Source of the DNA: Cruorifilaria tuberocauda
Taxonomy: Eukaryota; Nematoda; Chromadorea; Rhabditida; Onchocercidae
Direction of reading: 5' to 3'
NCBI GenBank assembly: GCA_013365365.1
Contig: JABVXU010000040.1
Location: forward strand, 206,478-270,477
Length of the DNA: 64,000 bases
Shown here: positions 1 to 64,000 of the stretch, in pieces
How positions within the stretch are numbered: position 1 is the first letter of the stretch
Layout: each line of letters begins with the position of its first letter
Notes under the pieces: model-generated
Database searches by the model: none
What the model saw: the letters and a program-made list of their open reading frames with translations, nothing else
Told to the model about the DNA's origin: nothing
Program-made: the position numbers and the translations under genes

Positions 1-217
1 ACTCGCTATTCGAGCATATTGCCCACTTACTTAGTATGTTATGAATTCGATTTTCCATTTCGTTTGCTGCAGCATTAGTAAGTGTTAAGCAGAGAATATT
101 TTTCTTGTTTTCTAATAAAAGTCTTAGTACTCTATCTATTAAGATTTTTGTTTTTCCTGTGCCAGCAGATGCATTTACCCATACAGAAAAATCAGGATTT
201 GTTATTTTTAATTTCAT
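1..217 (-). CDS. addA: AddA/UvrD-type helicase, N-terminal fragment (runs off the window)
   Basis: The minus strand from the ATG at 217 reads openly to base 1 for 72 codons and continues outside the window. It begins with a short leader, then the Walker A region VNASAGTGKTKILIDRVLRL (about residues 11-30), followed by a TLTNAAANEMENRI block typical of motif Ia of superfamily 1 UvrD-like helicases. The ASAGTGKT form of the P-loop is that of AddA, the helicase-nuclease that processes double-strand DNA ends for recombination. An in-frame TAG lies a few codons upstream of the ATG, which fixes this start. Its divergent neighbour is ispE, 84 bases away. Helicase family is secure; AddA rather than another UvrD relative is inferred from the P-loop wording. 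Confidence 0.8.
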   Translation of the reverse strand, partial: MKLKITNPDFSVWVNASAGTGKTKILIDRVLRLLLENKKNILCLTLTNAAANEMENRIHNILSKWAICSNSE

Positions 218-301
218 CAGAAGTGAAGGAATTATATAAAATTTTGACTAAAATGGCATTGTAAAATATACTGTAAAAGTAGTGTTAGTGAAGATATATA
301 A

Positions 302-1168
302 ATGAAAAGTTTTTGCGCAAAGGCTCCTGCAAAGATTAACCTTTTTTTGCATGTTGTTGAAAGGAAAGAAATAGGGTATCATTTAGTTGAAGGCTTATCT
401 GTTTTTGCTAATCTTTCCAATTTTTTAGAGATAAAGGTAGGGGAAAAGGGTTTCAGATATGATAACTCTATAGTTGAATTTGTGAATTCTGAACTCAAGA
501 TAAGTAACAGATACAATACAGTAATGAGAGCAGTTAATTTATTACTCAGGTATGCTCCTATACGTACTAAAGTTATTATAAAAGTTGTAAAAAATGTACC
601 TACTGCTGCAGGTTTAGGAAGTGGTTCCTCAGATGCTGGAGCAGTGATACGTACACTAGGGAAATTATGGCAAATTGACAGATCTATCTTAAATGAAATA
701 GCTGTAAGTGTTGGTGCTGATGTTTCTGCAAGTATAGATAATAAGCCGGTTTTAGTCAGAGGTATTGGCGAAGAATTATACCCAATAAAAAAATTTTCTT
801 TTCCAAGAAATGTGGTGCTTGTAAAACCAAAAAAAAAGTTCTTAAGCACACCAGAAGTGTTCTCGAAGTATAAGGGAAATTTTTCTAGACCAATTGAATG
901 GAGTGATAATGCCGAAAAAGATATTTTAAAACTTCTTAAAGAAACTAGGAATGATCTTCAAGAGATAGCAGTGAGTCTTGTACCTGAAATTAAGGATGTG
1001 ATATTAGCATTAGAGTCACAGAGAGGTTCTGTACTATCTCGCATGTCTGGTAGTGGTGTAGCATGTTTTGGAGTATTTGATAGTGAGAAAAATGCAAAAG
1101 CTGCTGCTGTAAATATCAGAGAAAAGCAGCCAGAATGGTGGGTGTGCGGCACTCAATTGATAATTTAA
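302..1168 (+). CDS. ispE: 4-diphosphocytidyl-2-C-methyl-D-erythritol kinase
   Basis: IspE phosphorylates CDP-methylerythritol in the cytoplasm, the fourth step of the non-mevalonate (MEP) route to isoprenoids. The 288-residue length fits the family. The start region carries the IspE signature APAKINLFLHV (residues 8-18). GHMP-kinase motif 2 is VPTAAGLGSGSSDA (about 99-112), the ATP phosphate loop, and motif 3 is SRMSGSGVACFGVF near residue 240. The gene is first in a close cluster with the Mth938-family gene (3-base gap) and znuB. dxr of the same pathway is 5 kb away on the other strand. The reading frame is intact with no stops. The pathway is bacterial and not expected in a nematode nuclear genome, which marks the segment as endosymbiont-derived. 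Confidence 0.95.
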   Translation: MKSFCAKAPAKINLFLHVVERKEIGYHLVEGLSVFANLSNFLEIKVGEKGFRYDNSIVEFVNSELKISNRYNTVMRAVNLLLRYAPIRTKVIIKVVKNVPTAAGLGSGSSDAGAVIRTLGKLWQIDRSILNEIAVSVGADVSASIDNKPVLVRGIGEELYPIKKFSFPRNVVLVKPKKKFLSTPEVFSKYKGNFSRPIEWSDNAEKDILKLLKETRNDLQEIAVSLVPEIKDVILALESQRGSVLSRMSGSGVACFGVFDSEKNAKAAAVNIREKQPEWWVCGTQLII

Positions 1169-1171
1169 CTT

Positions 1172-1540
1172 ATGAATATAATCCCCTTAACTTCTCAGAA
1201 AAAAAACTTTATATACAGCTATGAAAAAGGAAAATTTTTAGTAGACAATAAGGAATATTATAGCTCAATTATAGTCTTTCCTGAAAAGGTGATTGAACTC
1301 AGAAAAAATGATATAAATAGTAAGGAATACTTTAAATCTTTTTTGACAGAGGAGATAGAAATTCTGCTAATAGGCACTGGTAAAACACGTAAAATGACGA
1401 ATCCTTTTGTCAGTCTATACCTTATAATGGAGCAAATGAGTTTAAATTTTGAATTTATGGCAACTGATGCAGCATGTAGAACACATAATGTTCTAATATC
1501 TGAAGGCAGATTTGTTGTTACTTACTTAGAGATAATGTAG
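1172..1540 (+). CDS. Mth938 / NDUFAF3-like domain protein
   Basis: A 122-residue protein that fits the Mth938-domain family (formerly DUF498), small single-domain proteins common in alphaproteobacteria and related to the mitochondrial complex I assembly factor NDUFAF3. The recognisable part is the core LLIGTGKTRK (about residues 65-75) followed by the C-terminal block FEFMATDAACRTHNVLISEG (about 93-112), where family members have a conserved M-T-x-A-A-x-x-T-x-N-x-L pattern. It starts 3 bases after the ispE stop and ends 1 base before the znuB ATG, so the three are probably co-transcribed. Its biochemical role is not established; a role in respiratory complex assembly is suggested only by homology. 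Confidence 0.8.
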   Translation: MNIIPLTSQKKNFIYSYEKGKFLVDNKEYYSSIIVFPEKVIELRKNDINSKEYFKSFLTEEIEILLIGTGKTRKMTNPFVSLYLIMEQMSLNFEFMATDAACRTHNVLISEGRFVVTYLEIM

Positions 1541-1541
1541 T

Positions 1542-2351
1542 ATGCTTGAAATATTTACGCAGGGCTTTTTTATTAACAGCCTGGTTGCAGTGGTTATAAT
1601 TAGCCTAGTGACAGGTACATTAGGATCATTCATGATATGGCAAAGATTGTCATATTTGGGTGACAGTTTGTCACATTCCTCATTACTTGGTATTGCGCTT
1701 GCTCTAATCTTCAAAATTAGCCCTTCAATCAGTATAATGCTTATAGCAATTGCTTTTGCAATACTACTTTCTCTTAATTTTAATAGATTATATTCTGTTG
1801 ATGCAATATTAAATATTGTCACCAACGTAGTTTTATCGTCAAGTTTAATATTGATGTCCTTTATCCCATCGAGTAATAGTAGCATTATCAGCTCTCTATT
1901 TGGTGATATATTAACACTAGAACAGAGTGATATAGTATTAATTTTTCTAATTTCGCTAATAGTTATTCTTATACTGATATTTAGGTGGCGCTACTGGCTA
2001 GTAATTTCAATTAATCAAGATTTGGCAATAGTTGAGAAAGTGAACGTGAGTTTAATAAGGCTAGAATTCTTAATTACTCTTGCCATATTCATAGCAGTAT
2101 CTGCCCAACTGATAGGAATATTACTTATCTCTGCATTTTTACTGATACCAGCTTCATCTGCAAGGCTTATTTCAAAGACTCCAATACAAATGATTGTTAC
2201 TGCAACGGGTTTTTCTGTGATCTCTGGAGTATCTGGTCTAATGCTATCTGCAAGTTTTGATTTATTAACAGGACCTACAATTATACTTGTTGCAGCTGCA
2301 TACTTAATTGTTGCTTATTTTATGAGGTTAATATTAAATAAATTAGCTTAA
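1542..2351 (+). CDS. znuB: Zinc/manganese ABC transporter permease
   Basis: A 269-residue integral membrane protein of the ABC-3 permease family, which with a binding protein (ZnuA) and an ATPase (ZnuC) imports Zn or Mn. The whole sequence is a run of hydrophobic segments. The N-terminal stretch has GTLGSFMIWQRLSYLGDSLS (about residues 26-45), with the conserved G-D-S-L-S-H-S-S-L-L-G pattern of ZnuB/MntB permeases, and a later segment LLISAFLLIPASSARLIS (about 191-208) is also family-typical. It is the last gene of the ispE cluster, with a start one base after the previous stop. The partner znuA and znuC genes are not in this window, as expected in Wolbachia, where transporter components are often scattered. 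Confidence 0.92.
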   Translation: MLEIFTQGFFINSLVAVVIISLVTGTLGSFMIWQRLSYLGDSLSHSSLLGIALALIFKISPSISIMLIAIAFAILLSLNFNRLYSVDAILNIVTNVVLSSSLILMSFIPSSNSSIISSLFGDILTLEQSDIVLIFLISLIVILILIFRWRYWLVISINQDLAIVEKVNVSLIRLEFLITLAIFIAVSAQLIGILLISAFLLIPASSARLISKTPIQMIVTATGFSVISGVSGLMLSASFDLLTGPTIILVAAAYLIVAYFMRLILNKLA

Positions 2352-2646
2352 CTCATTTAAGTGATTACTTGCCTAGTACTGTTTTATTTGGCAATTAAAA
2401 TCGCTTTATGGTAGGCAACTTTATTACTTACATATGAATTATAATGACTGATCTGTAAAAAGGATTTTTTTTGAACATGCATTTAAACTTGTAAAAAGAT
2501 TTTATTAATAAGTATATTCTAGGGAAATAGATTAATCTTGTGCAAATGGAACATATCAAGTAATGTATATAATGACACGTAAGAGATTTTAAAATCTTTA
2601 GATACTTCTATATAATCAAATAAAAATATGCTATTATATAAAAGAT
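2352..2646. other. Non-coding gap before holA
   Basis: About 295 AT-rich bases with stops in all frames and no gene remnant I can name. The last 60 bases presumably hold the holA promoter, but no convincing -35/-10 pair stands out. Confidence 0.4.
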
Positions 2647-3654
2647 ATGAAGATTACACCATCCAAAATTGAAAAATTTTTAGAGAAACCTGATGCTTTA
2701 AAGGGTATATTAATTTATGGAAGTGATAATGATAAAGTAGATTTTTTTGCTAAAAAAGTGATTGCTAGTTTATGTGAGTATTCAGTTCAGGTGATGGACT
2801 TTGTGACAGTAGATAAATTTCCTGGTTTGCTGTTTTCTGAGCTAGTAAATATTTCGATTTTTACTAATAAAAAGTTGATTAAGCTGATAAACGTAAGTGG
2901 GAGAATATCTAAAGGATTGAAAAATGTGCTTGATAATAATACAAATGGCAATTATATAGTAATGATAGCAAATGAACTTCCGTATAATTCTACAACTAAA
3001 AGTTATACAGAAAGCTCAAAAATTTTTGGTGTAATTTCCTGCTATAAGAATAATAGTAGTGATTCTTGTGATGTGATATCAAATTACTTGAAGCAAAATG
3101 GTATATGGTATACAAATGAAATAATCTATCATTTGCAATCTTATTTTAATTATAGTAAGTTGCCTATATATTCTGAACTTGAGAAGTTGGTTTTATACCT
3201 TGGAGAAAAAAAAGATCTTAAACTTACTGATGTAAAACTGTGTTTTCCTACCTCTGATAATGATTACGTTACACTTGATAACTTGTACTCTGCTATAGTA
3301 TATAAAAATACGAGACAATTTATCAAGATTTCTGATATATTAATATCACAAGAAAACTTTTCACCAATAGCACTAATTCGTATTACATTAAACTACTTCC
3401 TACATCTTGAAAATGTTCTACTGCTAGTACAAGGAGGAATGAATGAACAGGCCGCAATTAACCAGCTAGTTCCTCCGTTGTTCTTTAAGCAACTGCAAAG
3501 TTTTAAATGTCATCTAAAAATTTTTCGGCTTTCAGAGCTTAAAAAATTGATAGAAAAGTTAATAAGCTTGGAGATTTTCTGTAAAGCAACTGATCTAGAT
3601 CATAAAATGGTTTTTCAACATGAACTGCAGCAGATGACTGGTGTTGAAATTTAA
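2647..3654 (+). CDS. holA: DNA polymerase III delta subunit
   Basis: A 335-residue protein matching HolA, the delta subunit of the clamp loader that opens the beta sliding clamp during replication. The N-terminus MKITPSKIEKFLEKPDALKG leads into GILIYGSDNDKVDFFAKKV (about residues 20-38), the usual start of the delta AAA+-like fold without a functional Walker A lysine, followed by the family pattern for a FSELVNISIFTNKKLIKL segment near residues 62-79. The C-terminal part contains the delta-specific helical collar region (FSPIALIRITLNYFLHLE, about 238-255). Sequence divergence is high, as usual in this family, so the call rests on overall pattern and length. It stands alone, with non-coding gaps on both sides. 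Confidence 0.85.
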   Translation: MKITPSKIEKFLEKPDALKGILIYGSDNDKVDFFAKKVIASLCEYSVQVMDFVTVDKFPGLLFSELVNISIFTNKKLIKLINVSGRISKGLKNVLDNNTNGNYIVMIANELPYNSTTKSYTESSKIFGVISCYKNNSSDSCDVISNYLKQNGIWYTNEIIYHLQSYFNYSKLPIYSELEKLVLYLGEKKDLKLTDVKLCFPTSDNDYVTLDNLYSAIVYKNTRQFIKISDILISQENFSPIALIRITLNYFLHLENVLLLVQGGMNEQAAINQLVPPLFFKQLQSFKCHLKIFRLSELKKLIEKLISLEIFCKATDLDHKMVFQHELQQMTGVEI

Positions 3655-4245
3655 TTTTTCTACAATCTTATTACAGGTTGCTATATTCATTCTTCGTAAA
3701 GATAATGCTCTACACTTACCATTTTATCTATGTTTTTCTAATATGATATGGTTATACTTAACTATGTAAAACCAAGATACGTCTGACGTTTTGGAAAATT
3801 TAACAACTCGAAATTAGCTATTGAAGTTAATAAATTTAAGGACTTACTCAAGTATTAGTAATTAGTCTCATATATTTTATGAATATTTAAGAAATAGGTC
3901 TATTTGCTAAATCAATGTGGGCAATAGAAGATTATCATATGTTCTTATGTTCTTGCAATTTTTTTTTGATGTAAAGTAAAATATGCTTACATGTCTAGCT
4001 TTTTTAAGTAGAGTAAAAATAATAAGGAATGTGTTGCTTAATTTTTGTTGCTTTCTATCCTAGAGAAGATATAGCTTTACTTCATGGTTTATATTTCTTT
4101 AAATGCCTTCCATGGGCTAAATTTTATCTTAGTAGAGTAAGAGTGTTATATGAAAAAATATTAATACTAGTTTTAAATTATTAGAGATCTAGCTGTAGCT
4201 CGATAGTAGCAAAATTCAAAAGAAATGTTCAATATAGAAAACTTT
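3655..4245. other. Non-coding gap, possible decayed DNA
   Basis: About 590 bases, very AT-rich, with stops in every frame. I could not recognise a tRNA, terminator or named pseudogene. Long empty gaps like this are typical of reduced filarial Wolbachia genomes, where they are often the residue of lost genes. Confidence 0.4.
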
Positions 4246-5040
4246 ATGAAAATTAGAATTGGAGTAATAGGTTGCTTAGGAAGAATGGGGAAAAAGATAC
4301 TCAGCGAATTAATTACAAATGCCAGAGTAGAGATAGTTGGTGCTGTTACTAGACTTAACAGCAGATATATAGGTTTAGATATTGGCCAAATCATAGGTCA
4401 CAGCTCTACTTTAGGAATCCAGGTTACAAGTTCTATTAGTGATGTGTTTGAGTTATCTGATGTTATAATAGATTTCACGAATAAAGAATGTATGTTAGCA
4501 TGTCTTAAAGCAGCTGTAAAATTTAAAACACCACTAGTTAGTGGAACAACCGGAGCAGAAGATATCTCTTTAAGAGAGTATGCTGCTGAAGTTCCAATAT
4601 TATGGTCAGCAAACATGAGTGTTGGAATTAATGTATTACTGAAATTGGTAAAAAAAGCTGCTGGTCTTTTAGATAGTGAATACGACGCTGAAATTTGGGA
4701 AATGCACCATAAGTTTAAAAAAGATTCTCCATCTGGAACAGCTATAGAACTTGGAAGAGCAATTGCTAATGCTTCGAAAAGAGACTTCCAACTCAATCAA
4801 CATTTACTTAATAGTTCAAATGTAAGAGGAAAAGGTAAGATAGGTTTCGCAGTATCTCGTGGAGGTGGAGTGATAGGAGATCATAGTGTAATGTTTGTTA
4901 ATTCTGATGAACGGATAGAAATAAATCATAAAGCAATTGATCGAACAGCATTTGCTAAAGGTGCTGTGCGAGCGGCAATATGGCTATATGAAAACAAGAG
5001 AGAAGCTCCAGGGCTCTATTCGATGCAGAGTGTAATATGA
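4246..5040 (+). CDS. dapB: 4-hydroxy-tetrahydrodipicolinate reductase
   Basis: DapB reduces hydroxy-tetrahydrodipicolinate with NAD(P)H in the diaminopimelate/lysine pathway, feeding peptidoglycan precursor synthesis. I chose the ATG at 4246 (264 residues, MKIRIGVIGC...), since the dinucleotide-binding motif GVIGCLGRMG follows at once. An in-frame ATG at 4225 would add seven residues. The catalytic signature EMHHKFKKDSPSGTA (about residues 150-164) is complete, with the HH pair, K and PSGT. The gene ends in ATGA, overlapping the start of pstB by four bases, so the two are translationally coupled. The reading frame is intact. Confidence 0.95.
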   Translation: MKIRIGVIGCLGRMGKKILSELITNARVEIVGAVTRLNSRYIGLDIGQIIGHSSTLGIQVTSSISDVFELSDVIIDFTNKECMLACLKAAVKFKTPLVSGTTGAEDISLREYAAEVPILWSANMSVGINVLLKLVKKAAGLLDSEYDAEIWEMHHKFKKDSPSGTAIELGRAIANASKRDFQLNQHLLNSSNVRGKGKIGFAVSRGGGVIGDHSVMFVNSDERIEINHKAIDRTAFAKGAVRAAIWLYENKREAPGLYSMQSVI

Positions 5041-5795
5041 GCGATATACGTGCTTCCATTAAGAGTTTGGACCTGTGGTATGGCTCTAAGCAGGTTCTGT
5101 TTGATATAAGCCTTGATATTCGGAAAAGAAAAGTTACTACTTTTATTGGTCCATCTGGGTGTGGTAAATCAACATTCTTACGTTGTTTTAACCGTATGAA
5201 TGATTATGTACCTGGATGCAAAGTTATTGGTGAGTTGATTATTGATGGACTTGGTAATATATACTCACGCGATATGGATGTTGTGCTGCTCAGAGCAAAA
5301 GTCGGCATGGTATTTCAAAAGCCAAATCCTTTTCCAAAGTCAATATATGATAATGTTGCCTATGGGCCTAAGTTGCAAGGTACAGTAAAGAATAAAGGTA
5401 AATTAGATGAAATAGTAGAAAATAGTTTAATCAAGGTTGGTTTATGGAAAGAATTGAAAGATAGATTGCGGGATAGTGCATTAGATCTATCTGGCGGTCA
5501 ACAGCAAAGGTTGTGCATCGCACGCGCAATTGCAGTAAAACCAACCATTTTACTAATGGATGAACCATGTTCTGCACTTGATCCAATGGCAACTAATGCA
5601 ATTGAAAATCTTATACAAGAATTGAAATTGAAATTTACTATAATTATAGTAACTCATTCGATGAAGCAAGCTAAAAAGCTATCTGATAGTGTAATTTTCT
5701 TCCACAATGGTAAGGTTATTGAATCTGGAAACGTTCAAGAAGTATTTGAAAATGCTAACTCTTCTTTGACAAAAGAATATATTTTAGATCATTGA
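5037..5795 (+). CDS. pstB: Phosphate ABC transporter ATP-binding protein
   Basis: A 252-residue ATPase of the Pst high-affinity phosphate importer, acting at the inner face of the cytoplasmic membrane with PstA/PstC. Walker A is GPSGCGKST (about residues 38-46), followed by FLRCFNRMND, a PstB hallmark. The Q-loop region is GMVFQKPNPFPKSIYDNVAYG (around 93-112), also PstB-specific. The ABC signature is LSGGQQQR (about 151-158) and Walker B is ILLMDEPCSALDP. The start overlaps the dapB stop (ATGA at 5037-5040). No pstA, pstC, pstS or phoU is nearby, so the transporter genes are dispersed. The frame is complete and the motifs are all present. Confidence 0.96.
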   Translation: MSDIRASIKSLDLWYGSKQVLFDISLDIRKRKVTTFIGPSGCGKSTFLRCFNRMNDYVPGCKVIGELIIDGLGNIYSRDMDVVLLRAKVGMVFQKPNPFPKSIYDNVAYGPKLQGTVKNKGKLDEIVENSLIKVGLWKELKDRLRDSALDLSGGQQQRLCIARAIAVKPTILLMDEPCSALDPMATNAIENLIQELKLKFTIIIVTHSMKQAKKLSDSVIFFHNGKVIESGNVQEVFENANSSLTKEYILDH

Positions 5796-5801
5796 ATCTA
5801 A

Positions 5802-6971
5802 CTATGGCGTAATAGTTTTAGATGAGATAATTCCTTTAGCAAGGATACGGCTTTCACGGTCAATATCTATTATATCAGGAAGTGAATTAATGTTGATATA
5901 ATTATTAAAATTTTCTATTGTCAATTCTACTACTTTTACTATCCCCAAAAAACTGATACGTGACCTCAAAAACTCATTTACAGCTACTTCATTTGCAGCA
6001 TTGAGCACAATGCTATTTGTGTGTGGCAGAGAGGAATTTAATACTTCCATGCTAAGCTTTAGGGCAGGAAAACGCTTGTAATCAGGCTCTTGAAATGTCA
6101 TTTTTTTTTGTTTGGTTAAATCTAATTTATAGCCTGAAATTGACCTTTCTGGCCAAGATAGAGCATATGAAATAGGAACTGCCATATCAGCTTCTGCAAG
6201 TACAGCAAAATTGAAACCATCTTGATAAACTACAACTCCATGTATTATCGATTCAGGGTGCACTACTGCTTCAACTTTATTAGGGTTGATATTAAATAAG
6301 CTATGTGCTTCTATTATTTCTAGGGTTTTATTCATCATCGTTGCACTATCAATTGAAATCTTCTTTCCCATATTCCAAATAGGATGACTTAGTGCTTGGT
6401 CTACTATAACATTTCTTAATTGTTCAAAGCTATAATTTAAAAATGGTCCACCAGAAGCAGTGAGTATAATTTTTTCCACGTATTTATTTCCATTTTGCAG
6501 AACTTGAAAAATTGCATTGTGTTCAGAGTCAATAGGAATTATCTGTACATTTTTTTCTTTAGCTTTCTTAAATAGTAATTTTCCACCACAAATAATACTT
6601 TCTTTGTTTGCTAGTGCAATAACTTTAGTGCCACTTTCTATTATATGCATAACTGGCTCAAGACCTGCAATGCCAGTTATTGCAACAACTGAGAGATCAG
6701 TGGGTAAAGAAGCAACATTTATTAAACCTTCAGTACCAGCTTCTACCTTAATACCTGTACCAAGTAAGCTTTCTTTTAAATTCATGTAAAACATCTTATC
6801 AGAAATAGCTACATATTTTGCGCCCAGAGATCTTGCTTGGTGTGCTAGTAGAGCAAAATTTGAATGTGTACTAAGTACTTCTACTTGATATTTCTCTCTT
6901 TCTTTTAAAAGAAGATCTACAGTTTTTTTTCCAATACTTCCAGTTGACCCTAAAATTGAAACCTTTTTCAC
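5802..6971 (-). CDS. dxr: 1-deoxy-D-xylulose 5-phosphate reductoisomerase
   Basis: Dxr converts DXP to methylerythritol phosphate with NADPH, the committed step of the MEP isoprenoid route and the target of fosmidomycin. The 389-residue length is normal. The N-terminal NADPH-binding motif is GSTGSIGKKTV (residues 8-18). The metal and substrate region includes PIDSEHNAIFQ (about 147-157), TASGGPF, SIDSATMMNKTLEIIEAHSL (about 207-226) and VHPESIIHG, so the acidic metal ligands and flexible-loop histidines are there. The gene converges on pstB with only six bases between stops, leaving little room for independent terminators. With ispE, two of the MEP genes lie in this window. Confidence 0.96.
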   Translation of the reverse strand: MKKVSILGSTGSIGKKTVDLLLKEREKYQVEVLSTHSNFALLAHQARSLGAKYVAISDKMFYMNLKESLLGTGIKVEAGTEGLINVASLPTDLSVVAITGIAGLEPVMHIIESGTKVIALANKESIICGGKLLFKKAKEKNVQIIPIDSEHNAIFQVLQNGNKYVEKIILTASGGPFLNYSFEQLRNVIVDQALSHPIWNMGKKISIDSATMMNKTLEIIEAHSLFNINPNKVEAVVHPESIIHGVVVYQDGFNFAVLAEADMAVPISYALSWPERSISGYKLDLTKQKKMTFQEPDYKRFPALKLSMEVLNSSLPHTNSIVLNAANEVAVNEFLRSRISFLGIVKVVELTIENFNNYININSLPDIIDIDRESRILAKGIISSKTITP

Positions 6972-7047
6972 TAGAATGAACTCAGTTAATTGAGATAAGT
7001 TGAAGGAAAATATTACTCCTCAAGTGTTATTTTATAATTTCCAGGTA

Positions 7048-7551
7048 TCAAAGCTCATGCACGTAGTCATTACTAACATGAGGTGAATGACTTGGCGAAA
7101 AAAAACTATCATAGTGATTACCTAAATCATGTATGTCATGTAAGCCATCAATGTTATGAGCTATTTCATTGTTAAAATTTGGGTAATCATCTAGATGAAG
7201 GTTTTTATCACTACAGCTCATATCTATTCCTTCTGAAGCCATATCATCACAACTTCTGTCTTCATGTGAAAAATATTCTGCAAGACCTTCAAGACATTTT
7301 ATGCCAAACATATTACCTTGCTTCCCTAACAATGTTACTAGGCTACTACCGCTCACTAAGCCTTCAAATACGTTACTATAGGAAGAAATTGCTCCTTCGT
7401 GAAAGCTGAATAGCCACTTTATTCCATCCATAATCGTTGCGATAGAGTCACTGTGACCGAGACCGAAACCACTCTTCCCCCCTTGATATTCTTGATGCTG
7501 TTGTTGAGCTTGCCACTCTGCAATATTTGGACCTTGAGCTTCACCACTCAT
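7048..7551 (-). CDS. Hypothetical protein, Wolbachia-type orphan
   Basis: A 167-residue protein that I do not recognise as a characterised family. The N-terminus is rich in Gln, Gly and Glu (AEWQAQQQHQEYQGGKSGFG, about residues 12-31). A mildly hydrophobic central part around WLFSFHEGAISSYSNVFEGL (about 47-66) is followed by SLVTLLGKQGNMFGIKCLEG. The acidic C-terminal third is rich in His, Asp, Asn and Ser, with DGLHDIHDLG and a final NDYVHEL. No signal peptide or clear membrane helix is visible. It lies between dxr and hemJ in the same orientation. The His/Asp-rich tail could bind metal, but that is only an impression from composition. Confidence 0.6.
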   Translation of the reverse strand: MSGEAQGPNIAEWQAQQQHQEYQGGKSGFGLGHSDSIATIMDGIKWLFSFHEGAISSYSNVFEGLVSGSSLVTLLGKQGNMFGIKCLEGLAEYFSHEDRSCDDMASEGIDMSCSDKNLHLDDYPNFNNEIAHNIDGLHDIHDLGNHYDSFFSPSHSPHVSNDYVHEL

Positions 7552-7646
7552 AAGCTTTTACTCTGAACCATTGAACATATATAAATTTTACTACGAACAT
7601 TAAAAAGTGTCAATAAAACTCTCGAATACCATTTCTGAATGAAGTT

Positions 7647-8078
7647 TCACCGAAAAGGTTTTACGATAACTGTAATAATTATAATTATCATTAATATCGT
7701 AACTGTCTCGTTTAAGATACGGAAATAAACATGAGCTTTTTTGTTTAAACCCATTGCAAAACTTTTTCTATGTTTTGCGAGTAATATATGAATAGTAAAC
7801 ATAAAGAGTAGTGCTAACACTTTCACATGAAACCATCCTTCATGGTAAGACTCTCTTATAATCATAAGTGTAACACCAAAAACTAGTGAAGAAAGCATTG
7901 CAGGATTTACAATACATTTAAGTAGTCTTTTCTCCATTATTTGAAGTAAGCTGTCACTCTCTGAACCTAGCTTTACAGTTGTGTGATAGACATAAAGCCT
8001 AGGCAAGTAAAGCATACCTGCCATCCACATAATGACAGAAATAACATGAAATGCCTCAAGCCATCGGTAATAATCCAT
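7647..8078 (-). CDS. hemJ: HemJ-type protoporphyrinogen IX oxidase (UPF0093)
   Basis: A 143-residue membrane protein with four hydrophobic segments that matches the HemJ family, the oxygen-independent protoporphyrinogen oxidase of many alphaproteobacteria, acting at the penultimate step of haem synthesis. The conserved N-terminus is YYRWLEAFHVISVIMWMAGM (residues 3-22), holding the essential His, with LPRLYVYH after it. The second conserved block is GWFHVKVLALLFMFTIHI (about 81-98), holding the essential Lys. Length agrees with the family. It is divergent from pdhA with a 54-base gap (8079-8132) that must hold both promoters. Filarial worms lack most of the haem pathway, so this endosymbiont gene is of biological weight. 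Confidence 0.88.
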   Translation of the reverse strand: MDYYRWLEAFHVISVIMWMAGMLYLPRLYVYHTTVKLGSESDSLLQIMEKRLLKCIVNPAMLSSLVFGVTLMIIRESYHEGWFHVKVLALLFMFTIHILLAKHRKSFAMGLNKKAHVYFRILNETVTILMIIIIITVIVKPFR

Positions 8079-8132
8079 TATAAAATGTTAAAATTTCTGA
8101 TATCATCTAAGTTTAATAAAAAAGAAATTGAT
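8079..8132. promoter_or_regulatory. Divergent hemJ/pdhA intergenic region
   Basis: Only 54 bases separate the starts of hemJ (minus) and pdhA (plus), so both 5' control regions must lie here or overlap the genes. AT-rich throughout; no exact promoter boxes are claimed. Confidence 0.35.
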
Positions 8133-9125
8133 ATGAAAGCAGAAAGTTTCACTAAAGACCAGGTGATTGAGTTCTATAGAAAAATGCTACTAATACGTAA
8201 ATTTGAGGAGAAGGCAGGGCAATTATATGGGATGGGATTAATAGGCGGGTTTTGTCACTTATCAATAGGGCAAGAAGCAGTTGTGACTGGAACTCATGCT
8301 GCATCAAAGCCCGGAGATGCTTTTATTACAAGTTATAGAGACCACGGCTTAATGCTTGCATGTGGTTCTGATCCGAATATTGTGATGGCAGAACTGACAG
8401 GCAAAAAAACAGGATGCTCAAAAGGCAAGGGTGGGTCAATGCATATATTTGATATTGAAAAAAAATTCTTTGGTGGACATGGAATAGTTGGTGCACAGGT
8501 TCCGATTGGTACTGGAATAGCATTTGCTAACAAGTATAAGAAAGAAAACAACGTAGTGTTTACGTATTTTGGTGATGGTGCTACAAACCAGGGACAAGTA
8601 TATGAATCTTTTAATATGGCATCTTTGTGGCAATTGCCTGTAATTTATATTATAGAAAATAACGGATATGCAATGGGGACCTCTGTGCAGAGATCGACTT
8701 TAGTGACTGATCTATATAGAAGAGGAGAGAGTTTTGGTATTCCTGGAAAGCAAGTTGACGGAATGGATTGCTTTTCTGTTTATGAGGTAACATCTGAAGC
8801 AGCTAAGTATGTACGCAGCGGTAAAGGGCCCATTTTGCTTGAAATGAAGACGTATCGATATCGTGGCCATTCAATGTCAGATCCTGCTACTTACCGCTCG
8901 AAAGAAAAAATTGAAAATATAAAACAAAATTACGATCCTATAAGCACTTTAAGGAAACATATGATAGATAGTAAGATTGTTTCAGAGGAAGGGTGTAAAG
9001 TAATTGATAATGAAATACGTGATTTAGTGAAAAAATCTGAAGATTTTGCAAAAAATAGTAAAGAACCAGATATTGATGAATTGTGTATTGACGTTTACAA
9101 GTCAAGTAACCACTCACTGTGGTGA
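8133..9125 (+). CDS. pdhA: Pyruvate dehydrogenase E1 component, alpha subunit
   Basis: PdhA forms the thiamine diphosphate-dependent E1 with PdhB and decarboxylates pyruvate for the PDH complex. The start at 8133 gives 330 residues, the usual length for Wolbachia/Rickettsia-type E1 alpha. Upstream in-frame ATGs at 7983 and 8085 would run into or towards hemJ and add sequence without similarity. Recognisable blocks are FYRKMLLIRKFEEKAGQLYG (about residues 13-32), GFCHLSIGQEA, the KGKGGSMH segment with its active-site histidine, and the TPP-binding motif FGDGATNQGQVYESFNMA ending in the conserved ENN (about 146-178). The phosphorylation-loop-like YRYRGHSMSDPATYR is also present. pdhB is not in the window. 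Confidence 0.96.
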   Translation: MKAESFTKDQVIEFYRKMLLIRKFEEKAGQLYGMGLIGGFCHLSIGQEAVVTGTHAASKPGDAFITSYRDHGLMLACGSDPNIVMAELTGKKTGCSKGKGGSMHIFDIEKKFFGGHGIVGAQVPIGTGIAFANKYKKENNVVFTYFGDGATNQGQVYESFNMASLWQLPVIYIIENNGYAMGTSVQRSTLVTDLYRRGESFGIPGKQVDGMDCFSVYEVTSEAAKYVRSGKGPILLEMKTYRYRGHSMSDPATYRSKEKIENIKQNYDPISTLRKHMIDSKIVSEEGCKVIDNEIRDLVKKSEDFAKNSKEPDIDELCIDVYKSSNHSLW

Positions 9126-9238
9126 GTTAATGATGTTTTATAACGGGACGGGATTCATTTCCTCCCTATGCTTGATTTGTGTTATATTCATTATATATTT
9201 CTATGTTCTGCTTTTACACTATCTAGATAAATGTTTTT

Positions 9239-10171
9239 TCATCCTTCAAAAGGATGATGTAATGCTCTGATAGACTTTTCAAAGTGTTCAGGGCAAAGGG
9301 CAGTAATGGTGATTTTTTTATTACTTGGCAGTTTTAAGGACAAAGAATATGAATGTAGGTGAATTTTATTGACTGCTCCATCAACAAAAGCTCTTTTACC
9401 ACCGTATTTACCATCACCAAGAATAGGACAATTTATATGAGCTAGATGTGCTCTTAATTGATGAGTCCTACCAGTAATTGGTTGTAATTTTACATAAGCA
9501 ACATTCCTTCCTAGTCTTGCTATAATTGAAAAGTGTGTAACAGCATTCTGTGGTGAATTTTTGTCGACAACCATTTTTTCTTGGCCTGAAATATACTTTT
9601 TTACCAATGGAAGATCTATTGTCCCTTTATCCATACTAGGCATACCAGAAGTTAGTGCTAAATAAATCTTTTTTATTCTTCGTCCTTTAAATTCTTCCAT
9701 AAGAAACCTTGCAACATTAGTATTACGCGCAAATATCATTACTCCACTTGTATCTTTATCTAACCTATGTACAATTTTTAATGTTTCTCCTTCTCTGATT
9801 TGATCAAGTAAATCACTAATACTAATTTTTGTCTTTACACTACCCTGAATAATTACTCCCACAGGTTTGTTTATAGCCAGTATATATTCATCTTCATATA
9901 ATATGTTGTCTTTCAGTATATTTACTAACTCTTGGTTATGTTTAGTATTGAAATTAGTCCTTTTTATATAATTAAAGTACTTTATTGTTATGACCTGCCC
10001 AGAGTATACTCTATCACTTGACTTTGCTTTATAATTGTCAACCTTGATCAGTCTTCTCCTTAAAGATTTTTCAATCATAGACTGCTTTAGGTCTGGGAAA
10101 ATTCTTCTTATGTACTTATCTAGCCTAACGTTATCATCTTCTATCGGTATAGTTTTAGTACTTCGAGACAT
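9239..10171 (-). CDS. rluC: 23S rRNA pseudouridine synthase, RluC/RluD family
   Basis: A 310-residue RluA-superfamily enzyme that isomerises uridines in 23S rRNA. The N-terminal S4-like RNA-binding domain covers roughly residues 12-70 (DDNVRLDKYIRRIFPDL...). The catalytic motif HRLDKDTSGVMIFARN (about 135-150) holds the nucleophilic Asp. The C-terminal block GRTHQLRAHLAHINCPILGD (about 232-251) followed by KYGG is also diagnostic. RluC and RluD cannot be separated safely from sequence alone; RluC is my preference because of the N-terminal wording and length. It converges on pdhA with about 110 bases between stops. Confidence 0.9.
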   Translation of the reverse strand: MSRSTKTIPIEDDNVRLDKYIRRIFPDLKQSMIEKSLRRRLIKVDNYKAKSSDRVYSGQVITIKYFNYIKRTNFNTKHNQELVNILKDNILYEDEYILAINKPVGVIIQGSVKTKISISDLLDQIREGETLKIVHRLDKDTSGVMIFARNTNVARFLMEEFKGRRIKKIYLALTSGMPSMDKGTIDLPLVKKYISGQEKMVVDKNSPQNAVTHFSIIARLGRNVAYVKLQPITGRTHQLRAHLAHINCPILGDGKYGGKRAFVDGAVNKIHLHSYSLSLKLPSNKKITITALCPEHFEKSIRALHHPFEG

Positions 10172-10566
10172 TTTGTTATTTATAAAAACTTCTAGTAGAA
10201 CATCAATTATCGATATTGACCCAATATCAACTGCATGATACTACATAGGTAGCGGACATTAAAATTAAGATTTTATAAAATCTTGTTAAATTTAACATAA
10301 ATAAGCTGCTTCTCATCTCAATGAATTAGCTCATTTACTCGCAAAAAGCTTTTTTGATCTCATATTCTTCTACTTAATGAAGTAAAGATTTGCATTCAAG
10401 CATGACGCTGGAAGATTCTATTGTCAATAGAATGTTCTGTATTATTAGTTAAATATATTAAGCATGAAGCTTAAAACTTTACTATCAACTCTCTACAGAT
10501 CTGGTAAAACCAGACTTGCTTAAAATTATTTAATTAGTTATAGTTCGAACTTTCAATTGTAATAAA
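10172..10566. other. Non-coding gap between divergent genes
   Basis: About 395 bases between the divergent starts of the pseudouridine synthase gene and the antiporter gene. It must hold both promoters. AT-rich with no named remnant and no tRNA that I can see. Confidence 0.4.
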
Positions 10567-11859
10567 ATGATTGCTTTTATTCCTTTACTTATTTTTTTAG
10601 TCTTACATCTTGGAAGCGGAACCTACTTCTTCTTCACTGGAACTGATAATCCACTTCATCAGATTTCTCCCGTAGTTTGCTTATTGCCAGCACTATTTTT
10701 TGCCATCTCATGCAGACCAGGTAAAATTCAACATAACATTGACACTGTCATTGAAGGTATGGGTGATAAAAATACCCTTACTATGTGTTTGATTTTCCTA
10801 TTTTCTGGAGCGTTCTCTTCTGTTAGCCAATCAATTGGTAGTGCAGATACTGTTGCTAATTTGATTCTCAATTTTCTTCCAGCAAAGTTATTGTTGCCTG
10901 GAGTATTTTTGACCTCTGCTTTTATTTCAACTGCAATCGGAACATCCATGGGAGTTGTTGCGCTAATGGTACCAATCGCAGTTAATTTAGCAAAAAGTGG
11001 AGCTTTTGATCTTGAGATAGGAGCTGCAACTGTAGTTGGTGGTGCAGTATTTGGTGACAACTTATCAATGATATCTGATACCACTATTGCATCTGTTTCA
11101 TCACAGGATGCTACAATAAAGGATAAACTTCAAATAAACTATAAAGTAGCATTTATTGCTAGCATTATAACACTAGCCTATCTGGTAGTAACTTCAGATA
11201 ATACAAAGATTGTTACTATATCAAGCTTAGATTGTTTTTCAATAATAAAAGTTATTCCTTACATTTCTTTAATAGTCATGGTACTATTTGAAGTTACTAC
11301 ACTAGTAGTAATAACTGTAAACATAGTTATTGCTGGTGTACTAGGAGTAACTTTTTTTGACTATTCAATCATTCAATTTTCTCACGACATATATAAGGGA
11401 TTCAGGAAGGTGAATGAGATAGTACTGTTTGCACTATTTATTAGTGGGTTAAGTAATATAATGTATAAACAAGGTCAAAAAGCATTGTATAAACTTATCG
11501 ATGAAAGTAGAATCACAAAAACTAAAGCTGAATTTGCGATAGCAGGAATAGCATCCATATTTACTGTTTTGGTTGCTAATAATACTATTGCTATTCTACT
11601 AAGTGGTAGTATTGTAAAAAGGCTTGCAAAAAAACATGATATTGCGCCATACCGTAGTGCGTACTTACTAGACGTTTTCGCTTGTGCTACAAAAGGTATT
11701 TTGCCTTATGGTTCTCAATTATTGCTAGCAGGTAGCATAGCTACTGTATCGCCTATTTCTTTGTCAAAGCAAGTACATTACTGTTTTATCTTAGTAGTAG
11801 TTACAGTAGGAGAAATAATTGTTAACAGTAAGAAAGAAAAGGGCTCTATGATACTGTAA
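10567..11859 (+). CDS. Na+/H+ antiporter, NhaC family
   Basis: A 430-residue polytopic membrane protein with about 11-12 hydrophobic segments that fits the NhaC-type antiporter superfamily. The most diagnostic part is the central re-entrant region FISTAIGTSMGVVALMVPIA (about residues 120-139), followed by AATVVGGAVFGDNLSMISDT (about 154-173), where NhaC relatives carry the conserved G-x-x-F-G-D-x-x-S-P/M-I-S-D-T motif. A second half-repeat shows NNTIAILLSGSIVKRLAK near residue 340. Likely role is export of Na+ in exchange for H+ at the cytoplasmic membrane. Substrate is inferred from the family only. The frame is intact and the gene converges on argS with about 35 bases between. Confidence 0.85.
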   Translation: MIAFIPLLIFLVLHLGSGTYFFFTGTDNPLHQISPVVCLLPALFFAISCRPGKIQHNIDTVIEGMGDKNTLTMCLIFLFSGAFSSVSQSIGSADTVANLILNFLPAKLLLPGVFLTSAFISTAIGTSMGVVALMVPIAVNLAKSGAFDLEIGAATVVGGAVFGDNLSMISDTTIASVSSQDATIKDKLQINYKVAFIASIITLAYLVVTSDNTKIVTISSLDCFSIIKVIPYISLIVMVLFEVTTLVVITVNIVIAGVLGVTFFDYSIIQFSHDIYKGFRKVNEIVLFALFISGLSNIMYKQGQKALYKLIDESRITKTKAEFAIAGIASIFTVLVANNTIAILLSGSIVKRLAKKHDIAPYRSAYLLDVFACATKGILPYGSQLLLAGSIATVSPISLSKQVHYCFILVVVTVGEIIVNSKKEKGSMIL

Positions 11860-11894
11860 TTTAATTACGGATAGACTTATAAAATTTCTTTAGT

Positions 11895-13601
11895 TTATTT
11901 CATCTCTTTCAGAGGCTCTATATTAAAAATAGAAAATCCGGAAGCAATGATGTGTGCTAAAGCTTGAACAAGGAATATTCTTGCAGCAGTCAGATCTAAA
12001 TCATCTTTCAGTATAAATCGCATATTCGAATCGTTTTTCCCATATCCCCATAAAGCATGGAATGCTTCTGCAACTTCAAGTAAATAAAAAGTAATTCTAT
12101 GTGGCTCATAAAGCTTTGCTGATACTTCTACTATACTTGGCCATTTTGCCAAGATTTTTATAAGTGATAGCTCTCCATCATTTTTCAAAAGTGAGGGATT
12201 TGCGTTTGGAAGTTCTTTTGGAGCATTGCGCATTAATGAGTGAGCACGAGCGTATGCATATTGCACGTAAAAAATAGGATTGTTTTTTGATTGCTCCTTT
12301 ACTTTTGCAAAATCAAAATCAAGAACCATGTCGTTTTTTTGCGTTAGCATTGTAAAACGGGTAATATCCCTGCCAACTTTCTTAACTACATCCCTTGCTG
12401 TCAGAAAATTTCCTGATCTTTTGGACATTTTAACAGGTTTTCCATTTTCTAAGAAATTTACAATATTATGTAGCTTTACCTCTATCTTTGCCTTGTTGCC
12501 ACTTAACGCGGATACAACTGCTTTGAGCCTTTTGATATAGCCACCATGATCACTGCCAAGCTCTACTACCATATTGTTAAAACCGCGTGATATCTTATCA
12601 AAATGATAGGCAATATCTGATGCAAAATAAGTCCAGCTTCCATCTTCTTTTTTTAACGCACGATCAACATCATCACCAAACTTTGTGGAGCAAAACAACA
12701 TCTCTTTTCTAGAAGCCCAATTTTTTTTTTCCTTACCTTTTGGTTTTTCTAGATATCCCTCATATACTAAACCCTTATTAGATAATATCTTTATGCTCTC
12801 TTCAATTTTACCACTTTTTTGTAACTCATATTCTGAAGTAAAGACATCATGACTTACTCCAAGTAAGCGCATATCTTCTTTTATGAGTCTTAAAATAGAA
12901 TTTAAGGTATAATTTCTAATTACTTGATAATCTTGCTTTTCTAAGAGACCTTTGCCATATTTTTTGCTTAATCCTTCTCCTATTGCTTTTAAATATTCAC
13001 CTGGATATAAACCTTTTTCAATACTAATCTTCTCTCCTAGGGCTTCTCTATATCGTAGATATACTGATCGGATTAAATTATCTATCTGTGCTCCAGCATC
13101 ATTAATGTAATACTCCTTAGTGATTTTATATCCGACTTTTTCTAGCAAATTTGCTAAGACGTCACCAAATACTGCTCCTCTTGCATGACCAATATGCAGT
13201 GGACCAGTTGGATTTGCAGATACAAATTCAAGATTAATGGCTTGGTTATTTCCAACGTTTAGAGTACCAAACTCTGTTTTCTGCTCATTTATTTGTTTAA
13301 CAATCCCGTGCCATACTTCTATTTTTAAGTACATATTGATAAAACCAGGGTGAGCTATCTCTACTTTCTTAACTTCATTAAAGAGTTTAAATTCTTTTGC
13401 TAGTACTTCTGCAATCTCAATAGGGTTTTTCCTTTCATATCTTGCAATCACAATAGCAACGTTTGTATAAATATCTCCACGCGCTCTATTACTTGGTGGC
13501 TCTAAGATAAAATTCTCTACCTCCATATTTATAATACCACTTTGCTTTAACTCATCTAGTTTTCTAGAGATTAGCGAGGAAATTCGTTTAAAAATGTTCA
13601 T
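11895..13601 (-). CDS. argS: Arginyl-tRNA synthetase
   Basis: A 568-residue class I aminoacyl-tRNA synthetase that charges tRNA-Arg. The N-terminal ArgRS additive domain occupies about the first 100 residues. The HIGH signature lies in the typical ArgRS context EFVSANPTGPLHIGHARGAV (about residues 123-142). The KMSK motif appears as KPVKMSKRSGNFLT (about 394-407), a complete KMSK form that ArgRS of some lineages lack. The C-terminal DALR anticodon-binding domain includes the YAYARAHSLMRNA segment. Length and motif order fit alphaproteobacterial ArgS. The reading frame has no breaks, which matters for judging whether this segment is a decaying nuclear insert. Confidence 0.97.
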   Translation of the reverse strand: MNIFKRISSLISRKLDELKQSGIINMEVENFILEPPSNRARGDIYTNVAIVIARYERKNPIEIAEVLAKEFKLFNEVKKVEIAHPGFINMYLKIEVWHGIVKQINEQKTEFGTLNVGNNQAINLEFVSANPTGPLHIGHARGAVFGDVLANLLEKVGYKITKEYYINDAGAQIDNLIRSVYLRYREALGEKISIEKGLYPGEYLKAIGEGLSKKYGKGLLEKQDYQVIRNYTLNSILRLIKEDMRLLGVSHDVFTSEYELQKSGKIEESIKILSNKGLVYEGYLEKPKGKEKKNWASRKEMLFCSTKFGDDVDRALKKEDGSWTYFASDIAYHFDKISRGFNNMVVELGSDHGGYIKRLKAVVSALSGNKAKIEVKLHNIVNFLENGKPVKMSKRSGNFLTARDVVKKVGRDITRFTMLTQKNDMVLDFDFAKVKEQSKNNPIFYVQYAYARAHSLMRNAPKELPNANPSLLKNDGELSLIKILAKWPSIVEVSAKLYEPHRITFYLLEVAEAFHALWGYGKNDSNMRFILKDDLDLTAARIFLVQALAHIIASGFSIFNIEPLKEMK

Positions 13602-14710
13602 TAATCAAAAAGCTAAAATCATGTACAGTATAGTAAATAAGTGGCATGAGTTGAAAGCTTCTCATAATGTATCTCGTGAGCATAAAGAGAAATTGCAAGA
13701 AATAAATATTCCTTTTCTTTCCATAATTAATAACAGTCAGAAACTTCATAACCTAAGCATATATTGATTCACTCTTACTGAATAGACTGCTGATAGCAAA
13801 TGAATATGTAAAAACATATAATCTACATTTTCTTTTTCATCTTTTACTCTACTTAAAGTATTAAGTAAATATTGGTTATTGTCTTAGCATGGTACTATTC
13901 ATTTTTGATTCCTCTACATGTTTCCTTACTTTCATCATCTTTGATTTCTGTATTGCTAGAGTCATAAATGTGGCACATTATACATTACTATATCATACTG
14001 AACTGCTCTAGGAGAGGTTACAGCAGTGCTCGATATATCAGTTAAAATCTCTCTAAGATGGAGAATAATACCTAACTTAAAAGATGTGCAATTAAGAACA
14101 TAGTAATCGAACCGCACGTGTGTAGAAAAACTTTTGTATTCTTGAGGAAATGTTTTTATATATTCTGTTACCAAACTTATCATGTGGTATCATGCTTTAC
14201 ATCTGATAATAAAGTTTATCCATGTTATGTTATGGAACAGACATCCTATATATGGCTATAAAATTAGATAGCAAGTCACAAGATCATTTTAAGACACCTA
14301 TTTTAAATTATCACAGGCAAAATGATTGCAATTTTGTAGCATAGGAGCCAAGTTTGGTGTGTTTAAGTCATCCTTACAAGCTGGTAGATTTATTTATATC
14401 TTATATTCTTATATAGATAAACTCAAGTAGTGTTCACATACTTCAAATGTAAGGAGATAAAGCATATTATACTAAAGCAACACTTATATATGTATAAATT
14501 TTTAAAATGACTTTTTAGTGAATAGAATCAGTGCACTACGATGATTGTGGTGTATATCATGATAACTCTAACATAGATAAAAACTATGGGCTAAAACTAA
14601 TAGCATGAGTACATATCTATGAGCTAAATATCTAGAAATATAAATGATTTTACTCTGAGTTTTAGGATATTAACTTTAATTTAAGCCTCATTCTATCAAA
14701 ACTATATTTG
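13602..14710. other. 1.1 kb gap with small ORFs, probably decayed genes
   Basis: No complete gene. A 48-codon ORF (13,621-13,767, plus) and a 73-codon ORF (13,962-14,183, minus; contains LGIILHLREILTDISS) look more protein-like than chance but match nothing I know. They may be remains of lost Wolbachia genes. The rest has stops in all frames. Confidence 0.4.
13621..13767 (+). CDS. Small ORF, 48 residues, unknown
   Basis: An ATG-started ORF beginning 20 bases from the argS start on the opposite strand. The product begins MYSIVNKWHELKASHNVSRE and is charged and helical in look. I do not recognise it. It could be a real small gene or the surviving end of a broken one. Confidence 0.3.
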   Translation: MYSIVNKWHELKASHNVSREHKEKLQEINIPFLSIINNSQKLHNLSIY

Positions 14711-16417
14711 CTATATTTTCGCCAATTTTGCATATAGTCCCTTTTTACGCATCAGGGAGTCATGAGTTCCTACTTCTTCTATTTTCCCCTGATTAACTAC
14801 TACTATCTTATCTGTTTTTAGTGTGGACGATAGCCTATGCGTAACCATTATCGTCGTTCTGTTTTGCATTAATTTGTTTAGTGCCTTCTGCACGAGGTCC
14901 TCACTTTTGTAATCTAAGGCAGAAGTTGCCTCATCTAACATTAGAATCTGAGGATTTTTGAGCATGGCTCTCGCTATTACAATACGTTGTTTTTGTCCTT
15001 CAGAAAGCTTTAGTCCTCTTTTCCCTACAAATGTATCAAATTTATTAGGTAGCTTATCAATAAATTCCATTGCATAAGCACTAATGGCTGCTTGTTTTAC
15101 TTCTTCATACTTAGCACCCGGTTTACCGTATAGTATATTTTCCATTATTGAGCAAGAAAACATCATGTGATCTTGCGGCACTAAACCAAATAACAATCTG
15201 AGGTTACTTAGTGCAATTGACTTAATGTTGTACCCATCAATAGTAATGCTACCTTTACTTGGATCATGAAAGCGAAGCAAAAGTTTTAAAATAGTGCTTT
15301 TACCACTACCAGAGGGTCCTATGATTGAAATAGACTGACCTACCTTTATGGAAAAGGATACATTGCTTAATACTGGTTTATCAAGGTGAGATTCATAGAA
15401 AAATGTTACATTGTTAAATGCAATTTCTTTCTGAACATTAGAAATTTTTATAGGATTGCTAGTGTCCACTATAGAGCTTTTTATACCTTTGAATTCAAAT
15501 AAATGCTCCACTACCCCAAGGCCTCGTTGTAAATCACTAACATTATCACTTAAATTATTTATAGCTCCTGCTGCAAGCGCTGAGTAGAACACAAATGAAG
15601 ATAGCTCTCCAATAGTCATATTACTGTTTAAGACTTCTTTGATACCAAAAAAGAGCAAAATAACTAATGAACCTATTACACATAAAATAATCAAAGTTAC
15701 CAAAATAGCACGTAAAAGAACCAATCTTATGTATGATTCAGATACTGAGTTCAAGTGTTTCTTAAAACGTATTTTCTCATTTTCTTCTAGTACAAATGAT
15801 TTAATAGTTACTATAGACCTGAAATTTTCTTCACTAAATGATGCTAATTCGCTTAACTTACTCTGGGCAAGGCGTGCATAACCTCGTACCTTTTTCCCAA
15901 GTGATGTCATAATGATCAATAATACTGGCACTATTGTAGCTGCATATGTAGTTAAGTATAGATTTGTACATAACAACATAACAACACTGCCAGTTAGTAA
16001 TACAAAATTTCGTAATATAGTAAGTAAGCTACTATTTATTATTGATTGAAGCACAGAAGTATCAGTGATTAATGCCGAAATTATATCTTGCACACCTGTG
16101 TTTTCAAAAAAACTTGGTTGTAAATCAGTAATGTTACTATATAAGTCATACCTGATCCTCGCAATAACTTTTTCACTACCAATTCCAATGAAATACAACC
16201 TAATAAATGCAGTAAGAGAAATGGACAGAATTATAAACATAGTCATTGCTAATTTGGTGATAAAATTATTCTCTGCGCTAGAGTCTATTATGCTGCTTAG
16301 CCCTCTACCAAAAAGGAGAATCATTAGAGCAGAAAATAAAACTGAAATAAAAGCTATAATGAAATAATGTAGATTAGGTTTTATATAGTAAAGTAACTGC
16401 CTGATTTCAGATCGCAT
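14711..16417 (-). CDS. ABC exporter, MsbA/lipid-type fused permease-ATPase
   Basis: A 568-residue half-transporter. The N-terminal half is an ABC type 1 transmembrane domain with six predicted helices (about residues 15-310). The ATPase domain follows: Walker A GPSGSGKST (about residues 365-373), the Q-loop in LFGLVPQDHMMFSCSIMENI, Walker B ILMLDEATSALD (about 492-503) and the switch histidine in MVTHRLSST. The ABC signature is LSEGQ, with Glu in place of the common Gly, directly before KQRIVIARA. This variant occurs in some exporters and should remain functional. The relatives are MsbA-like lipid and multidrug exporters; the cargo cannot be told. The neighbours, ubiE downstream and long gaps on both sides, give no functional hint. 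Confidence 0.92.
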   Translation of the reverse strand: MRSEIRQLLYYIKPNLHYFIIAFISVLFSALMILLFGRGLSSIIDSSAENNFITKLAMTMFIILSISLTAFIRLYFIGIGSEKVIARIRYDLYSNITDLQPSFFENTGVQDIISALITDTSVLQSIINSSLLTILRNFVLLTGSVVMLLCTNLYLTTYAATIVPVLLIIMTSLGKKVRGYARLAQSKLSELASFSEENFRSIVTIKSFVLEENEKIRFKKHLNSVSESYIRLVLLRAILVTLIILCVIGSLVILLFFGIKEVLNSNMTIGELSSFVFYSALAAGAINNLSDNVSDLQRGLGVVEHLFEFKGIKSSIVDTSNPIKISNVQKEIAFNNVTFFYESHLDKPVLSNVSFSIKVGQSISIIGPSGSGKSTILKLLLRFHDPSKGSITIDGYNIKSIALSNLRLLFGLVPQDHMMFSCSIMENILYGKPGAKYEEVKQAAISAYAMEFIDKLPNKFDTFVGKRGLKLSEGQKQRIVIARAMLKNPQILMLDEATSALDYKSEDLVQKALNKLMQNRTTIMVTHRLSSTLKTDKIVVVNQGKIEEVGTHDSLMRKKGLYAKLAKI

Positions 16418-17152
16418 TTCATTTTAAAGTTTCAAGAATTAAGTATATGGATTTCAGTTTTAGGGGAAAGGAGAAAGATATAATTTACTAGCTGAAAGCA
16501 AGCTTATTTATCTAATAAGAGTTAATTTGTAGATTTATCAGATAGATCAAACATAGGTTTACATAAGAATAAGTAATATTTTAGATATTACTACAAAAGT
16601 TAAGTAGGAATTGGTGATATATACTTTAGGTACTGGCCTTCTAAATAGCTCTTGAAAACAATGCCACTTTGGCTACCTGCACATGTGTGCAGGAAGGAAA
16701 GTTGGGACAATATTATTGTAAAAATGTAAATTGCCTTTTGCTAAATGGTTTAAGGAGAATGTTCAGTACTATGCTGCTAAGGTATATTTAAGGTAGGCTG
16801 ATAAATTAGTATTATAACCTGAAAGCTATCTCCATAGTTAGAGCTGGTTTATGCTATTTCCTAGTAAATCTTCTTGGTGTGAATCAGAGCTTACTATTTG
16901 AGTTAATAGCATTAATCAATTTATGTCTTTAATTAGTATTACCTAGTATTACTGAGTAAAACCCATAATGGGATTGCTAAACGAGAGGTTAAGTATGGTT
17001 TAGTAGTATATTACTATGATGTATGCAAAATATATTGTCTAAAATGAAGAATATGCAAGTGTATCTTTACTAAATTAAGAGTAAATCTTATGAGACCAAA
17101 AAGGGTACTAAATCTAAGTTAATACCATATGTTCTATATCACATTCTGATGA
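16418..17152. other. Non-coding gap, 735 bases
   Basis: Between the ABC exporter start and the ubiE stop, both on the minus strand. Stops occur in all frames and no named remnant or RNA gene was found. It presumably contains the promoter of the exporter gene and DNA left from lost genes. Confidence 0.4.
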
Positions 17153-17851
17153 TTATTTTACTCCAATATATAATGCCACTATTCCGCAGCTCATGTTATG
17201 AAACTCAACGTTATGAAACCCTACTTCTATAATTTCCATTTGGAACTCAGCTTGAGTTGGAAACTTTCTGATACTTCTCACTAAGTATTCATAAGGATTT
17301 TTGTCTTTAGCAACTAAGCCGCCGATTTTTGGGATTACTTTAAATGAATATAAGTCATAAAATTTATTAAACATCTTATTTTCATAGTTCGTAGGAGCAA
17401 ATTCTAAGCAAATGAATTTCCCGCTTAGTTTCAGTACTCTATATGCTTCACTTAAAGCTTTTTTACGATCAGAAACATTTCGAATACCAAAAGCTATTGT
17501 ACAGTAATCAAATGTTGAGTCTTCAAATGGTAAATTTTCTGCATTTGCGCATACCCAATTAAAATTAAGCTGGTTTGAATTTATAGCTTTATCAATTCCT
17601 CTGTTTAGCATATTTTGATTTATATCGCATACTGTTATTTGAGCACTTGGTTCTTTTCTTGCGATTCTTATTGCTATATCTCCTGTCCCTCCGGCAATAT
17701 CTAAAACCTTTGAGTCTTTTATAAAATACGTGCTACTAACCATCTTATCCTTCCATATCCTGTGCATACCAAAGCTCATCATGTCATTCATAATATCATA
17801 GTAGTCTGCTACAGTATCAAATACCTTCTTGACTAGTTGTGACTTACCCAT
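17153..17851 (-). CDS. ubiE: Demethylmenaquinone/ubiquinone biosynthesis methyltransferase
   Basis: A 232-residue class I SAM-dependent methyltransferase matching UbiE/COQ5, which C-methylates the quinone ring precursor in ubiquinone synthesis. The N-terminal family signature is [20 protein letters not shown] (about residues 7-26), followed by GMHRIWKD. The SAM-binding motif I is [16 protein letters not shown] (about 49-64). The UbiE-specific downstream block is [20 protein letters not shown] (about 114-133). The length is slightly under the usual 240-250 but complete. It is the last recognisable Wolbachia gene before the nematode sequence, and it ends with a normal stop, so the junction does not cut it. 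Confidence 0.95.
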
Positions 17852-18548
17852 TTTCTCTTTTTTTGTAAAAGCTAATTCAATCTAAATATATTTGAAATTT
17901 TTATTGAAATTGCGAAAATCCCTTCTATCATTAGAACTCATAACTATTTATGACTATTTTAAGAAGGTAAATAAATGTTGTATATAGATAATAAACCATA
18001 AGTACAACCTTTACAGATCTAGGAGTTAGTATAAGTACATGGTGAGAGAATTTCAAGATTCCTTATTGAATTATCTGGCTTTACCGATATAGAGCATACT
18101 CGAAAACAAGAAACAAACTACTGAAAAAGCAATTAGACTGGAATATGGGCTCTTAATATCTAGGAGATAATTTTTTATGCTTAACACTGCAAAATTTTCC
18201 GTTATGTAGCACATTTTTCTCTGAAATTTATCATCGAAATGAAGTGAGCACTCATCAAGCAATGGTAAGATGATATTGTTGTGAACTAAAGAATGAAGAA
18301 CTCGTCTAATTTTTGCTATGTCGTAATTAATCCAAAATTTTTGAAATTTGTAGGTACAAATATATATTATATGTATATATATATATGTGCTTTTTTTATC
18401 AGCTAGAAATAATTAAAAAGATTTATTGATGCGTAAGAGTTCATCCTATCTATCCTTATATCTCACTTGCTGTAGCACACGAATTTATGGGTCCTGTCGA
18501 TGTTTTACTAATAATGAAATGCAATTAGTATCAGTTGTTTATTTTCAG
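17852..18548. other. Junction interval between Wolbachia and nematode sequence
   Basis: The last certain bacterial base is the ubiE start (17,851) and the first certain nematode base is the exon acceptor at 18,549. A TA-rich stretch with an alternating TATATA run lies at about 18,360-18,388. There are no Ns. A minus-strand ORF at 18,071-18,262 ends in a hydrophobic segment and may be a Wolbachia remnant, which would put the switch at about 18,263-18,548. The exact breakpoint cannot be seen by eye. Confidence 0.6.
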
Positions 18549-21500
18549 TGATTGCAATGCCATCACGTTCAGGTTGTGCAGTAGCGCAGCAAATGCCACG
18601 ACAAGTCAAAAAAGTTTGTTTTCGAAAACTTTCTGATACCCTTAGATATGCTGATGAACCTGATATCTTGATATCCTGACTAATTTAAAGTTATAATCTT
18701 ATAAGATAGAAATTTTATGTATGGTAGTATGCTATCTGCCAGTAATTCATTTTTGTCGAAATTTATTTGGTTGTGAGATCCTACATACTTGCACGTATTT
18801 ACAAGTCGGATATTGTCTGTCATAGATTGCTTTAGGTCTCAGTGCCTACAATACCAGATATTAGTACTCAGAAATACGGAACATATCAAGCGAATGTTAT
18901 TGAAACAGTGGTGACAGGGAATCCTTACAAGTTTAAACACTCTGCTATATTGCAGCAAAAGAATCACTTATCGGAAAGTGGAAAATTTAATAAAAGTAAG
19001 CTTGTTAGTTTTCTTCGGATATAAGAAATCTACCTGAGTGGGCAGCCTTAGATTTCCCAATTGTCTCAGTGATCGTTATTTGCCGAAAGATCCACTAGTT
19101 AGCTTAGTGAATTATCACTCATCAATGTTTCAATGTGAAATTCAATTTATGGTTTTGGAAAATGATTTACTTTTATTTCATTCACATTATAGTGATCGAT
19201 CACTCTTCCTTCATGCAGGAATTTAAACGAAAATACAGCCGTTGAAAAATTTTCATTGTTTAATAGTTGTTACAGTCTGCAGTAGCTTGAATTATCTTCT
19301 TCTCATTTGTTGATTTGGAGCAAGAGGATGGGAAAGAACAATAAGCAGTTCAAACTATATTTTATTCTTTGTTAGCTTCAAATATTCCAAATCGATGAAT
19401 ATTTTTTAGGTCTTCTCATCAGCATTCCAGTAGTAAAGATCGTATTATTTATAACTGCTTTCATCTAAGACCTAATTATTTAGCTTTAAGAAAATGGGTC
19501 AAGGCATCTTTGCTTATAAATATTAAATTGGATGGATAAGCAGTGAGATTGGATCAGGTTTTAGTGTAAATAATAGCTATCTAACTTCTTACATGCTTAC
19601 TTGATATCAACTCCTGTACATTGGATTATAATTTTTTTCTACTATAGATTTCATTTTTTAATATAATTTCAGAACTTTAACTGGTATTATAGCTTTATTG
19701 TTGTGTTTTCTTAAAACTGTGATGCTTGTGTAAATTTTTGAAATAAATTTTTTCTTTGCTCTCATCGAAGATTAAGGAATGGGAGAATTTAAATAGGGAA
19801 GTCCATTTTTTTTTGGAAGCTTACTGATTTTTTGCATAAATGAAGCAGTCTTTGTAAATACAAAATCGCTGTCAAATGTGACACATATGCCATCCAGCAG
19901 CATGACAGCACTGATGGTACCTTCAAGTTTACATCTCAGCGACGATTCATATTCTGCTCATACGTTGTTCAACAGGAGAAGAGGTTTGTGCTGCTTATTT
20001 TCTTCATTTATTGTTTCCTACAAATTGTCTGACATGGTAATTAAGGTCAACAGATAAGACGATAGAACGACTGAAGAAAAAAAATATATATATATACGCA
20101 AAATATAAGCGGAAGATTTCTGCTTATCTTTTTTCTCCTTTCTCCTTCATTTCATAAAAAGAAGTTTGCATTTTTCTCTCCATTTGTTGAGGATTACTTT
20201 TGCTAGTATTCATCTGTTTCTATTAGTAATGAGAACATGTCGGAGTTTTGAAATGAGTTTAAATTTAGCTTTGATCAAGTGTAGTTACAAGTATGTGATA
20301 TTTATCAAAAGCCATCTGATGTCATTGAGCTGTGGAAAATTGAGCATGCTTGTTGACCTATGTTTTCCGTAATTTTGCTTTGACCACTATATGTATTTAT
20401 TTGGGTACAGACGGAAGACGTATGTCCTTTTTTTCTCTATTAGTTCTTATGATTTCCATCTTCTCACCTTGTCATTTTTTCATCTGCAAACCTTTAACAA
20501 TAATTGTTGAGAAAAATTTTGTTTTTCTAAATGCTTTTTTGATTGATGCTAGTTTTCCTTCTTGATAATATAGTGAGACTCCGGGCAGGTCACAGTATTA
20601 ATGTGTCTGAGTGAGCGGAAGAAGGATGCTATTCTTTAGCGCTAATGTCTACTAAAATGACAATTGTTATCTCTTTACGCTTATTCAGTGCCGCGGTTGA
20701 AAAATCTCTTGACTTGAATTGTATACATGTACGTAAATAATTAAGGTTGATGACGAATGAATGGCTGAAGTTAGTTGATAGCATTTAATGAAAGCAGACT
20801 ACCGGATCTAATGAGTGGTCCATCTCTTCCGATTTGAGCATTCCAATTTCCCTTATTTGTCAGTTTCTTCTACGTCAATTTCATAATTATTTCTAAAAGT
20901 TCCTATTATTTACTGTTTCCTTTCTACTGCTTTTTCATCTATCTGTTCATTCGAATTTTAGCATTGTGCATCCGGTAGGTGCTTGTCCGTCATTCTATCT
21001 ATCTATTTACCGGTGTCATAGGAACGAGCTGCACATGTACATAAGATTAGAAAAGCATGGGAAATAAAATCAACAACAAGCTGCAATGGTTTAGAATTCG
21101 ACAGTTCCTCAATATTGTCGCATTTTTTTGTGATAAGTGTGATGAATTGATGTTGTAATTGAATTTCATTTTAATATTAAGTAATGTTGAATCAAAGGAT
21201 GCCATTTCTATTTTATTTAGAGTTTTTTCTGCAAACCACATTGTTCTTTAGTCTTCTTCATTATGTAGTAATGATAGATGATTCGATGGCACCTTTTCTT
21301 CATCAGACATGAGCAGCATAATGATTCAGCAATAGAAATCTTCATTAGTTATATGATTTTTTTCTTCGAATATTTCAGGCGAAATATACTGATACTCATT
21401 TTTCTTCATACATATAAGGTTGCAAAGTGTGACGTAAGCATGAATACTAGATTTTATTATAATTTCGTTGTATTTGAAAATATCTCTTACTTCTCCATAC

Positions 21501-24500
21501 ATTATATAGCTCCAATGAGAGCATAAAATCGATATAATGTATGGAGAAGTAAGAGATTTTTGATTGAATGAAGTGTGCAATCAGTTGAAAATTGATATAA
21601 ATGGGGGTAAGATCACCCTTAATAAACATTTTCAGTATACTTGGTCGTGATGGATTAAATTTTTGAAGAGATTTTTATGATTGCGGGAATGTATCTGTAC
21701 GAATTTTTTTGCTGGCATCAACTGGAGATTCTTCGAACTGATTTTCTCTGGTGTTCAACCCACTAGATGTTGGTATTAAGTCCAATTGCTTGACGTAATA
21801 TTATTCTGACTTTTACGACTTTCATTTGTTGTTATTACTGATACTCTTTTGAATTTTACTCTATCGCTATTATAAAAAATTGTCTGGCATATTCAAACAT
21901 AAATCTTAAAATAGTAGCGTTGATCCATTAGTCCGAATCTGAATCTTTACTGAATCTTTTTGCTTTTTGAAAAATTTTTTTCCTGATTTTATAACAAATG
22001 CAACTCTATATTCTATGAGCTCCAGCATGTATAAAAAAAAAGATTAGTGAATAGTAAGTCTAACTTCGACTATTAAAGACACGAGACTGTTTTCATTTCG
22101 AAGTGAGACTAGCTTACAAATGTAATGTAATTACATCACAGAATTGTTATTTCAAATGACTGTTAGCTGCTCATTCTTACGCATCACATTTATTATCACA
22201 TGCATCTTTCTCATTTTAAAATGTTTTCATTTAAAAATTTAAAGAGACAAATTGTTTATACCTTTATGTATCATTCGGTAAAACGTTAGAGTGTATTGTA
22301 TTTGAGACAAAAAGAGTTTTGCATTGCAAATATTTCTTCCCTGCTGAACTATATAGGATTCTAGGGAAAGGTTAAACACTGATGTGACGTTTTGATTTTT
22401 GTGAATTTCTCTTGTTTGTCAAAAGTTAAGCTGAAGTGTTGGTGTCTGTTACTGCCGTCTGTGGATTCACTTTTGAAAGGAAAAATACAGTAGTAGTGTT
22501 TGGTTCCAAATCTGATTTATCTGTTCTATTTTTTTTTTAATTCTATTTCTGTTTTCAATACAATCAATTTTGGATGATCTCACAGACGAGAACGCATCAT
22601 TTTTTTCGGTCTTGTCATATTTTGCCTTCACATTCTCCTCATTTCTGTTCTTTTCATTTTGTGGAAATTATTGACTCTATGGCTGTTCCATTTTCGGTCC
22701 TTTTTTCGACCATTTTACTTGTGGACTAAATGTTAATAAATGTTTCTAAAATTGTCCATGATGTTACACCTGCATGTTTAACTGGACAAAATTTTTTCGA
22801 AAATTTTCCAAAGGCAGAAGTGTTTAATTTTTTCAGCTTCTCTACGCTGATCAAACCACGGGATTTAGATTTATCGTTGTTAATAGATAATGTTGAAGTG
22901 GAAAGAGTGACAAATAAAATCCAATAAAATACCATTGTTATAGTTGCTGTCATAGTGATTCTTGTGCATTATTAAACTGGCGGTGATTAATGTTTGATAC
23001 TTCTATTAAAAAGAATGTAGTATGATTGTATATAAAGGAGGTATTACTGATATTTTCCTTTCATTTTCCGCTTTTCATTTCAGTCTATTGTCGGAAGACA
23101 AATATGTGATTTTGTAGTGAAGTAAAATATAAAATATAACTGATTTGATGGGATAGGGCAGAAACTTTGAAACGAATTTTTTTCGAAAAATTAAATTTAC
23201 AGAAGACTACAAAAATTTTTTTCTGTAAAATACTATTATTATGTATGTTTGATGAAATAACGACATATTAAAAAGACATAATCTCTCGAGAAAATCATTT
23301 ATATAATAGTATTTAATATTAATACGGACAAGATTGCTTGTTTGGGTTAGAATGCAGCTTTTACTTTATACACAGGGGGAGAATTGCTCTTAAGTAAAGA
23401 ACTCAACAAATCAACAAAACACTTTTTACCTGTTACACTTTCACGAAAAGGTGTTTATTCTATAAATAAGTAACTATATTTCGTTTGTATGCATTTGGAT
23501 TTTAGTGTATTAAAGACTAATGGTGTATTACAAACTTCTAATGCATTGAAAATTTTTCGTCAACTTCAGCTTCATCATTCCTCTTCTGAAGCAGTAGTAA
23601 TATTTATAGTTCAGGTTAATTATTTTCTGATACTTCAGAAAAATCCGCATATTTGTTAATTTAATAGTTGATAAAATTTTTGGAGCTTTTTGTTACTATT
23701 TACTGCTTTGAATCTCATCTTCATACGTTGCCTTTGTTATTGATTGATTTCTCTATGATCTAATGCTGAGGAATTATAGTGTTTTTCCGTGGAGATAAAT
23801 TTGAAAATTTTTAACTAAAGATGTAAGAATTTTTCCATTCTCACATCAGTAATGAAAACATATCTTTTTACTAATCGTGCTGACAAGATTTTCTGCAATC
23901 GTTGAAGTGTCATTTAGATCACTTTCATTAGCATTTCTAACAGTGCTTTCTAGCCAGTTTATTCTTGATGTGATATGGAGTTATTAGTTAAAGAAAAAAA
24001 TTAATGAAAAAACTTTCAGATTGCTACATGAACTTGGAAAAAAGGGATTTAATTATAACATCACCATCTTCATCGGTTCCTTTGAAACAACGATTCTTTT
24101 ATATTGATGGACAAAATTTTGATAATGGATATGATCGAAATTCTGCCGGTCCTAGCTCAAGTTATGACAGTTCTTCTAGTTTCGAAAGTATGAAGGTATT
24201 AAAATTTTTCCATTTACTATGGTTTTCTCAACGTGCAATTAATCATAACAATTTTCTCATCGTAGCTTTTTAGAAACATAACTTTTGTCTCTTACCTTTA
24301 AATTTCAAGACTTCATTACTCATTTTCTCAGTATAAAGAGTTAACGTCCGTAAGATATTTTTCAAACTGACGAAGAAAAGGTTGGAAGTAAGAATGGAAT
24401 TAACAAAATTAAGTGGTCCGAAGACGATTTGTGTTATCACAACTTTATATAATCTGTTAGATGTTTTCTGTTAAAGTTTCGCCACTGAATGTACATGTAA

Positions 24501-27500
24501 ATTATAATTTTATAAGCGAAAGTTATAAACTTCTGTAGTGTTGCTTCCAAATTAAGGAGAAAATTTCGAATAGTTTGCTATTTATTTGTTTAAATCAGAA
24601 ACTTGGCGATATTGCAAAGATGGAATAGTAGAATTAGAGTAATAACATTCATCTTGTTTATGTCGATTAGAGCAATGTAAAATTAAAATCTTGATTGCTT
24701 GAGTATTTAGTGTATTTCAGAGTGGTTCCTCGCACGTTTGTTCAACAGTTGATACCCAAACCGCCATTGACAGTAATTAATTTTTAAAGACTTATCTCTG
24801 GCGTATTCGTTATATTGATTTTGTTATCTTTAATGATTTTGAGTGGTTTTCAGTTATAAATTTTTTGCTGACCTATAACATATTATTTCCACAGTCACAA
24901 AATCTACTTACCTGTTATATTGATATTCATAAGCTCCTATTTTTATTACAGTATGTGGATCATCATCGGATCTCTTGCTGAACAGTTCCCAATCACGTCT
25001 TTCAATGCAAAGCAGTAATAGTGGTGACGCTTCTTTCATTATAAATATGGCGAACGTGTTTGATGATTCAGGAGCTAAGCACATCGACGGAGATAACCTA
25101 GAGGATGTTTCTAGATTATCTTTTTCTGATATGATACTCAAAGGAATGCCGGTATGCCACATACACCTATATATAAAGAAATCTATATAATGGCAAAAGT
25201 TTTTGGTGACGTAAATGTAACGGAAGTAAAGTTAAATTTATATTGAAGTTAATTAATAAAAGCAATGTTATTTATTTTGATGAATTTACTGAAAAAATAT
25301 AAGTTATTTGTTTGATCTATTTTTTTCTCAACATTTATCCTCTGTTTTGATGATTTTGGAGTAGCCTTATTACTTATTTATTAAGTGAAATCAATATCAA
25401 AAATATTTTTTTCGTTTCAATTCGAGCTGTAACGAGACTAATGCTGTTCGTTCAGTCAATTTATCTAGTATGTTATAGGAAACAGAAATTTTGGCAACAT
25501 GGTTAGGTAATTTGGGTTATTCGGAATATTTAACAGCCTTCGTGACTCAAGGTTATGATCTTTCGACAATCGCTCGGATAACACCCGAAGATTTGACAGC
25601 ATTAGGAATAACCCATCCAGTTCATCGAAAATTTCTCATTTCTGAAATTCATAGGTGGCGTATAAGAGATAGTTGGCCAATAATGGTACCATCAGGAGAA
25701 TTAAGGTTATTTTTGTTGTTAACAATTTTCAAATTTATTGACTCTTGAATTATTTTGTTTCGTTTTGTTTTTCGAATAAAAGTAATATATTTAATGATAC
25801 GTTGAATAAATATTTTAGAGATTGGCTCCCATTAATTGGCCTTTCTGAATATATTAGTTTGTTCGAGGATCAGGGATATTGCAGAATTGGTGAAATTCAA
25901 AATTTTATGTGGGAAGACTTCGAAGATATCGGCATTGAGAAGTTGGGACATTTGAAACGTCTTGGCCTTGCTATCAAAAAAATGAAGGTTGCCTATTATT
26001 GTCATATTGGCTTAAATTTACATTGTATATATACTTAGATATGGCGATTGTTTTTGAATGAGATTTCGGCTCTATCAGTAGTGCTATTTTCGCGCTTTTA
26101 TCAGGTCTTGAAGAAGTAACTTGTCCAGCATTGCTTGGAAATGGTAATTACCAGATTCTCTTCTAGGTTGAGGAGATATATAATTGGGAGTTTTGTACAA
26201 GCCGAAATAGTTGTGTCGAGTAGTTAAAATATAGATATGGTATAAATTAGATGGAATGGACAACGAATTCTCATAGTTACAGTTATTACTTTTGTTCTGC
26301 ATTAGTGCTATTAATACTTGATGTGTTGCATTGAACGACAAACGGTTTCACTTATGGAAATTACTTGTGGGAATTATCTTTTTATAAAACAAATTATGTA
26401 TGGTGAATCTGGCGTGGAGTACTGACAAAGTTTTCACTGACCTGAATATCCTCATCTTTTATTCGTACAACTAAGTTTAATGAGAAATGGATTTCCCGAA
26501 CTTATTTTCTTAAGAAAATTATATTTCTCAGATTATAGAAGATGTCTATTTACCTAACTGTTTTCAGGACTATGAATTCGGTCGAATTCAGTCGAATGGT
26601 TTGCAGCAACTCGTGAGTGTTGCAGTACATCATAAAAAAATAGACGCTCAGGTAAGTTCCCTATTAAGAGGATCTAGTTCATTTAAGTAATGCTTTTCTC
26701 TGTCTTTTCAGGTCAATCTTTGTCCATTTCTTCTCCGAAATACGCTTCACAAATATTTAAAGGAATTCACATCATTATCATTTTCAAAAAAAGGACCTTT
26801 TTAGACAACTTGCGATGGTTTATGTTTACACCTGACACCACAACCTCTTGCTGCAATATCCACGTTTCACCCAAGAAGTTTGAGCGCATCGTACGATAAA
26901 TGTTGTATTACCGAAAAGCAACGTCCACGCAGTCGTGAGATCATTCCTACTGAGACACATGTACAAAAACAGGTAGTTCAGAGATAATTACTGAGACACA
27001 TGTACAAGAACAGGTAGTTCAGAGATAATTTATTGTGGGTAAAAATTGGAAATGCGGAAAATATTTGTCAGCTTGAATATTATTCTGTTCAGGTATATCC
27101 ATACTATAACTCAAATCTATTGAACGAGACGATTCCCTACCATTTGGAAAGATGTGATGAACAGTCGCTGGAATCGAACTTAAATAAGCGAAAAAAAAGT
27201 TCACTTCAGATAAATCCGTGTTCTCTTTTTCGAATCCCTTCAGAAAGTCGCCAGAAACATTTCATTGTCCGACAACAACTATCCATACTCCCCGCTAGGA
27301 TTTTAAGTACGGCTGACAATTCCATCATTTCTGATTCAGAAGACTATCCACCTCCTCCGGGTTATTATTTCAATTTCTTATCTTGACATTATTTGTAAAA
27401 ACTAGTAGATTCTCTCTGTATCTGAAATGTTTAGACATTATTTATCAGTTTTCGTTGGTGACATTGCTCTGAAAAAAGCACGTAAGTAGTACATTGCACA

Positions 27501-28317
27501 ACAGATGGAATAAAAAATAGAACAAAATATGTTGTAGTTGATACCGTACTAATTGTTGGATGACTAATTGTTTCCTAATAATAAATTTTTTACTTTTGGG
27601 TAGAATTATAGTGAATTTTGTTATAGTCATTTTTAAGGTGTTCATTTCAGCACCCTTAGCATGTGAAGGATCCGTTCAGGTTTTGAGATCAGCATTTAAT
27701 GAATCCGCAATGGCAGCAATAGCTAAATCAACAAACGGTAGTAATTTTGAACTGCTTGAGATTAATTCCTTCTCATTAAACAGTCAACTTTCATTTGCAA
27801 ATGATAACTGTGGTACAATAAAAAGTCGTGACAACTTATTACGGCACAGATGTAACGAAGAAGCGACAAGTACAACTTCTACACAGTCTAACACGTCACA
27901 TCGCAGGTAAACATATAACATGCAGATTTTCATCAAAAGTTCAGTCTGACCAATCTAAAATGCAAATGAACTTTTTAAAATTTTCAGATATTACAGCAAC
28001 GCTCCTTTTTGATGTTTTTGATAGAATTTTGAACAAAATTTGCATTTACTGAGAATTTGAAGAAAAGAACAAGTGATTTATCGTAATAAATTTTTGTTGA
28101 GTTTTCTAGTTAAACATTAATTGTAAAACTATTAATTATTAGTTGTAATACTTGTGTACTTTATTTGCACCGTTGAAGTTACTCAGCATCAGCGAATAAT
28201 GGCGATGTATTGAACGATATTGGTAGTATGCTGCAGAATTTAACGGATGAGTTGGATGCGATGTTATTACCTTCGCAGACCATCGGATATCCTCGCTATA
28301 AACAAATCCCATTCTAA
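18549..28317 (+). CDS. Caskin-like scaffold protein gene, 3' 13 exons only
   Basis: Thirteen exons chain by splice phase into one frame of 698 codons plus stop: 18549-18613, 18836-18995, 19849-19983, 24020-24195, 24721-24772, 24952-25151, 25479-25705, 25819-25987, 26568-26651, 26805-26972, 27093-27360, 27651-27906, 28179-28317. The product has a Ser-rich linker, two adjacent SAM domains, a Pro-containing low-complexity region and a conserved acidic tail. The SAM pair and tail match Caskin, a multidomain neuronal scaffold (ankyrin repeats, SH3, two SAMs, tail). No start codon exon, ankyrin or SH3 exon is present: the first exon enters with two bases of a split codon, so upstream exons must exist. 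They are displaced by the Wolbachia segment. ANKS1 or another tandem-SAM protein is the alternative, but the tail favours Caskin. Confidence 0.8.
19984..24019 (+). other. Large Caskin intron, 4.0 kb
   Basis: AT-rich intron between exons 3 and 4 of the Caskin-like gene. It contains the perfect hairpin at 21,482-21,557. A 65-codon ORF at 22,730-22,927 is not supported by splice sites. Nothing else is recognised. Confidence 0.6.
21482..21557. repeat. Perfect inverted repeat, possible small-RNA hairpin
   Basis: The arm at 21,483-21,507 (TCTCTTACTTCTCCATACAT followed by TATAT) is exactly complementary to 21,532-21,556, with one further A-T pair outside and a 24-base loop. The 76-base size resembles a microRNA precursor, although a fully paired stem is also what a recent small palindromic element would show. 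Confidence 0.75.
25479..25705 (+). CDS. Caskin-like gene, exon with first SAM domain
   Basis: The exon encodes ETEILATWLGNLGYSEYLTA followed by FVTQGYDLSTIARITPEDLT, then ALGITHPVHRKFLISEIHRW. This is a complete SAM fold: the W-L start of helix 1, the mid-loop G-Y-D, the E-D-L and the L-G-I-x-x-x-x-H-R-x-x-x-x helix 5 pattern. The acceptor is TTATAG at 25,473-25,478 rather than the nearby AACAG, because only the former keeps phase 0 with the preceding exon. Confidence 0.9.
25819..25987 (+). CDS. Caskin-like gene, exon with second SAM domain
   Basis: The exon encodes DWLPLIGLSEYISLFEDQGY and ends with WEDFEDIGIEKLGHLKRLGL plus AIKKMK. The W-E-D-x-x-x-I-G-I-x-K-L-G-H-x-K-R/K-L helix 4/5 wording is very close to the second SAM domain of Caskin. 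The short spacing from the first SAM domain also fits the Caskin tandem, which in mammals forms polymers. Confidence 0.9.
26948..27029 (+). repeat. 41-bp tandem duplication across a 5' splice site
   Basis: Copy 1 (26,948-26,988) and copy 2 (26,989-27,029) differ at one base of 41. Each contains the exon end CAG followed by GTAGTT, so the donor site of the exon at 26,805-26,972 is present twice. Reading through the first donor meets an in-frame TAA after four codons. Confidence 0.9.
28179..28317 (+). CDS. Caskin-like gene, terminal exon
   Basis: The last exon encodes a tail with DIGSMLQNLTDELDAMLLPS and ends in KQIPF before TAA. The D-I-x-x-M-x-x-x-L-x-x-x-L-D-A-M-L pattern is that of the Caskin C-terminal tail motif. 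The phase 2 junction with the preceding exon restores AGT (Ser). Confidence 0.85.
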
Positions 28318-28393
28318 CAGCAGATACAAACTTAGGGTTCTCTTTGTTTTTCTAATTATGATATTAATATTGTGAACTCGGGACCGATCTGAG

Positions 28394-28399
28394 AATAAA
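28394..28399 (+). terminator. Poly(A) signal of the Caskin-like gene
   Basis: An exact AATAAA lies 77 bases after the stop codon in AT-rich sequence. Confidence 0.6.
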
Positions 28400-31300
28400 G
28401 GCTTGAGAAATATCCACTCCTTATTATCTATTGTCTGACAATGTATTTATGCTCAAACTTACCGAACATTATTGATACCCATTATTTTAACGGGTAAGTT
28501 ATCCCACTGCACATGAAACAGTAAATTCTATAAATTACAACTTGAAGTAATTTGAAATATTAAACTAGTTTCAGCATAAAGCATTTCCTAATAGTTTGCA
28601 GAAAAGTTGCATAATTAAAAAATAAAGGAATGCAAGTTGGATTTTGATAACATCATAAACACAGGGATTATGGAACTTATTTTCATTGTTCGTTTTATAG
28701 GTGAATTTTCTACAGCTTACTCAATCAACGTAAATATGTGGTAGTGAAGTAGAGTTAGAATAATTCGTTGTTTCTACATATATAATCTGACATAAAAATA
28801 GCACACTACCATTATGCAAACAATCGTTCATTTGTTGCGAATACTATTAAACAATGCATTTTAAATGAAACATAACAATGAAAACCAATATTGACTGGTC
28901 TTTGTTATGCTTTGTTTGTTTCTTTGCAGATAGTAATGCAAACTTTATAGACCATATCTCATCTCATTGTTTTACGTTATAAGTGATTATTAATCTATCC
29001 TCATGTTTTTTAACGGGAAGATGTTTTGATAAAATTTGATAACAATGTCGCCGCCGGTCGTGTTTCAACAACCTCAACTATTATTTACGAGGAATCCAGT
29101 GTTTTTTTCTCGGCCTATTTTGTAGAAGATTGAGAAGAACCAAATATATCTAATGTAGACTCATGATTATCAGTGGCAACATCCATTCTAGGATTTAAGT
29201 CACCTTGACACATGGAACAATTTATGCCATTGATAACCAGTTAAATTAGACTACTGCATATCAGCGGCCGGACTGATCCTTGGACCACACTGGCATAAAT
29301 ATTCTCTAATGGGAATTATTCGTGTATATATAATATAGTTATGAGGGAATATCACGGGTAGAACTGCTCGTTTTCTTGTTGATCGTATGAAAGTTTGGTG
29401 GTTGATTGTAGGGATTGAATGGGATGCAGACGGTGGTAGTATGAGTGAAATTAAGGTGCATTATCTAGAAACAAAGAGAACTAAGTAAACAAATATGTAT
29501 GACTTTCTGCGATAATTTAATGTATAAGATGGAGAGACTTACATATTAATTAGATAATGATTCATTCTTTGGGTATCGAAAACGTTCGTTTAGTATTCAG
29601 TACCATTTGCCAAAGAAATATTTCAAATAAAACAATACAGAAATATGCTTTCCCAACTTGAAATATTTTTCTTCAGCAAAAAATTCATCTTTAGTGTTGC
29701 TACTTAGCAAGCAAAAATTGTTCAGCACTTCCGCAAACACATATTGATTAAATTAACATACCCCTAAAGCAACACGTAACTCGACAATCAACCCATATTA
29801 GAAAATAATGCATTAGTCATTTTCCTAAGCACTGTTTACTTTATTAAAATAATATCATTTGGCTACAGTACTGAAAATAAAGACAAACTATGCTTTCTTA
29901 ATTATAAAGTAAAAAAATGAAAATTGAATGAGCAATAATGTGGTATTGTATGATGATGTGTAAAACGAGGAGATCATAACTCATTATATGAGATCTACTG
30001 AAGTAATAACGCAGCAAGAATTGAAGACAGTTTGGAGCTGCTACATGAATAAAGCAACCGCATCAATCTGTCATCTTAGAGTTCCAATCAAATCTTAAAA
30101 TTTTGTTGAAGCTTTTTATAAATAATTGATCTACAGGCAAGTGAAAACTTCTTCCATCCAAGCCAGCTCTTGAAAACTTTTCAAAATTTCATGCTTCAGA
30201 ATAAAAAATTCATCGAAAATTTAACAAAAAAAAGGCTTTATTCAAGGCAGATACTTCCGCAAGTAGTCCTGAACAGGTCCTCACATCTGTGAACTACCAG
30301 CCGTATTAAACATCTCATTACTCAAATTAAGGATTGAATTTACAGTCTAGATTTCTAAATCCTTTTGCAAAATGGTGCAATTTGTTTCACCTTCGATTCC
30401 AAATCAAGATTTGAAAAAGAAATTCTCAGCTTGCAATGCATTTTACCGCAATAACAATAAAATAATCAAGTGTAGAAATACTCCCATGACTTCTACATTT
30501 TTCAGTTTAGAATCAATTCAGTAACAATTTAGAATCTCCGTTTCAGAATCGCATGAACATAATTAATAGTAATATTTTCTTTCTCGTTATTATTTCTGCT
30601 TGATCTCGGATTTTAAAAATTATGGTAAGAAAACGGAATGCGCGAATGAGTGAAAACAAAAAATATTTATACAACACATAACTGATGTGAGTAGAATGAG
30701 AAAAATCAGCTAGCGTCAACATGCTGATATATGAAACCAATACACGTATTACTACAACTTATACTACGAAGCTAATAAATAAAGCTAACAATTTAGGGAA
30801 GAAAAAAATCAAATCAGTACAACTCAATCGAAAGAACTGGAAAACATCTACTTTTCATGCTTACAAAAGAATACCACATATAAATGAACTGTATTAAAGA
30901 ATGCAGTAGTTGGGAGAGAACAGCGAATAACATACAAAAAAACAACTCGATTAAATAAATAAACTATACGCTGATGATGGTTTGATGTCAGTAGCATTTA
31001 TTAAAGTTTTTTAGATTTTTTTCTCTGACAGTCTCTTAAAATATGGCATTGAAACCTCAAGAACGCTTTCTTCATACGAATTTGAAATTTTAGTAGAAAT
31101 TCCTTTATTTCTATTTCACAAGTTATAAAACCGTACCATCCGTCATTAGTTTTCTCAACCAGTTGAAGGTTTTATCGTTACGAGACAATGAATAAACTAA
31201 ATAATCAATGACGCCTTCAAAGATTTTTCCGAATAAGACAAGCGAGCAAAACACTTTAAATTTACAATATGAAAATGACTTCAGGTTTCATTTGTTATCA

Positions 31301-33606
31301 GTTGGAACGCCAGAGATTAATAATATTGAAACATAAAAAATGTGAACCACACACCTCAACAAGACGAACCCGAACGGGCACAGAATTTATACTTTCCCGC
31401 TGCGCATAGCAGCCATTCTTCAACTTTTCATTGTATTTTTATCCTCCCATAAGTCATTTTACTGATTACTAGATAGAAGATAGACTAGATATGTAGCATT
31501 TTCTCATATCTTATCAATTTACACGACTTAATCTTTGCCGAAGAGAGCAAGCAATACTAAAAGTTTGAATCAGCGACAGTTAAAATTCAAGGACAGGAAA
31601 TCAAGCAGCGTCATTTTCTTTTCGTAAGTGTTGTAATTTATCCGGTGCCCGTCTTAGTTATAAAAAAAATGATAATCTGATATTTCATGCAGACTATAAA
31701 AACGCATACCGAGCAAGAGCGGCAACAATAATAACAACTAGTTTGTTTTAAATCACATAGGATAGCCCCGTTTTCAAAAACGCTACAACATCTTACAAAA
31801 CAAGGATAAAACCGTTTAATCTTATTCGAAAAATGCACACTTTTGTGAAGTAATGTTTAAAAACTTGCACTAAATCAATCAGAAGGTGCTTTCCTCTTCT
31901 TCCCTTCTCAATGATACCAAACTAAAAGTTGTAAAAATAGAAGTGAATGGAAGAATGAGGCATGAAAAAGTATTAATAGGAAGCTTAGCAAAGATAAATT
32001 TAATGTGAATTCAAGATGAAGGTCTTTCATGAAAGGAAAGCCGTAGTTTTCCATTAAAAGAGTGAAAATTAACAATTAATGGCTCAAGCACAGAAATTTT
32101 GGTTGATCAGATCTTAATAAGTATGTATACTTTAGGGAATTAAAAATTGAATTATTGGTACCATGTAAATAACAATAACATAATGCTTATTCTAAGTTTG
32201 ACTTCACAAATAATTCGAAAAGCTAAATATCTCAATATAGAAATAATGCTTTTCTTGACCATTAATGATTACAACAAGTAGACATTTACTTTTAAATGAA
32301 AAAATTACTTATAAGTAAATATAAGTACATATATCCTTTATAATGAAATGAAAAGCAATCATTATGCACGTTTTCCAAAAACAGAAAAGTGCAGAAGACG
32401 GCAAAATCTGTAGCATTAAAGGATAATAGATACACTGAAAACTTTTGATAAGCAGTACTACGTCTCCGAGAACTTTAGCAACTCAAATATCACAATCTCA
32501 GTTGGTTGTGTAGAAAATGGCATGTAAAATAGTTATATGGTTGACAATAATAATGCTGAAGCACAGAAGGAGAGAATTTGAAAAACTGATATAAATACAA
32601 AAGGCATCACCGGTTGACCAGTGCCATACGAGTGATTAAATTGTTTTAATGGCTAATACTGCAGTTTTTTTTAAATTTAAATAGCTTATTTATAGTGTAT
32701 TCCATGTGTAATAGCAGACTAAAGAGAAATGTATGCATTAGTTGATTATATAGTTTCAATATTATCGCAGTTTTGATCCAGTATAATTTAAACTTTTCAT
32801 ATTTTTATAACTGATTTGTAACTTACTCGTGAAGATGTCAGTAAAAACTGTAAGTATGCCATGCAAAAAAAATCGTTTTTGAACTCGTACGGAAATTCAT
32901 CAAAACCTAACCCGACTTATGCCGGAAATCACTGTCGAACTTTGACCCATATGAAACGCTAAATTTGAAAATTAGAATTAAAATTTAATTAACAAGCAAC
33001 CAATTTCCTGAAGCTGAGATATGTTGTTGGCTGAAAATGCCATTTGAAATGAATGTTGAATCTGATCGCAATGGTCCTGACTGACGTTGATAAAATAAAT
33101 AACTTGCACGCCGCTTTTGAATGCTTCCACCACTTCCATTTGCATTTGCATGGTATTTATATTAACGTTCTCCAGTATGTACTGTATTGGTACCAATGAT
33201 TCGTACTCAAACTGGCTAATATAAACTTTTTATAAGGCAAAAATATTTGTATCTTAATATATCGATGTCAACAACATTCGAATCTAATATATCTAATACT
33301 AATAATCTCTATTTTTTGAATATATTATTGACTTTACGAATAATCTTCATAGAAATGATTACTTACAGCAGTGTTCAGTTGACGATGTACATACAGACTG
33401 CTTTATGAGTAAATTGTTTTGTTTTTGAGAAAATGAGCAATCTGTAAAAGATAGTAAAATACCAAATTTTAATGAACGTCTTCATCAGACTTCATGTGTT
33501 CGATATTTTTGATTCATCTGTTCGATGCTTTACAAAACACGTCCAAAAAATTATTTGACAAACTGCTCGTCATTCCAAACGATTCTTTCATCTTGAAATT
33601 TCGCAG
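28400..33606. other. Intergenic region between convergent genes
   Basis: About 5.2 kb between the 3' ends of the Caskin-like gene and the CIC gene. It is AT-rich with stops in all frames, and I see no exon, RNA gene or mobile element in it. A minus-strand ORF at 32,978-33,196 (contains TMQMQMEVVEAFKSGVQVIY) could be an extra downstream exon of CIC if the terminal exon is spliced on; not supported. Confidence 0.45.
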
Positions 33607-33764
33607 TTATTTGATAAGAAAATGGCAATTACCAGCGGACGGTGTCATAGGAGACTGCATACTTGCCATCATTTTCTGTCGCATTTCACGAATTTTAAGC
33701 GTTAGAGTTTGTTTATTGGGAAAGAATTGTCGATATTTGTTTTGAAAAGTCGAAATGGCTTGCC
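33607..33764 (-). CDS. cic: CIC terminal exon, end of C1 motif
   Basis: This exon encodes [20 protein letters not shown] followed by [12 protein letters not shown], and ends at TAA after a short tail. The previous exon (33,841-33,994) gives [20 protein letters not shown]. Together they match the conserved C1 region of CIC (RR-x-LV-x-x-LF-x-x-x-G-x-FPS ... FQ-x-x-Y-x-x-x-FP-x-K-x-x-L-x-LKIREVRQKI), which contacts DNA together with the HMG box. Confidence 0.92.
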
Positions 33765-36700
33765 CTCAAATCATACCACATAAGTATAGACGAAATTCCA
33801 CAATAATTTTTAATAAGAATGACTACTAACAAAAACCAACCTGAAGGAAACATCCCATATTCTTCAAGAAGTTCAACGACTAACTGCCTCCGGTGATCGA
33901 GTAATTTGCGACTTGCTGATTTTTCAACGGAGCCGTCAAGAGGTGTTTTTGGTGTTCGCGGACTATAGAGTAGTAATGGAGAAACACTATCATCCTGAAT
34001 ATAACAATTCAGTTTAACTTAATTAAGCAATTTTGGACTTATTTAAGAATAATGCATGAAATTTCATCATGGTTTATTCAACCATCAACAGATAAGAGAT
34101 AATATAATCTGAAATACATGGCTCACAAAGAGATAAGACACTTTTAGCAGAAAAGCCATTAAAATAATAAAGCTATATGAGTATAAAAATACGATTCTGA
34201 ATACATCCTTGTAGCAAAATTTTGAAAAGCATCTAAGGTGAAAATTTTATTGACTTGATCGTGAAGGGCGGCTGGATTGAAATTCGGCCCGAAGAAGAAA
34301 GAAGAATCATATCGAGCAGATGCAGTCGCTAAAAAACAAATTACGAATTTTAAGATATATTTTTTCTATCCAATAGATAATTAATAATTTGCCTCACTAG
34401 TTTCAGTTTCATTTTGCTTGTTTTTTCTTAATTATATTTATTTGTTACACAAACAAAAGATATGATTATATTTTCACCAACCTGGAATTCCTGGTGTTGA
34501 CTGCAAAGCGTGAAGAATGTTCAGAGATGTCTCTTTTCTATCACAATCACCTTTACTACATTTTTGTTTTTCTAAAATTGTTCTCAAAAGAGCTGATGGC
34601 GTTGAAGGAAGTGTTGTTGTGCCTAAAAAACATTTTATAAAGATTCGAATCATCCCACTAATATTCCAATAAAAAAGAACATCTTTGGGGAAGAAAAACC
34701 AACAGAACAGCACATATGTATAAAACCTTTCTGCGGATCATCAGGGGTGAATGCTGGCAAGTTGGCAAACTTCTTCTCGAAATCCACTTGATTTAAAACT
34801 CTAAAATAAAAAAGCAACCAATCTGAAAAACTATTCCAATGATAAGATTATAATACAATTTAGTCACTAGACTAACCTGTCCATGCTTTCATCATTTCGT
34901 TTAAAAAGTTTCTTAGTCGGACTTCTTAATTCTATTTCACTATTACTCAGTGATCTGTTTGATATTGTAGAGGCATCGATGACGTCTGCTGTTTCGTTAG
35001 ATTCCTTATAGTTTTCCTGAAAAAAGAATAACAATGCTCGATTCTTCCTAACACCGAAAAATATCAAATGAATAATTTACAATTACCTCACACCCTGATT
35101 TCTGAACTGTCTCATATGGCTTTTCCACTTCACTTGCTTCTGAAATCATAAATTACACTCCCATAATATTTTATATTCCCATAATATATAAATTACATTC
35201 TCGAAACTCAACTATATTTTTTAGCATAAATTTCGCACCTTCAAGTTCTTTTTTAGCAAAACGCGAAATACTTGGTGACTTGTACTGAACCTAGCAGCTC
35301 ATAAATTGCATCTTATTTTAATTTTCGGCCATTTTTATTCATAGATTTAAATCTCCGATAAAATATATTTCGTCATTATTACAAAAAACTTTCTTAAAAT
35401 ACGTATTTTATGGGCGCTCAAGGAAAAAATTTTAAACATTCATACAAGAAAGAGATCTGTGACAATTTAGGTCAGAAGACTTAAAATTCGAGCGGATGAT
35501 CATCAAATATACAGATGCTTGCTTTAATTGACTTTCATTCGACAGGCTTTTGTAGTATTTTGCAGTTTAGAAATTGATATCCCAAATCAAAACAGCATAT
35601 CATTATCGGTTCTATCAGTATTTTAATGACGAATTAATTCAGCTGTTTTATCAGCAATAAAAAAGAATTAAATATTGCAAAACAAAGAACTACTTCCAGA
35701 TTCAATTTTCATATTTCGCAATTGTCCTTTTGCCATGCCTCTTTGAGCTGGAGTTGGCATCAGCACAAAAGTATCCAGATTATCTTCTGTACAGGGAACA
35801 ATAGTCAATGAACCACGTGGAAGTGAAGACGAGATCTCTGATGGTTGCATGAATTCCACAGAAAAACTTAAATTGCAACGAAAAATAAAAATATTTTATA
35901 TATAAATATTTGAAGTATGACTTGTATAACATAAAGAGCTGGGAAAAATAACCTTTTAAGATGATTACCACCCATCGATTTCTTTCCTACTTTTGAAGAC
36001 TTCATAACTGTAACCTGTAAGTAGATTAATGACGGCAAAAACATAACTGATCACTAATGCATTCCATGATTTGTCTCAGAATAACTCGAAAAGGCGTTAA
36101 AATTATCCCTTGGAAAATTTTTAATTGAAAAAAAAAAACTAGAATCAGGGATTGCTATATATAATTAAAGCCTAGCGAGATAACAAGAAAAAGCAATAAA
36201 AAAATTTCCAACTCCTGATTTGTTAAACCAAACCTGGAAAGCTGAACTTCTTGACCTCATCACATTAATATTATGCTGACCACTACCGATGATATCATTA
36301 CAAAAATGAGGAACAACTTGATTTGCAAATGATATCTAAAAGTTTTCATTAAAACTCGTCTGTGACAATAAATCATATAAAAAATGAATTTGAAGATAAC
36401 CTGCTGACAAACTTTATTAGGAAAAGTGAATTTTATTCCTGATGCGACCTGATCTTTGAAGCCATCGCCTGTTTTCGAATCAGTAACATGACCAGCTTGC
36501 TCATTGTACGAAATCAAAACAGATCGACTCTGCATGCTTGGTTCACGGGACAAAATCAATGGAATTAAAAGGCTATTTTCTGATGACATCGACACCGGAA
36601 GTGGAAACAACGACGCTGTTGGTTCCAATGCAGTATTGCCATTTAAATGAAATCTATCAGTCGTCGAAAAACCCATCTTAAAATGTATTTTTTAAACAAA

Positions 36701-39700
36701 TATAACCAAATGAATATTTCTCAGTTCATTAGACAAATGTCTAAAAGTTTAAAAAGAAAGTAAAAACATTTTTCAGATAATATATAAGATAATGATAACA
36801 TAACAAAAGTTCGACTCGGGAAAATATGAAACATTGAAGATTAAGTATAATATTGAAGCTTAAAGCAAATTAACCAAAAAATTAATTAACAGAAAATAAA
36901 CGAAGTTCTCAACTTTTACAATTTCGATAATATATTATATAATAAATAAACAACATAAATATATGCGAAATATATATTAAAACCATAAAATTAATTGCTC
37001 AACATAAGTGAATACTTTTCACAATCAACTGAGAAGCAATGCAAATAGCAACTAAAATATTAAAACGAATAGATGGAATTTTCATAGAATTTGAGAAATT
37101 AATGTACCAGAGAATTAAATGCTGTGTGGGCATTGCTACAAAAGGTGTGGAGAGCATTGAACGTGCCATACGTATAATGATAATGCTGCTGTTGTTGACG
37201 CTTTTGCTGCTGTTGTTGTTGTTGAAGCTGTTCACTGGGAAGAATCGAATGTGACGGAAGATTCGGCATGGTATTCCATAAAAATGGTGAGGGGTGAAAT
37301 GATGAAATAAGCGGTTGTAGTATACTACTGCTGCTTCTAACACGATCTACATCGGTAGTCAGCATACTGTTACCCTACAAGCAAGCGTTTTCAGAAAATG
37401 TGTCAATATCTTCATTTATTGTGCGTTAGACAAATCCTTACGAGAATGAGAAAAATTAATCACGGTATTTCACATTGTCGTTTGAAATAACTTACATTAT
37501 TAGCTTTTAAGCCCATGATTGGTCGTAGTACATCCAAATAATGTCTACCACTTCGCTGATCTCTGCTTTAAAGAATATGGTTGTTAATGAATGAATATTA
37601 CAAAAACACGAAAACGAAAGTGCTATTTATGTAAAATAAACAACAACATCAGCAATAAAAATTAACGGGAGTGCTTACCCAGAAGACATGAGTGATAGCG
37701 GAATGCAACCAGGACTAACCAGTGGTGATCCTGGAACCAAATCTATTTCTGGTTTCAGTGATATCGGGTGATGAATTGTCTAAAATATACTAGAATAAAA
37801 AAGGAAACTCTCAGTACTGTTAGAAGTAATCTGCAAGAAATATTGGCTCGAATTTAAATTACAACCACAAGAATACTCTTCTTTCGAACCTACGGATTCA
37901 ATTTGTTCCAAAATTTCTACATTCAGCACACCATTGTAAAAAATATTCTCCATTCAAATAATATTCTTAATTTCTTCCTCATAAAAGAAGGGACGATTTT
38001 ATGGCTCAAATAGTTTTTTTTTTAATTCATGACCACATCCATTCACTAAAAGCTAACGTGTGCAGTTGGACTGAACAAATGAAGAGACTTTCCATCAATG
38101 CACTCTGACGCCATCTGATCCGAAACATCAAGATCATTCATTGCATTATCTTAAAATTGACTAATTAATTATGCGAATCAATAATTTTTGAAAATTTTCT
38201 GTTCTAAGAATCCGTATCTAGTTTATCAACGAAGCGGAGTCTTCTTAACTTTGTAATGCATTATTCCGATTATGCATCATGCATTATGCCAAGTAAAAAT
38301 CATCCTAAATTCCACTAAACTGTAAAAAAAAGAAATTATTAATGTGTACGTATTTCCGTTTCCAATCGAATACCATTTGTTTTCTTTCTCTCACGACTGC
38401 ACCATTTCCAGTTTGGATGAGCACGGAAATGTGCTTCCTTTACCTACAAACCAAAAGTTATGGATGGAAGAAGAGAGAACGCCAAGTGATGGATTCTGAG
38501 AAATTATATGTCACTAACTTGAGTGGCAAGATCATGATATTTTTGCTTTTCTTCAGGACCTAGTGCGTACCACCATTCTCCAAGAATTTTTGAAACTGTT
38601 CGATTGTCCCGATTCGGATACTTTTCATGCACTAACGGTCGATGGCGTTTTGAGAAAATCATGAAGGCATTCATTGGTCGTCGTATATGCTGTCGGGCCT
38701 AATAACTTTTTTATAGTTCCTTGGAATCAGTTGAAATTACATACAAAACATATTCAAAATCAACTTATGTAGAGAAATTATGAGCTCATTTGCAATATCG
38801 AATACAGCTGTACGATGTAAATCTGGTAATGAGGATAAACATTTTGATTAGTATGTCTTCATTGAAGCTTACAGCTTTTTTGCCTCCAATTTCTGGACTG
38901 AATATTGTATGTAGTTTATGTTTTTTTGATGATGTCGACATTGATTCATCAACTGTATCCAATTCAAATGTTTCTTCATCTTCAAATTCGAAGTTAAAGT
39001 GATCTATAATTGGTGTTAAATAGCATAAGTAACAAAACCACATAGAAGATTAAAATTTGAGTTAATATAATTTGAAATGATATCTCAAATTTAGATGAAT
39101 CATAAAACACTTAGAAAGAATTCGCGAATTGATTTGACTAATTTACATTAACTAACAAACCAAGCAAAATGGTCTTCGAAGAATCGGATTCACTATGTGC
39201 TGTAATCTGAGTATGTCCGCCTTTCTTTTCAAGTCCATAACTTCTGGAAAATATCAAAGTTAGGAAAATGCATCCGTTTTTCATTTCTGGTTCTTTCTTA
39301 CTTGTTGCAACATTGGCTAACACCATGTTGTTTCCACGATTGTTCCTGCTGAACAGTTTCATTTTCCAATGCGTTATTATTAATGTCTCCTTTTCCAGGT
39401 TCATTGTCGTCGACCACTCTGCTGTTCTGTATTTTATCAGTACAATCAGTAGCATTCTGACATCTGCCACCTTCAGCTTCAAATTTCTGGTCTACACCAG
39501 CTTGATATCCACCGAGCGCCTTCCCGCTACCACTACTTTGTTGGTCATCGCCGAATCCCCTTTGATCCTGAACAGTACAATCATTTATTACATTACTGAA
39601 AATATCTTCACACAGTCAAAAGGAAAGTAGTAAAAGAAAACATAAAAAAACAAACCGAATTTTGAGCTGAATCATCAGGTGTTGACGTAAATTCCTTCAA

Positions 39701-42700
39701 TGAGTTTTCAAATACGCGTTTCTGTAAATGTGGTACCAAATGATGCCATGGAATCGATGACGAGTATCTCTCACCTACAATCCGATTTAAACTGTGTATC
39801 GTACGTACAACTTTAAAGAGACAGAAAAACAAAGACTGGAGAAACAAAATTACTATTTAAATTTCGTATTTCAGCATGCGAAGTCGCTAAAGCTAAAACT
39901 AGAAATCTCGGGATCAGTCTCGAGATTGGTGAAAAAATATTTGAAAAAAGGAAGCAAGATACAGAAACTAATTCACTTTTAAGACTAAGGGCCGAAATTT
40001 TTGTCTCTTGTTTTCACAAAAAATGAAAATACATTATTACTTAGTTCTGAAAATCTACTGAGCTCTAATTTAAAATCTCTGGAATAAAATTCAGATGTAC
40101 AATTTCTGGAATTTAATAATTGGCAGCATTAAGTTGAATAATTTAATCTCCGCTACATATAAAAAAGACTTAGTTCAATATACGGCTTAAAAGACAAGTA
40201 TCAAGGGAAAAAATTGTATCAAAAGTCTAGGAATGTATTAGCCATGCCAAAAGCACAAGTTACATTGTATGGGAAGGATTAGGCGAAACTTCATCAATCA
40301 CTAAATGCCTCATTTTTATTTATTTCGAGATGAAGAACAATGCCAGTCTTTGAAAATCAAAGAACAAATTTTAAAGAATATTCGAATAATTAACATCTGA
40401 CTATGTATTTTCTGCTAAATTAAGAAATAATGGTGCGGCTGTTTATGAATCGCTATGCAACATTATCAATAAACCTTCTTGATCAGTTTCGCCTTCAGAG
40501 TAGTCATCCATGACATCATGTTCGACAATGTTTTCATTAGGGAATGTTCCAGTCACACTTCCTATAAAAATTCATTAGCACTTACATTCCTTCTACCAAT
40601 AAAACTCAAACGAAACAAACATATGTACTTTATATTCGAAATGACATGTATTAATAAATCATTCTAAGAAAAATACTGAAGCATCTGCTTAACAATCCAA
40701 TGTCATTACTTCTACCGGTAAGATGTCACGATTGCCAAGATGTAGGTCAGGAAAACAACGCACCACTTCTTTCACTTCCAGGAAAAAATTGTTCATGAAC
40801 ACTACTACTGCAGTCTTCCTCAAAATCGTCATTGTCTGTTATATTTTCATCATTGCAGCCATCGCCCTTACAAGATAGTGTTTTTTCGCTAGCATCATCT
40901 ACTTCCGTATCTGCAGTTTATGAATAACTGAGCGATTAATTTTATCTGCAGCATTCTATTTTTTGATTTTTTTCTTGATCGACAACTACTATAAGATTTC
41001 TCCTCCAAAAGTTGATTAGAGAAAATAGCTTGGAAATTAGCATTGCGTTTAAATATGTGGTCATACCGCTATTGATTTGTCCTACTATATATATATATAT
41101 ATATATTTGATTAATTGGGCTGAACTGAGACAAATTTTCTTCAGTGTTAAAATGAATTGAGAAAAGAGGAACAACCCGTGCCAGCAGTGCTTGCATCGTC
41201 CAATACATCGTCACTCTCGGAAAACTTCTTGCTTGTTGAAAAATCTCCTCCCATTGGAGATGCTGAATCGTTCGACTTTGAAATTGTTGCATTGTTCGAC
41301 ACCTCTGATAACATACTGAATGAAGAGAATGGATCGAAACGAGGAGTAAGTTGCATTAAAAATGAGTTGCTTGTATTCGCACAAATGTTCAATTCCAATG
41401 AAGAATTCTGAAGATTTTTCTCTCAGAGATACAAAATATTTCTTGAAAACCTTCATTAATTGTGATTTTGGGAGAAAAATATCGCACAACAGATATATCG
41501 TATTAGTTATATTTAGATTTTATTCTCATCCATTATTTTCTGTAATATTAAAAAGCATTTCATACTCCAATCTGCTATCAAAATAAGATTTTACTCTACC
41601 AAAAAAGTTTTTTACAAAAATAACTTATGCAAACCTTCTTCCCCGGAACTTGTACAGGCATAAGAGGAAGCAAATCACATGGTTGCGGATAAGCTCGTTC
41701 AAGAAGTCGATCCGTAACAGTCTTTAAATTAGGATAACATATTCCATGATTAATAATGGACTTATCTACCTGAAATAGTTGAAATGAACGATAACGCAAC
41801 AAATTATTTAAGCAAGGTGATTTATAATAAAGTGAAAAAAAAATTCCGAAATTTCACCTTGATCACTTCACTGAAAGTATCATCTATAGCACGTGTGTTT
41901 GATAAAGGTGGCGCACTGCCGGACATCAGTTTTGGAGCTAAAGGATTTGGTGGAACAATATGATGGAATTGTGCCGGTGCTGATGACGAAAATGGCTGTT
42001 CCACACTCGCGGATGGCAAAAAACCTTGAAATAATCGCCTATTAATTAACTACTACACCGTTCATTAGAGATGAAATAATTTTATAACTTTCGCTCTATG
42101 CATTACATGTTATTAAAGCTTAAATATCGTTATCTCCTTTCAAATGCAACCACATCATGCCAGTGAACTAAATTAAACTCAACATACTGGACGAATCTTA
42201 TATAATAATTTTATTTAAAAAATTTGCTTTGTACCATGAGTATTATGTAGATTCAATAGAGTATGGGCAACATCAGCTTCGTCGAACCGACGACCTTGCT
42301 GTGCTTCCATCGGACTTAACTCTGAGAATTCTCCGTGTGACCAATCGATCGAACTTCCACCTATATTCCGATACTACTTTCTCATTATAACAATAATATA
42401 AAAATCATTCTGCTTCAAAAGAACATTTTTCAGAAATATGATAAAAACATTCAAATAGTTGCCTGGTGAAAGCGTAGTAGCAAGATTAAATTCTGATCGA
42501 ATAGATTTTCCCTTCAGTGAAAGATGTCTAGAACAGTAGCCACGTCGTTGCGATTCCTAAAAATAAATGAAATATATTAACTTGAAAATATGGGTTTTAA
42601 AAATTTTCTGAACAATTGAAGTTTGGAGGAAAATTCAAATAAGGGGAACAATATAATGAACTAAAAATATTTGCGAAAATGTCAGAAATACCTTATTACA

Positions 42701-45700
42701 TCCTTCTTTGCTGCACAGCCGTCTCCATTGTTTTCCATTGAATTTTTTACGAATTCCACCGGGCGTTGTTACGATTTCACCTTTTTTATATCTCTGTTGT
42801 TGCTGAAATTCTCTTTTTGCAATTAACATTTACAAGATTATATTATTCAAAAATCCATATTTGTGAATATTACCGACGAAGTTGATGACCATCTGATGCA
42901 AGTTTTTACACTTCAAATCTGATAACCCATTTACTTTGGTCAAATCTGCCTTGCATGTCTTATCCAAATGTTCAGATTAGTGCTGCAAAGCTTATTCCTG
43001 AACTTTCAAACAAGTCATGAAGGCATAACTACTGCAGGAACTTGCTGGTTTGCATAAAATGCTTTGCTGCTGATTTCGGAACGTTAAATAATGTGGAAAT
43101 ATATTTAACCGCTCGCATTTAAAATCAAGTTATAACTACCGCGCAGAAATGACCTCATCTCGCTCGTTTGCTGCTTGAATTGTTATCAGAAAGTTGTTCC
43201 AAGCAACATGCAGTAGGTCATCTCTTAGAGCAATATCCAAAGAATGAATCGATTTTGATGCTTGTGGATTATCAAGAATCTGAATCCCATGCTAGACTAG
43301 GATGTTAGGATGAAGTCGTCGATAATCTTCAAGGTCATTACAGCATCTCCCAACATCCTCGAAGTGAAAGTAAGTCGAAAAGTGAAGCTTAGTTTAATCC
43401 TCATTGTGATAATGAGCCAAGGAAACGAACTGTATGCGTTCATCGTGAAACTGTGAGAAGCAAATGCTGCAATAACTATTGTACGTTCATACTGTGGCTG
43501 GATCATGCCACCACTTTTGAATTCAATTATGCTTGATGAAATTTTGATCCCAACTTCATCAAATCTCAGTCTCAACTTTTATAACTATGATAGAAGATTA
43601 AATGCGAACAGTGAACAAGATGTAAGATAAAAATGTATTAGTGAAAACGATGAATCTTGGACAGCAGAACAATAAGTTGATCAAATGAAGTGATAACGAG
43701 GACAAGCACGCTCTGCAAAAATGAAATAATTGAGAGATTCTATCGTTACCAAAGTTAAAAGCGAAATTTGATTTTTATTCAATCTACCACGGATTTTAAG
43801 TTATGTCTCCGAAAGCTGCGGAATGAGGGTACAGCGAGATTAAAGCAATTGAAGCATGTGGTCAGCTAATAAAGATTTAGAAAAGGAAAATGCGATGCTG
43901 TACTAACACACTGGCTGACGATTAAGTAAAAATAAAGGAATTAAAATTTACTGACGAATCCTTCCACATGCGAAATCGTTAAATTTTTTCAGTTATGAAG
44001 GATGAAATAGGGAATCATCTTAACAAAAACAGAAGTTTGGAACAAGAGAGGGATCAAAGCAGGAACATCAAATATTTCTTCCTCCCTAAATTAATTGAAA
44101 AGTAGCTTCAGGAGGACATTAAGAAAGAGAACAGATGAAGGCGGTTGAAAGCTAAGAAAAAAAAATTCAAAGCTAAAGAGATATAAGAAAACTTGTTGTG
44201 TAGCATCTGATAAGGGCAGGAAGAGTAAAGGAAAGCTTCATATAATCTTGTCTGACTAGTGACTATGCCGTCTGAGTTTTAGGTCTCCGTCAACATTTTC
44301 ATTAAAGAAATGTGTATGAAATGTTGTCTGTTACATAAAGTAGGAAAAAATCTTAGCGTAATATCTATATTGACCGATTTATCAGATTTAAGCGACATTT
44401 AATTAACACATTCGTAACCATGGAAAGGACTAGATGAGATTAATGCTGCGGAAAAAGCAATAAACAGATTTAAAAATGATCTTCAATCTCCTTTCTCCGA
44501 TACATTTATATATTATTGGCGTGATTTATCACCAATCACCACTGTGCAAAAAATGAGTGGCATGGACGGAATACGGTTAGATCACTGCAAAAAATTAACA
44601 TCGTAAACTACATCTTCATCCTTAATCACTTAATGAAATGATCATCTTCTCTTTCATATTTTTCGTCAATTATGAGAAGCTACTCAACATCAAAAATCAA
44701 ACATTATACTTTAAGTTCCTGCACAGCAACAGATTGTTATGTTGAATAACCCACCCTTTAACAAGGATTGTTCAGTGACATCTACAGTTTAATTTATTTA
44801 CAAGCTGAATAAGATTTAAAACATGATTCTTGGTCACCAAATCTTCGTATATCTCTCATTCAATGATATTTTGCACAATAAATTGAAGATACGCAGATTA
44901 ATGGCCAAAACTTGGATCATATAAACAACATGAGCGACATTATGTCCATATCGACTAATGCGCTTCAGATAAATGAAATGTTAAATTAGCTACAATTAAA
45001 AATTAGAAAAACGGACAAGAAGAAAAGCTCGGAAAAAAGCAGATCATCAGTATCTCCGCGAGTTGATGTGAAAACAGATGAAGTTAAGCTAATTTACGTT
45101 CAACTTCATCAAGAATTGTCTATTACAATCGTCAACGACAGATTTTCCGACGGGAAGTTGCCGGCAGATTTTACTGAACTTGAGATATTTTAAAAAAGCC
45201 TTGAAAAAACACACCTAATTCTCCATCTTTTTCCTGGTGAAGATAGAAGTAAGATACCGCGAAAAGTTTGGCTTTAAGAAAAAAGCGATTAAAATTATTC
45301 ACAGTACCAACAATTTCAGTCAGCCGACTTCCAAGATGTAATGTGGGCTAACATTAGAAACATATGGAGAAAAACGAGATTTAACATAACATAATAGTCT
45401 CAAATAATATTAAAAACATCTAAAAATTCCATGCCACACTGTTAACATTTAGCAGCAAATGATCAATGGAGTGGTTAGTGACTATAATCGTTGCAGGTGC
45501 AGTAACCCTCAATAAAAGAAATATTAATACAAATTTTTACCTGCACGGCAGCAGCGCAAGCTGCTGAAACAGCTTGACTTGCCACACATTGTTGCACTTG
45601 CTGAACTTCATCAAAAGTAGCGCTGCCAGAAACCGTTGGAGCTGTTGTTAGGCCAAAAAACTGCGTTGACATTCGTTCTGTTGCAATTGTTCCTACCGCA

Positions 45701-48700
45701 GATTTTGGTGTTGATTTACCCGAAAAATTGTTCGCATCAGATGTACCGTCAATCTTAACAATAAGCTCTTTAAGAACAATTTTACTGAAAATAAAGCAAA
45801 CCATGAAGTATATGTTTTTATTTTTTTTGACAAACAAAAGTTCTATAGACGGAATATATGGTGTAAACTACGCTATACTGAGTACGCTGACCTGATCATC
45901 TTTCATCGGTTCTTCATCAGAATCTGCAGCATCACTATAGCTGGTCTTTTTCTGTAGTATTTGAGATTCATTTTCGGTTGCACTGAAATCAGTCTTTTAA
46001 ATAGAAAAACAAGTCAAGATGCCACAGAAGAGTACCCACAGACTGTATTGGTGTTAATATAGATTTCCGCTTACCTAAAGATAAGTGCAATTTGTTTCTA
46101 CATCAAAATGTGCGACAGTATCCTTCTTTATCGGAAATGAAAAAAGAAAATGCCTCAGATGGCTGGATGAGGTTGTCTGAACAGTACTGGGTAAAGTTAG
46201 AGGTGCAAAATGCGTTATTACACTTGCCAATACTCCAGAACAACTGTTCGAATAAGTTCCACCGTTTTCATCACTATAACTTTATTCAAATAAGCACAAT
46301 TTTTCTTTCTTTCATAAATCATTTACATTTTGTAATTAAAGCAGGAAGAGCACCATAATACTTCCTATTTTTCTATGAACTGTTTATTAATTGCTCTTGA
46401 ACGAACCGACTTTTGACGGCAGAATTATTGTAACTGCCCATGGCATTTAGCTCATCGTACCAGGGAGGACGCAACAACCGTATGCTTGCACGATGAAACC
46501 AAAAATCGGTTGAAATGCCATGTAGACGCATCTGCAATATTTTAATTTTAGCTGGAATATTTCAGAATTAATGTGGTTATTGCAAACTGAAATTTCATTT
46601 TAATCTATATTAATTAGTAAAAAAAAATAGAAAATGCAATTGAAATCGGAAAGAAACCTGAAACATTATGGGCCAAGCCGTCTTTTTCAATACCTCAGCT
46701 ATACGATATATGTTCTCATCATTCTTCCACTTAACACAAACCACGTCCGCAACATTGATCTGAAACAACAAAGCAGTCTTTGCATAGTTATACTATTACA
46801 AACTAGAACGAAGCATTTACTAAATTACATTACCGCTGCAACTTTTACTTTTCAGTGATGGTTTTCCTAATGAAGTATGTTAAAGTGCGGAGAATAATAA
46901 AATGACCTGCAATACTTTAATTTAACGGTGGATTATCCAGAAACGCGCACTAGCAAAACGTTATATATTTGGGATTTTGCACATAACGCACAGTAGAGAT
47001 AATCTGCACTTATGGCACATTTCATATGCAGGTAGAAATATGCCAAACAATGAGATGTGAACTGGAGGAAAGAAGCTGCGATGGTGGACGTATATGCTTA
47101 TTCGCATTGCATGCAAAAATGAAGAATACTTTTTCAAAAATATGTTTTATTATATGGAAAAACACAGATCTAGGAAAATATAATTTCACATGATCCATTC
47201 TCCATAATTATCGTTCTGATGGGTATTTGCTGGAATATTCACAAAATGATTCCTTTACGTAAAAAATGCAATGAATGAACTATAAGATGCTTCACCCTAA
47301 ATGAGATTTTAGAGAAGTTACCGAATCAGGGCTTGGTGCTTGATCAGCGAGTATGTCAGGATATTCATGTAATGATGTTATCACGTCTTCGAATACATAT
47401 TCAGTACCATTGTCAAACTGCAAACTCGAAAACTTCCCAAAACATGCTAACTTATAATTGAGTCTTAAATAAGTCGACTACCTTCTCCTGAATATCTGAT
47501 TCAGTTTTTGATATAAGAGCTTCAAGAGATTTCAGATATTAGACAAACCTGTACGGTAATATCTTTGTTTCCTCTGACACCTTTAATGCATGCTGGCAGA
47601 TACCCTTCAATATCAGGGAGACGAGCAAGTACACGACTTGCTTTCCATACCTCCAAATTAACTGTTGTTTCATTCATTGATTCCACTGAAACAAGATAAG
47701 CGGAATATAAGAAAATCCTTATTTTTACTTCACTTATTGAATAACTGATATCATGTTTTGAATTTCTTCATCTATCAAAAATATATCCTTCCGCCCATCA
47801 GAGCTTTAAAGTTAAAGAAATGACAAATCAAGTTCTGAGATATGAAATTACTCAGATGCCGAAAATACGCATAGGTAAACAGCTGATTGAAGTAATGATA
47901 TCTTCAGTTCTGATGCTAAACAATAATTTTAAAAGGCTATATAATTTGCCACTGTAACATTCGGTTGAGCAATTTTAACAATAACTGTAACGCTAAACTT
48001 GCTTTATGCTTATCATCCCAAAACAACTGTCAAATTTATAAAGCTGATAAAGTTGGAGGGTATGCATGTAAGGAATGCCATGATTGCCTAAACTGGATAA
48101 GGACATATGTGTGTATAAAGCACATGTATAGAATTTTAAAAATCTATAAACCCTCTGATGAAACTCTATGACTGCGTTAAATGAATGATCGATTCGGAAA
48201 AAGTACCGGAGAAATTGGTTGGTATTTCAAGCCCTAGATTGCGTTTTTTCAACTGTTCCATAAGTGCAAGAGTGTCGAACTGAAATTGAAACCAATCAGT
48301 GAGGAATAGACCATTTCTTTGATAAATGAACCAATAAGGTGAACGTATTCAATTATACTGCTGTCCCGTATTTACTACCTGTAGTGTCATTCCTTGAGAT
48401 GCTGTTGTTGTTAGACCCGATCCATGCGCTTGCTGCTGTTGTGATTGCGATGAAGATGAAGACGAAGAAGCGTGCAACTGGGCTAGTAGCGACGACGAAC
48501 CGGGAGGCGAATCCAACAATCCTCCCGTTCCTAGTGAATTTAAATTGCTTGAAACGCTGATAAAATTGTTTATTTCAAAAGCCTGAGATATTAACCTCAA
48601 AAGCATTTCATCACATTAATAGACACAGCTGAGAAAAAGAATTTGACTTCATTCTCCTGAACCGTAGCTTCAAAAAAAATTTAAACGAAATTTAAAACTG

Positions 48701-48962
48701 TTTATGCGGGCATTCTGGTTGTGGGAAGAACTAAGACACGATGCCTAACTGCGGCTATCGGAATATGCCAAAACTGTTCAAACATTTGTAATGCGTAGAT
48801 CGTAGAGTAGATTAGTGGATCGATATAGAATATTCAAAGATGCACATGATAGAAACACGTACCGGTGGGATCATCGGTTGCTTTTCGTTTACCTCGGAGT
48901 TTAGGGTGGACGCTTGAGGAATCATCACGAATATTGCGTCCTTGTTCAACATTTCCGTCCAT
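33607..48962 (-). CDS. cic: Capicua (CIC) HMG-box transcriptional repressor
   Basis: About 38 exons. CIC is a nuclear repressor that binds TGAATGA-type sites through its HMG box plus C1 motif and is relieved by receptor tyrosine kinase signalling. The 29 exons from 45,753 down to 33,607 fit one frame of 1,324 codons and a stop: 45753-45541, 42802-42692, 42556-42463, 42360-42235, 42024-41858, 41769-41635, 41407-41176, 40910-40764, 40561-40475, 39774-39656, 39567-39302, 39243-39161, 39003-38873, 38698-38519, 38443-38395, 38149-38058, 37779-37679, 37565-37496, 37374-37108, 36676-36401, 36014-35953, 35866-35694, 35139-35087, 35016-34877, 34800-34727, 34622-34482, 34328-34255, 33994-33841, 33764-33607. 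Upstream exons: 48962-48863, about 48582-48379, 48279-48207, 47685-47549, 47417-47322, 46759-46658, 46531-46407, then an unresolved part (46,290-46,030) and 45982-45892. The terminal exon could instead donate at its GGTAATTG. Confidence 0.9.
34727..34800 (-). CDS. cic: CIC exon with conserved RVL-VDFE block
   Basis: Spliced to the preceding exon (34,877-35,016), it reads [20 protein letters not shown] and LPAFTPDD. This corresponds to the vertebrate CIC block D-x-x-x-N/D-RVL-x-x-VDFE-x-x-F-x-x-LP-x-F-x-P-E/D, upstream of C1. Confidence 0.9.
37108..37374 (-). CDS. cic: CIC exon with interrupted polyglutamine tract
   Basis: An 89-codon exon, low complexity. Its middle encodes [20 protein letters not shown], a Gln run broken by Lys-Arg and followed by a His/Tyr stretch. 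The CAG/CAA repeat (seen as CTG/TTG on the plus strand at about 37,187-37,232) is likely length-variable between individuals. Entry and exit are both phase 0, so skipping it would keep the frame. Confidence 0.85.
38395..38698 (-). CDS. cic: CIC HMG-box exons (two)
   Basis: Exons 38,519-38,698 and 38,395-38,443 encode a full HMG box: [20 protein letters not shown], then [20 protein letters not shown], then [20 protein letters not shown] and AHPNWKWC. The wording is almost that of vertebrate and fly Capicua, which differ from SOX and TCF boxes at FSKRHR and WWYALGP. This is the firmest identification in the nuclear part. Confidence 0.97.
42463..42802 (-). CDS. cic: CIC Cys/Arg-rich conserved segment (two exons)
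   Basis: Exons 42,692-42,802 and 42,463-42,556 encode [32 protein letters not shown] and [17 protein letters not shown]. This segment is nearly identical in CIC from other animals ([23 protein letters not shown]...[15 protein letters not shown]) and may be a small metal-binding fold because of its Cys-Cys-Cys-His spacing. The second exon ends at a GC donor. Confidence 0.95.
42803..45540 (-). other. Large CIC intron carrying a decayed coding relic
   Basis: A 2.7 kb intron, phase 0 on both sides. Unlike other introns here, it contains long plus-strand stretches of protein-like sequence broken by stops (see the separate pseudogene entry). Confidence 0.7.
43200..45195 (+). pseudogene. Decayed intronless coding relic, antisense to CIC
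   Basis: Read on the plus strand, several blocks look like real protein with codon-like composition but are separated by stops and frameshifts. Examples are [20 protein letters not shown] near 43,230, [20 protein letters not shown] near 44,425 and [20 protein letters not shown] near 45,085. The charged, helical character suggests a coiled-coil protein. No splice sites fit, so a processed pseudogene or mobile-element remnant is likely. I do not recognise the parent gene. Limits are approximate. Confidence 0.45.
46030..46290 (-). other. Unresolved CIC exon(s)
   Basis: After the phase 2 end at 46,407, an open stretch starting near 46,284 ([17 protein letters not shown]) and a short exon-like piece near 46,030-46,076 ([12 protein letters not shown]) both look coding. 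CTTTAG|GTAAGC at about 46,077 can be read as an acceptor. No single choice of donors satisfies all phases up to the exon at 45,982, so a misread base or an overlooked microexon is possible. Confidence 0.4.
46407..48279 (-). CDS. cic: CIC N-terminal conserved domain exons
   Basis: Five exons (48207-48279, 47549-47685, 47322-47417, 46658-46759, 46407-46531) join in phase. They encode [60 protein letters not shown] and [20 protein letters not shown]. The pattern, a Tudor-like barrel followed by the LRLLRPPW signature, fits the N-terminal domain (DUF4819) of the long CIC isoform. Confidence 0.85.
48379..48582 (-). CDS. cic: CIC exon with Ser and Gln runs
   Basis: The exon encodes [20 protein letters not shown], a run of seven Ser, QSQQQQ and [13 protein letters not shown] before donor CAG|GTAGTA. 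The downstream exon continues in phase 0. The acceptor may be at 48,582 or 48,556. Confidence 0.65.
48863..48962 (-). CDS. cic: Candidate first coding exon of CIC
   Basis: The ATG at 48,962 opens [20 protein letters not shown] and continues to [13 protein letters not shown] before a strong donor G|GTACGT. An earlier donor at 48,893 is in the same phase. It is charged and disordered, as CIC N-termini are. The phase to the next certain exon (48,379-about 48,582) is not resolved, so a small exon may lie between, or this may be only one of several alternative starts. Confidence 0.55.
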
Positions 48963-49477
48963 TTTTTATTTATCTTTTATTCTTGTCCTTCTTCAAACAA
49001 GAAAACAATTTTACTGAGCTTCCACTCAGACACTGATAATCATTTCTAAGCGTTATCATTCGAAATTAGGGTGACGCACATTTGAAAGAGCATTCCATCT
49101 CTACCCAAGCAGTGTTCTCTGACAGTGAGAAACTTAAATTACTGAAATTCGGTTAACAAAGTATGCCGTATATTTTCTTCAATTAGGTGTAGGGAATGGA
49201 GATTTTGTAAATTCATCAAACAAGATGAAACTTAGCTATCTCTCTCTATTTTTTTCTCTTTATCTCTTCTGAACCCATATTTCAATGTTTCAAAAAAAAA
49301 AAAACGTTGTGAGAGATTTTTATTTCCCTCGGTTCCAAAATATACTTCACACTTTTTTAAGAATAAAACATTGAGCATGTCTTCATGATGAGAATTCAAG
49401 AGGGACTGACTTGAATCGGAGCACAATTTACAATTAAATTAATTGCATATATTATAGAAATATGCACTGCTAATGGT

Positions 49478-49669
49478 ATGAATTCACCTGTACTTGATCC
49501 AGGAGTTGATTCATCTACAAATCAAATTTATGCAGCAATTGAAGAAATGAGGAATCATATAATTTCCTATGGTTCTCTCAGTGAACTAGATGTAACCGTG
49601 GTATACCTGCAAATTTGCAATCAAATTCAAACTTATGTAACTGGCAAGATTGCTCGAGCCTCGACTTAA
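49478..49669 (+). CDS. Possible small gene, 63 residues, divergent from CIC
   Basis: An ATG-to-TAA ORF about 515 bases upstream of the CIC start on the other strand. The product begins MNSPVLDPGVDSSTNQIYAA, then IEEMRNHIISYGSLSELDVT, and ends in a regular helix-like segment. Composition and regular heptad-like spacing look like a real small helical protein, perhaps a subunit of a complex. It could also be the last exon of a spliced gene, since AG acceptors lie upstream. I do not recognise the family. Confidence 0.45.
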   Translation: MNSPVLDPGVDSSTNQIYAAIEEMRNHIISYGSLSELDVTVVYLQICNQIQTYVTGKIARAST

Positions 49670-52600
49670 AATTTCATAAATTATTTATCTATCTTACAAA
49701 ACAAATATTTATTTATTCCATATTTTTCTAGACAGAACCGGCAATGACTGACGTAACATTTTTCACCATTCATAACACGCATATATCATCATTTGCAATC
49801 GGACAGTACGACACATATCCTCAAACTTGATAGCTGATGGTAATCAAAGCCCGAATATTTTCAAACTCTTAGTAAATATGGAAATCATTTTTGTTTCGAT
49901 ATCGTTCGCTAATTCGATAAATGATTCATGAAATTAAGTGATTCATGAACTTGCGAATATCTGTTAAATTCTTCCATCAAAGGACTCTCTAACAACATAA
50001 AAAAGCATCAGAATTTCTATTTTGATAAGGCAATGATAAGATGTTCTATAATTTGATAAGAAAAATATACAAGTTGATCAGAAAAGTAGATAAGAAGGTA
50101 TATTGAAAACATATCTGAGACGCCAAAATAGAATATTCTTCATGGTTTCGATATGGCTAATAGCACGAGCTGTAGAAAGCTAAAAACACATAAAAAAGGT
50201 CGAATAACAATCTTGAAGTGTTATAAAAATAGGCCTTACTACTTCAGCTATATGATGGTGGTGTCTGTTGCTATGACGAGATCAGAAAGATGTCAATTAT
50301 CACAGTCTAAAATTAAACTCTTTAGGATCATTCTAAAAATAGTTCCAACAATAAAATAAATTGTTTGCTATTTAACGATTGCATGAAACGGAATAGGAAA
50401 CGATAGGCCGATAAAAAGATATCAGGAATAATATGTGCTGGATCATTTATTTTTTAATTCTGAATTCGTGATGTCAATTCTTCAAATTTTAGCGAAGTGG
50501 CAATGAAGCAGCATGAAAAACAGGAAATCGAACTTCGGGACTTATAAGGAATTTTGCACTTTAATCGTTTCACGGCAAAACACTACATTCTGAAGCTAAT
50601 ACCAAGAATATTCTTCTAGTGATTAGTACCTTCACGATATATCAAAGTTGAAGAAAAACACTGATTGGGCTGTATCAAATATTCTACTAATTATCAGCAA
50701 AAAATCTCAAATATTTCAGTTAGTAGGACTTTCACTTGTTTTTCGCATGAGATAATAAGTCAAGTCAACACATTGCTAATCACCAATTTAATAATTCTCA
50801 AGAATTAACTCTTTAAACTTTCCTAATAAAATTGGAAATTGCATAAGCTAAAGGCAGGAAAATAGTAATTGGAGGAGTAATAAAACACGGAGAGTGTATA
50901 AAAGACATGATAAAATAAGTGTGAATATCATCAATGAATCAGTTTGAGGTAACCTTGGTGCATTATAGGTATAGAAGCCGTGAACACCTCCGTTGTCCCC
51001 TTCCTCAATACGTTCCAACCGCAACAGCGAATGCACCCAGCACCAGGTCTGTTTTTTCAATTTTGTCTATTTAACACACACATACGCACACACACATACA
51101 TGACATAGATATATACATAAAAGAAATGCACTTGATAAATAAACGGTTGTTAGAATGGGAGTAGTAGTGAGGGCGTCGGATGCTGCTAGCTGGCAGAGAG
51201 GTACAATGTTCCTTTGGAAATGTACAGAAGGGAAGCATCCCGGAAAGGTTTACGTAGGATGAGTTCGCCTCAAACTTCTACTACATAATTTAGGCATGTG
51301 CATCGCCTGCATGTGATAAGCATATGAACGCAGAGTACGGGTACAGAGATACCTTCCAGTTACGTATCACAATGAAAAACGCTTCGAGTGATTATTCCTA
51401 GGAAGTTTCTAAATACAGTATCTGCTCATCACTTTTATGAAAAAAAATCCTCGTTTCAAAAATCATTTTTTGTGGAGCAGTTATCGCTTTGTAAGCATAA
51501 AATAGTTATTGCCTAATGTACACTTCGATAAACCAATTTGTCCTTTCAATTTCCAACTGTTGACGTATAATGTTTTTCTGAAAATATTTTCTGATTCTTG
51601 TTACTCCTTTTTCATCTTTGTTTCACTTTTCGAAATTTCCCATTTCTTTTTCTGTACATTTACCTCATACTTTCCCCTCCATTCCATTTTTCGGTTTTTT
51701 AAAACTCCAAAATTTGACTTGAAAACCTGTTTACGATCCACGACAATTTATATATATGTTTCCCATTCTCCATACATCGAACTATTAATGATGTATTTAG
51801 GTGAAAAGAGAATTTGAGTGGTTTTAAACGTTAAAATAACAGTTTATATCGAATTTTTAAATTAAATGCAAAAAAAAGTTCTATTATTTCCTGCATCCAA
51901 ACTACCCTTTTCTACATCACAACACTTTCATATCCACGATTCTTCACCAGTGGTAATAAACTTGAAACATTCAATAAGTTCCTCATCAAAAAATGCGTAG
52001 TCACACAATAAACGTTTTATTTGATTATCGGAAGAGTGAGTATCCAATGTTTAAGTTCCGACGAACAATAAAACACCGGAAAAAAAACTAGCTGTAAATG
52101 AAACATATTGCAGCCATTCGAAAGGCTACTGTTAAAAGTAAAAAAAAAAGCAGAAAAAGTGTGAAAATGAGGATATGATGCAAACCGGTTAACAAACCCC
52201 TTTTTAATTTTATTACAATACAACATCTCTCGTTTGAAATCAACAGATTCCACTTTTGTTTGGTCGCTTATCTGTCCACATTCTCCACAAATGCAAACAT
52301 GTATTTCTAAACTTGAGATGACTTATCGAATTTCACAGCTAGTTATGCTCTTAAATCCGCGGAAATGATACATAAGAATGGAATTTTTCCCTGGCCCAAT
52401 GCTAAATAAACTGTCGTACTTCTACCGTCCGTTTTCTTTTTTTTTTTTTTTTCAAAATGTTTATTTACAAGCTTTTCCAATTCTGAAGTATAATCTTTTG
52501 TAGAGCAAAAAACAAAAAGTTTCACTTGAACAGCAAAATATTTGGAGTAACAAAAAAAAAACATCATCTGCTTGGTTTATCAGAAATCATAACATATATT

Positions 52601-53600
52601 TTAAGCGCTTACAAATTATTAATAAGATAACAAAAAAATGAAGATTCGTCTTTTATTTTTTTTTTAGATGACTGGCTCCTCCTATTTAATTACAGTTTAA
52701 ATGAACTTTATTTTTACCTCCTGTCAAAACAATTCTAATATAAAGCAGGCAGAGAGCAAATGCGCAGAGAATTATGCTATAATATCGGCAATATCAGTGT
52801 CCTCAAAATTTTTCAGATAATGAGAGAAGACTGGATCTTTGAAACTTATTTGCAGTTGCCCTTTCTTAAAATCATACTTTTCAAGCAGGGCCAAAAAGTC
52901 GCATTTGTAGCAGTAAAATCCCATTCATCTGTGCAAATGAAATTATCTTTATAACCTCGTTTAAATAACTTTATCAAAAGTGGCACTTTGTAGAACATCT
53001 AAATTGACTAATTCTTGATGTATTTAATGCATCAGTAGAAAGATGGAACTCGAACTCAAGCATAGTTGAATTTCAGAATGAAAAAAGAATCCATATAATT
53101 TCTAATCAATAAAATTCCTGACCCTAAGAAAATATTACAAATGAACCAAATCCAGTATTGTGTATTAGTATTTAAATAGCTTAATGTACAGCGACCTTTC
53201 ATAGTATGCAAACAGTATCAATAGCGGAATCAGCAGTATACTAAAGTATAAACCGTTTTGAAGTTTCCTAAAACAAAATCCTGCAAGTTACTGTTACATC
53301 AGTAATTTTAATAAGGAAAACAATGGTAAGGTATGATCGCTAAATTATTTCATTTTTAATACCAAACGAGTGTCTTTTTGGAGGCTTCACCACTAGAGAT
53401 CATTATTAGTTAATTTTCATTTGGTTTGCATGCGCATAACTGTAAATTTCGACCTGCTATAATCAACCCCTCTGATAGCACTTGCTTTTTTTGATTTAAT
53501 AAACTTATTCTTTTTCATGATGAATTTCATTCCAGCAATCTTCCACAATGCAAAAACGTCTATGACTGGATAATTCCGAACCTGACTGGTGGATGAAGTA
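49670..53600. other. Mostly non-coding, upstream of CIC
   Basis: AT-rich with one exon-like piece (50,954-51,048, minus) and a short CA/CATA run near 51,072-51,100. Otherwise stops in all frames and nothing recognised. Confidence 0.4.
50954..51048 (-). CDS. Candidate orphan exon
   Basis: Flanked by AACAG| and |GTTACC, this 95-base stretch reads TWCWVHSLLRLERIEEGDNG followed by GVHGFYTYNAP. It is richer in GC than its surroundings and protein-like. It could be an upstream alternative exon of CIC or belong to an unrelated minus-strand gene. No partner exon is identified. Confidence 0.3.
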
Positions 53601-54170
53601 TTTTCACACGCTTCTGGCATCGACCAGCGAGACCTTCTTGCTGCTTATGAGCGGCAACATGCTGCATCCTATTTTCCATGGTGGGGAGAAGTTGGGGTTG
53701 GAACGGTTGATGGGTCGGTGATCTTCAGAAAGAGAAACATATATAAAGGAGAGATACTTAGATGAGCGATAGATACATGCCATCGACAAAGATGTGTCAA
53801 ATGCAAACACGGTTGGAGAAAGGTGGCAAACAACGTGGCCTTATGAATCCCATCTCATGAAACCATATGAATTCCATGTTTCGGTGTTGTGTCTACACGA
53901 ATCACGTGATTCATGTACATATCCGACACATACATCAGGTGAGGGGCTTAACGAAATATTCCGACACGATGAAATAGTGAGATGCGCAGGATGTGGAAGA
54001 AGAAAAAAGGAAGAAGAATTTATGACGCAAGACAAAAAGGAAAGAAGAGTAGTAAAAACGCAAAATCATGAAAATATGTGATAACCATTCGGATTCGGAT
54101 GAAGAGCTGAAAGACGATTGAGCGAACGAAGCGTTGAGTGCAACTAGAATTTTTTCATTTTTTTTTCAAA

Positions 54171-54222
54171 ACACACACATACATACATACATACATACAT
54201 GTACACATAGACATAGACTCGC

Positions 54223-54253
<31 letters not shown>

Positions 54254-54297
54254 TACACATACACATACACATACACGTACACATACACACATACAAC
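54171..54297. repeat. CA / CATA microsatellite cluster
   Basis: Consecutive arrays of ACAT, CA and CATACA units over about 125 bases, with small interruptions. Open frames across it (HTYTYT and VCVCVC repeats) are by-products of the repeat. Confidence 0.95.
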
Positions 54298-54354
54298 AGA
54301 CAATTCGATATTCATACAGACATGCACAAGTGGAAATACAGGAAAGCATTGAGA

Positions 54355-54560
54355 GTGGATTGGAAGGAATAGGAAAGAGCACATTGGAAATGTCGATGAA
54401 GGGAAGGTTAACGAGGCTTGTCCGCCTAGAACACACATTGCTGCACTTTGCACGACAGCAAGTGCTGCTTCCTGCGTCGTTATTTGGGTTGTGCCATGCT
54501 GCAAGTGGTAAAACTGTTTTGATGGCTGCAGTGCCTGCATCGTGCATGCACTCATGCATG
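54355..54560 (-). other. Exon-like, GC-richer block
   Basis: Minus-strand reading gives MQALQPSKQFYHLQHGTTQI followed by TTQEAALAVVQSAAMCVLGG, a Gln/Ala-rich, protein-like stretch without a clear splice donor. It may be a 5' exon of a minus-strand gene, possibly a distal alternative start of CIC. Unconfirmed. Confidence 0.3.
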
Positions 54561-54599
54561 GTGTAGACTTCCTCTCTATTTTTGTCATCATTTTTCGAT

Positions 54600-57500
54600 T
54601 ATAGTAATGAATTTAAATTATTTAATTAATTAAATTATTAATAAATTATTTAAAAAATTTATTTAGAGAGATATTTTGGAAGTAGCGATTCATCGGCCGT
54701 TCAGGTTTTCTCAGCTTCATAGTTAACACTGATCAGTTTTGCCTTACTGATGCATTACTTTTGCATCCTTGGAATAAAATTCCCTGAACAGTTTTCTAGC
54801 TTTGGAGCAAAAGCATAGTAGCTTTTGATTGCGCCATGGTTATCAGTTTGTTTATCTTGTTCCACTTTAAAATGTTTTCGGATTTTCAAAAGAATGGCTA
54901 TAAATGCCTGGCTTTTTTAAAACTTTAGAAAATCTTTTTAAATTTTAAAGAATAATAAAATTTTCACTCCTTTCAGAACGTTTTGCTTAGGAATAAATAA
55001 AATCACAATACATTGACCATACTCCAATCTCACAGCAGTAGCTTCGAAAAAATATACGGTAGTTCATTTAAAATCTATGAAATCGATATGAAATTAAGCG
55101 AGTTTACAATAAATAAATAAAATGAAAATTTGACAAACACAGCAACTAAATCTGATTCTAAATTTTACTTCCTTGCAATCCGTCAATTTTCTGTAGTGTC
55201 TTTTTCCATATTTCTTTAATCATTCAAGGAAAGTGCTAGAATTCACGGAACTATCAAATTTGTGTCTTTATAGATTATAAAGATCAAGATAACCGAAAAA
55301 TACTGTTTTGTAGTAAACTGGAAGGATTGAATGATTATAGAGCAGAATCGCATAACAACTTTTTTGATTATTTTTATGAAAATAATTGTTTCTTGCTACA
55401 TATATATTACACTTCCCAAATATAAATATTTGTTCAGAGAGATGAAATAAACGTATTTTTAAATTATGTGCAAGCAGTGAAAACAGAATATTCGATTTTA
55501 TCCAGTGCTTCATCAGATTTTGCTGGTTGTATGGAAATGAATTATATTTGAACAGATTTATCATTTCGAGAGTGCAGAATGAATGATGGTCGAAAAGACG
55601 ATTTTTGTTACCGCGCAAATAGAAAAAGTACCAAGCTTTGTAAGGCAGCATTAAGTCAACTATTAGATGGAAGGAAAGTCATACTGGCCGGTGGTCCGAT
55701 GAAATGTAGGGATAGTTTTGCACTACCTATTGTTGCTGAAAACTAAATGATCACTACGACCATTCCAACCTAGTTGATAGCAGTGCATAATGGGAAAATA
55801 AAAGCGCTATAGAATGTATCGGCATTAATTTCAACTTGCAAAAGGTCAGTGGATTCGCCCCATGAAACTGGGGTTGAAATGGGAGATAGCGGTAGTTTTA
55901 TTTCGCTTGCGTTAGGAAAGATAATGATCGATGGTGTGAATTTATTCTATCCCATTCTGCTGTAATAAGAAAAATTCATTTTCAAATCAGAATTTAAAGT
56001 CCGCAAACTGAAGTCATCATAATCATTGGGATCACATTTTTAGAGAGTAATGATTGTAATGATCGGAAATATTAAGGATATTCTGTATCTCAATACTGAA
56101 TATGTTCATTCTTGACTCCCTTTAAACACATTCATCCCACAAGCGACAATCGTTTTATTAAATTTGCATTCCAACATGTTCTCGGTAAATCACATAATTC
56201 TTCTGACTTGCTTAGTCAATTTACTATAGAGTATCCCCAACTTAAGACTTTCGGGTTATCCTTATATCTTCCTGTTAATACTAATTAAGTGCTTTCACCA
56301 TATGCCATTGCTAATTCGGCAAAAAATTCATTACTTCTTTAAATATTTAAAACAATCCTAAATTTCGAAAATTTCTGACGGACATACCATCTCAAATCTT
56401 TCTCAATACATGCCTCATTTTATTGTTGTATATGGCCTATCAGTCACACTGATAAAGGAAACCAACTGGCTGAATAACCGAGTTCTGCGAGAAGTCTCAT
56501 CTTTTTATGTTCGGTGATTCAACAATTTAAAAAGTTCAATAATTTAAAGAAAAGGAAAAAAACATTGTAACAACTCTCTTCTTGACTACATTTGGTACAG
56601 GTAATTCCAATATTGAACACTCAAAGTAGCATCAATGATTTCAGAAAATTTCAGAGACATTAAAGACATTACTTTACATTTAATGTCCCTGAAAAAATTA
56701 AATTTTTTTTTAATTTCATAAGGTTATGAAGCAGTGATAATAGCATAATCTCAAAACAAGTTATCTATAATGAAATTATTAGAAAAAAGATATACTGAAA
56801 TTATAGGCTTAATGAGTTGTCTGATTTTTATTATAGTAATGCCCTCGCCAGAGGAATATCCACCGGAAATGCCTAAGAAATATGGCCAATGTGTGTTCTA
56901 GCTTTTCTGGTTCGATTAAATAAATATTTTTTTCCTGTACTTCAATTTTATATTTTACGCGAAAATTTCAGTTGCAACGTCATAGTTTGGTTATAGTCCA
57001 TTCTTTCAAAGTGTATCTTCTCGATGTCAAGAAAAACAGAAAAGGGCATTGGAAATACATGAACTAGAAATGAATCGCATAACATGAACAAACATGTATG
57101 AAAAGGAATGTCACACATCGAAGTCATTTAGCATTTAACTGGTTTTCCTCACTTAACTAGTTTCCTTATATTATTTAACAGAATGAAGATGTTATCTGGA
57201 TAACATCGAGTCACCACATCCCTTCTTTTTTTTCAACTGCAGTATTTTGCGTTCATTCTGATTTCAACTTGATCAAAATCTGCAGTCGATCATCAATTAA
57301 TTTTTCGTCTTCCTCTACATTACTCTCTGCTTAATTCTTTTGTCCTGTTCGCGTTTTTATCCAAAACAGCATTTAGCATCTAGTGTGTTATTTTCATTCC
57401 TTAGCTTTGATATTTACGCTTGTTTATCTTTTTTACATTCCCCTGTGCACATGTTGCGTTTCGTCTGCGTTTCGGTCACTTTCCATCAAATTCTTCTGAA

Positions 57501-60500
57501 TTACGAAAAAAATAAACGTTAGGCAGACTATTTCCGCATTAAATGAACTTTTATGAGTTATTTGAACTCTATTTCCTGAAAATAGCATTTTGTGCATTCA
57601 GTCATATGCCTTACTAATTGCACCGACTAAACATGAGGATTATAAAGCTCAGGTAGCAAAAACTTTTTAGAGACTTATCTTTGGCTAACTCTGAAGAGTG
57701 AGAATTCTACACTTATTTATTCCCCTTTGATTATAAAAGGTTACACTTAGTTTCAATCAGAAATTCTTAACTCAAGTTAAAGGACTGTTAAAGCAAATAT
57801 CAGCTGCTTCCAGTTTTTTACTTTATTGCGCTGGTTTCATGTGTTCACGAAATAAAAGCATGAAGTCATTTAATCACGTTGTTAAATAAACTGATAAAGG
57901 CTGCACTATAAGCCTGATTTTACATAATTTCTGATTTCGTTCTTACTTTTACTTCCATTATTATTCACATTTCAATTAATATTTAAATTTTACACGAATA
58001 GAAACATATCCTTTTCTAATAATTTGTATTAAAAACACTGCAATTTTTTTCATTTACAATATAACTAATCAAGATTTCAGGATGTAGAAATTCTCCGAAA
58101 ATCCCTACCAAACATTTCAATTGAAAAAAAAAACGAGCAAAAATTAATCTATTAACTGCTGGATTTTACATTCACTATTAGCATGTCAGTAAGACTTTCT
58201 GTTTATTTGACTAAAATCAGTTACATGTAATTTATATATGTATAAACAGTGAAGTTTTTTTTTTCCCTTAGTATAATAAGAAATGATCAGATGTGTCAAT
58301 CTAGGATGAACTAAAGTTTTACTTTACTTTAAATGATATATATTATTGCCACTTAAAATAATGTGGAACGATTTTTTATAGCATAACAAGTATTGGTAAA
58401 ACAAATGTTAGGCAAATCTGAAAGTCCTTTTTCCACTGAATTTGAAAACAGAACCTAGCTATTCATTCAAAATTCTCTTTATTTGGAATCTAGTTTAATA
58501 ACGACAAAACTTCGTAGAGGTAGACGTAAGAGCAACTTTGCGGAGCAGGTTTCTATTTAATATTTAACGCAGTGTGAGAAATTCATTAAATATTTCACTT
58601 CTGCACTATTAAAACACCTTTCTGCATATATTTTTTTAGTCTTAACTCATAATCGCTCTTCAATATTATATTTCATCATATTTTATCACACTAATGTGTT
58701 TCAAAAACATATTTTTTACCTTTTTTAAATCATATCGCTAAAATTATAAAAGTTCCAGCCATTAATTTTTCCGTTCCTCAAATTTTTTAATGCTGCTTGT
58801 ACTGCTGTTCAACCTTCAATCATATAATCAATAAAAGTATTAATGTGCAGTTTCATCCAATGCAACTGAACAACTTATCCCATACTTTTTAATCTCCAAC
58901 TTCATTTTACTTTTTTGATGAAACTTGTAATCTGTGGAGATCACTATATGATTGAAACTTTTTTCAACGGAAAGGAACGAAAATAGTATAAGTAAAGTGA
59001 ATGCAATAAAATATATCATGATATAATTTTATTTGTAAACATAAAGAAAAAGAAAAATAAGAATTTTGATTGGCGATATATTAGTTAATATAATACTTTG
59101 AGCACTTGCAAAATGCCTGTCCGCTTTTGTTCCATTGCTTAGATATGAAGAAATTGTTTGCGAGTAAATAACGTAGAAAACTGGAGAAAGTGGGACAACA
59201 TATAGGAGGACATATGCGGAATAAAAGAATTTAGATAGATGAATGTCAACTTGTGTTGGTAGTTTCCGCCGATTTTTCAAAAATTCGCAATATCATCCAC
59301 TCATTATTTCTGACCCGTTCTCCTCCTTTACTGATTATTTTCATCATTCTTTTATTTCTGAATACCATTCTCTTCTGATAAAAAGGTTACATTTCTGTTT
59401 TTGCTTATCGCATTGCTTTTGCAAAAATCTGCCTTTATTAACTTCATCGAATAAATTGAAATGGGTCAAATTGAACAAATAAAGCAATCTCTATACAGAG
59501 ATATCTAGACATGAAAATGAGTAGACCTGAGTGCTAATTTTTAAATTGATATACATTGTATCCTTTAAAAAAAATCGTTGTTATAGTTTATGATTTTGCA
59601 AGAATTAGAGTAATGCTGGAGGCGTGTGGAATTGCATGGTTATGTTTTGAAAAAATTAATACTAGATAATCTAAAGATTTCAGTACTAATGCAAATGATG
59701 GAGAGTTCGACAGTATTAACAAAACAAAAATCGACAGTATTTACAAAACCGAAATCCTTTTTACATAATGCTCCAGCTCTTCATGTTATGTTGTTAATGT
59801 TGTGAAAAGTGTTCAACTTTTCCCACTTATTGGAAATGATAACTTGTAGCCCTGCAGATCGGGTAAATCTGTCATGAACTACCAGGAGCAAATCTTCCGG
59901 TACGTTGCTCATCCGCTTAATGTCTCATCAAATTTCTTTCTACTTGGAAAAAAATTTAGCTATTATCATTCTCTCCATAACAATGAATTCCTACTTCCAA
60001 TAGTAATTTTGTAATCCACTGCAAGTGATCATCTTGAACATCGGATAAATTTCTTCTCTCTTATTCTCATCAGGTTATCTGTAACGCTGTGAATTTTACA
60101 TCTCTGTCAACTGCTCATGGATTAAACGCAGTATGAAGTTAATCGATATTCATTTATTGACTCAAATCAATATAGTCATCGATTCTTTCAAGATCAATTT
60201 CATTCTCGATACACCAGTCTTAACGTATCAGCAGCCTGACTGTTTTTTACCACTTGCTATTTTTAGGTCTTCTAATTTCTTATGTACTTGAAATTTTTAT
60301 GAATAATGGTGCCACGTTATTTGCATAAATGATATGAATGTTACCTTCTCTTTAATGTCATTTTCCCATACAAATTCGAGGCATGCAATGAAAAGTTAGT
60401 GTAATAATTTCTCTATCACAAATTTTCCATTCGTATGGGAATGGGAAGAATTATAGCTAGATTTTGATCGAAATCTTCGAATACCTTTCTACATGATGCT

Positions 60501-63500
60501 GAATAATTTCCATGGAAAATATTAAACCAAATCTTTTAACAAAATATGTCAAAGGCTTTTGTTAGCCAGAAAATACAATGAAGAAAATTTTCTAAAGCAG
60601 TTAACTAATCAAAATTTTGTACTGGGATCATATCCACCTTGTCTACCATTTTGTAAATTGAAGTCCTGCCATCGTTTTTGGATAGAAGTAGTCAAAGTAG
60701 TCATTTTTCCTGTGAATCTTTTGAGTTTAGTTATTCTTGGCAGAAATCCATTAATTCATTAAACGATCGCAAAATAAAACTGTCAAAAACAAAGAAAAAA
60801 TTTAATATACTACTTTATCAGTTTTTAGTAGAGTATTGGGAAGTTATCTTTAATGCAGTGTAATGTTCTTACTCTGGAACGAGTTCGTCTCGTAGCCTCG
60901 TGCAAATTACCGCTTCATAACTTTTACTTTCACAACTATAAAAGAGCAATATTCGAATATTGCGCAGACGTTCAGGATTTTTACCTTAAAATTGTATTAT
61001 TTTTGTACTTTTTTATAACAGTAATCTTTGGTTTTCCTTTTTGTTTATGAAATCCAGAAATTCATTTCAGACCATATTACATCAAATGATTTGAATGCTA
61101 CCGAGTTTTCAGTACTAATATATCCGAAATCTCTTCAATTCATTGATATGATCTTGAGTATTCTTTATGATAGCGACACCTGATTCGTAATGATTATGCA
61201 TTGTATATATTAAATAATTCGATTTACTTTACCATCATTACCAACAATGTACTTTATAAACTTCATTTCATCTTAACTTAAAAATAATTTTTTCCACTGA
61301 GAGAACATATGATAGATTTCCAATAATAATGCAACCAAAGCACTTGTCACAGCATTCAACATACTGATTTGCGATCAATAAACAATAACCGGATCAAATG
61401 TTCTTTGTAGAATTGAATTTGTTGAAAACCGAAGATTCTTTCATCACCTGTAAACATTCCCGTCCATGTTATATCCTTCACTGATTTTTCCTAAACTGCT
61501 TTTAAATTATTCATTGCCCCATATAACTTATTTGTGCTCTCTTGCAGTTACTGCAAACCATAAGCTTTTTTCACATTTGATTGTTTATCTCACAGATGCA
61601 TTGGCTTTCATAGTGGCGTAGATACTGCATGAGATTTTCAACGCTGAGACAAATTTGAGTTGGATCTCATCATTCAATTAGAATTTATCTCACTGTGGAA
61701 TCAAGGAGATTTGAACATTATTAGAAGTTGAGATTTTTTCGGAATACTTTTCAAGTGTAACCAGCTATGTTCAACATTCGTAATCAGTTGGAAGACATTG
61801 TTAAACAATCTAAAATGTACCAAGTGAAGTTCGAAACGCTTTTTTTTCAAGAAAATAGAAGAAACGGAAGTGATTTAAATTACGTGATAATTACGAGCGC
61901 TTAATACACAAACACTATTTGATTTCATTTTGAGCATTCGAAAACCTGGACACATTGGTAATTTGACATTAACAAATCATAATGAACATTGTATGTCATG
62001 TGACGAAAAATATTTTTCATAACTAAACAAATTATTAATCTTTTATATGTTGAATATCGTGCGAATGAGCAAGTATTATAAAATGAATCTTGGAGCTGCG
62101 TCCAGGATTTAAAATGAATGCAGCCGAAAATGGTCAAAATGAATATGTACAATTTTTTCAGTATAACATGTTCAGAAAACCTTTCCTTATCTTTGCACTA
62201 ACAATGCCAATGGTGATAGTGGAATCGAAGCAATTCGAAATTAAAGAATTCGAAAACCCTACTGTAAGTTTTCTGGTTAATTCAAACGTCACTTCAAAAA
62301 CTATCATAATGTTTTCTACGGTGTTTCCAAAAAGTACTGTTGCAAGTTTCTAAATCTCTTTAAAGCGAAACTCTAAGCTATACTTGCTCGGAACAATACG
62401 CTACGTTGCCACTGTTTTTTTTTTTTTTTTGCTATAAACCATTTGTTCTAAAAACTTTTCCATCCAAAACGACTGAAACGATATTTTTTGTATTATTAGT
62501 TCGATTCATATTCAATGCTCATCAATTGAAGTAGAATTTTGGCCTTCTGTTACTTGTTCTGTAACAGCAATACTTTTGCATGCTAAATGGATTTTAAATC
62601 CTTTTACAACTAATTATGGTTTTATTATACATAATAAGACCATAAAAGGCATAATGCAAACTTTAAAGGTATTGATACTTTATGTAATGTATTGCAGAGA
62701 TATTGTAGTAATCTTGTTTGAGCAATTTGTATTGTTTTGTTTGAAGTAATCTTACTTTTTAAGTTGATGAAATGACAGACTTAAATATCCATCTACTCCA
62801 TACATCATTTTCCAACCAGAATTTTTTTGTTTTTTTAAACAGCTTCTTTGTCACAGCGCTGACCTAAAGAAGTTTGAACTAAGAAAAGTATATTCATGTT
62901 TTGATATGGCACTATTGCCAGCTGCGAGATCATTTAGTCTCTTTTTTTCTGATTCTATGGAACGAAAACTTTGTTCATCACATCATTTTCAATTTAGCTT
63001 GCACTCTTTTCATTACCAACTCATCGATTCATCAAATTTTCGACAGTACAATCAATATCTTTGAAATAGCGAATAACTTAATCGTCTACTTTACTTTTTA
63101 TGTATTCTTTTCAGCGTAATTTTCTGAAAAGGATTTCCAGCTAGACAAAAAGAAACTCTTCATTACTTTTTCTATATAATAGTAAATTAGCACTTCACTC
63201 CGTCCAAATTTCACTGTTTTCTACCATCTTCAAAAGTTCGTATCGAAAAATTCTTTTCAGAAATCCTGAATTCATCATCATTCTCATTCACTAACATCGA
63301 AAATTATAAATGTTTCGTTTTTACTACAGTTTTCTTTCAGATATGACTATTAGATAGATAAATCTCCAGCAAAAATCACTTCTACGAAGATTGGTTGACA
63401 TATCAACAGTGTTATTCTAATGCGGTTCATTTAAAAGCCCTGAAATTTAGACGCATTGTCACCTTTTATCTCTATGATTCTGTAAGACGTGTCATTTTAA

Positions 63501-64000
63501 TTCAAAGGAGAAAAGTTATCAAATCTTAGCGGCTCATTAAATTTGCACAGTTCCATATGTGTAACTGTAATTGATCTTGACGGGACAAAATGTGATACAT
63601 CGAATTTTGATTTGTTGGGAGTAAGTTAAAGACATTTTCAATAGCTAATTTATACGAAATTTCCAGTTTCATTGGTTTATTTTTTAATTTACTGATTGCC
63701 TAAAATGCGTTCATGTATTTGATTTGTGACATGTATTTAGTCCTCTGTGACTGTTTTCTCATTCAATTTATTGCTTTCTCTTCTTATTTTTACTTCATCT
63801 TTCAATTTTTTGACTTATTCGTTCATCTTCGACCTTCAGTTTGTTTTTTTTGAAGCTGTTCATTTCATGTTCACGCTGCATCAGAAAAATTGGTTTGGTT
63901 TGTGTCTGTTCAATTTGCTACTTTTCTTATCATGCCAAACATATATTCTTAAAAACGTTGGGATGACTAAAGTAATCTGGTTTTTCGTTTTTTTTTTGTT
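54600..64000. other. Gene-poor nematode DNA
   Basis: About 9.4 kb of AT-rich sequence with frequent stops on both strands. Apart from one possible terminal exon near 56,840, I see no gene, RNA gene or intact mobile element. ORFs of 60-127 codons here have random AT-driven composition. Confidence 0.45.
56837..56901 (+). CDS. Possible terminal exon
   Basis: After the acceptor TTATTATAG the plus strand reads MPSPEEYPPEMPKKYGQCVF and stops at TAG. An AATAAA follows at 56,919-56,924. The Pro/Glu-rich C-terminus looks genuine, but no upstream exon was found. Confidence 0.3.

Follow-up and report, generated by a model that had tools for sequence, protein, structure and literature searches.

A junction between Wolbachia and nematode DNA in the Cruorifilaria tuberocauda assembly is most likely, for the main part, a product of faulty assembly and no sign of giant gene transfer

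When a contig passes from Wolbachia genes into nematode DNA, it may record a lateral transfer into the nuclear genome (nuwt) or a fault of assembly. This question is raised by contig C444 (270,477 bp) of the Cruorifilaria tuberocauda assembly analysed here (G000; 71.7 Mb in 1,108 contigs). The window, by which we mean the whole 64,000-nucleotide stretch of DNA that was analysed, corresponds to C444:206,478–270,477. The first-pass annotation had described Wolbachia DNA joined directly to nematode DNA without Ns, and this description was borne out: the left side is gene-dense, the right side is ORF-poor, the sequence is unbroken, and the whole of C444, including the join, contains 0 Ns. The annotation had also put the Wolbachia genes at 17.85 kb or more. 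Bacterial genes are indeed present, but their true extent is 224,642 bp, the Wolbachia-like stretch occupying the start of C444 up to its very first base and being followed by 45.8 kb of nuclear DNA. The features of the window are as follows.

1–18,165 (C444:206,478–224,642), no strand: right end of the 224,642-bp Wolbachia stretch, recognized by coding density, collinearity with Wolbachia genome G015 and Pfam matches.
17,153–17,851, minus strand: ubiE, 232 aa, the final bacterial gene ahead of the join (PF01209, E 2e-78).
17,852–18,165, no strand: Wolbachia intergenic DNA between ubiE and atpH (part-match to G007; adjacency of the two genes in G007, G015 and G016).
18,027–18,165, no strand: 139 bp repeated at the extreme end of contig C419 (C419:53,027–53,165, reversed).
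18,165/18,166, no strand: point at which Wolbachia DNA gives way to nematode nuclear DNA and at which C419 diverges, running on into atpH.
18,166–64,000, no strand: nematode nuclear DNA up to the contig end, in which ORFs of at least 150 aa were sought and none was found, and which gave no match to the fetched Wolbachia sequences.
25,479–25,745, plus strand: exon with a SAM domain (PF00536, E 9e-14).
25,742–26,035, plus strand: exon with a second SAM domain (PF00536, E 1.1e-12).

Scans of the window for tRNA genes and Rfam families came back empty, and searches of phage and plasmid collections returned nothing useful.

The bacterial part of the window has the appearance of an undamaged bacterial chromosome. 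ORFs of at least 150 aa cover 75% of positions 1–18,165 (density 0.75), while none of that length appeared in any of 20 base-shuffled versions of the same sequence. The window's bacterial part contains 20 ORFs of at least 100 aa, and dropping the five that lie opposite larger ORFs leaves 15. This reproduces the number of complete genes given in the first-pass annotation; its further claim that all of them lack stops and frameshifts stands for the six that overlapped fetched relatives, to which the comparison was limited and each of which keeps one frame open, with no stop, along 97% or more of its relative. Ten of the 15 were scanned against Pfam, and all ten had a match at E ≤0.001, nine of them above the curated cut-off. 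The scanned genes are read as ispE-, dapB-, dxr-, E1-, ABC-transporter- and ubiE-type, among others. Five matches occurring in order make C444:214,443–224,344 collinear with G015, a Wolbachia genome of 920,122 bp.

The same picture was obtained along the rest of the contig. The coding density of C444 is 0.737 as against 0.736 for the G015 loci, and 19 of the 21 C444 genes compared with fetched relatives match their relative along 97% or more of its length, in a comparison that left out those ORFs of the relatives without a match in C444. The other two are rpoBC, which is cut by the contig end, and one small ORF that matches from residue 27 on. The matched stretches are free of stops in 20 of the 21 genes, and the remaining one has two stops, both in the 7 codons that precede its open frame. 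Thus, none of the compared genes of the C444 Wolbachia stretch is broken, and the density is normal for a bacterium. The left end of C444 falls inside rpoBC (the name is our own reading), which it enters at codon 2,254 of 2,843, so that the contig offers only one nuclear flank; a longer insert could extend beyond this end. Relative to the Wolbachia genome G016, C444:191–200 kb and C444:223.6–224.3 kb (L062 and L047) are oppositely oriented, which means that gene order near ubiE has been rearranged between the two symbionts.

The nuclear side is of a different kind. Positions 18,166–38,000 (19.8 kb) gave one weak match of 63 bp when compared with three Wolbachia genomes. Of 88 ORFs of at least 70 aa on this side, 10 were taken for a Pfam scan, and two of these, at 25.5–26.0 kb, carry SAM domains, a pair that we take to fit a Caskin-like gene. 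The frame tried for the exon that the first-pass annotation had begun at 18,549 contained three stops. Simple repeats of the CA/TG type lie farther along, at window positions 54,171–54,253.

Where exactly one kind of DNA gives way to the other was located with a second contig. When the assembly was searched with window positions 17,800–18,600, the only matches were the window itself and the last 139 bp of C419. Read in reverse, C419 equals window 18,027–18,165 at 136 of 139 positions and then continues into ORFs read as atpH-atpA-greA-ribB. These genes stand beside ubiE in the same orientation in three of six Wolbachia genomes (G007, 957,990 bp; G015; and G016, 863,427 bp), and none of them was found within the 18 kb examined in the other three (G013, G041 and G021). 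Because the neighbors of ubiE are the same in three genomes, C419 carries the native Wolbachia continuation and the window departs from it at 18,165/18,166; the native gene order past the join is found on C419 and not on C444. The intergenic stretch 17,866–18,083 is 68% identical to G007, a similarity seen with neither G015 nor G016. A 6-mer classifier, which called 445 of 480 held-out Wolbachia windows and 75 of 110 held-out nuclear windows correctly, drops from Wolbachia-like scores at 17,701–18,200 to about zero at 18,101–18,300, a weak indication given that it scores much of ubiE near zero too. The TA-rich stretch at 18,360–18,388, which the first-pass annotation had proposed as a breakpoint or false overlap, is ruled out by the point at which C419 departs from the window, since it lies some 195 bp inside the nuclear side.

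Two short sequences near the break deserve mention. The 20 AT-rich bp of window 18,390–18,409 recur exactly, but inverted, in the ubiE-atpH spacer of G015, a match that was not listed in the larger comparison with Wolbachia sequences; it is probably due to chance, a tiny scrap of nuwt being possible. On the native side, a perfect G+C-rich palindrome of 12 bp (positions 5,014–5,025 of L025, which is C419:48,000–53,165) sits 2 bp beyond the break, and a search of the 224.6 kb of Wolbachia DNA in C444 found it absent there.

Within the shared 139 bp, the copies on C444 and C419 differ at 18,059, 18,088 and 18,092 (∼2%), and C419 starts 32 bp before the first of these differences. Such differences suggest two alleles, although three are few and consensus errors could produce them. 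All three relatives share the base of the window at 18,059 and that of C419 at 18,092; at 18,088, where the alignment is poor, each of them has a gap. As far as this alignment goes, the three sites favor neither copy as the changed one.

The Wolbachia in question can be named with some assurance. The UbiE protein encoded next to the join is identical at 232 of 232 residues to P0001, a single sequence present on two contigs, the longest of which measures 863,988 bp. The portion of the genome report cited here describes wCtub, the Wolbachia of C. tuberocauda (supergroup J), as a complete chromosome of 863,988 bp (CP046579) with PCR-confirmed circularity (PMC8116671). On the strength of this one protein comparison, the Wolbachia DNA to the left of 18,165 is most likely wCtub, a likeness known from that protein. 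The ubiE-atpH order reconstructed from C444 and C419 is also that of G016.

C419 itself appears to contain a similar jump between host and Wolbachia. At C419:19,213–22,384 (L029, forward), nuclear-looking DNA at 19.2–20.5 kb is followed by Wolbachia fragments, by valS from about codon 660 and by pyrF (both genes named by our own reading), and the contig is Wolbachia at 46–53 kb. The fragments at 20,474–20,585 and 20,713–20,884 are degenerate and of distant origins (76% to G015; 87% to window 16,557–16,726), so the succession reads as nuclear-looking DNA, nuwt fragments and then intact genes. Codons 19–696 of valS are found on C897:1–2,034, running to the first base of that contig and overlapping the valS of C419 by ∼37 codons. 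At the other end of the C444 Wolbachia stretch, C444:2–232 has a 96% copy on C887 and C444:159–274 a 90% copy on C641. Together with the copies shared by C419 and C444 and those of valS, the rpoBC end brings to three the number of contig breaks in the Wolbachia chromosome at which a stretch of ∼110–230 bp occurs twice. We infer that C887 and the left part of C419 are nuclear.

Short pieces of Wolbachia DNA also occur elsewhere in the assembly. A search with window 1–18,165 gave at least 15 matches, namely the 139 bp of C419 and 14 of 60–303 bp at 70–93% identity, which are read as old nuwts; there was no second full-length copy among the matches listed. The first 2,253 codons of rpoBC gave matches of 49–400 bp only, and G015 800–820 kb returned no match, an empty answer that is uninformative for that search. 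Pure Wolbachia contigs have probably been taken out of the assembly. The missing second copy proves little because such contigs seem absent, so that a live counterpart of C444 would escape notice. The published host assembly, according to the same portion of the genome report, comprised 75.5 Mb in 1,888 contigs and was produced with the hybrid assembler Unicycler, the input being those reads that mapped to contigs classed as nematode (PMC8116671). Its figures agree only inexactly with those of the smaller assembly analysed here, which makes the naming of the species likely and no more.

Taken together, the sequence comparisons make it quite probable that the join in the window is a mis-join made during assembly, with the live Wolbachia chromosome on its left and nematode nuclear DNA on its right. 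The first-pass annotation had left the choice between a young nuwt and a chimeric assembly. A chimera is favored because the native continuation lies on C419, UbiE is identical to the protein on the 863,988-bp contig and C419 contains a similar jump; with a small real nuwt possible at the join, both halves of that proposal may hold in part. That a short real nuwt at this place caused the mis-join is a proposal to which we would give slightly less than an even chance. Under it, the nuclear genome would hold a short nuwt ending at 18,165 that is ∼2% off the live copy and still shares k-mers with it. In line with the behavior of Unicycler at such graph branches, paths would merge where nuwt and live copy are identical and part where they differ. 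The assembler would thereby have collapsed both copies and passed from the live chromosome by way of the nuwt into the nuclear contig, with C419 left over as a separate contig beginning those 32 bp ahead of the first difference. The join resembles the host-symbiont chimeric contigs of mixed assemblies in its abrupt switch, in the presence of the native continuation elsewhere and in the overlap at contig ends; it would differ from them in its possible trigger, a nuwt acting as a repeat.

The principal competitor is a genuine insertion, a nuwt of 224 kb or more that would have entered an intron of the SAM-domain (Caskin-like) gene only very recently, its genes still intact because decay has not set in. 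The continuity of the contig without Ns agrees with this, unbroken genes in the comparison are what a very young insert should have, and fragments read as nuwts are present in the assembly; moreover, a giant nuwt identical to the chromosome would make the assembly graph branch in the same way. Filarial nuwts do resemble the locus in that Wolbachia DNA adjoins nuclear DNA, and short degenerate pieces of their type are found in this assembly, but the 224 kb seen here, without a broken gene among those compared, is unlike them. In the part of the literature cited here, the mean length of a nuwt is 434 bp for Onchocerca and 2,038 bp for Brugia, and the largest such region met with when 22 filarial genomes were surveyed measures 29 kb (PMC12693587), with nearly contiguous nuwt regions spanning ∼35 kb in Brugia malayi (PMC3849323). 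The survey as described there discarded any contig that resembled Wolbachia by more than 99% from end to end, a filter that may have cost it very young inserts (PMC12693587). A giant transfer would also call for another large and recent insert, this one on C419, with its end at the same point of the chromosome. Finally, the ∼2% difference over the last 139 bp is at odds with the unchanged ubiE alongside. By a hand estimate, a divergence of 3 in 139 should have given the 699-bp ubiE ∼15 changes, ∼11 of them altering the protein, and the protein has none relative to the 863,988-bp contig; if the three differences serve to date a nuwt, live chromosome is therefore the better reading of the DNA that extends to the left from ubiE. 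All in all, we regard a giant nuwt as improbable.

A mis-join could also have come about with no nuwt involved, through a long read or PCR product that was itself chimeric. This is a sub-case whose probability overlaps with that of the mis-join as a whole, and we hold it only tentatively, as something that may well be wrong. The G+C-rich palindrome just after the break on C419 could have left a gap in coverage or provoked template switching, the LEFT-SEQ protocol names chimeric reads among its concerns, and the alleles at the join, being silent as to which copy changed, leave room for it. By itself, however, an event of this kind accounts neither for the three differences in the 139 bp nor for the jump of C419 at a cluster of nuwt fragments. 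As for the idea that all of the bacterial DNA here belongs to a genuinely nuclear cluster of nuwts that is old and has decayed, the degenerate Wolbachia fragments elsewhere in the assembly would speak for it, but a coding density equal to that of the G015 loci and the absence of any broken gene among the 21 compared contradict it, and we give it practically no weight.

A mis-join of this kind has consequences beyond the present locus. Contigs of this sort, if read literally, would make nuwts seem more numerous than they are and give rise to mistaken reports of giant transfers. If nuwts truly cause such joins, they act as repeats across which assemblers pass from symbiont to host, and junctions of this sort should be treated as a warning sign. 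Were the insert real after all, no filarial nuwt reported in the cited part of the 22-genome survey would come near it in size (PMC12693587).

Wolbachia-like stretches in the same order as in G015 lie on two further large contigs, at C355:221,216–239,553 and C177:352,306–355,523, and these could be more mixed contigs.
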